From the NCBI RefSeq assembly GCF_041260155.1, contig NC_091934.1:41680694-41744693 (forward strand): 64,000 nucleotides of DNA. Direction: 5' to 3'. Shown here piece by piece: positions 1 through 64,000 of this stretch. Origin of the DNA: Ptychodera flava. Taxonomy: Eukaryota > Hemichordata > Enteropneusta > Ptychoderidae. A model generated the notes under the pieces. The model was given only the letters and a program-made list of their open reading frames with translations, had not been told where the DNA came from and made no database searches. The position numbers and the translations under genes were made by a program. The first letter of the stretch is position 1; each line of letters starts with the position of its first letter.

Positions 1-100
1 GATTGCGATTATTTTATCAAATGCAGAGGGCATCATCAAGTTCGCAGAGGGCATCATCAAGTTCGCAGAGGGCATCATCACGTTCGCAGAGGGCATGTCA
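1..100. repeat. 21-bp tandem repeat
   Basis: About four copies of TTCGCAGAGGGCATCATCAAG, running to about 97; the last ends in GCATGTCACGTGAG. It adjoins the hairpin element. Confidence 0.85.
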
Positions 101-180
101 CGTGAGTCGTGTTTAACCAATGGCAGTGCACGCTGATGAATGAGGTGTAATAATTAAATAATAAGACATGACAGCGGAGG

Positions 181-800
181 GCAATATTACGATTTATGGC
201 TTGCCGAAGGGATGGTGATCCTGACCGAAATATTGATGATGCCCGAGGGCAGGCCGCTAATTACGTTATTACCCGATCCTCATGTGTTATTAATTCAATT
301 ATACCGAACATTTGAAACCATCTCAAAGTCTTTGTACTGTGCGCATCAAACGACAGGTTGAAATGACGCGCAAATTTCCTGGCTCCTGTGCGCGCTTCGA
401 ACTTGCATTCGAACGGCTAGTGCGTTGCGGGCAAAAGTCGAGGGCAATATTAAATGGTACCATGTTACATTTAAATAATAACACACGCCAGCAAGGGCAA
501 GATCACGATTTGTTGCCCGCCCAAGGGCTGGTGCTCATGACGGTAATATTGATGATGCCCGAGCCGAAGGCGAGGGTATCATCAATATTACCGTCATGAG
601 CACCAGCCCGAGGGCAGGCAACAAATCGTGATCTTGCCCGAGCTAGCGTGTGTTATTAATTTTATTACACCGAACAGACACTTGTTTTCGAAACTTTGCT
701 CAGAATGCAGTCAAGTGTCGATCGAGACTCGCCACAGTGAAACGTTCTATTTGTTGCTCGATCGCAATGCTACATGAAGTTGAATTAATGTCTAAAAACG
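181..800. repeat. Long hairpin element with near-perfect ~88-bp arms
   Basis: Arms at 476-563 and 571-660, separated by about 8 bases, pair over GGGCAAGATCACGATTTGTT and GCTCATGACGGTAATATTGA. A diverged half-copy at 181-430 shares GATGATGCCCGAGGGCAGG and TGTTATTAATTCAATTATAC with 555-760. Looks like a palindromic MITE. The two short ORFs here are shadows of the palindrome. Confidence 0.8.
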
Positions 801-959
801 AAGACAGTGTTGTTCAAGATTTTCTCATTTAATGTACTTAACGTGGTCGTGAACTTCAGGTCGAGCTAATTTCTTGAACCTTTTCAAAAGCCATTGCTTT
901 ACAGAAAATAGCAAGCAAATTTACGCGATGATGTGGTACGCGCAGAAAGTACGCGCGGT

Positions 960-1200
960 ATTCCAGAACGTGGTAGCGGGCTATATCACTGCACGCGACA
1001 GGGCTATATCAGCGCACGCGACAGGGCTATATCACCTAAGCCATGTTCTATCACTTTTTGTTCTATATCACGTGAGTTAGGCTCAGCCAATCACAGTACC
1101 TGAATTATACGTGAGGTGTAATAAAACGTTTTTTGGAATGTCACGTGGCGGAGTTTCGCTAATTACGAGATCAGTACTATAGGTGAGGTGTAATAAAAAT
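960..1200. repeat. Short tandem modules
   Basis: GCGACAGGGCTATATCA-type units repeat from 977 to 1,035. Then two diverged units follow, each with TCACGTG and GTGAGGTGTAATAAAA (1,068-1,135 and 1,140-1,200); a third relative lies at 95-155. Confidence 0.6.
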
Positions 1201-1224
1201 CAATACAGGCATAATTGTGGTACA

Positions 1225-1600
1225 TTGAAAAATTATTGACGCAGTTACAGGTCTAGATTGACATCGTTGTAGACAGTCCTGTAAATACAGTGATGGGACA
1301 GGCAGAAATTTCAGGCCCTGTCACGTCACCGTGTCTACAGCACTGTATATAGCCATGTCATCACAGCACTGGCCACAGCCTCCTGTCACAGCAATTGGAC
1401 GTCTTTGCTGACACAGACCTGTACCACAGGGTTTGGTCAGGGTCTGTACAGGGCCTGTCACAGGGGAAAATATTTTTTTGCGATGTATTGGGATCATTAA
1501 CCGCCACTGGTAGGGTACAGTACATCGATTTCAAAACGCGTACACTAGGTAAAACTATAGCCCATTCATCAGTAAAATCAATAGTTTAAGTTATAGATGT
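1225..1600. other. CTGT/ACAG-rich stretch
   Basis: Dense in CCTGTCAC/CACAGC words in both orientations between 1,240 and 1,470, giving many weak hairpins. No gene recognised. Confidence 0.4.
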
Positions 1601-1607
1601 CATGACC

Positions 1608-1630
1608 AGTAGTAGTAGTAGTATTAGTAT

Positions 1631-1667
<37 letters not shown>

Positions 1668-1668
1668 T
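1608..1668. repeat. (TAG)n microsatellite
   Basis: Imperfect AGT/TAG trinucleotide run. Confidence 0.95.
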
Positions 1669-1739
1669 ATTTTTATGTAAGTGTCCTATGTGGACTTATG
1701 TTATAAGAAGAAGGCATGGAAGGTTTTCCTCACACAGAT

Positions 1740-2240
1740 CTAGAAGTGGCCAGATGTGACTATCAGAGCCAAGAAAGGATAGAAATATAGTGTAAGAGGT
1801 GGGGTTCTTGGATTATACTGATAACACCCACTCTAAGCCTCCATTTCACCCAAGAGATTCCCCAAAACCGTTTCAGGATTTTCCGGGGGTTATCTTATAC
1901 CCTTCACCTCCAACATAGGGGTGGTGGTGGGCTTAACTTCAGAAACTGTCAACCGATAGGTCAATTATTTTATTCCACCGCATCAGCAATTGTCAGAAAA
2001 TCAATCAGTTTACGAAATCACATGAAAGAACCCACGTCACTTCTCGTTTGAAAATGGGAATAAACTTAAATGAGATTTTCACTGCTAAACACCTTTCAAT
2101 AGATTAAACACTAACGATTTCCTTTCATTGAACATTGCCGCTGCAGTTGTTAAATTCATTCCGAAGAAAGAGCATGACAGCTTTTCCCCAGAAGTGGCCA
2201 GATGTGACTGTCAGAGCCAAGAAAGGATAGAAAGCTGATT
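1740..2240. repeat. Direct repeat pair of ~46 bp
   Basis: GAAGTGGCCAGATGTGACT... to ...AAGAAAGGATAGAAA occurs at about 1,743 and again at about 2,190, with one or two differences. Nothing else seen between. Confidence 0.8.
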
Positions 2241-2736
2241 TTGAATGGTGGACAAGTACATCACGTGAAATTATTGTCTGTACCGGAGAGGTTAGCGGTG
2301 GTTATCATTTATCACATACTTCCAGCACTTCACAGAATGAATTGACGATAATGCTGGAAACATTTTGTGTTTGACTTGATAATCATTTTCTTTCACACTG
2401 ATTTTAAATCAAATCACATTAGGAGAAAGAAAATTTGCAATGAACTCATATGGTTGTTTCTTCCAATAGTTTTTACAGTGACGACGATTTATCAACTCAA
2501 TACACCAAAAGTTGCTCAGTAAAATTTATTTACAATGTAAGTGATGATTAAACTGTATAACGGGTTGTACAGATACTTCTCAAAACTCAGACTCCAGCCG
2601 AAAATCAAGACAAACGACAAAACAAATGAAGTTCAGCGTTGCTACGTAATAATACTCATTGATATATTGTAATTGAGGCTATGGAATTGTCATGATAGAC
2701 CATCGCTTGATCCCTGTCCCGTGCACGTTTTCTTTA

Positions 2737-2740
<4 letters not shown>

Positions 2741-2806
<66 letters not shown>
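2741..2806. repeat. (GA)n microsatellite
   Basis: About 32 GA units. The flanks to 3,200 hold nothing I recognise. Confidence 0.97.
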
Positions 2807-2809
<3 letters not shown>

Positions 2810-3204
2810 AAAGAAAAAGAAGTGAATGTAAACTTCTGGTACAATGCGCTTTCCACTTTCCTTTAGCTTTCAGACAGAATGTACTGTAGTTTATGAAAAT
2901 AATGTAAATATTTTAGAGGGAAATGACAATCATCACATTGCTATTATGAAGAGTTAACATTACTATCTTCTTCTGCTTAGTCATCTTATATGATTATCAC
3001 AGAGCATGTCTGAATCGAAATCCAGCCATTTTATTGATTAAAGACAGCGTCTTTTAGAGCTAACATTATACCTCGCTACTCCGGCCCTAAAATTGAAAAT
3101 CTAAGGATCTGATTGGCTGTTGCATGATCAATAGCCTTCGCTTCGAAAGTCCAACACTAGCAGCCACGCAGGTAATTTTCATATATTTATCATTTTAAAA
3201 CCCT

Positions 3205-3547
3205 TTAAGGTAGTATGCACCTTGCCTCGCAAGAGAGTGAGAAAGACCCAAACCCTTTCAACCAATCTCTTTCAAATCAAGAATAAAAATCAGGGTCACC
3301 CTGCAAACTTTGGTACTAGAGGAACCAGGCAATCAAGATTTACTGATATTTGAAATTCAAAATGACCACCATCCCTGTGTTAACTTTATCGAAATAAATG
3401 AATATTTCGATTTTGGAAAACTTGAAACGGTGAAAATTTTTCCTACGCCAAGAGCTTTAAAACGATTCCCCATAAGTGGTAGATCAGAAAAGAATGGCAA
3501 AACTTTGAGAGTTCAAATACTTGTGCCCGAGGTGCATTCTACCTCAA
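3205..3547. mobile_element. TTAA-flanked MITE, copy 1 (inverted)
   Basis: Left end TTTAAGGTAGTATGCACC, right end GAGGTGCATTCTACCTCAA. Same family as 18,528-18,878 in the opposite orientation (AACCATTCTC/TTGGTACTAGAG landmarks). Left flank TTAA, right flank TCAA. The 92-codon ORF at 3,310 is within it and is not a gene. Confidence 0.7.
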
Positions 3548-6178
3548 ATAAACCCTCTGACCGTACTTTTTCGACCCAATGTGGCTAGACTTATTTTATT
3601 TTCTTGTTACATGACGTGTTCTAACGAATCGCGACAAAGGAGCATGCGGCGTTTACAGAAATGTTGCTAGGCAATTTATACATAAGACTGGTATTTAGAC
3701 AAACTCAAATACGCATACGCGTTTCTGCTTCTGCACCCGGAATGGTCTGTTCTGTTATCAGGCAATTAAGTCTAAAATACGATCGAAGGCATAATCAGGC
3801 ACGTCAAGCATCGTGACATGCAGTGCCTTATTTATATAAAAGAAGTGAAAAGTAGCAGCGTACAAACCAACAACTCTTAACCTGTTCACCCCTGATTCTC
3901 TGTAAACAGGTCCACATTCAGCATTAATAACAATAGGTTTGGGCTAAGCCATGGTAGTGAAAGGGTTAAAGGTAGTTTCCCGGAGGTCTTTCAACACCTT
4001 AAGGAGAAAACTTGAAATCAGATGACATTCTTATAGCATCTCTATGATTGAGGAAGTTTGCAGGATAACTTGTTGATCGCTCGTTGACTTTCTTGTTGAA
4101 CGGCTATATCCAATTCATGATTAACATCTTACTCACCATAGTATCATGGAAGGGACGCGACGAATTCTTCTGTAATGAGTGTTTTCAGACGTTGGATTAC
4201 CATAATAATACGGCTAGTTTTCTATCGGGTTCGAACCCACAACAACTATGCCATGGGAACAATGGCATCATGGTCTCTTTCAGGAAATGTGCAACATGTG
4301 ACTAGGGCCCTTGGTAGTCCATTTCTAATTACTCCTGGCTGGCCTTTTTGTAAAAGTAAAAACTCAGTTCGATTTTATTATCTTTAAAGTACTGTAGCGG
4401 AGTTTAAATGGGAGTTTACTCTTACTGCAAAATAAATTGTTGAAGAAACTGCGGACACTCTGTGATAAATTCATCGAATGATTTCCTGAACTTTGTGTTT
4501 TGCTGTTGCTCAGCTAAACTTTTCTATGATCAATTGAAGCATTTGTTGTTATATCGTGGTCAGTACATTTCACCTGCCCTTTGTCACACTACTGGTAAAC
4601 GTATACTCTCCGGGTATCAGCGTATCATATATAATCACGTGACAGGCCAATGCAAACGCTGGCCAAACAAAGTACTGTATTGTGAGCGTGAAGGATCGGT
4701 CGTTTTTCTATGGGCAATGCACAGAGAATGGAAGGACGTGGCTAGAATTTATAGCTATTGTGTATCATACAGTACCGTACATCCCTATGCGTTAATTGGT
4801 ACGAAGATTACAGTCAAAATGACAAGCATGCTGTTCTCACATGATATATGTAGTATTAACGTAAAAAAGAGTTTATTCTGGCGAGAACTTCAATTCTGCA
4901 GCTCAGGTTGTTAAACTATTTAGTAAATAATGACCATCTCTGGTTGAAGACAGTTGCAGAATAGACGTGAAAACCAAAATATGTACTCGAAACATTTGCC
5001 TGTCTGAAAAGAAAAGTTTTGCCATTATTTTTATGTGTCCTTTTAATTCTTCAAATTGGTTAAGTGTGACCCGATTCTCTTTTATAATCTTTTAGACAGT
5101 GCTATGAGTATCCCATCATCATAGCCGAATCGAACGATACCGTACTGGATTCCGATCATTAATGAAGCCGGGCCGCAGCCAGAACCATCTAAATTTAAAC
5201 ACTACATTACAATGATTTCGTTTTGTTGAGCAGAACCCTCACAAGTGCCCAAGCTTGCCTGAAAAGTTTGCGTTTTCCATATAACAAGTTACACAGGATT
5301 TTGTTCTCATGGGAGCGCCCATTCGAAGGTGAGGTTGCAAATATCTTTACAGACAGCAGGGATCAAATATATACCGGACCCGGGTATCAACTCCAGTCTT
5401 GAAAAGTCTCCTCTTTTTCTCTTTAACCGCAAAGATAAATTCTCCAATGAAATGGAACAGTGTATTAATTTACCATTATTTTGATCGCGAATTGCTGTCG
5501 TTTGTCAAACACACCTATATACACATCTGCAAGACCTCTTGGTTAACCCCTCGACATTTGATTCGAGAGCCTAAACACCAGTACACTCACTGAGAGCCGT
5601 CAGGTCAGCATACAGCTGAAACGTTGGTACTTGTCTGGTCCTGGACGTAAAAATCAGGATATTATATCAGGTAGGTACATTCAGTACAGCATCAATGATA
5701 TCTGAGATAAGGATTCCTTCTTAGTAAAACATTACATATTTGCTTGTCGTCGAGAATGAGATATTAATATTGTTTTGTGAGAATTATGTACACAAAACGA
5801 AAGTTGGAATCCATCCAGGTAGCTTCATTTTGAATGTGGTTGCAAGGTCATAGACAGGTAGCCAACATAACTCACGTAAGGTATATAAACAATCCAATTA
5901 GAACCGCATTTGTCTTTGGCGCTTTGAAATAATTTAGGCCAATGATATTACAAAAGGCGAACTCAGAAAAAGGGCGCCATTTATGATAAAATTGTGAACG
6001 CCGATTGTCGACGACACCGAGATCATTTTAGTCGTCGGCAATGCCGAGGTTATTTTACCAGAATCTAATGTTGGTCAACTTGAATCTGCTCATTTATAGG
6101 CCCATGTAAGTTTTTTACTGTCCCAGCAATGAGAGGCTAAAAAGGTGACATTTGACCATTTGGCTAATATTCCTATTA

Positions 6179-6226
<48 letters not shown>

Positions 6227-6850
6227 CCCTTTTAGGTGTATTTGTTTCCAAGATGTGGTTTGTTTGCAGTTCAAGATATTGTTCAAATGTCATCTCCTAT
6301 TATATTTGTGTATCACAAGTTAATCGGACACACTCTACTCTTGCGTGTTAATGTTATGAAATTGAATGATATATTTTTCCAGTATTTTTTTCTGATATTT
6401 TGTTGTAAATCAACTTTCCAGAGTAATTGTGGACGGCACTGTTATCTTTAACGTGATTATGATCTACATAGCATAATCATATTTATGGATTTTCGTGTTG
6501 TGATCAGTGTTCTCTGGATACCCATCCGGCAAGTCCTTTCCGCTGCTTTACCTTGAATGGGTATGGTTGTTGGGCAAAGTTTGATGTTTCTACTTAATAT
6601 GAGGTGGTTGGGCTGGGTGATTTACAGGAAGACACCTGTCTTAGAAAACTGCTTCGAGGGAGTACTACCTTTCGCAGACCTAAAATGCGGGATGGTAACA
6701 ATCCAAGAACCTTATGAATGATATGGAATCTAAATAATTAATTTGAAACTTGATTCTCATTGCTCTAAATCAATCCAGTCATATAAAAGGATCTACAATC
6801 ACTGAATAAAACGACATAAATAAAATAACATACGAGAAAATAAAATAAAT
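3548..6850. repeat. Segmental duplication, 5' flank copy 1
   Basis: Collinear with 35,948-38,905. Shared landmarks in order: ATAAACCCTC.GACC, ACATGACGT.TTCTA.CGAA, GAAACTGCGGACA.TCTGTG, ACTTTGTGTTTTGCTGTTGC, GAAAGTTGGAATCCATCCAG, ATACCCATCCGGCAAGTCC. Open frames are not conserved between copies (the 150-codon frame at 4,462 has no counterpart), so I see no gene. It may hold regulatory DNA or noncoding leader exons of the paralogues. Confidence 0.85.
6181..6224. repeat. (GA)n microsatellite specific to flank copy 1
   Basis: About 21 GA units. The duplicate (near 38,230-38,248) has only an unexpanded AAAAGAGAGA tract, so the expansion post-dates the duplication. Confidence 0.9.
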
Positions 6851-8658
6851 GAAATAAACTAAATAAAATAAATTAAAAAATAAAACAATGAAAACCATAG
6901 AGGTAAATCATCAGATAAACATAATGTATTATAATTTATGATCGGCTTGAAGTTATAGGCAAGATTTTTTTTCCTTCTGATATTGTTCTCTGACATGCAT
7001 GACATCCGACATCGCAATCGTTGTCTTGCAATCGTTGTCTTGTTTCCTTCTGAAAGAATAAAACATCGAGGCAACATATTGTCGATATGGCATTGCAAAC
7101 TGTACCTGATAAGTATTCCTGTAACATTTCCCATGACGAATAAAATCTTTCTTAGTCCAAGAGTTGTGAAATGATCTCCCCAAAGCAGCATATCAGAGAA
7201 GATTTGTAAAAATTCGCGTGTCCGAAAATCTGTCCCTCAGGCGCGTTCAGTCTGAACGACAAGTTCTGTAGACCTGGAAACATTTACGATCAGTACTCAG
7301 AGAACACATCTATTATGATGTATCCCTAATGGGCGTTCATACAATTATAACCTTGAAGCTCACGCAGTTTTTTATGTTTTCTGTAGAAACTAAAATGTGT
7401 ACCTTCATTTTTACTCAAACATTCTCAAGAATACAAGGCAATGGGCAGTACAACAAACACTACCCTTTTCACATATACGACACTACAGTGAACCTGACAA
7501 TGGTGTACACAGGAATTTACAGTTTTCCTTTATTGAGGTAGAACGTTCCGTACATATATATATTTTCAGACTGTTAAACTTTTAAAATTCCATTCCAGCC
7601 AAAACATTAGAGGAACTTACTGGGAACACTGAAGAAAACATTATTGTTTTCACCGTCTTTGTAATATAAAGATCGAACTTTGATAAGCAGAGTTAAAACA
7701 GGGCGTATCACCAATTTACTATACAGCTCAAGTAATTTTCCAGCATAATTTACATTATAAGAGTCATTGTAACATTCATGCTTGATAATGTATGAAGAAA
7801 ATGGGTTAAGCGTTTCTCTACAGAAACATAAGCAAAAGTTTATTTTATCATTCTTTTCGATGTGTCCCCTTTGCTTGACGCTCCACTACTGTAACTTACG
7901 TTTGATGGTTATTGTACTTGGGCCTCAGCCCAAGTACATTTGTTTTCATTCCGTGGGAAAAAACTCTGTAAGGTATAACCATTCCTGGCTGAGACCAGGG
8001 AGGGCAAAATGTCTTGGCTTCATCTTTCTTGGCATAATAAATGGCGTAATGATGTTAACTGAATGGTAGTGCTGCTCTCAGTAAGTCTTGAATAAGTGAG
8101 ATGTGAATATTAATGCTTCTCTATCTGAGTTTTTGCCACAAAATCTTCTGAATATAATCAAAATGTGCATCGAAATGCAACAATTAATGCACCCTCCGTT
8201 TCCTAGGCGATTACCATGTAAGGAGATGATGACGTCAAGACAGATTTGTAGTGTGTTTGGTCCTGGATGGTGCACGAAGTTTTGTCAAGGTAGCTTGTGT
8301 ATTTATTTCCTAAATGGGAGAGATTAGGGTCGATCTAAACGAAGGCCGAAGAATGTTATGATCCTCTAAGCGAGCTGAACTCTAACGCGAATGGTTGGAT
8401 AATTTGGAGGATGTCTAGAATGATCTCGTCTCATTAAGATTATTTGGCGGTCAGTATTGAATTTCAACTGCGTCACAAGTTTGCGAAATGAGTATTCCGT
8501 CGAACGGTCAACGAACGATATTTTAGAAATCTGGAGACATGGCCCATCGCATTTTTATTTTAATATTTTATATTTTACAAAAGATGTAAGAAGCAATGAT
8601 TTTGTCGAAAATTCTGAAAAAAATATAGGAAGATTTGATCGCGAACACATTTTCACTT
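6850..8658. other. No gene recognised
   Basis: Contains a 10-bp-arm palindrome at 7,917-7,940 (GTACTTGGGC / GCCCAAGTAC) and a small repeat of CAATCGTTGTCTTG near 7,016-7,041. Short ORFs overlap on both strands without recognisable content. Confidence 0.5.
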
Positions 8659-8997
8659 GGGGTCAACTAGCTCTGCGTACGATGCTGTGTGTTCCGCTAC
8701 AGCTAATCGCCCCGCTCACCACAGCCCTGCAAAGACCCGTACGCGTACGTAGGGTCGGTGACTTCAAATCCATTTTGGAACTTGACGTAAAAAGCCAAAT
8801 TACTGCCGAAATTCAGCGTTCTTGGGCCCAAGTCGTATCCCAGCCTACCTCAGCTACTCGATCGCTTCCAAAAATGACAGTCTTTTATTCACTTCTCGTA
8901 AATAACCGTCGATGTCGGCAACTCTCTCGCTAGCCCTGCGTACTTTGCTGTGTGTTAGCTGTAGCACATAGCATCGTACGCAGGGCTAGGGGTCAAC
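8659..8997. mobile_element. MITE with terminal inverted repeats and 8-9 bp target duplication
   Basis: Body 8,668-8,988. Left end TAGCTCTGCGTACGATGC; right end GCATCGTACGCAGGGCTA. GGGGTCAAC flanks both sides (8,659-8,667 and 8,989-8,997). A third terminus-like copy at 8,931 makes a terminal hairpin. An 8-bp duplication would fit hAT, 9 bp would fit Mutator; the C is ambiguous between duplication and terminus. It interrupts the 158-codon ORF starting at 8,457, which is therefore not a gene. Confidence 0.88.
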
Positions 8998-9344
8998 ATG
9001 GGGTCGCAGCCATGTTGCCTCAAAACTTATTTCTGTCTGCACTCAAAACTCAAAAATGTCGGATATGAACCTGAAAAATCGATGCAATTTTGTCAAACTT
9101 CGGCGAAATTTCAGCATATAGACAAAATTTCATCTAGGTAAGGTAAATTTACTGAAATTTGATCGACAAATAATCCTGAGCTTGAACGTGACAGCTCGCC
9201 TTCTCCAGCATCCAGCTGCTCATACACAGTTGCCCATATGGCCAGGTTTATGAGATTGTTTTCAAGCGACGGCGGCAGACCGTACGGGGCTCTGGATATG
9301 AACCTACCGCCGGTGTAGCTGTAATAACTGTTGCGTTGTTTTTA
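8998..9344. other. No feature recognised
   Basis: Unique-looking AT-rich sequence. Confidence 0.4.
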
Positions 9345-9760
9345 GTGCCCACGGACGAAGTCCTGGGGGAGTTATAGGTTTGGTCATGTCAGTCCGTCCG
9401 TTCACGCAGATATCTCAGACATGCCCTGGTCAATTTCTTTCAAACTTTGCACAAGAATAGTACCCAACCCCATACAGATGCACGTCGATTTGTTTCACAA
9501 TGCGATCGAATTTGGCCGTGTTAGAGGACTTTTTAGTTTACACCTCCATAGACTCCCATGTATAAGGCAGTTCTCCATAGACTTTCATGTATAAGGCCAA
9601 GAAAAATAAAATTTAGTTTCTCATCGTATTCATATTGCCTAAAGGATGCAGTGACACAGTTTTTTGTCCCCACGGATAAAGTCCAGGGGGCTTATAGATT
9701 GGGTCATATCCGTCCGTGAGTCCATCAGTGAGTCCATCAGTTCACGCAGATATCTCAGAC
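9345..9760. repeat. Dispersed repeat, two diverged copies
   Basis: CCCACGGA.(A/G)AAGTCC.GGGGG followed by TTATAG.TT and GTCCGTC occurs at about 9,349 and 9,670. Its body (CAATTTCTTTCAAACTTTG, TGCACGTCGATTTGTTTCAC) recurs in the array at 31,930-32,900. Confidence 0.75.
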
Positions 9761-9761
9761 A

Positions 9762-10668
9762 TTTTGACAAAATATCATGTGACCTTGGTGACCTTTGACC
9801 TCAAATATACATTATTGTCCATAACTCAGTAACCACAAGTGCTAAACCTTTCATATTTGGTATGATGGGACACCTTATGACGCCACATATTGTACCTCAT
9901 TAATTATGCGCATATCTAATTTTGAGCGAGCCAATAGAGCTAGAGGTCTGATTTTTGGTATATAGGGATAAGTTAACAATATAATTTGTTTGACAAAACG
10001 TCACGTGACCTCAATGACCTTTGACCTCAAATATACATATTTGTCCACAACTCAGTAACCACAAGTGCTACACCCTTCATATTTGGTATGATAGGACACC
10101 TTATGACACCATATATTGTACCTCATTAATTATGCGCATATCTTATTTTGAGCGAGCCAATAGAGCTAGAGGTCTGATTTTTGGTATATAGGAATAACTT
10201 AGCAATACAATTATTATGACAAAATGTGACGTGACCTCAATGACCTTTGACCTCAAATATATATATATATGTGTCCACAACTCAGTAACCACAAGTGCTA
10301 CATCCTCATATTTGGTATGATAAGACACCTAACGACACCACATATTGTACCTTATTAATTATGCGCATATCTAATTTTGAGCGAGCCAATAGAGCTAGAG
10401 GTCTGATTTTTGGTATATAGGAATAACTTAGCAATACAATTATTTTGACAAAATGTCATGTGACCTCAATGACCTTTGACCTCAAATATATATATATATG
10501 TGTCCATAACTCAGTAACCACAAGTGCTACACCCTTCATATTTGGTATGATGGGACACCTTATGACACCACATATTGTACCTCATTAATTATTCGCATAT
10601 CTAATTCTGAGCAAGCCAATAGAGCTAGATGACCGATTTTTGGTATATAGGGATAACTATAGGGTAGA
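9762..10668. repeat. ~228-bp tandem repeat, four copies
   Basis: Units begin TGACAAAA.(A/G)T at about 9,762, 9,992, 10,217 and 10,443. Each contains TGACCTTTGACCTCAAATAT, AACTCAGTAACCACAAGTGC and GAGCGAGCCAATAGAGCTAG. Confidence 0.92.
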
Positions 10669-12858
10669 AATCTAAATATGCCCATCTAAATATTAGACAT
10701 CTACCATCGAGAACAAAAGAAATTTGCTGTAATTTGAATATTTAAGGAGTTTAAGCAATTTCACTATAAATAAAGAACCCCTGCCTCAAACTCCACAAAA
10801 GTTGCTAGACATATTTTGCCGTTGTCATGCAATTGCTTCGTTTAATAACCAGTTAATCAAATGCCTAATTGACAGGAGGAAATTCAAGACCATATTTGAA
10901 TAGTAGTATATATTGTCCTCAAAATTACTCTATCTCGGCCCAAGTACTCATTGCCTTCAGCAATACTGCCTTGTTTTTCTTGTTTTTGTTCTCGATGATA
11001 CCTGCTATTTCTTGTTCTATTACAAAATTCAACTGAAATGCAAGGTTTTCGACTTGCCAATACAGCTTATGTTTGGGTTAGTCCGATATTATTGCCCTTA
11101 AGGCTATCTTTGGTCCAGCTACGCGATGCATTCATTCCTATCGTGTGCGAAGTATAATAGCAAGTTTGTATGACAAAAGAGTTACTTTCCCATTTTAAAT
11201 CTGTAAAATAGATTACTTTGGTGCAAAATCTTATAGCATAAGTGACTATGTCAAAGAATAGCCTTGCACAGTTTTGTATTGATTTAGTATGAACATAATA
11301 ATGCAATAGAAAGTGCAATTTGCTCAATACTGAGCATTTGTTTAGAATCATGCCAATCTATCAGTTAAATTGCTTTACGGAGGAATCGGAATGCTGATAT
11401 TTCTCCTACTCACAGTACACTGTAGTATAATGAATGTTATACTATAAAAAAGTCATATTATGAAAGGCTAAACGTAATTTGAAAGCACAATCTTTGAAAC
11501 CAATATCAAGGTTGTCCATCTATGATTGAATGAGACATTAAAATCCCTGCTGTTAGAATCACACGCGTTTGCTCAAACTCTTTGAGATGTTACTATCATA
11601 AAATATTTTTTGTCGAATTTACAGATTTACAACCACCACTGCCAGCCTATTGATACCTTATATATACCTCAACCCGATATGAACTGAAAATACTCACGTG
11701 CTCCAATATATATTGCAGTGATCTGTAAATTTAAACTTTTGCCACATGTTTGCCACATGAAAGTGTTATGATCAACATCATGAACAATATTCACCACAAA
11801 TTAATTCCAAAGGTCATTAAATATACAAATATGTAATTAGCTGAAATAAAGATGCTAAATTTCTTTAACTGCTGTCATTTGGATTTCGAGCAGGAAAGAA
11901 ACTTTAAGTACACTTTAAATCAGGTGAAAACACCTTCAGCAACTTTCAATAAAATCAAGTAGGTTAGCAATTCATTGACAGAACACTTCTTAATATTTCT
12001 CAGTATAGGCCAGATATCTGTCACCTTCATATATGTAACAATTGTAATCAGATCTGGTACTGCAATTCTGACTCATATGACTTGATACTCATATTACTCA
12101 TATACCTTGATACTAATAAATGTTTCACAACACAGTCAGATATCTATCGGATCAGTATCTGCAGCAGATTTCATCAATTTTGGTGCAGTTGTTTTGGAGA
12201 TATACGACTAATTACAAAACTTCATTAAACATTCAAATCAGCTGCTTTTAAACTTGGTACTGCTCAATGCTGCTTAATGCAATTTGATATCTATCAGGTA
12301 TCATCGAATTTGGTGTAGAAGTTTCGGAGTTAGTTCACTAATTACAACAGTTCAGTAAATATGTAACGAGCAGATAATCGACACGAAACTAACAGTATTG
12401 TTATAACGTTCTGAGATTGTCATCAGTGAAAAGTTTCATTAAATTTTGTGCAGTTTTTTTAATATATGTCGACTCTGTTGTCGTTACTGTCTCCATAGGA
12501 AACCATTATATGAAAAAAAATCATAACTTCATTAACATGCAAGCCACATAAACCAGAATCAAAGTGCTTCTTGATATTAGCATATGGTACCTGTCTACCC
12601 AATGTGATTTGAATCCGTTTAGGCGTTCTTGAGTTATCGTGTAAACAGAAAGACAGACACACATACGCACACAGGCAGATATCGGTACGACATTATCTTA
12701 CGTGTGTGAACATATGAGCTAAAATACAAGTGATCTTGATGTACCGTTTATATATGCCAATCTCTCCAGTTTTTTATTATATTATTTTTCAATTTTCATA
12801 AACAGCCTTCATGAGTGAAATTGTTCATCCTACAAGCACCATCAAAGTATTTGACTCA
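10669..12858. other. 5' flank of copy A: no gene recognised
   Basis: From about 12,120 to 12,480 there is a degenerate repeat of roughly 130-150 bases (recurring ATCTATC.G..TC, TTTGGTG.AG..GTTT.GGAG, ACTAATTACAA). A run of AGACAGACACACA follows at 12,650. No homologue of this stretch precedes copy B. Confidence 0.45.
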
Positions 12859-12911
12859 GTTTTATAATTCGCACAGAATTTGAAGCCAACTTTAGACGTC
12901 GACTAAGTATT
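12859..12911 (+). promoter_or_regulatory. Possible core promoter / 5' leader of copy A
   Basis: A TATA-like stretch (TTTTATAATT, about 12,860-12,869) lies some 45-50 bases before the ATG. This is closer than expected if it were a true TATA box with a normal leader, so it may be chance. No initiator element is evident. Confidence 0.15.
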
Positions 12912-13227
12912 ATGGCAGAAGGACCGAATAGTGACGACCATATTCGTCCATTGAATAAGCTGTATGAGAAGTTGAAACAGCAGTTGACTGCTGGGGACAT
13001 TGAGTCTATGAAAGACTTACTAAAGGGGAAACAACTAAATAGAGGAGATGAAGAGAAGGTGCCAAGAGCAGTAGATCTATTTCATTACTTAGAAGAAAAG
13101 GGTTACATTTCTGAAGACAATTTGGAACTGCTAAAACAAACGTTTCAAACCATGGAGAGGTCGCCCCTGGTAAAAACGGTGGACGCGTTTCTTAAAGATA
13201 CCTCTAGAAGGGAGGAGCAGCAGCCAC
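12912..13227 (+). CDS. Copy A exon 1: death-effector domain
   Basis: Encodes residues 1-105 plus one base of codon 106; donor CAC|GTAAGT. Residues 13-94 read as a six-helix DED: LNKLYEKL (14-21), DIESMKDLL (29-37), VDLFHYLEEKG (54-64), DNLELLKQ (69-76) and a final RSPLVKTVDAFL (83-94). The VDLF..L and SEDNL.LLK blocks closely resemble caspase-8 and FADD DEDs. The RxDL signature is only partly kept, with Pro at the Asp position. If intron 1 were retained, translation would stop two codons past the donor (TAG at 13,233-13,235), giving a DED-only protein of 107 residues. Confidence 0.85.
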
Positions 13228-16200
13228 GTAAGTAGTTCAGAGTAATCGTGTTTTGGTATCATTCACTATCTCAGAGTCGTGAGCAGTTTTATAACTGGAC
13301 CCATTGCTAAATATCGACACAAATATGCACCTGTGCGACAACAAAGATATTCATTCACGATACAGACACAAGACTGAAATAATAGAAATAGTCGAATATG
13401 ATGGTAAGAATTGCTATAATTTGCAGAATTTCTATGCTAAACAAAAATCACCATAATCAAGTAGTTGCAAGAATAAAGGGTCAAAAGCTCATATGCACTG
13501 AACTAAATATCATTCTTATTGCTGAAAATATGCAGTTTGCAATCTGAACGTGAAGATCATTTCGTCAAGTCACTGTTAGCCTTATTAGTCCCCTTCAAAT
13601 TTAGAGTTGGTAAATTGCGCTAAGTAATAATGGCCATTATTCTCAGCAGTGGCAAAATGCAAAACATTTTAAAATTAATAGAAAAATAGTCCATATTTTA
13701 TTGCTAGGAATAAGAACATCCTTAAAGTAGTTGAAGCCCCAAGGTCAGGCCAGGTAAATGTTAATAAAATGGTCTGGAAAACTACACTGGGTCCTGTAGT
13801 GACACTTTGTAAAAGTTTTTAGTATTTAAATCATCAGATAAACAGGAAAGTGTCTGAGAGGGCTAGGGGACGACAGGACTTTTCGTTTGCTCTGTTGAAA
13901 GAACATCTGTTAGTCAGCGAAGCTTCTATGGGCAAATTAACAAAGATGCCAAAGTTTGTCAGAAAACATCACAGGTTAATTTAAGTAGCTCATGTAACAT
14001 TGTCGTATGCTGACGTATTATATATCGATGGCAGAAATAAGACATGTACGCATTCACATTTTTGAGATTAGCGTGATTCGTTTAAAAGGGTGTATCTGAT
14101 TTGCTCACAATTTGTAAATCATAACGTTTATATTATTTTCGCTAAGAAATTCATAGTTTCCCTCTTGCAGGAGGAAGAGACACAACCGATGCGCCAAAAA
14201 TGGCTCCTCGAACCTCTACTGCCTCCAGTGATGAGATACTGAGAGAAACATTGAAGAAAGAGCCGAAGGTATCAAAAGTTGTCATGAAAAGTTGGTATAG
14301 CAAACATTTAACAGCAAAGAAAATTATTTGCAACACATCACCAAACGAAGAATAAGGCAAACATAGGAAACATTTAGAGTGCTTATTCAGTGCCTGCACA
14401 TGCTCTTCTTGTGTCAGATTCCCTTTAAATGAAGAATTATAAACAGAAGACGGATCAGACTAACTTTATAATGAAACCTTTCTAAGTCCATGTTTATCTT
14501 CAAACAATTTATTCGTGGAATATATGTCTTGACAAATTGAGCAATCATCTAAAGAATTAAAAATAAAATACTATGCTATGGTACTTGTTGGCTTTGCAAG
14601 ATAGAGAAAATAGTACAGCTTAAATTTAAATATCCCTGATAAGTGTTGTGAGGCAAAATTCTACAACAGGAACTGTGTGGACAATATTTTTGCCACCTCA
14701 AAATAAGTGCTAAGAATACGTTCTGCAAAAATAATTGAAATGATGTTCATGCACGCATATGGTGCAAAACAACAGTTGTAAATGCAATTAATCAACAGTG
14801 CCGTCCAGTATCATTATATTGTGAAGAAATAAGTTGAATGCTAGTCGAAGGGAACTATGTTGTCCTATGTTGTTCACCTTCGATTCCAATAACCCATACT
14901 GACTCATTCACGATGCTCTCGACAGTTCTCTAATGAGGTTTTATTGGTGCCATGAGAACCTGGTCTGTCATATTCTTCAGCTTAGATGATTTTTCTAGGG
15001 AAACGTTCAGTAAATATCTCGTGATGTGGCCAGCTAAATTGATTTTTGCTTGACACACCTGGCATACATTTTTACTCAAGGATAGCCATGTCTGGAACCT
15101 TCTCACGTCTCTCCATTATTGGCAACTTGCTTTATCTATGTTTCCTTGCATTCCTCTGTTAACTATAGAAGTCACTTATGTGTACAATCGAAAAATTAGA
15201 ACACTGGTTCTGAAAATTTAGTTCGAAGGCTGACCTATTTTAATTAATTCCCTGTACCTATACAGTTAGCTGCTAGGGAATTAGTTTAAATCTTAGCATA
15301 ATCTCGAGTTAGTCTTATCACTAAAATGAATGAAAGGGTGCTGTCTAATCTTGTGTATGTGTTCACAGCCATTTATTTGGTCTGTTTATGCTTTTATTTT
15401 ATTCTACATGGTGGACTCAGATGCCGAGGTAGCAAAATATCAGTCTTTTATAACACAGTTTCATGACTAGAGTTATTGCAGAATACTGTCATTACTGCGT
15501 GGTTAAACCTGAAGGCTGCGTACAGAATGATCTAGGCTACTGCAATGATATGCGATCGAATTGTTAGCGTTTGGTGGCATGGCCTTGGTCGAGTGTGATG
15601 GTCAATTGATTATCTTAAAGTGTGTGACTTCAAATAAGAATATACCGAATTACTACTGAGAATTAATATACAAGGTGCATCTGAAGATACACGGAGATCC
15701 TAAATGAATGCTTGACCAATCCCATGCAATGTGTCTCTACATCTTGACTATTGCGATGGAACTGTCACCATAAAAGGTGAACTAAGTTTACGATGTCCAT
15801 GATGCTCTCATTGAAGCAGCTTACACAGAAAACTATTCATACTTCAGATGCAATACATGCTGTTATCTATTTGGCTTGACTTATCTTACTTTTGCTGAGT
15901 CATTTATCATCAGAGTTCGATGAAAAATAAACTGTCCTAAATTCGTTTTAAGGTACATGTACTTCATTTAAAGGCAGATTTACCCGTAAGATAACATTTT
16001 TTTTTCAATTTTCCCTTTTACTTGGTAAACGTTTAACGTGATAACTCAGCAAAACCCAAATAAGAAGCGAAACTAAAGATGTTGAGTGGGTGTCATGCAG
16101 ATTTTGGCACAGCTTAGAAAAGGTGCAACGCTCTTGGCATCACACCACTACATCATAGATAAACGTGTTTGTACACTGACACGATGGCAAGCTTGTTGGT

Positions 16201-16499
16201 GTGGGCTATCGCTGGCCATTATATAAAACTTTGTAAGCATATTGTGAATGTCACAATACTTACTGTGTTATACGAACTTTGGAAATGTATGGTTGAATAA
16301 GCAAATCATGAAGTGTTAACTATTCTGCATGTTTGGATGTTTGACCTGCATCTTTGGTATAGCCCCTCCCAGTAACAGTGCTTAGGGAATGGTCAGTTCT
16401 TCGGCCTGGGGGTGGGGGGGGGGGGGCGGTGGATTAATTTTTGCCAACGTCAAAAAGTGGCTGATCCCCCGTATTCCAACTTTCGAAAAAAGGGTGACC

Positions 16500-16594
<95 letters not shown>

Positions 16595-19500
16595 ATAATA
16601 TGTATTTAATTTTTTGGGTATATTTTATACATTCAGTCATTCTGTGTTTGTGTTTTAATGAAATTGTTGTCATGTCAGTTGTAAGATAGACTCAACTTAA
16701 AAGAGTCAATTCTAAAGTTTGAATACAGTATTTGAAATGAGCTGTATGTATTCCAACTCTCTTTATGCATAACCAGATGTCCAGAACTGTTGTGAGAAAA
16801 ATGTAATTGTGAAATATTAGTGCATGTTGCTTTCTAATACTGAATTCCCCAAGAGAAAACAGAAAAGTATCAGGAATTTGTCATGCTTTTCATATGCACT
16901 GCAAGATTTCATAATGATTTGCAAAACAGATTTTCAATTCATAGACATCAAGATATTTCTGACATATATCTGTGATATATTAATTTACTGCGCCCAAAGG
17001 GCGCGCCGAAAAATATTTAATATCCAGAAGTTAGAATATTTAACATCCAGATATCTCTGATATATATATCTGATATATGCAAGTCATGTAGCTAGAGGGC
17101 ATGCTGAAAAATATGTTTGATATTTTAAATAAATGCGCCCGAAGGGCACACCGAAAAATTTTAGACATACAGATATCTCAGATACATATATGTCTGATAT
17201 ATTAAAGTTTTGCACTAGGACGGGGCTCTGAAAAATATGTCTTTATTATCAAAGTTACGCTCCCGAAGTGCGCGCCGAAAAATGAAACTGAATGATGAAA
17301 TTTGTGGCTGGCACATTGCATTTTGTGGAAGTATGAGCCCCTGTCGAAATTGAAAAACACATTGACCCCCTGTTGGGCATTTCAAAAACATGGTGACCCC
17401 CATCACCAAAGTAAAAACAGAGTGACCCCCCATGAATCCACCCCCAGGCCGAAGAAACCGACCAGTCCCTAAGGGCTTTTGTGTAGGGTAAGTGAATGTC
17501 AAAGCAGTACATCTGCACTGTATTTAGTACGTTTTGTTACTTTGATGTGAAAATGTATCCGAACCTACGATCAACTTCTTCTGCAGAAGATAGTAAGTGT
17601 CCCCAACGTATTCAGCCAATCAAGCGATGCAATACCTTAAGTATTATGGTATATAACTACGTAGCAATACAGGAGTCGTAAAAGCCATTATATAGTAAAA
17701 TGTAAGATCATTTGAGTACAATTGAGTCAGAGGAATAAATGACATTTTAAATTTGTTGCAGGTTGAAAAAGTTGGTTTGACATTTGAGAGTAATACGTTT
17801 AACCCGTAATTCGAATGAACCATGGGGCAAAAACTCACGTGCGCAAAACCGCACAGAAATACGTGTGCATTTCCATACGCGTTTGTACACGCATTACTTT
17901 GTTTGTACCGCTATCTGGGCGCACGCAAAAATTGATATCATGTGTTTTATAAGACTGAATACATCCTACATTACGATTCGCATTCACCATCAAGCTGTCA
18001 TCGAAGTTATTATTATAATTATTTGTTCGAAAGAGTTGACATGCAAGTTGCAAAGTGGAGCAGTAATATTGGTAATGGTATCGATATGTTATCAAGCAGT
18101 ATTCTTGACTTTATTATTTTTATTGTTCTGCCATTGCAAGTGATGTAAGTGCATTGATGTTAGTTATAAATTTGTTTCATACAATTGTAAGAACTTTAAA
18201 AGAACAAGAGAGCTATTTCTCAGAGTAGAAGTAAAACTCCTCTGGCATCATTATTACATCTCCCAATGTCCGTAACATTACAAGAATAACTGATCTCATA
18301 TACATGTATTCCCCTGACACACTGTCACGTTTCACATTCATTCCCTTTGGCAGATAATTCAAGACCCAATTCACGGGACTGTCCAATTAGACCCTGTGTA
18401 CATGGAAATCATCGACAAGCCAGAGTTCCAGCGTTTGAGGGAGATAAAACAGCTGGAACAGTGAGCTTTGTATATCCGGGTGCTGTCCACACACGATTCG
18501 AGCACAGTATCGGGTAATTAGTTTTAAGGTAGAACGCACCTCGGGGACAGAAATTCAGGCCTTCAAATTTTATCAATTTTCTTCTGACCTACCACTTGTG
18601 GGGGCTTATTTTGAAGCTCTTGGCGAAACAAAAGTTTTCACCGTCTTAGTTTTTCGAAAATCGAAAATTTTATTTTTTCTCATAGAGTTAACACAGGGAT
18701 GGCGGCCATTTTGGATTTCAAATATCGAGAAATCACAAGTTATTTGTCTCTCTAGTACCAAAGTTTGCACGGTGACCCCTGATTTTTATTCTTGCTTTGG
18801 TAAGAGAATGGTTGAAAGCTTCACTGAGGAAAGTTCGAGCAAAAGTTTAAGTCTTTCACTTTCGAGGTGCATATTACCTTAATTGAAGAAGTGCTGCAGC
18901 ATTTAACATAGACGCCCTAACACGCCTGTAAGGCTCGATACTTTTACAGGAATAATGCTTTATATTTAACTTTTATGCATAATTACATTTACCAGGACAT
19001 GCTACTTGGCCTTAAAAATGGTCAGGCATCTCAAAGGACGATATCAAGAAGATATTGGAATAACGAGGCGAGAGGAGCTATGCATTGGATTGGCAGCTCT
19101 GTGTCATGATTTGGGCAAGTTGCTTGATTTGAAAAGTATTTTTAGATTGTGACAGATAAGTACGTTTGAAAAGTCATTGACCAATTTTGTAATATCACAA
19201 ACTGTTGAGAAAGCAAGATGTTTATATATTTATTCTGATAAATTTTCTTCTCTCCAGGCCATGGTCCATTTTCCCATCTATTTGAAAACCATTTTCTTCC
19301 AAGATATAAACCATTGGAGTACGAAGATTGGTCGGTAAGTCTGAAAGTTTTACACATTGAAATATTGTAATAGTTATTGTAAAAGAATATTTACTCTGCC
19401 TTAAATCTTTGTGTCTAACTTTTAAACGACCAATTTCTCATGATCCAAAAACTTATGTTCACCGAAAACGGGCTTTAAATCTTCAAACTTGGGAATGTAT

Positions 19501-22500
19501 CTTTAAATGCACTAGAAGTAATGCAGAACTTTATCGGTGATGAATTAAAGTTAAGCGTTGTAAAATGAACGTATCGCAAAGATTTTCTCTTACACTCTTG
19601 TAAGACTTTCTAAGACCAGCTCTGGAGATTTGGTGAAAAGTGACATTTAATATTTTATTTTTTTATTATAACCTATGTTTACTTCTTAATGCTTAACATT
19701 ATTAGAAATGTGCATTTGGAACACTCTGAAGGTCGCAAAAAAATAACAGATGGTTTGGGGTGAAAATCGTGAGGTCGAGCATTGTGAAACCTTTGAACAA
19801 GTTCTAACAATTATGACATGGCTTCATATTTTGGAGAATTTGAATATATTGCGATGATCTTACATGTTATATTCTGTCCATTCAGCATGAACTTGGATCG
19901 ATCAAAATATTTGACAAAATGGTTGAAAAGTACAATCTAAAAGAGGTGTTTCGCCGCAAATATGATTACAAACTGAATGGACATGATTTTCATATGATTA
20001 AAGAAATGATTTATGGACCACTGGTGAAAAACGACAAACAGGAATACAAAAAGGTAAGATTTATTAACAACCCACATCCACCCATAATTTACCCTCTTGC
20101 ACAGTTAGACAAAAACTACCTTTAACAATTCGTAATGCTTCAACAACATGTGGATTTGATCAAGTGTAGTACCGACAGCGCAATTCTTCTTCTACTGATG
20201 ACTTCTCTTAATAATCAAGTCTAAATTTAGTATACAATGTAGTTTCACAATCTAAATCTATCAGACCTACATCAGAATACTTCACATGCGTGCACTACAT
20301 TTTAACTCGTCGATCTCTTTGTAAGCTAAATTTAATTTACTTGAAAAGATCAAGGTTTTAACAGCTTCAAAATTTAATGTAGAATATTGACTGTCGCACC
20401 TAGTTTGTTAACCAAAGAGAAATGAGTCGGTCGTCATTCAAGATTGTAGCAACGTCATTATGTACGATGTAATCCGTATTATAATACCATGCCCTGTCCA
20501 TTGCGTTTTAATTGGTCGAGCTGAATGGCGTGACTGCCCACAAATACACATTATATTACCATGCCCTGCCCGTCGCATTTTGATTGGGCGAGATGAACCA
20601 CGTGACTGACAACAAATGCACAGTAATGGTTTGTTTACACGTCCGTGAATATGAATAATAAGATTAAGAACTCAAAGTATCGTAACTTTACAGCTCAAAC
20701 GTAAATCATAATCAATCACAAAATAAAATGGAGCACTTGTAGGTCAAGTCGAGATACTTTTTTCTGAAAACATCTCCGGATTTGCCAATTTTTTACAGCG
20801 CGCGTGACAGTGCGTCGCGTATTGCTCAGTTTCTGGGGCCCAGTTGTAGTTCGCTCCTGAAATTTTCGGAAATTTTGACGGTTTTCTTGGGTTCGCTGAT
20901 AATATAATGGAAATAACAGACTCCGCTCTGACCATTAACGTTTATTTGTGGGCGCGGGCTCGAGGAAAGCCAAATTAACGGGCTCGGCAAGCCTCGCCCG
21001 TTAATTTTGGCTTTCCTCTCGCCCTTGCCCACAAATAAACGTTAATGGTCAGCGCGTCGCCCGTTATTTCTATAGTAATGGTTTGTTTTCATGCCCATGA
21101 ATATGAATAATATCGTAAACACAGTAACTTTACGGCTAAAACGAAAATTGTGATTTGTACAAAGATCATAATCAACCACAAAATAAAATGGAGCATTTGT
21201 GGGCCAAGTTTAGACGCTGTTTTTCAAAAAAATCTCCGGATTTGCAAAATTTTTGCAGCGCGCACTACTCACTGACAGGTTCTGGGGCCCCGTTGTCGTT
21301 CGCACGGGAAATTTTCGTAAATTTTGACGGTTTTTCGGGGTTCGTTGATAATATAATTGAAATAACAGACTCCGCGCTGACCATTCACGTTTATTTATGG
21401 GCAAGGGCGAGAGGAAAGCAAAAATTAACGGGCGAGGCTTGCCGAGCCCGTTAATTTGGCTTTCCTCTCGCCCTTGGCCATAATAAACGTTAATGGTCAG
21501 CCCGTGTCCTTTATTTCCATATTACGACTTGTACAATGATAACCAACAAACGTTTGGTTTTTGAAGAACATGGCCCTGCATTCTCATACTTCAGTACGCA
21601 TTAGATGAAGGCACAATGTGAGTTTTTCGATAAAGTGACCCTAGGAGCCACTCAATGATAGAGTGAAGTTGGTTATTATTTCGTATTATAAATTAATTCA
21701 TCTATTAACCTAGTGAAATTGACTCTCAACATGGCGAGACATTTGTTTGTATTTTAGCCTTTGTTTTAGATGCCCATAATCTAAATTCATTTATTTCGAA
21801 TTCGGCATCGGTCAAAACCGATATTTTCTCGTTTTCTCGTTTGGTTATAAGATTCTACCACTAGTGAAAAGCGTCTAGTCTACATACATTTAAGTGTTTT
21901 GTAACCATGCTTTTATATTATGTCACAGGCGGACACCTACAAAGCTATCCAGTCGGATCGACACTTCCTTTACCAGGTGGGAATGAGTACTTTTGCCATT
22001 TTATAAATCATACAAACGTACAACCACTGCCAATACAAAAAAGTACATGATTTCGTAAAGTCGGACGGTAATGCTATGCTGCAAGACTTTGTTCTGAGTA
22101 CATTCATCGATTTCACTCTCTTGGTTGATTTTTACATTAAAATCTTACTCAATCAATGTAGATTGTGTCTAACAAGGCAAACCAGATAGACGTAGATAAG
22201 TGGGACTATTTTGCACGGGATAGCCACCACTTAGGCGTGTCATCCAACTTCCTGCACGATCGTTTCATAAATTCGCACGGGTACTGCAAGACCCAAGAGA
22301 GGTTGAAAGAATGAGAAGCATATGCTACAGGGATAAGGTTGAGTATTATTTTATTAGTATTTGTAACATGATACAGAAAAAATATCCGAGCGTTGTTGTT
22401 GTAAGGTGTATAGGCCTACTTAAAGCTATAGTAATTTATATTTTTGAGGGCATCAAGGATATTATCATCGAAAATGTCAAATGTTATGATTTCTTTGTAT

Positions 22501-24351
22501 AGTAACATAATTTTCTCTAAACGTCCGATATAATCTTGTTATAGCTTTGTAAGTTACTGTTTATCTAGCCAATGGTCATATGTTCAGGATAACTGCTGTG
22601 TTGACGCTCACCTTCTCTAATATTCATCCATAATTACCTTTCGTTGACTCGCTGTTATGGATATTGTCACTTGGACAGCAACGACACGATAATCGGTCAT
22701 TGTGATTTCATCACATGAAATGTTTAAATCCATACTGCTTTACAGGAGGTACACAGTGCCTACGAGATGTTCCACACAAGATATCGTCTGTATCGTATGG
22801 CATATTTTCACCCGGTTACTGTAGCAGTTGATCTTATGTGAGTTTTTATCTGATCAAAGGTTGATGCTTTTTCTAATTACTCGACAATTAATTCTCTTGC
22901 AAGAATATCCCTCGTTTAGACATGTGTCAGACGAGGAACGGTCACTGAAATAGCATTGTACTAACACAACTACTCGCTGAGAGAGCAGTAGGAGGTAGGG
23001 GACTGCCCATTCAATCATAGGCCCAAATATTTCATATTTGGTCTGCATCAGCTGTCCCTTTAGGATCACAGGGAGGGGATCACATTTTAAGCCGAACACA
23101 CCGATGAATCTACCAAGAAATATCACCTTTTATTTCATTTTGAAAATTAATCAAAGAATCCACAATTTTTGAAAGTAATGGATTATTCACCGTTCCGAAG
23201 AAGCCAACTATCTCACAAAATCCCTTCAAAATGATATTCTGGCGTTCTCTTACCATTTGCCTCAACGTCATGACTCGGTCTACAGCACTATAAAGTCAGA
23301 GAAAAATACAAAACAAAAGTATCGATATTGTATCATCAAACTTTATTACACTATATTCATCGAACAACCCTAGAAAGTTGTATTGACAAGTGTTATCTTC
23401 TTCTGATGCGCATAAGGGGTATACTAGTCTGAAAAATTTGATTTTGATTTCAGTCCCTGATGCTGATTAGTATCAGGAAAACGTTGAAGGTCGTCATTTG
23501 CTAAACAAGCCTCCTAATTGTAAACTTGTGATCTTCACTGGTCTTTTCCTTTGAAGCTGATAGCCCCTAGCAGAAGAGCCCCATAGGGAATATCTTTGTT
23601 CCAGTCTCAAGTGAGCTTTTTTCCCAGTCTCAGGTGAAACCAAAAGGGCTGACTTTTTTTGTTGCTATGCTGGTATTTATAGCAAATGGGTCAACATCTG
23701 CTAGCTAATAACATTGCTAAATACCCATGCTACAGTAGTCTCAGGACAAAGTGTGATGTATTTGTATTGAAATATGAAGTCCCTATTTATTTATCCTACC
23801 AATTTGTTTTTGATCTCATCTCTTTCATCATTGAGCTCTGGGTCCAAAGCTATACTCAAAGTCTGTTGTTTGCCCATACATAATGTACACAAAATATATT
23901 TACGGCACTGAAAAAGGTCTATTTTCCACGCATATAGGAATATTCATGATGAAATGCTCTACCTTCAAACTGCATTTCGTGCTTGCCGTCAACTACACAT
24001 GCACAGAAATCTCAGCCTGGGGCAGTGCTATAACAGTACTATCTAAAAAGCACCCGTTTCCTCTATCGTAGACCACAGTGTTGTGGCACGTCCGAACCAC
24101 ATAGATGAGAGTAAAGACGTAAGGAAAATTTAGTTCTGTCTGTCTGAGGATTGCAAGATGTATGAAACTTAAGTAACATATATTAGTCAATCAATCAATC
24201 AAACAATCAATCAATCAATCAATTAATCATTAAAAGTAAACAAATAAATAAATAAATAAATAAATATATAAATATAAATATAAATAAATAGATGATAATA
24301 TACAACGACAACAACAACAGCAATAACAGCAACAAACAAGAACAAACAACG

Positions 24352-24384
<33 letters not shown>

Positions 24385-24871
24385 ATAAGAATAATAATGA
24401 TTAATGCTGTAAGTGATTGAAGTCATTAATTTCAGGATCTGTGATGCACTTATGAAAGCAGCAGATCACCTGACACTGGCGAAGCCGAAGAAGTCGGAAG
24501 GGTTAGTTAAAGTTTTATTAAATATCCTTTTCCCCAGTATTCTTTCATACCTGCGATGGAATATGGCCTACCTGTCAGGTGACAAGGTACATTACCATGT
24601 GTGTGAAGCTGGAAAAACAGTGCATGCATCCAACAGAGATATTACTGAATATTGTGAACAAATGCGTAGAGTAAAGAACGTATGTGGTGATCTGATGTTA
24701 AAAAGAGACGCTGCTTCCACAAATAAGGAATCAATAAATCAATAAATCATTACAAATAAACAAATAAATAAATATATAAATAAATAAATGATAATATACA
24801 ACGACAACAACAACAGCAATAACAACTAAAGAAGAAGAACAACAACAACAACAACGACAACAACAACGACG

Positions 24872-24906
<35 letters not shown>

Positions 24907-27900
24907 AATAATAATAATAATAAGAAGAAGAATAATAATAATAATTAATGCTGTAAGTGATTGAAGTCATAAAATTTCAGGATCTGTGATGCACATATGG
25001 AAGCTGCAGATCACCAGACACTGGCGAAGCCGAAGAAGTCGGAAGGGTTAGTTAAAGTTTTATTTAATATCCTTTTCCCCAGTAATCTTTCATACCTGTG
25101 ATGGAATATGGCCTACCTGTCAGGTGACAAGGTACATTACCATGTGTGTGAAGCTGGAAAAACAGTGCATGCATCCAACAGAGATAATTACTGAATGTTG
25201 TGAACAAATGCGTAGAGTAAAGGACATATGTAGTGATCTGATGTTAAAAAGAGACATGGCTTTAGTGAGAATTAATTCTCAAAAGCAAGTTTCCACAAAT
25301 AAGGAAAATAACACACTATAAGATGGGATCATATTGACAGGATCATAAAGGAGGCAATCCAATACAATACCCAAGAGAGCACTAGATAGAATACTAGCCA
25401 GAAGGTGATTGACTAGTTTGGCAATTTCAAAGCCTGTGGTTGCAATATTTTGTAATGATAAAGTTTACCAATCAATTAATCATTTCACATTATTCAAATT
25501 TCCTTATTCAAATCATGTATCCAGAGTGGAAAGACCGCTACATACAACATAATACATGATACATAATTACAAATTTCTGATCATTTCTAGAGAGAGATTC
25601 CGTATGAAAGATATTCTGAAAGACATGGATGCTTACCTAATGCTAGACGATACAATCTTATATGTTATCCGCCGTTCATATCTAAATCCTAAACTCAATG
25701 AAGCCCGAAATATACTTGAAAGGATTCAAAAACGTGAATTGTACAAACTAGTTCGGAGGATCAAATTGGAAACGATACTGACATCAACGAAAGTGTAAGT
25801 TTTGTAGTGTATACTACCTTGTAGATCAGCATCATGGGATAAGACTTTAACAAAAAACTAGATGTGAAACGAAGGTCTTTATGTCACATTCCACCTTCTA
25901 TAAGTGTCCAGCATATGAATGTTTCAGTACTATGGTAAATATTGCCTTCTGCATTCGTAGCTCAAACATTTGTTTCAGTTAGAACTGCAGACTTAGACAA
26001 TGAATGTGAGAAAATCACACGCAAACCAAATTGACATAAAGTAAGGATCATAGCAACCTAATCCAATTAATTGAAATGAAAACTTCGACAAAATAGCTGC
26101 CTTTTTGCAAAACCTTGTCAAATGAAAAGAGAATTAATTTATTCACAGTAAGTTCAATATCTAGCCACGAATTGCATCCACGTAAAGGCCCCATATATAA
26201 ATATACGATGCTACCTGGCTCTATATTTTATGACATCTCAAACAAGATGACAAGAATGGCATACAATACACTGCCCTTATCTGCTTATGCGAATCTTGAA
26301 TGGTACAATGAGGAGCATGGCTTAATAATGGCCTTTGACACAAAAGAATCGACCAAACTCTCTTGGCGAAATTTGATCATAGCGTAAATCAAACATACAT
26401 GAATACGCATATCCTTTAGCTGTGAAATCAACTCGATATCATTGGCATTCTTTTTCCCTAGCTCGTCAAAATTGGAGACATCGTAGGATACGATGACAGC
26501 TTAAAAGCTAAAGATATATGTTTTAAGGTAACCCACTGAATGATTGCCAAAGACATATATGAGAGAATATGCATACAAAAATGAATACAATAACACAATA
26601 ACATTGTCACCGTCTGACTATTTACATGCACCTGGCAATAGAGAAAATATTAATTTTGACACGTGGAACATTTTCGCCAAATTTCAGAAATTTACGAAAG
26701 GATGAGCTTTTGTTTCCTAAAAAGGGACTTTTAAATTGTCTTCGTAACTGTAGATGAGAGCAGATGAGAGAAGCTGTCTCTAAATTTTGTCCCATCTGCG
26801 CAGATGGTAAAAATTACGTAAACACTTATTGTAGAGGATTTTATCGAAAGAAGGCAAACATGAGGTTAGCGAAGACTTACTACAAATGGCCTTTTACCAC
26901 GCAGATTTTGGAATCCGGCCGTACAAAATCTAGACGTAACGCTTAGCATGAGAACATAAAATGCTAATTTGATATTAGTTTTGATATAACTTATCCATAT
27001 GAGTACTGGCATTTTATCGATAGCTCTTGCAACTTTAAATGATGTGAATTAATATTAAGTGTCAACAGTTATTGCTTATTTTTGTTTTGCGCCCGCAATT
27101 TATGTTTACTATCATACAGATTGTAAGTCTGGACTATGGTATGGGCAACAAAAATCCTGTTGAATACGTTCTGTTCTATGACAAGAGGGATCACATCGCA
27201 AAAATAATGTTACAGAATGAGGTAGAGTTAACCATGTTTTTCTGTCAAACATGTGCATACTACCATGCGTCTTTTAATTTTCAAAAACAACAATTTCTTC
27301 AAACGATTCCCAGTGTTTAGCATTCCCTGTAAGATGCAATTGTTTTCTGATATTGTTAGACGTCACGTTATTTACGTCTTTATTAGCTGATTGATCAATT
27401 ATTTATCTCACTTCATTATCTTGATTTTACGCAGTAATATATTAACGGGACGGTCGCCCTCAAATGCTATTGCGTAATTTCTGTTTGTCTTATCTAGTGA
27501 TATGATTCAATATCAGGTCATAGGAACGGCTTAATGTAAATTAAGATAAATTAATTGTATTACCTTTGTGCATTTTTTGCAAAGGTGTTCCTCTCTCCTC
27601 CCGACGACTTTCCAAGAACGTCACTCTTTATTTATGTTAAGGACCCCACCAAGATGTCCGTAGCTTCAGACTGTGTCGATAAATGGGCTGAAGACAAACG
27701 ATGGATACCTGTGAGATATCATTTAAATGGTTTACTTAACTTTCGAAAATGAGTATTTTTTGTAATTTAATTCCCCCAGGGCTTCTGTTAAAATCGCTTT
27801 TATTACATCCTTGTGTCTTTGTTAATATTTTGACGACTGGTAGAAAGGTTTTTCACTTGAGAAGATCTTCATCGATACTGCTGCTGTTAATTAACTTTGT

Positions 27901-29383
27901 AGTATTGTCGATTATTGTTGTTGGGCACGCATATTATTGCTTCTGCTGATGGAGATGTTATTTATTGCTACCCTATGTTCCCACATTCATATTAACGCAG
28001 ACGTATGAGGTACTTCATAATTCGGACTATTTTCTTTGATTACAAGTTGTCTATGAAGATATGTTTCACGTACAGATTAAGCTGATATATACATGTTAAA
28101 GAATGTTTTATTTAAAATTTGTCTTGTCTTGAAACAAAACACTAATACATTTGCTTTCAAATTTGGTTTTTCAGTTTTAGTGATAACTTAATTATGTTAA
28201 ATTGACATAAACATAAAATTGATGTTATGTCTTTCGTTAAAATGCCTTGCCGGTTGCATGGAACTTTTTGTGCAAATGCTAATTTTAGAATTTCATGGGC
28301 CACATTAAGGTGGCGTTGCACTTAATTAAGACACTTTTTTCAAAGCAAATTTCTAATTAATGATGACATGAAAACCCCTCATACATTTTCAAAAAGCAGT
28401 TCAGTAGAGCAGCTATAGTTTACTGGAATGATGGAGGGTACAATGTGAAGTAGAAAACCTAAATTCAGGTATTACTGAAAACAGTCAATTTAAGTCAAAA
28501 ATGTGATACTACTTTATGAATTTTATTATCTCATTTGAAATGATGATACATGTAGAAAGAAACGAGAATTTTGTTTTGCACTGTAATCTATTTTCATTCG
28601 CAAATGGTAGGGGTGAAAAGTTGACATTCAAAAAGTTATTCAAATCATGATAAGCAAAATTGAGTGAATCTTATTAAAAACGTAAGAATTTTATTGAGAA
28701 ACAAAATTATTGTTTTGATTTATATATTGTTTTGATGTATAATATTTCAAAATCATAATCTGAAACTTTCAAACTATTTGACTCAGCCAGAGCAAAGATG
28801 TTTTTGAAATGTTGAAATGGGGAGAAATTAGAAGCCAAGAATCGGGTGATTTACTTAAAGTTGCAAAATTTACACAATTTAAATTTATCATTAACTTACG
28901 ACTGCTTGTCATGCAAAAAAGTGAACTCAACCGATATTTTAATCTTTGGGTTACAAATAAATGGAAATTGATTGAGTCTTTGGAAAAACGTGGTTTTTAG
29001 GAAAACACGCTGCGTTATTAAAAGCCCATAACATCAGATCACTTTCATGTTTGTCGATGTTTATTCTGAAATCAATGCGTAGCTACCTGACCAGAAGGAT
29101 GTTTGTTTACCAGCAGAAAACAACCTTACACTTGAATTGAAAAAAATGTTACTCTATTATTTGATTTATCGCGAGGATTTAAGTTCACGCCTTTTAAACA
29201 TACAATGCATTTTATACCGATATCATCGTTTCTTGTACTTTTCAGAAAAGTGAAAAAGTGACATCCCCAGTTAACGAGACCACAGGACCGCAATGTTTAC
29301 CCCAGAAGTCTAAGAAAAGAGCATGTGCCGGCGAAGAAGGATCAAATAAAACAAAGCGTGCTCAACAATACGACCAAGAATGA
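12912..29383 (+). CDS. DED-HD dNTPase, SAMHD1-like, copy A (spliced gene, 15 coding exons)
   Basis: Predicted to hydrolyse dNTPs to deoxynucleosides and triphosphate, by homology to SAMHD1. The spliced product is about 652 residues (human SAMHD1: 626). Order: DED at residues 13-94, charged linker to 138, HD domain from 139, regulatory/C-terminal lobe, and a Lys/Arg-rich tail. The catalytic tetrad is visible as His189 (HTRFEH), His229-Asp230 (CHDLGHGPFSH) and Asp341 ([11 protein letters not shown]). Residues matching human allosteric-site positions are kept: Lys138, Asp159, Gln164, Arg167, the RDK motif and RELYK (human RNLFK). No SAM domain is present. The ATG has A at -3 and G at +4. Three exons (3, 8, 11) each lack one base relative to copy B or the family frame; splice sites look intact. 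This is either a recent pseudogene or a sequence with consensus errors. The SAMHD1 identity is secure; the activity of the DED fusion is inferred. Confidence 0.88.
13228..14170 (+). other. Copy A intron 1
   Basis: GT-AG intron of 943 bases between the DED exon and the linker exon. I see no repeat or gene in it. Confidence 0.7.
14171..14268 (+). CDS. Copy A exon 2: linker
   Basis: Acceptor CTTGCAG, donor AAG|GTATCA. It completes codon 106 and encodes 32 more residues, ending LKKEPK. Its 3' half aligns with copy B exon 2 (MxPRT...S.E.L.E...KEPK), which anchors the pair as homologous exons. The final Lys corresponds to the residue before human Val117 in the allosteric pocket. Confidence 0.85.
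14269..18353 (+). other. Copy A intron 2
   Basis: About 4.1 kb, against 1.4 kb in copy B. The excess is partly an inverted-repeat element at 16,385-17,469 (listed separately). No exon was recognised in the remainder. Confidence 0.6.
16382..17472. mobile_element. Inverted-repeat element with G-rich subtermini and internal modules
   Basis: Body about 16,385-17,469. Left terminus GGGAATGGTCAGTTCTTCGG...GGGGGTGG and right terminus CCACCCCC...CAGTCCC pair over some 35 bases; flanks are TTA on the left and TAA on the right. Inside are a (TA)n run (16,501-16,598) and modules of GCGCCC.AAGGGCGCGCCGAAAAAT at about 16,989, 17,132 and 17,261. Styled like the 33,760-35,574 element (GGGA..GT.CAGTT ends, poly-G, GTGACCCCC). 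Confidence 0.7.
18354..18513 (+). CDS. Copy A exon 3: start of HD domain
   Basis: Acceptor TTGGCAG, donor ATCGG|GTAATT. Encodes IIQDPIHG... to ...HTRFEHSIG and carries the first catalytic His. The exon is 160 bases against 161 in copy B: one G is missing at CTG(G)GAACAG, just after IKQL, which would bring an immediate stop. The rest of the exon is strongly conserved at protein level. Confidence 0.9.
18524..18882. mobile_element. TTAA-flanked MITE, copy 2, in copy A intron 3
   Basis: Body 18,528-18,878, flanked by TTAA on both sides (18,524-27 and 18,879-82). Terminal inverted repeats read GGTAGAACGCACCTCG and, reverse-complemented at the right end, GGTAATATGCACCTCG. TTAA target sites are typical of piggyBac-type insertion, but the termini do not begin CCC, so the superfamily is uncertain. 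Related copies lie at 3,205-3,547 and about 29,921-30,213. Copy B intron 3 lacks it and is only 117 bases. Confidence 0.75.
18996..19114 (+). CDS. Copy A exon 4: HD motif
   Basis: Acceptor ACCAG. Encodes TCYLALKMVRHL... to ...LCHDLG, with catalytic His229 and Asp230. It ends at GATTTGG followed by GCAAGT, a GC donor. Splicing there to the exon at 19,258 restores HDLGHGPFSH exactly; no nearby GT keeps the frame. Confidence 0.92.
19258..19334 (+). CDS. Copy A exon 5: HGPFSH segment
   Basis: Acceptor CTCCAG, donor TCG|GTAAGT. Encodes [17 protein letters not shown]... to EDWS. Aligns with human HGPFSHMFDGRFIP. The His residues of this strand contribute to the active site in SAMHD1. Confidence 0.92.
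19886..20053 (+). CDS. Copy A exon 6
   Basis: Acceptor TTCAG, donor AAG|GTAAGA. 56 codons, [12 protein letters not shown]... to ...MIYGPLVKNDKQEYKK. Aligns with human HEQGSVMMFEHL...IKEQIVGPLE. Two codons shorter than the copy B exon. Confidence 0.9.
20054..21928 (+). other. Copy A intron 6
   Basis: 1.9 kb. Contains a 76-bp direct repeat pair near 20,486-20,622 and two tandem hairpin-ended units (20,623-21,520, listed separately). The equivalent intron of copy B is 10.9 kb. Confidence 0.6.
20623..21520. repeat. Two tandem ~450-bp units ending in long hairpins
   Basis: Unit 1 is about 20,623-21,074 and unit 2 about 21,075-21,520. Both start GTAATGGTTTGTTT and end with a strong inverted repeat centred on CGGGCTCGGCAAGCCTCGCC or its inverse, with arms spanning TTAATTT.GGCTTTCCTC and CATTAACGTTTATT. 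The hairpin centre is inverted between the two units. Probably a non-autonomous hairpin element duplicated in tandem. Confidence 0.7.
21929..21976 (+). CDS. Copy A exon 7
   Basis: 48 bases, acceptor GTCACAG, donor CAG|GTGGGA. Encodes ADTYKAIQSDRHFLYQ, matching human KGRPENKSFLYE just before the [11 protein letters not shown] exon. Same length and phase as copy B exon 7. Confidence 0.85.
22162..22337 (+). CDS. Copy A exon 8: third metal-ligand motif
   Basis: Acceptor ATGTAG, donor AAG|GTTGAG. Encodes [20 protein letters not shown], with catalytic Asp341, then [14 protein letters not shown] and the allosteric-site YRDK. It is 176 bases against 177 in copy B: one base is missing in ATAAATTCGC, where the family needs a Lys codon before TTC. 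The frame is otherwise conserved to the donor. Confidence 0.9.
22746..22837 (+). CDS. Copy A exon 9
   Basis: Acceptor TTTACAG, donor TTAT|GTGAGT. Encodes [25 protein letters not shown]... to VDL plus AT of Met. Aligns with human LYDMFHTRNSLHRRAYQHK. Tyr408 occupies the position of human Tyr374 at the substrate pocket. The following Gln and Lys of human are Phe and Pro here. Confidence 0.9.
22838..24435 (+). other. Copy A intron 9
   Basis: 1.6 kb. The last 250 bases are simple repeat (TCAA, AAAT and CAA tracts, 24,187-24,400). I recognise nothing in the rest. Confidence 0.6.
24436..24501 (+). CDS. Copy A exon 10, first of two tandem versions
   Basis: 66 bases, acceptor TTTCAG, donor GAAGG|GTTAGT. 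Encodes ICDALMKAADHLTLAKPKKSEG across phases 2/2, so it can be skipped or repeated without changing frame. Aligns with human MITDAFLKADDYI. A second version lies 545 bases downstream. Confidence 0.85.
24740..24945. repeat. Compound AAAT/CAA/AAT microsatellite
   Basis: Second copy of the microsatellite preceding exon 10 (first at 24,187-24,400); part of the 545-bp duplication. Confidence 0.9.
24981..25046 (+). CDS. Copy A exon 10, second tandem version
   Basis: 66 bases, acceptor TTTCAG, donor GAAGG|GTTAGT. Encodes ICDAHMEAADHQTLAKPKKSEG. It differs from the first version by Leu-to-His, Lys-to-Glu and Leu-to-Gln. Splice sites are intact, so the pair could be mutually exclusive, both included, or one could be dead. 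Whether either is preferred cannot be told from sequence. Confidence 0.75.
25591..25794 (+). CDS. Copy A exon 11
   Basis: Acceptor TTTCTAG, donor AAAGT|GTAAGT. Encodes ERFRMKDILKDMDAYLMLDD... to ...[15 protein letters not shown]. Aligns with human IDDMEAYTKLTDNIFLEIL...RNLFKYV; Arg-x-Leu-x-Lys of the GTP-binding allosteric site is kept. It is 204 bases where the frame and copy B imply 205: one base appears missing in an A-run near GGAAACGATAC, beyond which the reading DTDINES matches copy B in phase. Confidence 0.87.
25795..26461 (+). other. Copy A intron 11
   Basis: 667 bases. It contains a 90-codon open frame (26,115-26,387) with no recognisable similarity and no counterpart in copy B. Nothing else seen. 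Confidence 0.5.
26462..26527 (+). CDS. Copy A exon 12
   Basis: 66 bases, acceptor CCCTAG, donor AAG|GTAACC. Encodes LVKIGDIVGYDDSLKAKDICFK. Same length and phase as copy B exon 12 (DVKLEDIV...). Corresponds to the human VLLDVKLKAEDFIVDV region. Confidence 0.82.
27120..27221 (+). CDS. Copy A exon 13
   Basis: 102 bases, acceptor CATACAG, donor GAG|GTAGAG. Encodes IVSLDYGMGNKNPVEYVLFYDKRD... to LQNE. Matches human [22 protein letters not shown]. In frame with no defect. Confidence 0.9.
27585..27710 (+). CDS. Copy A exon 14
   Basis: 126 bases, acceptor GCAAAG, donor CCT|GTGAGA. Encodes VFLSPPDDFPRTSLFIYVKD... to ...KRWIP. Aligns with human [20 protein letters not shown]...NFTKP. Confidence 0.88.
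27711..29245 (+). other. Copy A intron 14, with dispersed repeat
   Basis: 1.5 kb. The stretch 28,309-29,020 is a diverged copy of the sequence at 39,015-39,735 upstream of copy B (shared landmarks TTTCAAAGCAA, TTTCAAAAAGCAG, AAAGTTGACATTCAAAAA and a closing ACGCTG(C/T)GTT). Probably a non-autonomous repeat inserted independently at both sites. Confidence 0.65.
29246..29383 (+). CDS. Copy A exon 15: C-terminal tail
   Basis: Acceptor TTTTCAG, ends TGA at 29,381-29,383. Encodes KSEKVTSPVNETT... then KSKKRACAGEEG and KTKRAQQYDQE. The two basic clusters look like a bipartite nuclear localisation signal; in human SAMHD1 the signal (KRPR) is N-terminal. A Ser-Pro near the exon start sits roughly where human has the CDK site Thr592-Pro; this equivalence is only inferred. 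Confidence 0.85.
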   Translation, partial: KSEKVTSPVNETTGPQCLPQKSKKRACAGEEGSNKTKRAQQYDQE

Positions 29384-30620
29384 ATCCAGTATCTGAAATC
29401 GTCATCCTAGTTTATTACTTCTTACCTCTGAAAAATAAACAAAGTCTTCAAGGCATAACGTTGATGAGTAGGAGAATAATTATCGTCCTATTTTAGTTTG
29501 CAACTAGCTCTACACAGTGAATGGGTGCCAAACAACAATATTATTGTAGTGGCACATGAAGGATCCAAAACGGATAAAAATGATCCAAAGTTCTGTTCCC
29601 CAGTCTTTCGTACAAACAAGGAAAGTTGTTAAAGGTGGAATTATAATGTGAATTGTGCTTACGTATATACAGGGGTCTAGCTATACTTAACCCTAAATTG
29701 ACATCTTAGGTCTCCGATTAATACCAAGTTTATGTGCGTCGATAAATCTGCACTTGTGCCCGAAAAGTCAGTGAGGTCCTGCTGATTATAAACTTATGAT
29801 TTTGAAACACGGCAAATTTACACGTTTATTTCATACGCATATCCGATTCGAGGATTAGTCAAGTGAAAGGTATATCGTGTACGTTAAATCAATCATCCTT
29901 TTCTCATTGAGGCGTTATTCGCCTTAGGAACGGGTACTCGACCTCACAAATTTTCACAATTCTTTTCTAGTCTGCTGTATTTTGGGGATTATTTTGAAGC
30001 TCTTGGAGAAAAACAGGGATGTGTGAATAGCGGCCATTTTAAATTTCAAATATTGGTAAATGCTTGTTTATTTGTTTGTCTAGTACAAATTTGCATGAAA
30101 ACACCGTGTTTTTTATTATTGACTTGGTAAGAGAATGGTTGAAGGTATCATAATGATTTGGAAAAGTTTGAGCAAAACTTAAAGCTGTCATTTTCAAGGC
30201 GATATTACCTGAATACACAGTTTTCGTTACCTTAACATACTCTTATGATATACAGATAAAATTGTGGTCAGTCCTGATGCTAAATTAATGACAACACCTT
30301 AAAATAAACCGACTGCAAACAATTCTGAACAAGTGAGACATGACATGACACAAAATTGTTGAACAAAGCCAGTTTTTCAGAAGGGTAATTTGATTTTTTG
30401 AGCTGTTTTGTGAGGATTGGCATCTTGCGTTCCGAACGTTTTTGAAAGTCACATTTTTGTGGTATAAGGTAGGACTGTTTGACCCCGCGTGTGCCTTTGT
30501 GTATCTTTACATTATCTGATCGCTGATAATTTTTTTTATATGTGTATCCTCAGTATATGTCTTAGATGTACAGTTTGCTATTGTAATTAACAAATAAATG
30601 ATAAGTAAAATGTGTTTGCA
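29384..30620 (+). promoter_or_regulatory. Copy A 3' UTR and poly(A) signals
   Basis: AATAAA at 29,434-29,439 is the first candidate. A second AATAAA at 30,593-30,598 lies in a block (30,450-30,660) homologous to 63,800-63,990 downstream of copy B, which has AATAAA at the matching place (63,922). That conservation makes the distal signal the better candidate end. A degenerate MITE copy lies at about 29,921-30,213. Confidence 0.5.
29921..30213. mobile_element. TTAA-flanked MITE family, degenerate copy 3
   Basis: Shares interior landmarks with the 18,528 copy (TTATTTTGAAGCTCTTGG, GCGGCCATTTT, TTGGTAAGAGAATGGTTGAA) but the termini are decayed and it is shorter. Confidence 0.6.
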
Positions 30621-31036
30621 ACTTTCTTGTAATGCAGTTTTTCTTTAAAGGACGAAATCTCTCATGTCAAAGGATAGCTTATACTAAATTATTTTAAAGT
30701 GATGATTTCAACTTCTCAGATGAAACTGAAAAGTCGACCGATCAATGTACCACTGTACCATGCACAGCGCTCAGAAAACTGATGTTGCAAATTTTCTTTG
30801 ATGATCAGACCTCCTGATTCGCTGAAATACCGGGTACAAGTATCAAAACTCAATTGCCCTTGAACAACTTGCACGTATACATGTGGATAGAAAAGTGTAA
30901 AAGGTTATGATGATAGAAAGAGAACTTCATTTGAAATCGATCTTTTCAACCAATCGTTAAATTTAACTCTCATATAGATATTCTAAATTGAGTTCTAATA
31001 TAGATATATGGCCAAATAAACAAAAGAGCCGCCAAA

Positions 31037-31214
31037 TCAAAATACAAAAATACAAATAATTCTGATAATAATACTTCCCAGAAGAAATGTGAAAGACAAA
31101 ACTTCGCCTTTTTGTTCTGAAAAGTTCAAAATACAAAAATACAAATAATTCTGATAATAATACTTCCCAGAAGAAATGTGAAAGACAAAACTTCGCCTTT
31201 TTGTTCTGAAAAGT
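31037..31214. repeat. Exact tandem duplication of ~89 bp
   Basis: Two essentially identical units from CAAAATACAAAAATACAAAT to TTTGTTCTGAAAAGTT. Very recent, or an assembly artefact. Confidence 0.93.
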
Positions 31215-31900
31215 TGCGAATTAGTATACATAACGTTATAGAAATACATCTCTTCGGGTAACAGGATCATGTCAACATCTGCATGCAACTACTTGTTGTA
31301 AAGATTAGAAGTGATTTTGAAAAAGAGAACAATGTCTTTACATTGACAAGGAGTGGTCTGGAAGGGACTCGCCCAACTTGTGTAATTTAAAACAGTTCAG
31401 TATGGTTTTACATGTTTAACTGTTTTGACATGAATCTCGTCGTACATCGTATCCCTTTAAGTACAGGCGAAGGTTCTTGGGTGATGAGAACTTTGCCGCT
31501 GTGTTGAGCTTATCGACCACCGACTAATGATTTGGGTTTGACTTTGGAGTAGTCCCATGCGCTCCTTTTTTTCTTTCATGGACTGAAGGAATAAATGATA
31601 AATTGTCCTTTTATTGGTGTTGAAAAACAAAGATCAATCGCAAGACTCGACTAACTTCAAACTTTATTAAACGTGGCGCACTTATACTTTAGCCACAGTG
31701 AAGTGACAGGAAAGAGAAAACCTTTATTTTGAACAATTCAGTCCGTAAAAATATGTTTCTTAGGAATCAATGTATTTTCAAAAGGAGCACAAACACTACA
31801 GGTATAGGTGCTAAATTTTATATACCTTTGATGATTGTTCTTTCTATCATGACATCTTATTAGTATACAGGATTAAGAAGATAATGAAGGGTTGTATGCG
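31215..31900. other. No feature recognised
   Basis: Unique-looking intergenic sequence between copy A and the satellite array. Confidence 0.4.
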
Positions 31901-31929
31901 CATGCGCGTACATTACATGAAGCTTATTA

Positions 31930-32900
31930 TTCCACGTCCGTGGGTTGTGATCATGTCAGTGTGTCGGCCCGTGCCTGCGTCCATGTGTCCGTCACCAAAG
32001 CTTTTCTCCGACATGTGTGAACCGATTTCTTTCAAAGTTTGTACAAAAAACATTGACCAATGCCACACATATGCACGTCGATTTGTTTCACGATACGATC
32101 CAATATGGTCTCATGGCGGCCATTTCGTTACGAATTTTTTATGTCTGGAGCCATAACTCTGACACGTCTCAACCGCTTTTATTCATAGTTGGTACAAGGA
32201 CATTGACCTATGTCATACTTGTGCATGTCAATTGGTTTCACAATGCAATACAATATGGCTGCCTTGTGGCCATTTTGTTAAGCTTTTTTTTCATGTCCGG
32301 GGCGATAACTCAGACATGTTTCAACCTATATCATTCAACGTTTGTAAAAGAACATTAACCTATGACATACATATGCACATCAATGCAATGTTTTTCATAA
32401 TACGGACCAATATGTCAGCATGGCAGCCATTTGTAATGACATTTTCATGTCTGGAGCCATAACTTAGACATGTCTTAATCGACTTAATTCAAAGTAGGTA
32501 CAAGGACATTGAGTCAATGACCTATGTCATACATATGCACATCAATTTGTTTCACAATGCGATGCAATATGGCAGCCTGGCGGCCATTTTGTTACGATTT
32601 TTTCGTGTTCAGAGCTGTAACTCAGACATATTTCAACCAATATCATTCATAGTTGGTACAAGGACAATGTCATACATATGCACGTCAATTTGTTCATGAT
32701 ACAATCAAATATGGCCGCCTGGCAGCCATTTTGAAAACGATTTTTTCATGTCTGGAGCCATAACTCAGACATGTCTCAACCAATTTCATTTAAAGTTGGT
32801 ACAAGAACATCAATCTATGTCATACATGTGCATGTAATTTGTCATGATATGATCCAATATGGCCACCAATGGCCATCAAAGATGCACATATTTTTCACCC
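31930..32900. repeat. Satellite-like array, ~150-180-bp units, about six copies
   Basis: Units share ACAAGGACATTGAC, CATATGCAC.TCAATTTGTT, CAATATGG.(C/A)GCC, GCGGCCATTTTGTTACGA and GG.GC.ATAACTCAGACATGT. Related to the unit at 9,440-9,530. Several short ORFs in this array are repeat products. Confidence 0.85.
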
Positions 32901-33756
32901 AGAGTCACTCCACATTAGCTTGCTACGGTCTCAATATTTAATGTGTTGGTGCATCACAGGCTGGACATGCGAACTTGTTTAAACAAACATGTTTGTATCA
33001 AAAACATTCAAATGAGGTAAAAAAGACCAACTATGTCAAAATGCTACAACTCAAACCTTAAGCCAGATTGCCTTGATATTTGGTACATACCGGTAGGTAC
33101 CTTGCACAAACTTTATGCAAATTTATTGTCCCAGAAATGTATGGCTACTTTTTGTGTAGCTCCGTTGTCAACGATGCGACTTTATACGTTGGAATGTTTT
33201 ATTTTGATATTATTAACATGTTATCGGATGCTGCTCGAACTGTAGTCATAATTGTATAAACGACTTTCATACATGATTGCATGTGGCGCGTTGACCCATC
33301 CAATTCCACTGAGGGTATTCCATTTTGCATGGCTGTCACTGCCATTACTATTGCTATTTGCCATCAATACTGCCTTCAGATATCACCTTTTAATTCAACA
33401 TTGAACCATAACTTTACTAAAAATTCATTCTCGGCCATTAAGCCCCTTCTGTATCGCAATTAATGAACAGGAATCTGCCCTCTTCGGAGTCATTGTCCCA
33501 TTATCGAACGGCTCCACTATACAATATTGAACACCCCTTACCTAGTCATAGGGGCTTTAGCACCCATATATTTATTACCTCAAGAGGCTGTGCGGCATTA
33601 CCTGCAGTATATCCTATTCCCTTAGGCCGTAGGCCTAGGGTATAACGATGTATTTGTGGTAACGCATAGTCACGAGGTGTAATGAACGGCTCGGGACTAC
33701 GGCCTGAATACAAACCAGATCGTAGATGCACTACAACATGCTCATGCTGTTCCATG
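32901..33756. other. Mostly unique; one palindromic patch
   Basis: A palindrome CCCTTAGGCC.TAGGCCTAGGG lies at about 33,620-33,641. The CACGAGGTGTAATGAACGG block near 33,671 resembles the GAGGTGTAATAA modules at the start of the window. No gene seen. Confidence 0.4.
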
Positions 33757-35577
33757 TTAGGGAGCGTTCAGTTATTATGGCCGGGGGTTGGCCGCAAAAT
33801 CAAGGGGGGGGGGGTTCACCTCAAATTTGAAAACTGCAAAGGGGGGGGGGTCATGTATTTTTCAAACAGCTCAGAGGGGGTCACTTAATTTTCATAAGTA
33901 TCCGTCCCGTCAAAAAGCAGTTTCAGTGTTCAGAAATATTCTTGGAGTTAAAAATGATTCGTTGCATGATTTCATTCTCTGAAGTTATTCACCTGTAAAT
34001 CTGAACAAAAGTATAATTATCTGTCACATGAACATCTTGACTTGACAACTCTGAGGCTTGTCTTATTGTAAATCAAGCTCACTGCACTGAGGGCAATGAA
34101 CAATTCCTATTACTTACATATTAGAGATATAGCAAGTTTTGTCAGGGAAATTATTTAACAGTTACCTGTACTGAGACTACTAGTACCATGAAAAGTTAAA
34201 TAATACTTTTAGGTGAAATTCCAATATCATAATTGTTGTCCACATCTGAACTTTTAAATACCCTATTTGAATCAAGTACATTTGTATCAATTATCAAACG
34301 CCTATATAAAAGCACAAATATACACCTATATAAAAGCACAAATTTATTTAGTTTAGCATTGTAAAAAAATTATTCTTAGTTTTCTCATAGACTCCAGTGT
34401 ATATTGAATCAACATTTCGGTGAAATTCCAAAATCCAATTTCTTGCACACATATCAACCTCTAACCATCCTAGGCTAACTAAGCACTTAAAATGAATTAT
34501 CAAATGTCTATAAATACACAGATTTTGATAGTTTTGTATTGGAAAAAAATTATTCATATTTTCCTCTTAGACTCCCATGTACAGTGAATCTACGTTTTGG
34601 TATAATTCTAAAATCCAATTTCTGGCAAACACATTCATTTGTTACCATCCTAATCTAATTAAGTACATTGATATCAATAATCGAGAGTACGTAAATACAT
34701 GGGTTTACCTATTTTTGTATTGGAAAAAAATTATTCATACTTTCCTCATAGACTCCCATGTATAGTGGATGAACATTTTCGGTGAAATTCCATAATCAGA
34801 TTTCTTGTACACATAATATGCACCTTTAACCATCATATTCTAATGACAAGTACAATTATGTCAATTAGTGAACGTCTGTATATGCACAAGTATACCAAGT
34901 TTTTCATGGAAAAAAAATTATTCACAATTTTATCATTGACTCCCATGTATAGTGGATGAACATTTTTGGTGAAATTCTAAGGTCAAACTTTTTGTCCACA
35001 TGCCAGTGGTAACAACCCTATTTCATTTAAGTACAATTATGTAAATTATCAAATATCTATAAATGCATAGATATAGTTTTGCATTGAGAAAGTATTACAT
35101 AGATTCCTCATACATGTATGAGAAAATATATGTATACCATGTATAATGAATCAACATTATCAACAGCTGATTTTTAATTAAATCCAAATATCAAAACATG
35201 TACACACAAGCTTGTGCAAAAATATTGCGATTCTTCAGTAATTTCTGTCCAACCCCTTTGAGGGGTAATTTCAAAATTATAGCAAGTCAGATTGGGAAAT
35301 CTGAACATTAACACCTTTTGAGTTTGTAAGGAAGATCATTTGAAAAAATCTAAGCTCTTTTTTGGGGGATTCTATCGCTCCATACCGCTGAGGTGTTTGT
35401 GTGTGCAGCTAATTTACTCAAGCAATGTGGGGGGGGGGGTCATGAAATTTTTGTCATCTTGAAAGGGGGGGGTTCATCAATTTTTGGTACAATGGGTAGG
35501 GGGTTCACTTATTTTGACTGATGCGCAGGAAGAATTTGCCGGCCCACCGCCGGCCATAATAACTGAACGCTCCCTTA
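33757..35577. mobile_element. PIF/Harbinger-like non-autonomous element with internal tandem repeats
   Basis: Body 33,760-35,574. Termini GGGAGCGTTCAGTTATTATG and its exact inverse CATAATAACTGAACGCTCCC. Target duplication TTA on both sides (33,757-59, 35,575-77), matching the 3-bp TWA site of PIF/Harbinger. Subterminal G-runs (33,807, 33,841, 35,430, 35,465). Interior 34,190-35,140 holds about five ~185-bp tandem units (ATTGGAAAAAAATTATTCAT, GACTCCCATGTATAGT). No transposase frame. Confidence 0.85.
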
Positions 35578-35947
35578 GTGTTCAAATATGTTTTGAAGTA
35601 CCTTAAGGGTGTTTCTCGCAGTCGTGTGGAAGTACATCCAGTGCAACATTGCCAGTAATTCTTGGTGAGAAGTTTGTAAACGTCTCACTCCTAGACATAT
35701 TTCCAAAACGGTATCAGTAGCGCCATCTTATTAACAAAATGACTCAAAACTGTTCTCAATATACTAAATAACGTCCTCCGCTGCACTTATGTTTTTGCTG
35801 TCAGTAACCTCTTCAAGTTCCTGCGCTGTTAGAAGGGAAAATCTTTTTGTTTTTATCGGAGGCTCGTCATGCTATAACCACCCGCCGTTGTTTCAGAGTT
35901 GCAGACGACACTAAAGGTATAGTCACGTGATGGGGCACTTTTTTCAA
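35578..35947. other. No feature recognised
   Basis: Unique-looking sequence before the duplicated flank. Confidence 0.4.
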
Positions 35948-38905
35948 AGTATTTAATAAACCCTCGGACCTTGCTTTTTCGAGCTAGTGAGGCAAGACTT
36001 ATCTATATTTTCTTATCACATGACGTATTCTAGCGAATCACGACAAAAAAACATGAAGCGTTATATAAATCTTGCGAAGCAATTAGAAACATAAGACTAC
36101 TATTTTAAACAAAACTTAAATGCGATCGCATGGAATGATTGCCCGTGTATCATGCAAATGACGTCACATTCTTACAACGTCGCTATGATTGAAGGAATTT
36201 GCGGGATAAGTTACTGCTCACCTGCTTATTGACGTTTTATATCCAATTCATGGTTAACGTATGACTTGCTATAGTAACGTGGAAGGGACGCGACAAACGG
36301 TCTTGTAATGTTTTTTCAGACATGGGGTTATCCTCGTAGAGGGCATTGGTGACCCTCACGTCCCCTTCACAATGTCATGAGAACAATGGCATCTTTTAAG
36401 AAACGTGCACCAGCAGGCTTAGCCGTCGCATGCCATTTCTAATATCGTCAACTAGCTAGAATAATTTTAAAAGTTCGATTTTATTTAAATTACTGTAGCA
36501 GTTTCAATGAGAATTTTCACTCACTTTTCAGTCACTACAAGATACATTTTTGAAGAAACTGCGGACATTCTGTGATAAATTCATAGAATATTTTCCAGAA
36601 CTTTGTGTTTTGCTGTTGCTATGCTCAACTATTTTCAATAACCACCTTAAGTAATTGTTATTACATCACGGACAATACATCTCTCCTACTCTTTGTCACA
36701 CTGCAGGTAAACGTCTACTCTGCGGGCGGGCATCGGTCAACCGAATGTGAGGTCAAGCGTATCTATCCAAAGGCGAGTCAAACAAAGCACTGTGATTCGT
36801 GAGCGTGACAGATTGGTTGCTTTCTATAGGCAATGCATGGGGACGTTGGGAGAATTTCTAGGCATTGTGTATCACATTAATTTTCCCCCGTGCGTTTATA
36901 GGTACGTAGATTACAGTCGAAATGACAGCATTCTCACTTATATCATGTTGTATTAAAGTAATGAAGAGTTTACTCTCACGAGAACTTCAATTCTGCAGTT
37001 TAGCTATCAAGACAGTTGCAGAATAAAAGTGAAAAACGAAAGAGAAGGGGGCTTAAATATGTATTAGGAACATTTGCTTGTCGATGAAGAAGAGTTTTTG
37101 CATTATTTCTTTTGTCCTTTTAATTATTAAAATGGGATGTGGCCCATGATTCTTTTTATAATCTTTTATACAGAACTATGAGTATCCTATCATCATGGTC
37201 GATTCGAACGAAACCTTAGTGATTTTCGATCATGAATGAAACCGTGCCGCAGCCACAATAATCTAAATTTAGACACTACGATGTATTTCATTTTGCTGAG
37301 CAGATTTTCTCCTCAAGCGCCCAAGCTCGTCCTGAAAAGTTCGCTTTTTCCAAACAACATATTACAATAGGGGTTTGTTCTCATGGAAGTGCCTATTTGA
37401 AGGCAAGGTTGTAAATATCTTTACAGGCAGCGGGGTCAAATATTTAGCCATTAACTTCAGTCTGGATAAGTCTACTCTTTGGCAATTTCACCGCAAAGTT
37501 AAATTCTTCAGTAAAATATGAATTTACCATCATAAAGTGCGCAAATTGCTGTCGTTTATTCAACACACTAATATACACATCTGCAAGACCTCTTTGTTTA
37601 CCCTCAACATTTAAATTCGAGAGCCTATACACCAGCACATTTACTGAGAGCCCTCAGCACAGTTGAAACGCTGGTACTTTTCTGGTCGTGGACGTAAAAA
37701 TCAGGATATTATTTCAGGTGGGTAAATTCAGTATGGCACCAGTGACAAAAGAGAAGGGATTTCCTTCTTCGTGCACATTATAGTTTTACTCGTCGCGGAA
37801 AATGAGATATTAATATTGATGTGTGAAAATTACGTGCACAAACGAAAGTTGGAATCCATCCAGGTAGCTTCGTTTTGAATATGGTTGCTATGTCTCAAAG
37901 AGGATAGTCAACAAACTCTTTTGTATACGTAGGTATAGACTAGTTAGAAACGCATGTGACGTTGACGTCTTGGGGAGAATTTGTGAGGTTACAAAAGACG
38001 AAATAATAAAGACGCTATTTCTAAACAAATGTGGACACCGATCGTCGATAACAGCGAGATCATTAGATAAGTCGTCAGTTATACTCAGGTTATTGAATGA
38101 GTATCTGATATCTGCCGATTTGAATAAGAACAACAATCAGCCCGTGTAAGCTTTCTTGGTGCCTCGCTCGGCGATGACAGGTTGAAAAGGTGCATTTGGC
38201 AATTTGGCTAGAATTATTATTCACTCAAAGTAAGAAAAAAAGAGAGATGGCATATTCTTTTCACCCAATGCCCACCGGTAACTTCCCTTTTAGGTGTGTT
38301 TGTTTTTCAAGATATGGTAAACAAGTTTGTTAGTGGTTCAAGACATCGTTCAAATGCCATCTTCTTCATAATGTTGGATCAAAAATGTATGCACATCGAT
38401 ATCATTAGATTGCAAGTTATTCGGGCAACTCTATTCTTGCATATTACTGGTATAAAATTGAAATGATATATTTTCATACTACTGATATTTTGTTGTACCT
38501 CAACTTTCCAGAATGATTGTGGTCTGCACTGTGCCTTTGAACGTGATTAAATCGATTTACATAGCATACGCATATTTTCGGATTTTTTTGAGTTGCGATT
38601 ACTGTTCCCTGTATACCCATCCGGCAAGTCCTTTTCGAATGGATATGATTATTGGACAAATTGATGTTATCTTACTGTGTCCGGGTGACAAATCTCTCTT
38701 AGAAAACTGGCTTGAGGGAGTACCACCTTTGGCAGACCTGGCACGAGGGATATCAACAATAAACAAACCAGATTTTATGATAACGAAGCTGAATTATTCA
38801 TGTAAATCTTTTATTTTATTTATCACTCTAAATAAATCCAGCCATAAATGGATCTGCAATAAATGAATAAAATGACATAGATAAAATAAAATACGTGATG
38901 CAAAT
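35948..38905. repeat. Segmental duplication, 5' flank copy 2
   Basis: Collinear counterpart of 3,548-6,850. By eye the two are clearly homologous but with many substitutions and small indels, so the duplication is not recent. No conserved reading frame seen. Confidence 0.85.
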
Positions 38906-39014
38906 GAATTAAGCGCAACCGACACTAAATTATGATACAGCAAAAAGCAAACAAACAAACAAGAACCCAGTTGTCAGTATGTTGTAAGCTCTTTCTAATT
39001 TTCTTTTCTTTAAA

Positions 39015-39735
39015 GGTGGAGCTGCATGTTGCCAACACAATTTTTTTCAAAGCAATAGTTCTCATCAAAGATGACAAGGAAACCCCCTCGCACTATGTAG
39101 TTTCAAAAAGCAGAGACTCTAAAGTTTAGTATGGTAGCATTAGTTTACTCAAAGGATGAAGTGGGTGTATATTTGGGTTAAAAACCTCAATTTTGTACTT
39201 ATGATAACAATTAATATAAGTCAAAACTTCAGGCTATTTTCTGAAATGTAATATTTCACTTGAAAGAAGAGTATATGTAGAAAACGACTTTTATTTTGCA
39301 TTATCTATCCTCACTCTGAAATGGCAAGGATTGAAACATTGACACTCAAAAAAGTCATTAAAATCATTATTAGCAAAATTAAAATACCTCTAATTCCAAA
39401 TGTAAGAACTTTACTGCCAAACAAAATAGTCTTTTTTTTATGGAGCATTTAAAGAACATAATGTGAAATTTCAGAAAATTTGACCAAGCCAAAGAAGAGT
39501 TAAATTCTTTGAAAATTTTGAAATTTGGAGAAAAAGAAGACAGGAAATCCGTTGGTTTGCATATATTTGCATAAATTAACACTTCTGTATCACGCAACTT
39601 ACAACTACTTGACACGCTAAAAGGTGAACCCAACTAATATTTTAATCTTGGTTGACAATTAATTAAAATTGAATGAATATTTGCGAAAAGTGATTTTTGA
39701 GCAAATACGCTGTGTTGGGTGAAACGCCCCTTAAG
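39015..39735. repeat. Dispersed repeat shared with copy A intron 14
   Basis: Starts GGTGGAGCTGCATGTTG and ends near CGCTGTGTTGGGTGAAACG. Matches 28,309-29,020 in the same orientation. Ends are weakly inverted; probably a non-autonomous DNA element. Confidence 0.65.
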
Positions 39736-40294
39736 AATCCATTTCACTTTTCATTGAGATACAATAACATTTTGTTCAACAGACATCTCAATTTCGATAA
39801 AATGGCCAAGGTAACCACCGTTCAAACATATATAATTTCTACATAAGCATGCATTCGGCAACGTTCATTTTACAGAAAATCTACAACAAATATGAAGACA
39901 ATTGAAGAAATATTTAACACGTTTTGTCATTTGAAAATAAATAATCAGTCATAGTTTGCCATAAACAGTGTCCTTTCCTGGTTTTTCACAGCCACAGCGC
40001 GCGCACATACACATATACATGACTTTCAAATTCAGCAAACTCTTGACAGGATTCGAACCCAGCGGTCAAAATTGCTCGGCTACGTAAGTGAGTGATGCTT
40101 GTAAAAAAATAGAGTTTCAAAAACCTTTACACTTTTAATGCATATAATCTGCAATGTAAGCACTCTGTTTTGAAATTAACGTATTTTACCATATATTTAC
40201 TAAGTCGTCACAATTACTGTAATTACTTTATTTCATTTCGTTTCCAAATCTTTATTAAGTACATGTACATTTTGTTTTTTCTTTCCCTTTTTAG
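39736..40294. other. Immediate 5' region of copy B exon 2
   Basis: I searched for a DED or SAM exon here and in 35,600-40,290 and found none. A pyrimidine-rich tract and TTTTTAG precede the exon at 40,295, so an upstream, perhaps noncoding, exon is implied. Confidence 0.5.
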
Positions 40295-40400
40295 GACATC
40301 CCCTCTGACAAGAGGAACATATACAATGGATACTCATTCAATGACTCCTCGTACTACCAGTGGTGAGAAACTGAAAGAATTCGTGAGCAAAGAACCAAAG
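40295..40400 (+). CDS. Copy B exon 2: lead and start codon
   Basis: Acceptor TTTTTAG, donor AAG|GTATTA. From ATG at 40,326-40,328: [20 protein letters not shown] then SKEPK. Aligns with copy A exon 2, but the region before the shared part has a different length modulo three, so it could not follow a copy-A-type exon 1 in frame. This supports initiation inside the exon; ATG at 40,341 is an alternative start. Confidence 0.75.
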
Positions 40401-43400
40401 GTATTAAAAAAGCCATAAAAGTAGATTTTTGCGAAGTTTGAAATAAAGGACAAACCTATTTCCTACACATCACCTTAGTTTAAAAAAATCAATCAACAGG
40501 GACGTTTGTTTGGCTTGTCCTCCCGCCCCCGTGCTTGTCCTGTGACAGTTACCTTTTAAGGGAAGAATACAAGAAGACAACCTGATGAACTTAATTAATT
40601 AGAATAATGTTGACCCCTATGCTTATGTTTAAAATATTCATTCATTCAATACATTCTTTCACAAACTGAGCGATTAATTAAAGATAACAAATGACCAAAA
40701 ACTAAGATATAGTATTTTCTTTCCACTGATAGAGAGAAAAAAACTCATGAACTTTTACGTTCAGTGGAGTACTTATTTAGGAACAGGTGTGCTCAATTAA
40801 TGCGGTGTATAGTCTGGCTGCTTGATATTACAACAATAGGGACCGTAAAAACATAGGTAAAGGCTAACAGCTATAAACATGAAAATGTTGATTACTCTCC
40901 AAGTGATCAAATGAAATTTAGGAAAATACAGACTTCCCGAAAAATGACGCAGAAGTATGACGCGCATGCAAAGAATGGAAAACGACAATTTTACCTGCAA
41001 TAATGGACAATAGCTTAACAACTGTCGTTACATTCTGTAGAATGTAGTAATGTTTGGTTAGCTAGTTAGCATTTTATTATAGTGACATGGTTTCACATAC
41101 CTAAATAAATACGTACACTTGATTAAACTTTGGTAAGCTTGCCATTTGATGGTATACCAGTGACTGCGTTACTGTATAATCTATAAAAGACAAAATGAAA
41201 TTCGTCTTCAACAGTATTTTCCTGACAAAGAGTATATATTTTCTTTCTTCAACCTGTAAGCAAGAGTATCGACCAGTTTCAATTCTCAACTTTAATGCGT
41301 TAACATACATCCACGCTAAAGAAAGAATATTTGATGTATAATTGATATATAAATTGATTTAACACCACAAGTTCAGCGAGCTGATAAGTATATTTGATCA
41401 GTACAGCCAGAATCTAGTCATATCGGTGGACAATGAGCTTTATGTCCAGAATTGGTGTGTTTGATATGCAAATCCTGCAGCCACTATTGACCAGTCTAAA
41501 TACAGTTACACGTCTCAACAAGTGTAAATCCAGATTTTATTCAAAACAGTTCAAAGGGAAGATGCAAAAGGGAATTCCATAGTTCAGATAATGATGTTGA
41601 TGAAGGGTCACACAGAATAACTTCATTCATTGTGCTATGGTCATTCATACCGCATTTCGTTCATACAAATACAAGAAGAGCGGTGTTCTATAATGGCGAA
41701 TGAACTTTACCTGACATTGTCATTTAGCGTCGTGTCCTTGACGAATATTTTTGCCAACGCTCACGTTGATTTTTCTGACAGGTATTTCAAGACCCAATTC
41801 ACGGAACCGTTGAGCTTGACCCTGTGTACATGGTAATTATCGACAAGCCAGAGTTCCAACGTTTGAGGGAGATAAAACAGCTAGGAACAGTCAGCTTTGT
41901 ATATCCAGGTGCTGTCCATACACGATTTGAGCACAGTATAGGGTAATACATTGCTTTATAGTATTGTCATTGTTGCGTCTTTAATACCAAAGTGTAAAGC
42001 TTAATACCTTTTGCCATTAGCTCATAGTTATTGTCTTCCTGTATTATTTCATTCCATAGCACATGCTACTTGGCCTTGAGGATGGTCAGGCATTTAAAAG
42101 AAAAATATCAACAAAGTCTGGGAATAACAAATGAAGAGGAGTTATGCATTGGATTAGCGGCGCTGTGTCATGATTTGGGCAAGTGGCTATCTATGAAACC
42201 TTTTTATTCTGGTTTGAGAGTTCAGTACTTTTGAAAATTCTTTAATGACTTTTGAAATTACATAATGTTTTAAACTTAGTCATCATACTGGTAAATTTTT
42301 ATACAGATACATCTATCTCTTCAGGTCATGGTCCATTTTCCCATCTATTTGATGATCAGTTTCTTCCACGATACAAACCTCTCGGATACGAAGATTGGTC
42401 TGTAAGTAGGAAGTTCTTATCAATTTTGTCCAATAAGTGTGGCCAAAATACTAGGCTCCTCATGATTTTGGACGCCCTTTTAAATTGACGATAACCAATG
42501 ATAGACAAGCTCATATTTACCACAACCGAGTTTCCAAACCTTCGTTTTCTGCATAAATGCCAGGCAATGAAATGATGCAGAACACTGTTTAGCAATTAAC
42601 CATCGCCATGCTAAAAGCGACTAAGTAAAGCAATTCTTTTTCCATTTTCACGGACACTCTAAATCCATATTAGATTATGATAGGTTAAAATGTTTTATGC
42701 ATCGTAAAGTAAACGTAGTTTTTACCTGTAATTTACGTCCTGGGTATTTTGGTTCATTAGCTGAATATGGTGGACAATTCTATCGGAAATACCTTCCAAA
42801 GTTCTAAAACGAATAAAGAAACAACTGTTTACTGCTTTCTGTCAACATTTTTCAGTTCAGAATTCTATAGCCTATAAAGAAGGTCGACCAAACTATAATA
42901 AACTTTCTATTTTGGAAAACTTTATTTATTGTAGTCTTGTAACGTGCAATTCTTTCAATTCAGCATGAACTGGGATCCATCAAAATATTTGATGAAATGG
43001 TTGATAAGTACAATCTCAGAGGCGTGTTTAGGACTTATGGCTACGAGATGAATGGCCATGACTTTCATTTGATAAAAGAAATGATATATGGTCCACTTGT
43101 CCGAAGTGACGACATTGAGGAAAGAGAATACAAACGGGTAAGCTGGTTGGTCAGCAACCTACACTCCCCATTCATGGGCTCTCTCGCATACCAAAAAGAG
43201 CACCTGGTGTCAACATTTGGAATTGTATAACGGGATTGGAGCATAGACCCTTTCTATGGTGTCTATGATTGGAGCAAGCGTAATGTTAACAAATATCGTA
43301 CTTTACTCGGATTTGTGCTCAAAAGTACAGTACTGATCAAGTCAAAATTTGGTATACAACCGCACCTTAATCTCTAACATTTGTGAAGGTAGTTATTTTA

Positions 43401-46400
43401 CCAGAGGGAACAAAAGTTTCGCTTGCAGACTTTTTTATAGCTTGACATTGCAGAAATTCAAATGTATTCACAATTTAGTGCTACAAAGTTACTCGCGTAA
43501 GCCCAGTTCATTTAGTATACCGACATTGCTGTTTACAGCGTGTCACCCCTATTTGTGAACAATCAACCCTATTTGTAACAAAACTTAATTTTCAAAAAAA
43601 CTTTGCCGTATTTGTTGAAATATTAATAAAATATGCATATTTGTATGTTTGGGGGCAATTTTCTTTTTTTTTCTTTGTCAAAACTCATTTTTCCGAAACT
43701 GCTTTTGTTACAAATAGGGGTGACATGTCAACCCTATTTGTAACAATTAACCCTATTTGTAACAAAACCTAATTTTAAAAAAACCTTGGCCGTATTTGAT
43801 GAAATCTTGATGAAATATACATATTTATATCGTTTGGGCAATTTTCCTTTTTTTCCTGGTCGAAACTCATTTTTTTCCGAAAATGCTCGTTAGATTAAAT
43901 TTCGTTGTGCAGGTTCCTAGGGATAAGAGGCCTACTCGTAAGATATAATTAAGTCGTGCAGATACATGCCAAAAGTTTGTTTCGGGGCAATTTTCACCAA
44001 TTTCGGTCAAAAATGTTAAAAATCTTGTTTTCTGACCGAAATCATACTAAACCTATATGGGGTTAACTTTTGTTACAAATTGGGTTGATTGTTACAAATA
44101 GGGTTGACACGTCATCCTATTTGTAACAATCAACCCTATTTGTAACAAAATTTAACCAACTTGTAACAAAACCTAATTTTTAAAAAAAACTTGGCCGCAT
44201 TAGATGAAATCTTGATGAAATATACATACTAGTATGTTTTGGGGCAATTTTCCTTTTTTTCCTTGTCGAAACTCATTTTTTCCAAAAATGCTCGTTAGAT
44301 TAAATTTCGTTGTGCAGGTTGCTAGGGATAAGAGGCCTACTCGTAAGATATGATCAAGTCGTGCAGATACATGCAAAAAGTTTGTTTCAGGCAATTTTCA
44401 CCAATTTCGGTCAAAAATGTTAAAAATCTTGTTTTCTGACCGAAATCTTACTAAACCTATATTGGGTTAACTTTTGTTACAAATTGGGTTGATTGTTACA
44501 AATAGGGGTGACGTGTCACCCTATTTGTAACAATCAACCCTATTTGTAACAAAATTAACCAATTTGTAACAAAACCTAATTTTCAAAAAACATTGGCCGT
44601 ATTTGATGAAATCTTGATGAAATATACATATTGGTATGTTTGGGGGCAATTTTTATTTTTCCTTGTCGAAACTCATTTTTTTCCGAAAGTGCTCGTTAGA
44701 TTACAGGTTATCGTTCGCACGGTTAAAGCGATGTATTCGTTGCTTCGCTTCGATAAAGTTTGTATGTGCGATTGTGGCGATGGGGCTCTATGATCAAGGT
44801 TGCTAAGTCTGACTCGGTAAAGAAGCAACAACAATCGTGTATTTGCAATGAACTCGCTAGGTTTATTGCTGCACTGACGGTGCGAGGGAAAGAACTGAAC
44901 AAGACTAGAAAATGTCGCAAACTAAACATGCTTGCAACGAACGTGATAGACGGGACGGGACATGATTGGCGGGAGATTCTAGTCCAGTGATTGGTAGAAA
45001 GTCTTTGAAGAGTCTGATGGCTGAATGTATCGCATCCAGGATCCGCATGATCATATTACTACAAAGAGTTCAAATAAACTGTTATTTGTCTTCGACATAC
45101 TCCCCAACGATGAAAAAGTAAAGGAAAGATTTACATTTGATTAAAATTAAACGAATGAAAATGTTAAACTCTGATTAGATTACGTTCGGTATGAAAGAGT
45201 TAGATGAGATTCGAAAGTCTGTGAGTTCCGACATGAGTGCATCTCTGGATGATTTCCTGATGTTTGCCTTCTCGTTGTTGGCAATACATCGTATTTCGTC
45301 TGATGGTGTGATTCTCGATGATCAGGGCTCGAAATTAACTTTTTCCTGGTAGTACCATCGGCTACCATTTTCTGAAGTTGGTAGCCCAGCGACAAGGTCT
45401 GGTAGCCCTGCATGAATGAAGAGGTTTTTTTGTAAAGGATATTTTTATTTATATCTAGACAATGAAAAATTTATGTTGCATGATTCTATCCCGGAAGTGA
45501 ATTTTCTAGTCATTTGACATCATTACCTGCAGATCATAGCCCTAGGAGAACGGTATAGCATGTTTAGTGGACAACGGTGACGCCTCAAAGTTTGACGACC
45601 TATTCATACATACCGTGACGCAGACTCGGCTTATATGCAAAGTTTGATGTTCGCCATGACAACGACTTTTCACTCAGCACGTGTAAACATAACATGGCTA
45701 AAATAGATTGGTTATGAATTTCAGGATGACAACTCGGTAGTCATGTTCCAAATACTTTCGTGGCTATTTTGTATATATTTCTCCACGATAGTACACGATC
45801 ATGGGATGATCTCGTACACTTCGGAAAGCATAATTTGTGGATGGCCCGACAGCTTTTTCTTTGCAGTTTGAATAATTTTGTGTTTAATTGTGATTGTTCC
45901 ATTGTGATTAAATAACTATGAAAATGAATTTTCATTGGCCATCATTTCCCGAGCCTGTCATCCTGGTACATCAGTTCAGATAATGATATTTATTGAAAGT
46001 TTGTCGCAAAAAAACTTGACTGCACTGTCGCCTCTTAATTGCATAATAAAGTTATAGTATGGCCTTTTTATGTCTAGCTGGGTTGACTGTATGAGCGTCG
46101 GTCATCTCACAGCGATCAACATGTCGCCCACTAAGTAATGTCATGTCCCGGGCTTTGGTAGTCCGTGTGGGCTACCATTTCATGGGTTTTGGTAGCCCAA
46201 GGGAAAAGTTGGTAGTCTGTGGATGTGGGACTACCGCTAATTTCGAGCCCTGATGATGGTGTGTCGTCCTCTTGCTTCAGTCGAGATATCAATCGTAATA
46301 CATACGTAGTAATGAAATTGAATGAGAAATGTTCTGTGTAGGCCTATATGGCATCCCAACGTCGACTGGAGGGTTGGTCTCCGTACTTGGTGAGTCAGCG

Positions 46401-49400
46401 TTGCCAGGGATTTGTTGAGAAAGATTTCCGATATGCTGCATTTTATCGCTGACAGCGGAATCGAGTTCTGCTGGTTGATACCGGACCATGACGTTGTCGG
46501 CTGTAGTGACGTGTTTACTGTGTACGTGCTATCGAGAGGAGTGCAAACTGTCGGTCATTTTGTTGAGTATGCAAATGAGTGTCTCGATTCGTTTCCAAGT
46601 CGTTGTTTTCATCATGAAGTGTTTCTGGTTCGATTCCGATGAGCTGTAAATCCCGGTAGTTTTCGATGGGGTATTCGACATTATGTGCTTCAGAGTTCAC
46701 ATGTAGAGTACTGACGTCTGAGTCAGATTTCTTGCCACTTTCAATAGGGCCAGACAATAAGTAACGAATTTGGATGATACTGCAGTTGGACCTACACTGC
46801 GCACGATGTGGTCCCGACAAAGTTCCAATATTGATCAGCTCCGATGAGTACGTCAACTTCGATTGACTTGGCGTTAGAAACCGGGTGGGCAAAGTGCAAT
46901 CCCCGTAGATGTCATCATGAGTAGTGTTGTGCAGTTCGGCAGAGATGTAGTTGGGCAGGTTTGACGAGATATCAGGAATAATCAAAGGGTCGAGAGCTGT
47001 GATATTTCCGTCAAGTTCATGCAGAGACAATGTTGCACATACTATGGCGCGTAATCCATGCCAAAATTAATACCTTAATACATTTGAGCCAAACTTCATT
47101 CAACTCTCGCTCAGTGCGACCCAACTGTGGCCACCTTTGTTCAACTCCGCTCAGTGCGACCTAACTGTGGCCACCTTCATTCGGCTCTCGCTCAATGCGA
47201 TTCAACTCTCGCTCAGTGCGACCCAACTGTGGCCACCTTCATTCGGCTCTCGCTCAGTGCGACCCAACTGTGGCCACCTTCATTCGGCTCTCGCTCAGTG
47301 TGACCCAACTGTGGCCACCTTCATTCGGCTCTCGCTCAATGCGATTCAACTCTCGCTCAGTGCGACCCAACTGTGGCCACCTTCATTCGGCTCTCGCTCA
47401 GTGCGACCCAACTGTGGCCACCTTCATTCGGCTCTCGCTCAGTGCGACCCAACTGTGGCCAACTTCATTCGGCTCTCGCTCAGTGCGACCCAACTGTGGC
47501 CACCTTCATTCGGCTCTCGCTCAGTGCGACCCAACTGTGGTCACCTTCATTCGGCTCTCGCTCAGTGCGACCCAACTGTGGCCACCTTCATTCGGCTATC
47601 GCTCAGTGCGACCCAACTGTGGCCACCTTCATTCGGCTCTCGCTCAGTGCGACCCAACTGTGGCCACCTTCATTCGGCTCCGCTCAATGCGATTCACTCT
47701 CGCTCAGTGCGACCCAACTGTGGCCACCTTCATTCGGCTCTCGCTCAGTGCGACCCAACTGTGGCCACCTTCATTCGGCTCTCGCTCAGTGCGACCCAAC
47801 TGTGGCCACCTTCATTCGGCTCTCGCTCAGTGCGACCCAACTGTGGCCACCTTCATTCGGCTCTCGCTCAGTGCGACCCAACTGTGGCCACCTTCATTCG
47901 GCTCTCGCTCAGTGCGACCCAACTGTGGCCACCTTCATTCGGCTCTCGCTCAGTGCGACCCAACTGTGGCCACCTTCATTCGGCTCTCGCTCAGTGCGAC
48001 CCAACTGTGGCCACCTTCATTCGGCTCTCGCTCAGTGCGACCAACTGTGGCCACCTTCATTCGGCTCTCGCCCAGTGCGACCCAACTGTGGCCACCTTCA
48101 TTCGGCTCTCGCTCAGTGCGACCCAACTGTGGCCACCTTCATTCGGCTCTCGCTCAGTGCGACCCGACTGTGGCCACCTTCATTCGGCTATCGCTCAGTG
48201 CGACCCAACTGTGGCCACCTTCATTCGGCTCTCGCTCAGTGCGACCCAACTGTGGCCACCTTCATTCGGCTATCGCTCATGCGACCCAACTGTGGCCACC
48301 TTCATTCGGCTCTCGCTCAGTGCGACCCAACTGTGGCCACCTTCATTCGGCTCTCGCTCAATGCGATTCAACTCTCGCTCTGTGCGACCAAACTGTGGCC
48401 ACCTTCTTTCGGCTACTCGCTCAGTGCGACCCACTGTGGCCACCTTCATTCGGCTCTCGCTCAGTGCGACCCAACTGTGGCCACCTTCATTCGGCTCTCG
48501 CTCAGTGCGACCCAACTGTGGCCACCTTCATTCGGCTATCGCTCAGTGCGACCCAACTGTGGCCACCTTCATTCGGCGCTCTCGCTCAGTGCGACCCAAC
48601 TGTGGCCACCTTCATTCGGCTCTCGCTCAGTGCGACCCAACTGTGGCCACCTTCATTCGGCTCTCGCTCAGTGCGACCCGACTGTGGCCACCTTCATTCG
48701 GCTCTCGCTCAGTGCGACCCAACTGTGGCCACCTTCATTCGGCTCTCGCTCAGTGCGACCCGACTGTGGCCACCTTCATTCGGCTCTCGCTCAGTGCGAC
48801 CCAACTGTGGCCACCTTCATTCGGCTCTCGCTCAGTGCGACCCAACTGTGGCCACCTTCATTCGGCTCTCGCTCAGTGCGACCCAACTGTGGCCGACCTT
48901 CATTCGGCTCTCGCTCAGTGCGACCCGACTGTGGCCACCTTCATTCGGCTCTCGCTCAGTGCGACCCAACTGTGGCCACCTTCATTCGGCTCTCGCTCAG
49001 TGCGACCCAACTGTGGCCGACTTCATTCGGCTCTCGCTCAGTGCGACCCAACTGTGGCCAACTTCATTTAACTATCGCCCAATTCCATCCAATATTGTCG
49101 CCAACCTATCCAACTTTCACGAAACTCAATGCGACTCGTAACTTCGGAAACAGCTTTCAAAGCAATATCTTTGGTACTATGATTCTATTATAATTAACAG
49201 ACAATATTCATATCATTAAAAAAATGGGTCATCTAATATTATGAAGTTTAAGGACATTTTGAATGAGAAGACTTACACAGTAGGCCTACAGTTGGTTAGG
49301 GAAATAGTACATTGAGAATAAAATTACTGTAAAGGGGAGAAAAATCAAAACAGAATTAGAAACTCTGTTAAATACAACGGGTATGGGAAGAATGACATCA

Positions 49401-49520
49401 TTTTATTCTTAGACTAATAATCGGTATTAAATATTTAAGCAATAAAGCACACCCAGCAACGGTATACATCGAGATTTTGACCAATTCACGACATATGCAC
49501 GAGTGATAGCGAGAGCATAA

Positions 49521-49559
<39 letters not shown>

Positions 49560-52500
49560 TTTGTTTGCTTGTAAATGGAGAATTTACATCACATTTGTGG
49601 TAATAAAAATGTAATACAAAAATAAGTTAAATTTTTTCTAAAAGGGATCTAGTCGAAATTGAGCGGTATACCGTCGCTTGGTTTAATGTATTGCTATTGG
49701 AAACAATATTTGCGCGAACGAACTCCTAATCCATTGAAGACAACAGAATTATTTATATAGCTAGACGACGTGATAACAAGAACTTTGTTGGAACTGTAAA
49801 TCTGGACTTCCGCAACAGACTTTTGGGTTGAATATTTGGATCCCCCAGGACAATGACAGAAAACATATGAATATATTAATGACGTCATGTGACGTCACTA
49901 TGATGCCCTGTGACGTCTCGTGTAGTATGGCAAAGTTGGTCACTTTAATGATGGGTTGGCTGCCATGAACCACATTCTGGCACGGTCAATTTGAAGTAAA
50001 ATCAGAGTCGATAACATAACATAGAATCACCTTCACATAAGTAAAGTAAATGCAATGGACTCTAAATCACGTGTGATTTGTTTCAACTCAAAAGTGTCTT
50101 CATTTGAATCGCATGCTGTGGCGCCCATTTCAAAAAGGTTCGCCCCAACCAAGCCCCCCCCCCCAAACACGGAATATCCCCGACACGAATGCGGTTCGCT
50201 CAAAAAGCAAGACGAATGCAGAGTCATCAAATGAGTTGAGCTTCAAAGGTAATCTAGGGAGCATGATTCAAACGAGTCGCGGCGGAAAGCGAATGCATTA
50301 CACGAGTCGCATTGAGTTTCGTGAAAGTTGGATAGGTTGGCGACAATATTGGATGGAATTGGGCGATAGTTAAATGAAGTTGGCCACAGTTGGGTCGCAC
50401 TGAGCGAGAGCCGAATGAAGTCGGCCACAGTTGGGTCGCACTGAGCGAGAGCCGAATGAAGGTGGCCACAGTTGGGTCGCACTGAGCGAGAGTTGAATCG
50501 CACTGAGCGAGAGCCGAATGAAGGTGGCCACAGTTGGGTCGCGCTGAGCGAGAGCCGAATGAAGGTGGCCACAGTTGGGTCGCACTGAGCGAGAGTTGAA
50601 TCGCATTGAGCGAGAGCCGAATGAAGGTGGCCACAGTTGGGTCGCACTGAGCGAGAGTTGAATGAAGTTTGGCTCAAAATGTAAGGTATTAATTTTGGCA
50701 TGGATTACGCGCCATAGTCGCACTGTTAATAGCGCGAATCTGTTTGGAGTAATTTCCAAATGTCGACAGGCGCACGTTTACAGAGGTGTTTGGCTTCACA
50801 TTGAGTTTATCAGCAAATCGTTGAGTTACGAATGTTCTGTTAGACCCTTCGTCGAATAGCACGGTAGCGTTGATAGAGTTCCCATCTCTCGTTGTCATGG
50901 GAATGACGGCAGTTTTCAGGAGGACCGGTGGGTTGGGTAAAGACAGCTCCTGTGTGTCCGTCTTCGCTAATGTCACGTGAACTTCACACGTATCACTTTT
51001 CTCAGGCTCTGTAGTCGATTCGCAAGATTCGGTCACGTGTAGGGTTGAGTGATGTTTGCGTTGACAAATCTTGCAAGTAAAGCGAGATTTGCAGTTGCTG
51101 ACGCGATGTCTTCCAAGACAATTGTAACATAGACGATGACGTTTGACAATGTCCAAGCGACGTTTCGTGTCGGTGACAACTTGACAATGACTTGTGTAGT
51201 GATTTCCGTTGCAGTAAACACATGTTTTGACTCTCGGTGGCATAGGCGAGCGAGTAGAGTCGACGTTAGTATGAAAGGCAGCGGTGATACAGGGTTGCGT
51301 TGAACTATTCAGAACTGATAGTTCATCCAGGGGTACTCCGGCTTGAATGGCGTCGATTTCCCGTAAAATGGCTTTGCGTAACTCTGGTAAAGTCCAAGCC
51401 TTGTTTCCATGATCTCTAGCGATTTGTTTCCGAATGTTGTTAGGCAGTTTGTCTCGTATCATCGGAACGAGTAGTTCTCCATAAGCGTTCTCTTCTTTAC
51501 CAAGTGATTGTAAACCGCGAATATGACTTTCCAAGGTGTCGTAAAAGATTCTCAGACTGTTAATGTCACTAGTAGGTTGAGGTATCTGCCACAGTGCAGT
51601 CATGTGCGCATCGATGATCAAATGATTCTGTCCGTAGCGTTCGATGAGTAGTTCTAAAGCATGATCGTAGTTAGAGTTCGTCAGGGCGAGACCGCTAATC
51701 GTACGGGCAGCTTCGTCGGTTAAAACGCTGCGTAAGTATGTGAACTTTTGAATGTTCTCGAGGCTGCTATCGTTGTGGACGGACGATTTGAAAGTGTCGT
51801 AAAAACTCACCCATTCGAGTACGTTTCCAGAAAATGTTTTCAGCTGTAATTTTGGTAGTGCGACAGTTTTTCTTCGATGTATTTAGGGTAGCGTCGGCGG
51901 TGTTTGCTGATGAACCATTCGCATTGTTTGGTTTGTTGTTTCTGATGAAAGCAGTGATCTGATCATTTCTCTCGAATATCTCGGACATGTAGTCGCCGGA
52001 TTCTTCGCTCGCAGCATCGTAGCTTGCCTCGTCGGTATTGGCTAAAATATCTTCTTCGATCTTCGCAAGAGATTCGTATTTCTGAGTCAGTTGAGTGTTC
52101 AATGCTGTGAGTAGCCTGTGTGCTTCAATCTTGTTTGCAGCTGAAGCAAACGTTGATTTGAGGTGTTCCGCAAGGTTGAACAGTTTCGTCATTTGGGCAC
52201 GTTGTCCCCTACGCTTGAGTTTCAACTTGGCCAATTTCGCAGCCAGTTGGTCGGCTTGAGCTGGTTGCTGCTCCTCGTCAGACATCTTTATCCTGGTCTC
52301 GGCACCAAAAATGTGGGGATGGGGTTTTATGATCAAGGTTGCTAAGTCTGACTTCGTAAAGAAGCAACAACAATCGTGTATTTGCAATGAACTCGCTAGG
52401 TTTATTGCTGCACTGACTGTGCGAGGGAAAGAACTGAACAAGACTAGAAATGTAGCAAAGTAAACGTGCTTGCAACGAACGTGATAGAAAACCAAAGGAG

Positions 52501-55500
52501 AAACATTTTGGCGGGAGATCTAGTCCAGTGATTGGTAGAAAGTCATTGAAGTGTCTGATTGGCTGAATGTATCGCATCCAGGATCCGCATGATCATATTA
52601 CTACAAAAAGTTCAAATAAACTGTTATTTGTCTTCGACAGCGATGTGTGAAAGTGAGCATGCGTGAGTGAGTGCTTCACGAACTCTACAACGTGTGGAGC
52701 GGTCTCAGTCAGAAAAATGTAACAACTTAGCCGGCTATTGGGTTGGTTGTTACGAATAGGGGTGACGTGTCAACCCTATTTGTAACAATCAACCCTATTT
52801 GTACAAAAAATTAACCCGCATAGAGTTATAGTATGATTTCGGTCAGAAAACAAGATTTTAAACATTTTTGACCAAAATTGGTGAAAATTGTCTAAAACAA
52901 ACTTTTGCATGTATCTGCACGACTTGATTATATCTCACGAGTAGGCCTCTTATCCCTAGGAACCTGCACAACGAAATTTAATCTAACGAGCATTTTCGGA
53001 AAAAATGAGTTTCCACAAGGAAAAAAAAAGAAAATTGCCCCCAAACATACTAATATGTATATTTCATCAAGATTTCATCAAATACGGCTAACTTTTTTTG
53101 AAAATTAGGTTTTGTTACAAGTTGGTTAAATTTTGTTACAAATAGGGTTGATTGTTACAAATAGGGTTGATTGTTACAAATAGGGTTGACACGTCACCCC
53201 TATTTGTAAAAATCAACCAAATTTGTAACAAAAGTTAACCCCACATAGGGTTAGCATGATTTCGGTCAGAAAACAAGATTTGTAACATTTTTGACCGAAA
53301 TTGGTGAAAATTGCCCCTAACGAACTTTTGGCATGTAACAATGCACGACTTGATTATATCCTTCGAGAGAGTAGGCCTCTTATCCCTAGCAACCTGCACA
53401 ACGAAAGTCAATCTAACGAGCATTTTCGGAAAAATAGGAGTTTCGACAAGGAAAAAATAAAAATTGCCCCAAAACATACTAATATGTATATTTCATCAAG
53501 ATTTCATCAAATACGGCCAAGTTTTTTGAAAATTAGGTTTTGTTACAAATAGGGTTGATTGTTACAATAGGGTTGACACATGTCACCCCTATTTGTAACA
53601 ATCAACCCAATTTGTAACAAAAGCAGTTTCGGAAAAATGAGTTTTGACAAGAAAAAAAGAAAATTGCCGCCAAACATACAAATATGCATATTTTATTAGT
53701 ATTTCAACAAATACAGCAAAGCTTTGTTACAAATAGGGTTGATTGTTACAAATAGGGGTGATACTGTCAATCTTATTAATTATGTATAACAGGTAAATCC
53801 AATTATAGTATTAGCTTTTAATCTGGCGATCAAGCGATCCCAGGAGTTATGTAATTTTACAATGAAGTAATAATGTTATTAATTATCTGTTTATCTAGTT
53901 TCATTAACGTCTAAAGGGCAAGATGTTTCTTGGACACTTCAATAAATTCACTTATGTGGGCATGAACAACAGACACATTCTCGTGTATCTGATATACTAG
54001 ATTCCACTAATAGTGCCAACCTCTAGGCGATATATATATAGTCAGCTTTTTCGTGACGACTGTCTTTTTTCTGTTATAGGCTGACGCATACACGGCTATC
54101 CAGCCAAATCGACAGTTCCTGTACGAGGTGAGTTCTTAACTAATTACTGAACGGAAATAAAAATATTATCCGTATATAAGCTGCATTAGTAATGTCAATT
54201 GGTATTGATATTCTGCTGACCACCTGCTGTGAGAACATATATGTGTAAGCCATACGTACTCGCAAATGGCTATCATGACATTTCATAATAAAATTCTATG
54301 CTAGCACTGTGAGCTTTCTGAATTGTGCATGGTCGTAGGGGTTTTTGCACAGGTGTTGTTGTATACTCAACAGAAAATAATACTCTAAAGCTTTTGGCAT
54401 AATTAGTGATAAATCAAAATAATTATTACCAAAATGAAGTATTGCAGTATCTCTTAACTCATTATCTTGCTGTTTAAATATACAATACTGTTCAGCTTAA
54501 TAGAGACTCCAAAATCGAAAATATAAATGTTTAAACTGATGACATACATTTGGTATGAGTCACCATATAAAGACTACATAAACCAGTCGACTGAGTTCCA
54601 AGCAGACAATCTAAATGACGCCATGCAGTCATGAACAAACACAACAGCTCTCGTTTGTAGGTTTCGCTTCGCTGGTACTCGATGGCTTCGCTGTTAACAT
54701 ACACGGCAATCTTCCTTCAGACAAACAGCCAACCATGGACAGTAGAGGGTCTTCCCCCTCTATTGTCTATGAGCAAACTGACTTCTTGATATCAGTGACT
54801 AGCATTGCAGGATACCGTACTTGCATGTATATATCAAGTAATAAAGTCAAGAGCAAGCAAAAATAAGTTCTGAAGCACTCGACATAGAAGTTTCTCAACT
54901 TTGCTAATTTTCAAAAAGCACATGGCTGAGCGGCTCGTTTGTTTGTCTTCCCAAAGCAACATGGAGAAAGTTACTCTCTCACGATGTCAGTGACGACAGT
55001 ATAGCGTTCAAATTGACGGTATGTTACAAACTGCAACTCTGTTATATCAAGTTCAGTAATATTTACCGGACTGAATGATTCTTTATGAGTTGCAACACAG
55101 CATGAGCAGGCATCAATGGCACTTTATGGACAGAGTCTTCGGGACCATTAATTCACAAAACTCTAACAAACTTGTTTCAAATTGAAGTATAAGTTGCTTT
55201 AGCTACATAAGCTTATCTTCATGACAGTACATCATAAAAGTACGATGGCTTGGATTAGAGACTTGATTTTTTAGTCACTAAGAGCGAACACTGTATGGTG
55301 TCACCAAATCCGCCATATTGTTACAACACTCTGAATGAATACACAGTTATGGATTATGGATTGGTATGATTGCGATTATTTTACACAGATTAGGTATCAA
55401 AGCACCGATGGTGGCGCTGTACATATGATACAATTTACATAACAAAGGATGTATTACATTATGTTCTATACTGTTTATTTTGATTACATTAACGTTGTTG

Positions 55501-58500
55501 GCTTTTAAATAAAATTATCCCTTATACAATGTAGATTGTGGCTAATAAAGCGAATCAGATCGACGTTGATAAGTGGGACTATTTTGCAAGGGACAGCTAT
55601 CATCTAGGTGTGTCATCCAATTTCCTGCACGATCGATTCATCAAGTTTGCACGTGTATTGCAAGTTCCACAGAAGGGCGAGCGAATGAAAGAGATATGCT
55701 ACAGAGATAAGGTTGAGTATAACTTTGTCGTCATTCGCACACATAACGATGAAACGATCAATCCTAGTGTCATGATATAGTGAATACATCTTTTTGAAGC
55801 AAAAGTCATTAGTTTTACTATTAACGAATATTGTTCTAGATAAAGTCATCTTTTATGATTTAGCAATACAGTAACGTTTCTTCTGATATAAGGATCGAAT
55901 AGATTTTTAGTGATAGCTTTGTCAGTATATTGTTATCGTGTTAAGAAATTGCTGTTTTCACTACACTTGCTTACCTGATAATTAAACATTATCACATAAT
56001 GTAGAGTGAATCGTTTCTGCTACAGCAATTCTCTTACAGTGACTATTTGTGTTTTCTTCCGTTAAAATTATTAAGGTTATACTGTTTTACAGGAGGCACA
56101 CAGTGCATATGAGATGTTCCACACAAGATATCGTCTCTATCGTATGGCATGTTTTCATCCAGTTACTGTAGCAGTTGATCTAATGTGAGTTTTTCTGCAC
56201 TCAAAATTCATAAACTTACCAATACCAAAATATTTGATATTCGCATGAAGAATACTCCATGTGAAGGCTCATGTCTTTTATAATATAAAATCGGCTATAT
56301 TTTTATTTCAGGCGCCTCGATATGACTTTGCAATTCATATCGTGACGAATTGTGCGAGATCTTGTAAAGAAACTTTCAAAACCAAAGTGTATGAACAGCG
56401 ATAATACATTTTTAAAAATAAGATAACACCTGGTAGAAATGGAACGTTTATACTATTTACAATTTCCAGATCTGTGACGCACTTATTGAAGCTGCTCCTC
56501 ATCTGACACTGACGAAGCCTAATGGGTTAGTTTCATTATTTATTCAATATTTTTCCCGGAAATAAAAAAAATCTTACAAATCTGGCACTACAATGTGGCT
56601 TCCTACTTTTTTTAAATATTATCTTTCTCCCAGTTAAGCAATGCATTCATTGTTCATTACTTTGATAAAGTTTGTGAGTGATGGCCATAGTGAGTGTATG
56701 GATGTGGATGCTTCATGAACTCTAAAGCGTGTGGAGGGGTAGCAGTCAGGAAATTGTAACAACATAGCTCGGTTATTGAATGGGGATTTGGCCAAGCGGT
56801 TTTGACTGTGACGTCTTGGCTGGGTGACTGGATACCGTACGTTGTGAGTTCGAATCCTATTAAAATTTACTGAATTATACATGAGATCACAAAAGGAATG
56901 TTGCTTTCTTTGAGATCAAATCAGTAAGAACAGAGCGTTTATCCGATAGCTACTACTGATGTAAGCTGTGGCATAGGGTAAAGAAGATGTATGCAAATCT
57001 TATCTTCAAAAGGGACATAATTATAGAAAACCGTAACTATTTATCCGAAATGTCCAAACTTATACAAATAAAAGACGATCGTTGAATTTTGGCTGACCTT
57101 ATAGGATCGTAGAGAGTACGAGATAATGCTTTTAGTCAGCATGGTGTCGAAATAACCTGCGGCAATTTATATACCCTGGGTCAATCTTCCTGTGGAAGAT
57201 TGCAGAATATTTATATTTCCTTATTCAAATCACATAACCGAGTAGCAACGGAGATTGCTGCGACCGTTATTCATATTACTAATTCTCATTCATACCTAGA
57301 GAGAAGTTTGATATGCTTATGATTCTACAAGATATGGAGGCTTACCGAATGTTGGACGATACCATCTTAAGTGTAATACGGCGTTCACATGGAAACGTTA
57401 AACTCACCAAAGCCAGAATACTACTCGAACGGATCAAAAAGAGAATTGTACAAGCTAGTTCGAAGGATAAAGTTAGAGAAAGATGCTAAAGTCACCGAAA
57501 ATGTAAGTTGTGTAGTGTACACTACCCTGCAAATCAGCTTCAGAATAAGACCGAACAAAAGGCAAATGTTAACTGAATATGTCACATTTACCAAAGCCAC
57601 AATACTACCTGAACGGATTCAAAAAAGAGAACTGTACAAGCTAGTTCGAAGGATAAAGTTAGAGAAAGAAGCTAAAGTCACCGAATATGTAAGCTGTTTA
57701 GTGTACACTACCCTTCAAATCAGCTTCAGAATAAGACCGAACAAAAAGCAAATGTTTACTAAATATGTCACATTTTAAAGGTATACAGTCACCTGTAATC
57801 TAAATATGCCGATATGTGGTCAAAGGGGAGTTCCTTGACATACAAATACCCATGTTTTTAAAAAGCGGCTACTCGCTTAAAATCTGCGATTGGTTAGATT
57901 TTCTCTCTCCATGGTAACTGTGGCAAAATTGGAACAGGTGACAGTATACCGTTAATGAGTCTAAAAAAACCATACGGTCATTTATCTTTCGCTAAAATAG
58001 TCTAACAATAACAAGTCCAAGAACGTCGTTCTACTGTCATCTCGAAAAAACAAAAGTGGCAAACTGAGATACGCTTCAATAAAGATGAAGACGTGAACAA
58101 AGAATACATTGTAAATTACCTGTTCAGAGAAAATGTTATCGTACGCAAGACAAGTTGACATGAAAAGCACATTCAATCGATCGACATTGAAGAATAAGAA
58201 ACTAACTGACTATACTTAGTTGCAATACTCGTCAAATGAATATAAAGTTGATGTACTCATTGTTATTTATTATTTAACAAGTCTGTAAAAATATTTAACC
58301 CAGTTAACTTGAAAGGCTGTTTGGCTTTCATATTTGCATGATGCAAAACACTATGTCTATCGTAAGTATATCGGAACACTATGCGTCTGATTTCTTTAAC
58401 GATGTGAGCGGCACGTCGACGTGATGTCCTTTGACACATGACAATTGAAGCAAAATTCTGCAGCCAAATTTTGTAAATTGCAATTTAATGTGCAAACGTT

Positions 58501-61500
58501 GAATAGATTGGAGCATAATTACTGTTTTAGTTTTTCCTTATCGTGTCAAGATATTTCAATATGAAATTCCACAATTTGAAATTAAATGTGAATTAACTCT
58601 TTATCATACTTAAATTTTTCATTGCCTTTACTGTTCAGGATGTGAAACTTGAAGATATAGTAAAAAAAGATGACAGCTTAAAACTTGAAGATATGTGTTT
58701 TAAGGTAAGCTAATGCATAATTGCACAGCTGAAATAAAACAAAAGAAAGCATTTGGCCATTTGCAAAACGATCACGTCGTATCTCTTTCCTATGGAAGAG
58801 CTTACATAATCTATTGATCAGTATGTGAGCGTGTTGATAATTATCATTACATTTTGACATGTCCACCCTTCAGGCAAATATATCATTGCAATGCAAATAT
58901 CTGTTGTAGATAATTTCATTTGAAAGGGGATACGACAGGTAGTTAGACAAACCTTATTTGCATCTCACTGTAGATCTTTACATATATTTTGGCATCAAGC
59001 CGGACAAACTCTAGCCAGTTACAGTCGGTATGAGAACGAAATGCTGTGGTCTATAACATATCCATTATATAACAGTTATTGTATTTCCTAATAGCTCTGG
59101 AAACAGACTAAGGGGCAGAATTTATATTTTAAATGTTGTCAAAACGTTCTTAGTTTCGTACTTACATTGGTAATTTCAATGTTGTTTATCATTATACAGA
59201 TTGTACTCTTGACTACGGGATGGGTGACAAAATCCTGTGGACAATGTTCTGTTCTACAGCAAAAGAGATCCAGAACCTAGACCAATTCCACAGGATGAGG
59301 TTAAGTATACCATGTCGTTTTTTGTAAAGGATGGAATATACTAGTTATTACCATGTTATTACATTTCAATTTAGAAAGCTAAGAAATTCACGCTGGAGGT
59401 TCCCAGTTTGCGTGTCTAGTTAGTCGTAATTATCGCATATATATATATGTATTTTAGATAACGGATCATTCCTGTAGCTACATTGATTAATTATCTGGAT
59501 TTCACAAACTTAAACAATACATAATTGAGGCACAATATAAAGTGTCAGAAATTCTCTACATGTGACATCAACTGATTTAAAGTTATACAGTCACCTGTAA
59601 TCTAATATGCCCATATATGGTCAAAAGGCCGTTCCTTAGAATTCAAAATACCCATGTGAGGGCGCTGTTTTGTAAAAAGCGGCCCCGCTTAAAATCTGTG
59701 ATTGGTTTAGATTATCTCTTACCATGGTAACTTTGGTGACAGTATACCTTTCATTGAGTTTTTGATAAGTGGCAGTCTGTTAACCGGTTTAATTTGATTA
59801 CTCTTACACTATTTCTCAAAGGTGTCTTATCTGCTTCCGAAGACTTTCCAAGAATGTCAACTCTTTATATATGTCAAAGACTCCGCCAAGAAGGAAGTGG
59901 CCTCTAAATGTGTTGATGGATGGGTTCAACATCAAACCTGGATACCCGTAAGATATATTAAAAATATGTAGCATTGATAATACCACATTATCAATGCTGA
60001 CAAATCTACGCTATTGAACAAACGCTCTGCGTTGGTTTTAAATGTATCCACCAAAACAATATTCCTCATCAAATTTCAACGCCTCCTAGAAAAAACAATA
60101 CAATGGTACGTCACGACCATATATAGCAGAGTGTTGGGCTAAGGACATTTTAGTCTGTCTGAGGCCGATGGCTAGGTCGATGGCTTGTCTACCTGTACAA
60201 AGTTAAAGACAAATGTATCAATATCTTCACGTGCGTACGTGGCCGCGTCAGTCGGATTGTGGCCGCGTCATTCGGACAACACAGCAGCCATGCCATTTAT
60301 CAATTTGTCATAATGTGTGACTTACTGAATGGATGAAATTTTAAAATGATACTTTGAACTCCGTGTACAAATATTTTTCTATTCGTTATCAACAATATCT
60401 ATCCTCATGTAAAAACTAAGTGGAGTCAAATTAGTCGTTATAGGGATTGCCTACACAAAACCTTCACTAAAAGTACTGATTCGATAGATTTTAGATTAGG
60501 TTTGTAGTGTTCCTTAGGTGACATACCTAATGTTAAAATTTGCATTTCTAAATAACTTGGTCATTTTTTTGTAATCTTAGATCAATACGTATCTTCTCTG
60601 GAAACTAGTGTGTAGGTTTCTAATTATCCAACTCATTCGGATTCACTGACATTAACACAACTTTTTATATTTAATTTTAAAGCGTTTTTCAAATTCAATG
60701 AAGAGTCCAAGTCTTACACCAACTATCCAATTACTCTCAAATAAAGTATATTTGATCCCAGACATGATCTCTAATTCTGAATTATTGAAACTGATGCAGA
60801 ATTGTTTTGATATTAATTTTTAAAGAATATCTTTGCTAACGCTTCTTTAAAATAAACCGTTCTTTGAAAGTTATCGATGACTAGCCTTTTGAACAGATAT
60901 TCTAGTTTTGTAACATGTCTTAGATGTAATATTCTCTTCAGTTGAATCATCAAATCGTTGCACAATTACCATTGTTTGGCTTCAAATGGTCAGTATAAAG
61001 TTTCTTCCATGAATTCCTAAATACTAGACGGTATCACAAAATTAGAATCGTTGTTTTCAGTAAAATTACAAGCCGAAAGGTTTCTCGTTTATTACAGGAA
61101 AGGGCCTTTAAATTCGTTTAAACAGGATCACGATTGGAACTAATTTTGGATAATTGGATTTTCTTATTTTTCAAATTTCTCAAAAGTGTTAGGTGCCGTA
61201 TAGCTGAATGTTGCAATGTTGCAAATTACTCATAAAAACAAGTGTGTAATATAAAAAGAAAAGCAGATGAGATTACATTTGTAGATTAAATCGACATTAC
61301 TTCACCATCCAATTATCCCAAATTAGTTCCAATCGTGTTCAGGACAGTTCATTCAAACACGGTTGGAACTAATTTGGGATAATTGGATAGTGAATTAATA
61401 CTGATTTAATCTGCAAATATAAGCTCATCTGCTTTTCTTTTTAAATTATCCACATGTTTTATGCGTAATTTGTAATATTGTAACATTCAGCTATTAGGCA

Positions 61501-61887
61501 CCTTGACTTTTGAGAAATTTGAATAATGTGAATCCAATTCTCCCACGTTAGTTCCAATCGCGTTTAATCAGTTTATATTTCCACATTTCTACATTTCATT
61601 TGAGTATCTTCTTCGAGCAATGAAATTCAATACATCGTTCAGAAACTTAAACATGAAAGCTTTTTGTTCGGTATTGGAAGGGTTGAGACCTTTCAAGCCT
61701 ACACTTCTACTTATATCAACATTTTCGTTTTCTTTACCTTCAGAAACGTGAGCCAGCAACACCCCCAGTTAGCAAGTCCACGAAAATTAAATGTCCGCCG
61801 TCGACATCTGAGAAGAGAGCTAGTTTCGAAGAAGGTGGTCTGAGTGAAACCAAGCGTGCTAAGCTACAAGAAGACGAACATATCTAA
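40295..61887 (+). CDS. SAMHD1-like HD dNTPase, copy B (spliced gene, no DED)
   Basis: Predicted dNTP triphosphohydrolase paralogous to copy A, with homologous exons in the same order and phase. From the ATG at 40,326 the spliced product would be about 540 residues: a 25-residue lead, the HD domain, the C-terminal lobe and a basic tail. The catalytic tetrad is His76, His116-Asp117 and Asp230. Copy B has Cys297 where copy A has Tyr408 (human Tyr374). Exons 10, 11 and 13 lack one, two and two bases respectively relative to the family frame, and exon 11's 3' half is tandemly duplicated. Intron 6 carries 10 kb of nested mobile elements. Splice signals are otherwise good. It could be a DED-less paralogue, a pseudogene, or an intact gene with consensus errors; a missed upstream exon cannot be excluded. 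Confidence 0.85.
40401..41781 (+). other. Copy B intron 2
   Basis: 1.4 kb with no feature recognised; lacks the 16,385-17,469 type insertion seen in copy A. Confidence 0.55.
41782..41942 (+). CDS. Copy B exon 3: start of HD domain
   Basis: Acceptor TGACAG, donor ATAGG|GTAATA. 161 bases, [16 protein letters not shown]... to ...[20 protein letters not shown] plus GG. In frame throughout and the reference for the one-base gap in copy A exon 3. Confidence 0.92.
42060..42178 (+). CDS. Copy B exon 4: HD motif
   Basis: Acceptor CCATAG. Encodes [20 protein letters not shown]... to ...LCHDLG and ends before a GC donor (TTGG|GCAAGT), exactly as in copy A. The 146-base intron joins to HGPFSH. Confidence 0.92.
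42325..42401 (+). CDS. Copy B exon 5
   Basis: Acceptor CTTCAG, donor TCT|GTAAGT. Encodes [20 protein letters not shown]... to EDWS. Confidence 0.92.
42964..43137 (+). CDS. Copy B exon 6
   Basis: Acceptor TTCAG, donor CGG|GTAAGC. 58 codons, [12 protein letters not shown]... to ...[18 protein letters not shown]. Confidence 0.9.
44773..45097 (-). repeat. 3' LTR of the BEL/Pao fossil
   Basis: Begins TGTGGCGATGGGGCTCTATG and ends TTATTTGTCTTCGACA on the plus strand; direct copy of 52,312-52,639. Confidence 0.92.
45323..46252. mobile_element. hAT-like MITE inserted in the BEL/Pao fossil
   Basis: Termini CAGGGCTCGAAATTAAC and GCTAATTTCGAGCCCTG, a hAT-style end. Subterminal repeats of TGGTAG(C/T)CC..., in both orientations (45,350-45,405 and 46,155-46,230). 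Flanking sequence shares ATGAT on both sides; a full 8-bp duplication is not clear. Confidence 0.75.
46515..47030 (-). pseudogene. Protease-side remnant of the same BEL/Pao fossil
   Basis: Contains LIIPDIS and [11 protein letters not shown], typical of the stretch after DUF1758 in BEL/Pao polyproteins. It lies on the far side of the foldback insertion from the gag remnant. Confidence 0.7.
47100..49066. repeat. 41-bp minisatellite, roughly 45-50 copies
   Basis: Unit CTCTCGCTCAGTGCGACCCA + ACTGTGGCCACCTTCATTCG + G, with rare 21-bp partial units (CTCTCGCTCAATGCGATTCA + A). 41 is not a multiple of three and no frame contains a stop, so all three plus frames stay open for over 600 codons with a 41-residue period. 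These are not genes. Confidence 0.97.
49526..49559. repeat. (TAA)n microsatellite
   Basis: About 11 units, in the loop of the foldback element. Confidence 0.95.
50370..50675. repeat. Inverted short array of the same minisatellite
   Basis: About six units of the 41-bp repeat in the opposite orientation, in the right arm of the foldback element. Confidence 0.95.
50725..52290 (-). pseudogene. gag/protease remnant of the BEL/Pao fossil
   Basis: An N-terminal Lys/Gln-rich coiled region is followed by a DUF1759-like gag section, three CCHC-like zinc knuckles ([35 protein letters not shown]) and the beginning of a DUF1758 aspartyl protease ([11 protein letters not shown]). This order is diagnostic of BEL/Pao. 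The region is a fossil and is cut off by the foldback insertion at 50,718. Confidence 0.88.
52312..52639 (-). repeat. 5' LTR of the BEL/Pao fossil
   Basis: Begins TGTGGGGATGGGGTTTTATG and ends TTATTTGTCTTCGACA on the plus strand. Contains an AATAAA-type motif on the plus strand, but the element reads on the minus strand. Confidence 0.92.
54080..54127 (+). CDS. Copy B exon 7
   Basis: 48 bases, acceptor TTATAG, donor GAG|GTGAGT. Encodes [16 protein letters not shown]. Confidence 0.87.
54128..55534 (+). other. Copy B intron 7
   Basis: 1.4 kb against 185 bases in copy A. An 83-codon ORF at 54,615 has no recognisable content. No repeat boundary identified. Confidence 0.5.
55535..55711 (+). CDS. 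Copy B exon 8
   Basis: Acceptor ATGTAG, donor AAG|GTTGAG. 59 codons in frame: [20 protein letters not shown], then [20 protein letters not shown]... to CYRDK. Carries catalytic Asp230. Serves as the reference for the missing base in copy A exon 8. Confidence 0.92.
56093..56184 (+). CDS. Copy B exon 9
   Basis: Acceptor TTTACAG, donor TAAT|GTGAGT. Encodes [20 protein letters not shown], then [10 protein letters not shown]. The Cys replaces the Tyr seen in copy A and human at the substrate pocket (TGT against TAT). Confidence 0.9.
56470..56525 (+). CDS. Copy B exon 10
   Basis: Encodes [19 protein letters not shown]; donor AATGG|GTTAGT. The acceptor reads CCAG|ATCTGTG where copy A has CAG|GATCTGTG. 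Without that G the exon is 56 bases and out of frame with exon 9. Three codons shorter than copy A exon 10 and present once. Confidence 0.78.
56640..56880 (+). repeat. Foldback-centre relative plus tRNA-like (SINE-like) patch
   Basis: 56,660-56,790 matches the two sides of the BEL/Pao insertion site joined (GATAAAGTTTGTG, TTCA(C/T)GAACTCTA.A.CGTGTGGAG, TCAGTCAG.AA, TGTAACAAC). It runs into GATTTGGCCAAGCGGTTTTG and GTGAGTTCGAATCCT, which resemble the A and B boxes of a Leu/Ser tRNA. The acceptor and T stems do not pair well, so this is a tRNA-derived relic rather than a working tRNA. Confidence 0.5.
57300..57502 (+). CDS. Copy B exon 11
   Basis: Acceptor ACCTAG, donor AAAAT|GTAAGT. Encodes [20 protein letters not shown]... 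then [21 protein letters not shown] in a shifted frame. Two bases are missing around GGATCAAAAAGAG; the duplicated half-exon downstream has GGATTCAAAAAAGAG, with both bases present. Confidence 0.82.
57406..57776 (+). repeat. 184-bp tandem duplication of the 3' half of exon 11
   Basis: Unit 1 is 57,406-57,589 and unit 2 is 57,590-57,774. Both carry ACCAAAGCCA.AATACTAC to the donor GTAAG(T/C) and about 90 bases of intron. Unit 2 has a usable donor at 57,689 (GAATAT|GTAAGC) but no acceptor of its own; inclusion would need read-through of the first donor, giving the 129-codon open frame seen from 57,389. Confidence 0.88.
57777..57955. mobile_element. MITE, GGTATACAGTCACC family, copy 1
   Basis: Ends GGTATACAGTCACCTGT and ACAGGTGACAGTATACC form a terminal inverted repeat. 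A second copy lies at 59,578-59,757; both are in copy B introns. Confidence 0.8.
57956..58638 (+). other. Remainder of copy B intron 11
   Basis: No feature recognised. Confidence 0.45.
58639..58704 (+). CDS. Copy B exon 12
   Basis: 66 bases, acceptor GTTCAG, donor AAG|GTAAGC. Encodes [20 protein letters not shown] then FK. Contains an internal near-repeat (VKLED / LKLED). Confidence 0.85.
59200..59299 (+). CDS. Copy B exon 13
   Basis: Acceptor TATACAG, donor GAG|GTTAAG. Reads as [20 protein letters not shown]... to ...PRPIPQDE only if two bases are allowed for: one G in TCTTGAC and one A in GACAAAATCC. 100 bases against 102 in copy A. Confidence 0.82.
59578..59757. mobile_element. MITE, GGTATACAGTCACC family, copy 2
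   Basis: Collinear with 57,777-57,955: TACAGTCACCTGTAATCTAA, AAAAGCGGC, CCATGGTAACT, GGTGACAGTATACC. Confidence 0.8.
59822..59947 (+). CDS. Copy B exon 14
   Basis: 126 bases, acceptor TCAAAG, donor CCC|GTAAGA. Encodes [20 protein letters not shown]... to ...[14 protein letters not shown] is very close to human VSQLLPEKF. Confidence 0.9.
59948..61743 (+). other. Copy B intron 14
   Basis: 1.8 kb. Contains the large palindrome at 61,115-61,567. Nothing else recognised. Confidence 0.55.
61115..61567. repeat. Large imperfect palindrome, ~210-bp arms
   Basis: Arms about 61,115-61,339 and 61,358-61,567 with an ~18-base spacer. Paired landmarks include GATTGGAACTAATTTTGGAT / inner AATTTGGGATAATTGGAT, and AAAGAAAAGCAGATGA / TCATCTGCTTTTCTTT. 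The motif TAGTTCCAATCG recurs at the ends and the centre. Likely a palindromic MITE. Confidence 0.85.
61744..61887 (+). CDS. Copy B exon 15: C-terminal tail
   Basis: Acceptor CTTCAG, TAA at 61,885-61,887. Encodes [16 protein letters not shown]... then [20 protein letters not shown], then QEDEHI. Basic clusters KR...KIK...EKR and KRAK suggest nuclear import. A Thr-Pro near the start may be the counterpart of human Thr592-Pro. Confidence 0.86.
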   Translation, partial: KREPATPPVSKSTKIKCPPSTSEKRASFEEGGLSETKRAKLQEDEHI

Positions 61888-63950
61888 ACTCATTATTTTG
61901 CTTGTTATATGTCAGAAAACAAGCAAAGTGATCTGAGAATAATTTTGCTTTAGAAAGAGAATAATTCCCGTCCACCTTGGTAGTAATAGTGCTTTATAAG
62001 AGAATACACGCAATGCAAACCATTATTGTACAATTGGTCAACATTTCTTTGCCCAGTCTTCCATACAAAACAGATTTCTGTCAAATATAGAATTTATGAA
62101 TTGTGTTAACTTTTACCAAAAGCAATCGACAGTATATAACTATCGTTATATATTGTGGCAAAAGTTTAACTTCATATGAAATCGACAACAAAAGTGTTTA
62201 ATATACGACTTGTATGTGTCTATCAAACTGACCTGATTGTGAAGGATGTGACAGACTAAATAAATAGGTACACGCAGACCATTTAATATGAACGAAAATG
62301 GTTTCCTTGGTGGGGAGGGGGTCTGACTTTATTCTTTGTCCCTAAACCTAACCATAACGACACCCTTGTTACTAGTGGTTCATGCAAAACGCAATATGCG
62401 TCAAATACTCTGCATTCATACATACAGACCGTTTAATATTCAAAAGTCAATTAATATTCAAAAGTCAATTAAAAACTATTATCTTGGCAAATGAGAAAAT
62501 AACCTTTGATGTTGCTTTTATTCACATGTATGTTATTTTTGGGCCTTACAGTTTTTATAGATTTTAACCCTAATATTTTGCTTTCATTGTTTAAAGGACC
62601 CAATAGAAGATTACAACCTTAATGGGTCAACTTCTCGATTTGTGCTTGTAAATGGGAAATTCTTCATTGCGAACAAATAAATAAATAAATAAATAAATAA
62701 AATAAATAAATAAATAAATAAATAAATGAATGAATAAATAGATAGATAAATAAATTCGTGTCTGAAATGTCAACTAGGTCCTACTGTTTAACATGAAGTT
62801 GGAAGAAGTAAGAGTTACACGATTGATCCAGGCAGTAAACTAAATTTCCGCAAGTATTCTACCAAACAAGAAAACTTTATTTTATCAAGAACGATACTAA
62901 ATAACCAATATGTCAAGACTGATTAATTCAAATCATTGGTTTAGCGGAGAAATAGCTAATTGTTTAAAGAGCAAAGAATACCGACGTTTAGTAAAACGTT
63001 TCGTAGTAATCATGAGGTGGACGACACGCAAATGTTCGAATATCATTAAGAATCTCTGAGAAGTATTGGCCAAGCTTATAATATTCTAATGACCGCACAC
63101 ATTATTAATGATGACGTATTCTGCTGTTATGTGACTTATAGTGAATTTCTGCTGCAAGTGGTCTTCCGAGTTGTACTGTTTGTTGAGTTGCTGTAATAGA
63201 AACTCGCCCACTCTACCCGGCGTCTTGAGTTAAGTGTCTTTCATCTTGTACTCCACATTGCCAGTGTTTTACTGCAACAGTCTTGTGTGTTTCATTGCAC
63301 CGGTTACTTAGTAGTAGTTTGTAACTTTCCTTGTTTTTAATTCAGGCTTGATCATTACATGTATGCACAAAGCGTTTAAAATCATGTCTCCACGTCGTGC
63401 TTTATTCTTATGCAAAGTAGCCGATGGATAGGTAAAATTAGCATAATTAAAGCTTCACCTGTATGAATTATGCAATTTTTTTACACCTATTGACACCTTG
63501 ATTAGGGCTTCGTAAAACCCGATGTCTTGCCTTCTAAGGAAGTCCCTTCTGAACAAACACCTGGATTTGTGATCTTAATTTTATAGCTCTTCAGCGTGGA
63601 CCGAATCTATAGGCTGTTTTTTCGCAAGCCATATAAATGATCATTGCATAATGATATTATAATAAGGCTATATTAGTATCCTAAATCGTAAATCGGTAAA
63701 AATAGTGTCCTAAAAAGTGACCATAGATTTTGTCAATTTGTATCTTGCTTTACGAATACATCAGAAGGGCAAAATTTTAGTATGCGTATTTTGCATTATG
63801 TAACACTGTTTTGTTTATGTGTGTCTTATGTAGCCACAGCACTTGATCACTGATAACTTAGTTCTGTGTCTGTACTATGTGTGTATCTTAGATGCACAGT
63901 TTGGCTAAGAACCTTTAGCGAAATAAATGGACTCTCAAACATTGAATCTT
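61888..63950 (+). promoter_or_regulatory. Copy B 3' UTR and poly(A) signal
   Basis: AATAAA at 63,922-63,927 lies in the block (63,800-63,990) homologous to the end of copy A's 3' flank (ATCTTAGATG.ACAGTTTG, ATGCAGTTTT.CTT). A nearer AATAAA at about 62,259 is an alternative. The span also holds an (AAAT)n run at 62,678-62,735 and no other gene. Confidence 0.5.
62678..62737. repeat. (AAAT)n microsatellite
   Basis: About 14 AAAT/TAAA units with one interruption. Confidence 0.95.
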
Positions 63951-64000
63951 TTATACCTATGCAGTTTTCCTTCAAAGCGTGTATCTCTGAGGTCTCACAA

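Follow-up and report, generated by a model that had tools for sequence, protein, structure and literature searches.

In a 64,000-nucleotide stretch of the Ptychodera flava genome (hereafter the window), we found a gene on the plus strand, gene A, that we are inclined to read as the member carrying a death-effector domain (DED) exon in a pair of tandem SAM-less dNTPase paralogs. Its main transcript would encode a DED, a linker and an HD domain of the SAMHD1 type. The two parts differ in what can be said of them, and we treat the DED exon, the enzyme, the tandem sister gene and the junction in turn.

Exon 1 of gene A (12,912..13,227, plus strand) comprises 105 open codons and one further base; it begins with an ATG (A at -3, G at +4) and closes at the donor CAC/GTAAGT. 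Residues 18-93 match the Pfam DED profile PF01335 with E = 2e-14 and a score of 54.0 bits, the cut-off being 35.9. The match spans profile positions 5-79 of 82, and the curated cut-off is passed over the whole domain. SAM, CARD, PYD and Death models are absent among the 4 Pfam families listed for gene A at E-values up to 10, a scan in which HMMER filters drop most matches above about E = 0.1; the 3 non-DED families listed are all weak (E of 0.056 or more). Of the 33 distinct sequences that a phmmer search of the PDB with exon 1 listed at E-values up to 10, the first 28 are chains with a DED (caspase-8, FADD, PEA-15 and cFLIP, with caspase-8 best at 3.7e-5), and the 5 in the last ranks are unrelated. 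An AlphaFold2 model of exon 1, computed with no alignment, has six helices and low confidence (pLDDT 58.5, pTM 0.33), and its structural matches were unspecific, the 50 entries shown including none with a DED. It is thus the sequence that carries the DED call, and on the profile and PDB matches exon 1 almost certainly encodes a DED. The original prediction of a DED-like fold was thus borne out, and the profile search it had proposed as a check gave DED rather than SAM or no fold. A SAM domain in exon 1 was ruled out as well: Pfam assigns the exon to DED, and the SAM regions of three enteropneust proteins (P0039, P0034 and P0024) had no match in the window at E ≤ 0.1.

The SAMHD1-like part of gene A is made up of 14 further exons (2-15). 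Its central piece matches SAMHD1 chains with a best E-value of 7e-51 and the Pfam HD family with E = 2.6e-9, and the Pfam scan gave no match to an N-terminal SAM domain. In an alignment with human and enteropneust proteins, the metal ligands H167, H206, D207 and D311 are all present. Nine of the 11 further active-site residues scored (R164, H210, H215, H233, K312, Y315, D319, R366, H370, Y374 and Q375) are kept, H370 being replaced by Tyr and Q375 by Phe. Allosteric site 1 retains D137, Q142 and R145; at allosteric site 2, R333, R352 and K354 are kept alongside the changes N119Q, R372M and K377P. In SAMHD1 the 11 active-site residues have substrate and catalytic roles, and those of the two sites allosteric ones. 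There is hardly any doubt that the core belongs to the SAMHD1 family, and we predict that its product is a dNTP triphosphohydrolase whose second allosteric site is altered.

All exons lie on the plus strand. Exon 2 (14,171..14,268) has the phase-1 acceptor TTGCAG, encodes the linker GRDTTDAPKMAPRTSTASSDEILRETLKKEPK with a Met that is a possible internal start, and shares 47% identity over 32 residues with part of gene B, the sister gene described below. The catalytic motifs are spread over exon 3 (18,354..18,513; allosteric-site residues and H167 in RFEHS), exon 4 (18,996..19,114; H206 and D207 in CHDLG), exon 5 (19,258..19,334; H210 and H215 in HGPFSH), exon 6 (19,886..20,053; H233 in HELGS), exon 8 (22,162..22,337; D311, K312, Y315 and D319) and exon 9 (22,746..22,837; R366 in FHTR, Y374 in MAY). 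The remainder are exon 7 (21,929..21,976), exon 10 (24,436..24,501), exon 11 (25,591..25,794), exon 12 (26,462..26,527), exon 13 (27,120..27,221), exon 14 (27,585..27,710) and exon 15 (29,246..29,383), which contains the stop codon. A GC-AG intron directly follows CHDLG in both paralogs (19,114 in gene A, 42,178 in gene B). A tandem duplication (24,200-24,709 and 24,720-25,255, 86% identical) doubles exon 10 of gene A; both exon 10 and its duplicate, exon 10b (24,981..25,046), keep their splice sites and phase, which would allow one or the other, or both, to be spliced in. The idea that an exon had been missed between exons 11 and 12 was given up: gene B and the related protein P0006 join these exons directly, and exon 11 of gene A is frame-broken.

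Gene B (40,314..61,887, plus strand), which the original prediction left unmentioned, is a tandem paralog of the same SAM-less SAMHD1-like kind. Exons 2-15 of gene A all have homologous counterparts in it, and its protein is 82% identical to that of gene A over 334 columns. The counterparts of exons 2-8 lie at about 40,314, 41,782, 42,060, 42,325, 42,964, 54,080 and 55,535, and those of exons 9-15 at about 56,093, 56,470, 57,300, 58,639, 59,200, 59,822 and 61,744. DNA searches and sensitive protein searches of the window found no DED exon for gene B. Upstream of both genes lies a 3-kb block with 70% identity (4,015-6,893 and 36,156-38,959), and most introns no longer align. A coding role for this block is unsupported; the tblastx pieces shown hold stops, and two ORFs had no Pfam match above the cut-off. 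In gene B, a tandem duplication (57,406-57,775) has doubled the 3' part of exon 11, and the first of the two copies holds the frame break of that exon. Intron 6 of gene B contains a minus-strand ORF (50,692-51,882) with a DUF1759 match (E = 1.8e-38) and a below-cut-off match to the DUF1758 peptidase; it is probably a retroelement, which we take to be of the BEL/Pao type. The segment 47,071-50,704 is a long repeat open in several frames, and it looks like a tandem repeat, not a gene.

The reading frames of both genes are interrupted as assembled. In gene A, a single base breaks the frame of exon 3 at about 18,455, ahead of H167, that of exon 8 at about 22,270 and that of exon 11 at about 25,770; exon 14 has a compensated pair of breaks near its start, at about 27,590-27,625. 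The frame spliced from exon 1 stops after 174 residues, at 18,464, before the first catalytic His. In gene B, exons 3 and 8 are unbroken, exons 11 and 13 carry frame breaks, and exons 9 and 10 do not meet in phase. The original prediction of a full HD domain with its catalytic tetrad therefore needs qualification: the four residues are all encoded, but the frame that should carry them is not continuous and the word full does not apply to the assembled sequence.

These interruptions raise the question of whether gene A, and perhaps gene B, is a decaying pseudogene, so that the DED-HD frame would yield no working enzyme. Breaks in four exons of gene A, and in two exons of gene B together with its phase mismatch, speak for decay, as does the position of the pair among repeats and a retroelement-like ORF. 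On the other hand, dN/dS between the two genes is 0.17 (bootstrap 0.12-0.24; dS 0.77) over 354 codons in 13 blocks, drawn from exons 3-5, 7-10 and 12, with exons 6, 11 and 14 used in part. No in-frame stop occurs in the blocks tested, which comprise 1,692 nt of gene A (outside exons 2 and 14) and 1,350 nt of gene B (outside exons 2 and 13). Both results therefore indicate purifying selection on the pair for most of its history, and the dN/dS value suggests recent function or assembly error, not old decay. Furthermore, the breaks in both genes involve one or two bases, several of them within short runs of one base, and breaks in such runs are typical of uncorrected long-read assemblies. Most splice sites are intact, including the GC donor common to both genes. 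We infer that the frame breaks of gene A are mostly assembly errors or very recent, and we consider a decaying pseudogene rather unlikely, while ranking it first among the alternatives.

To place the two genes, relatives were drawn from the best 120 of the 2,900 proteins (among 7,998 scored) that a protein database search returned at E ≤ 1e-20. A midpoint-rooted tree, in which the 2 genes of the window stood beside 24 proteins picked by hand from those best 120 (26 rows), grouped genes A and B with four enteropneust SAM-less proteins (support 100/100), next to P0006 of Ptychodera flava (support 100/97), a placement that by itself marks an enteropneust hemichordate as the likeliest origin of the window; the tree tool warned that the long branches of P0018 and P0047 within this SAM-less group may have been joined falsely. 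The SAM-HD proteins of the same three enteropneust species were placed elsewhere in the tree. RNA genes that might have shown the organism were sought as well, and none turned up. Among ten relatives scanned with Pfam, SAM plus HD was detected in P0024, P0034 and P0039, and HD without SAM or DED in P0006 (below cut-off), P0015, P0018 and P0047; the remaining three gave no DED match either. The idea that the DED of gene A takes the place of the SAM domain of SAMHD1 is thus a slightly misplaced comparison: gene A groups with SAM-less proteins, and a SAM-HD protein coexists in the same species.

P0006 is the closest relative among the best 120 of 2,900 (48% identity) and has about 78 residues before the core, with no known domain. 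Its counterparts of H206, H210, H215, D311, K312 and Y315 are replaced, and therefore it looks like a pseudo-dNTPase, whereas gene A keeps all six. P0018 begins 10 residues ahead of the HD core, and P0015 28 residues ahead. Precomputed domain assignments contain no DED in any of the best 120 of the 2,900 relatives, and protein searches with the DED region found no DED-HD architecture among the matches listed, with none in 243 at E ≤ 0.001 in one search and none in 137 at E ≤ 10 in the other. This absence is weak evidence, because such searches reach a protein only if it has been predicted and shares exact words with the query.

The junction between exons 1 and 2 carries the case for a fusion. 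The donor at 13,227 agrees with the consensus at 8 of 9 positions, and the unspliced frame of exon 1 stops at 13,235, only 8 nt beyond it. With 20 donors of at least 8/9 on the plus strand of the window, the chance expectation of one in the 45 nt that separate the profile match from the stop is 0.014, or 0.0047 when phase is included (a post hoc count). The acceptor at 14,171 (TTTCCCTCTTGCAG, TTGCAG) is of phase 1 and restores the frame, and exon 2, on the same strand and 943 bp downstream of exon 1, then runs in frame into exon 3. Before exon 3 there are 43 phase-1 pyrimidine-rich candidate acceptors; those with the longest open continuations (14,147, 14,171 and 14,174) are three starts of one exon-2 frame. 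Another partner for exon 1 within introns 1 and 2 was sought unsuccessfully: none of the 29 plus-strand ORFs (at least 40 aa) starting there has a death-fold, TRADD-N or caspase domain in Pfam. A TRADD-N domain between DED and HD was likewise absent in a Pfam scan of the joined translation, although Pfam may miss a divergent TRADD-N. Taken together, the rarity of the donor, the ranking of the acceptors and the lack of a partner domain in the intron ORFs argue that exon 1 very probably undergoes splicing, most likely to exon 2. We judge it likely that 13,227 and 14,171 are joined in one transcript. The proposed in-phase splice to a linker accordingly fits in phase and splice signals, the join itself being read from genomic sequence.

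A serious rival to this joined transcript is that exon 1 is a small stand-alone DED gene, ending at the stop at 13,235, and that a plain SAM-less dNTPase starts at the Met of exon 2. This Met is aligned in both copies (PKMAPRT in gene A, HSMTPRT in gene B), close to where P0015 and P0018 start, and it has a good start context in gene A; in gene B its context is weak, and a good one belongs to a second Met, five codons ahead of it. Gene B shows no exon 1 in the window and has no acceptor at the place aligned with that of gene A exon 2, its own exon 2 acceptor being a different one, and the homology between the two genes, which extends upstream to 6,893/38,959, resumes only at 14,160/40,301. The four SAM-less relatives show no DED. 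It is the missing DED exon and acceptor in gene B, together with the aligned Met near the relatives' starts, that give an enzyme starting in exon 2 its weight. Several observations oppose it: a strong donor ends exon 1 where chance would rarely put one, with just 8 nt of unspliced frame left to read; a phase-compatible exon follows on the same strand within 1 kb; and the closest relative, P0006, also has a sizeable segment before the core. We therefore regard two independent neighbours as unlikely, somewhat more so than decay of gene A.

Exon 1 could also belong to another gene, with a partner beyond the introns searched and the dNTPase gene nested within it or merely downstream. DED exons are often shuffled units, which together with the lack of such an exon in gene B would be in keeping with this scenario. 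It appears improbable, as none of the intron ORFs has a recognisable partner domain and exon 2 is the nearest good phase-compatible continuation. Finally, that the DED exon came to lie beside gene A through an assembly or haplotype artefact is the least credible of the alternatives: the coding sequence is indel-rich and the window holds tandem repeats, but exon 1 with its flanks (12,700-13,450) has no second copy in the window, giving short weak matches only.

We thus return to gene A as a DED-bearing dNTPase gene. The phase-1 DED exon, about 0.9 kb upstream of exon 2, was probably captured, because the sister gene shows none. The main transcript of gene A would then most likely encode DED, linker and HD. 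In such a protein the DED could, through homotypic contacts, cluster the enzyme or target it, so that dNTP depletion takes place at an immune assembly of death-fold proteins, or it may help to keep the oligomer of the enzyme together. In the caspase-8 alignment from the PDB search, the Phe of the FL motif is Asp in exon 1, and RxDL reads RSPL, with Asp changed to Pro. We take the FL-motif Phe (helix 2) and RxDL (helix 6) to be central to FADD/caspase-8 contacts and typical of canonical DEDs, not defining for them. Because both positions are changed, it is doubtful that the gene A DED joins a FADD/caspase-8-type chain directly; it more likely associates with itself or with a partner of its own. 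The recruitment to DED assemblies originally suggested is thus weakened in its canonical form. While the domains themselves are well recognised, we put forward only tentatively that gene A gives rise to a functional fused DED-HD enzyme. Equally tentative is the wider proposal that this lineage has a working dNTPase of the DED-SAMHD1 type, which a death-fold assembly would recruit or activate, and whose DED exon was captured after the tandem duplication, gene B having stayed without it.

In vertebrates, dNTP depletion acts as a stand-alone restriction mechanism. If both the transcript and the enzyme are real, gene A would wire dNTP depletion directly to a death-fold adaptor, a direct effector output of DED signalling, and the tandem paralogs with and without DED would form a clean pair for testing the contribution of the adaptor. 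If instead the two parts are mere neighbours, or the copy is dying, the locus would reflect ordinary turnover in a domain-rich genome.

Among known systems, the enteropneust SAM-less proteins (P0006 and P0018 of Ptychodera flava, P0015 of Glandiceps talaboti, P0047 of Saccoglossus kowalevskii) resemble gene A in having an HD core and no SAM, and differ from it in having no DED; P0006 in addition lacks H206 and D311. SAMHD1 itself (the human construct P0061 and Ptychodera P0039) shares with gene A the metal ligands, most substrate residues and allosteric site 1, whereas gene A has no SAM, carries H370Y, Q375F, N119Q, R372M and K377P, and falls in a separate tree group. A SAM-less SAMHD1 is described from a fungus in PMC12042053, where nonmammalian SAMHD1 orthologs are all said to lack SAM; the three enteropneust SAMHD1 proteins P0024, P0034 and P0039, contrary to that statement, have a SAM domain. 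On the side of the adaptor, FADD, caspase-8, PEA-15 and cFLIP share the DED profile and sequence likeness with exon 1, but the DED of the FADD and caspase-8 types adjoins a DD or a caspase, and that of exon 1 an HD enzyme.

The literature matches listed (titles and abstract starts) contain no report of a direct DED-SAMHD1 fusion, and to this extent the original remark that no described DED-HD enzyme was known stands. It is qualified by PMC8195603, which reports lineage-specific expansions of proteins with Death-like and TRADD-N domains whose variable C-terminus in the sponge Amphimedon can be HD, as well as oyster proteins combining DED-TRADD-N with several enzyme domains. The Amphimedon proteins place a death-fold module before an HD phosphohydrolase-type domain, as gene A does; they carry TRADD-N, which was not detected in gene A, and their HD family is not given there as SAMHD1. 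DED-NACHT and other hybrids are likewise reported for amphioxus in PMC2575513. If real, the DED-SAMHD1-type fusion of gene A would be a further case of known domain shuffling, and a parallel to the fusions of death-fold and effector domains that PMC8195603 describes in sponge and bivalve proteins.
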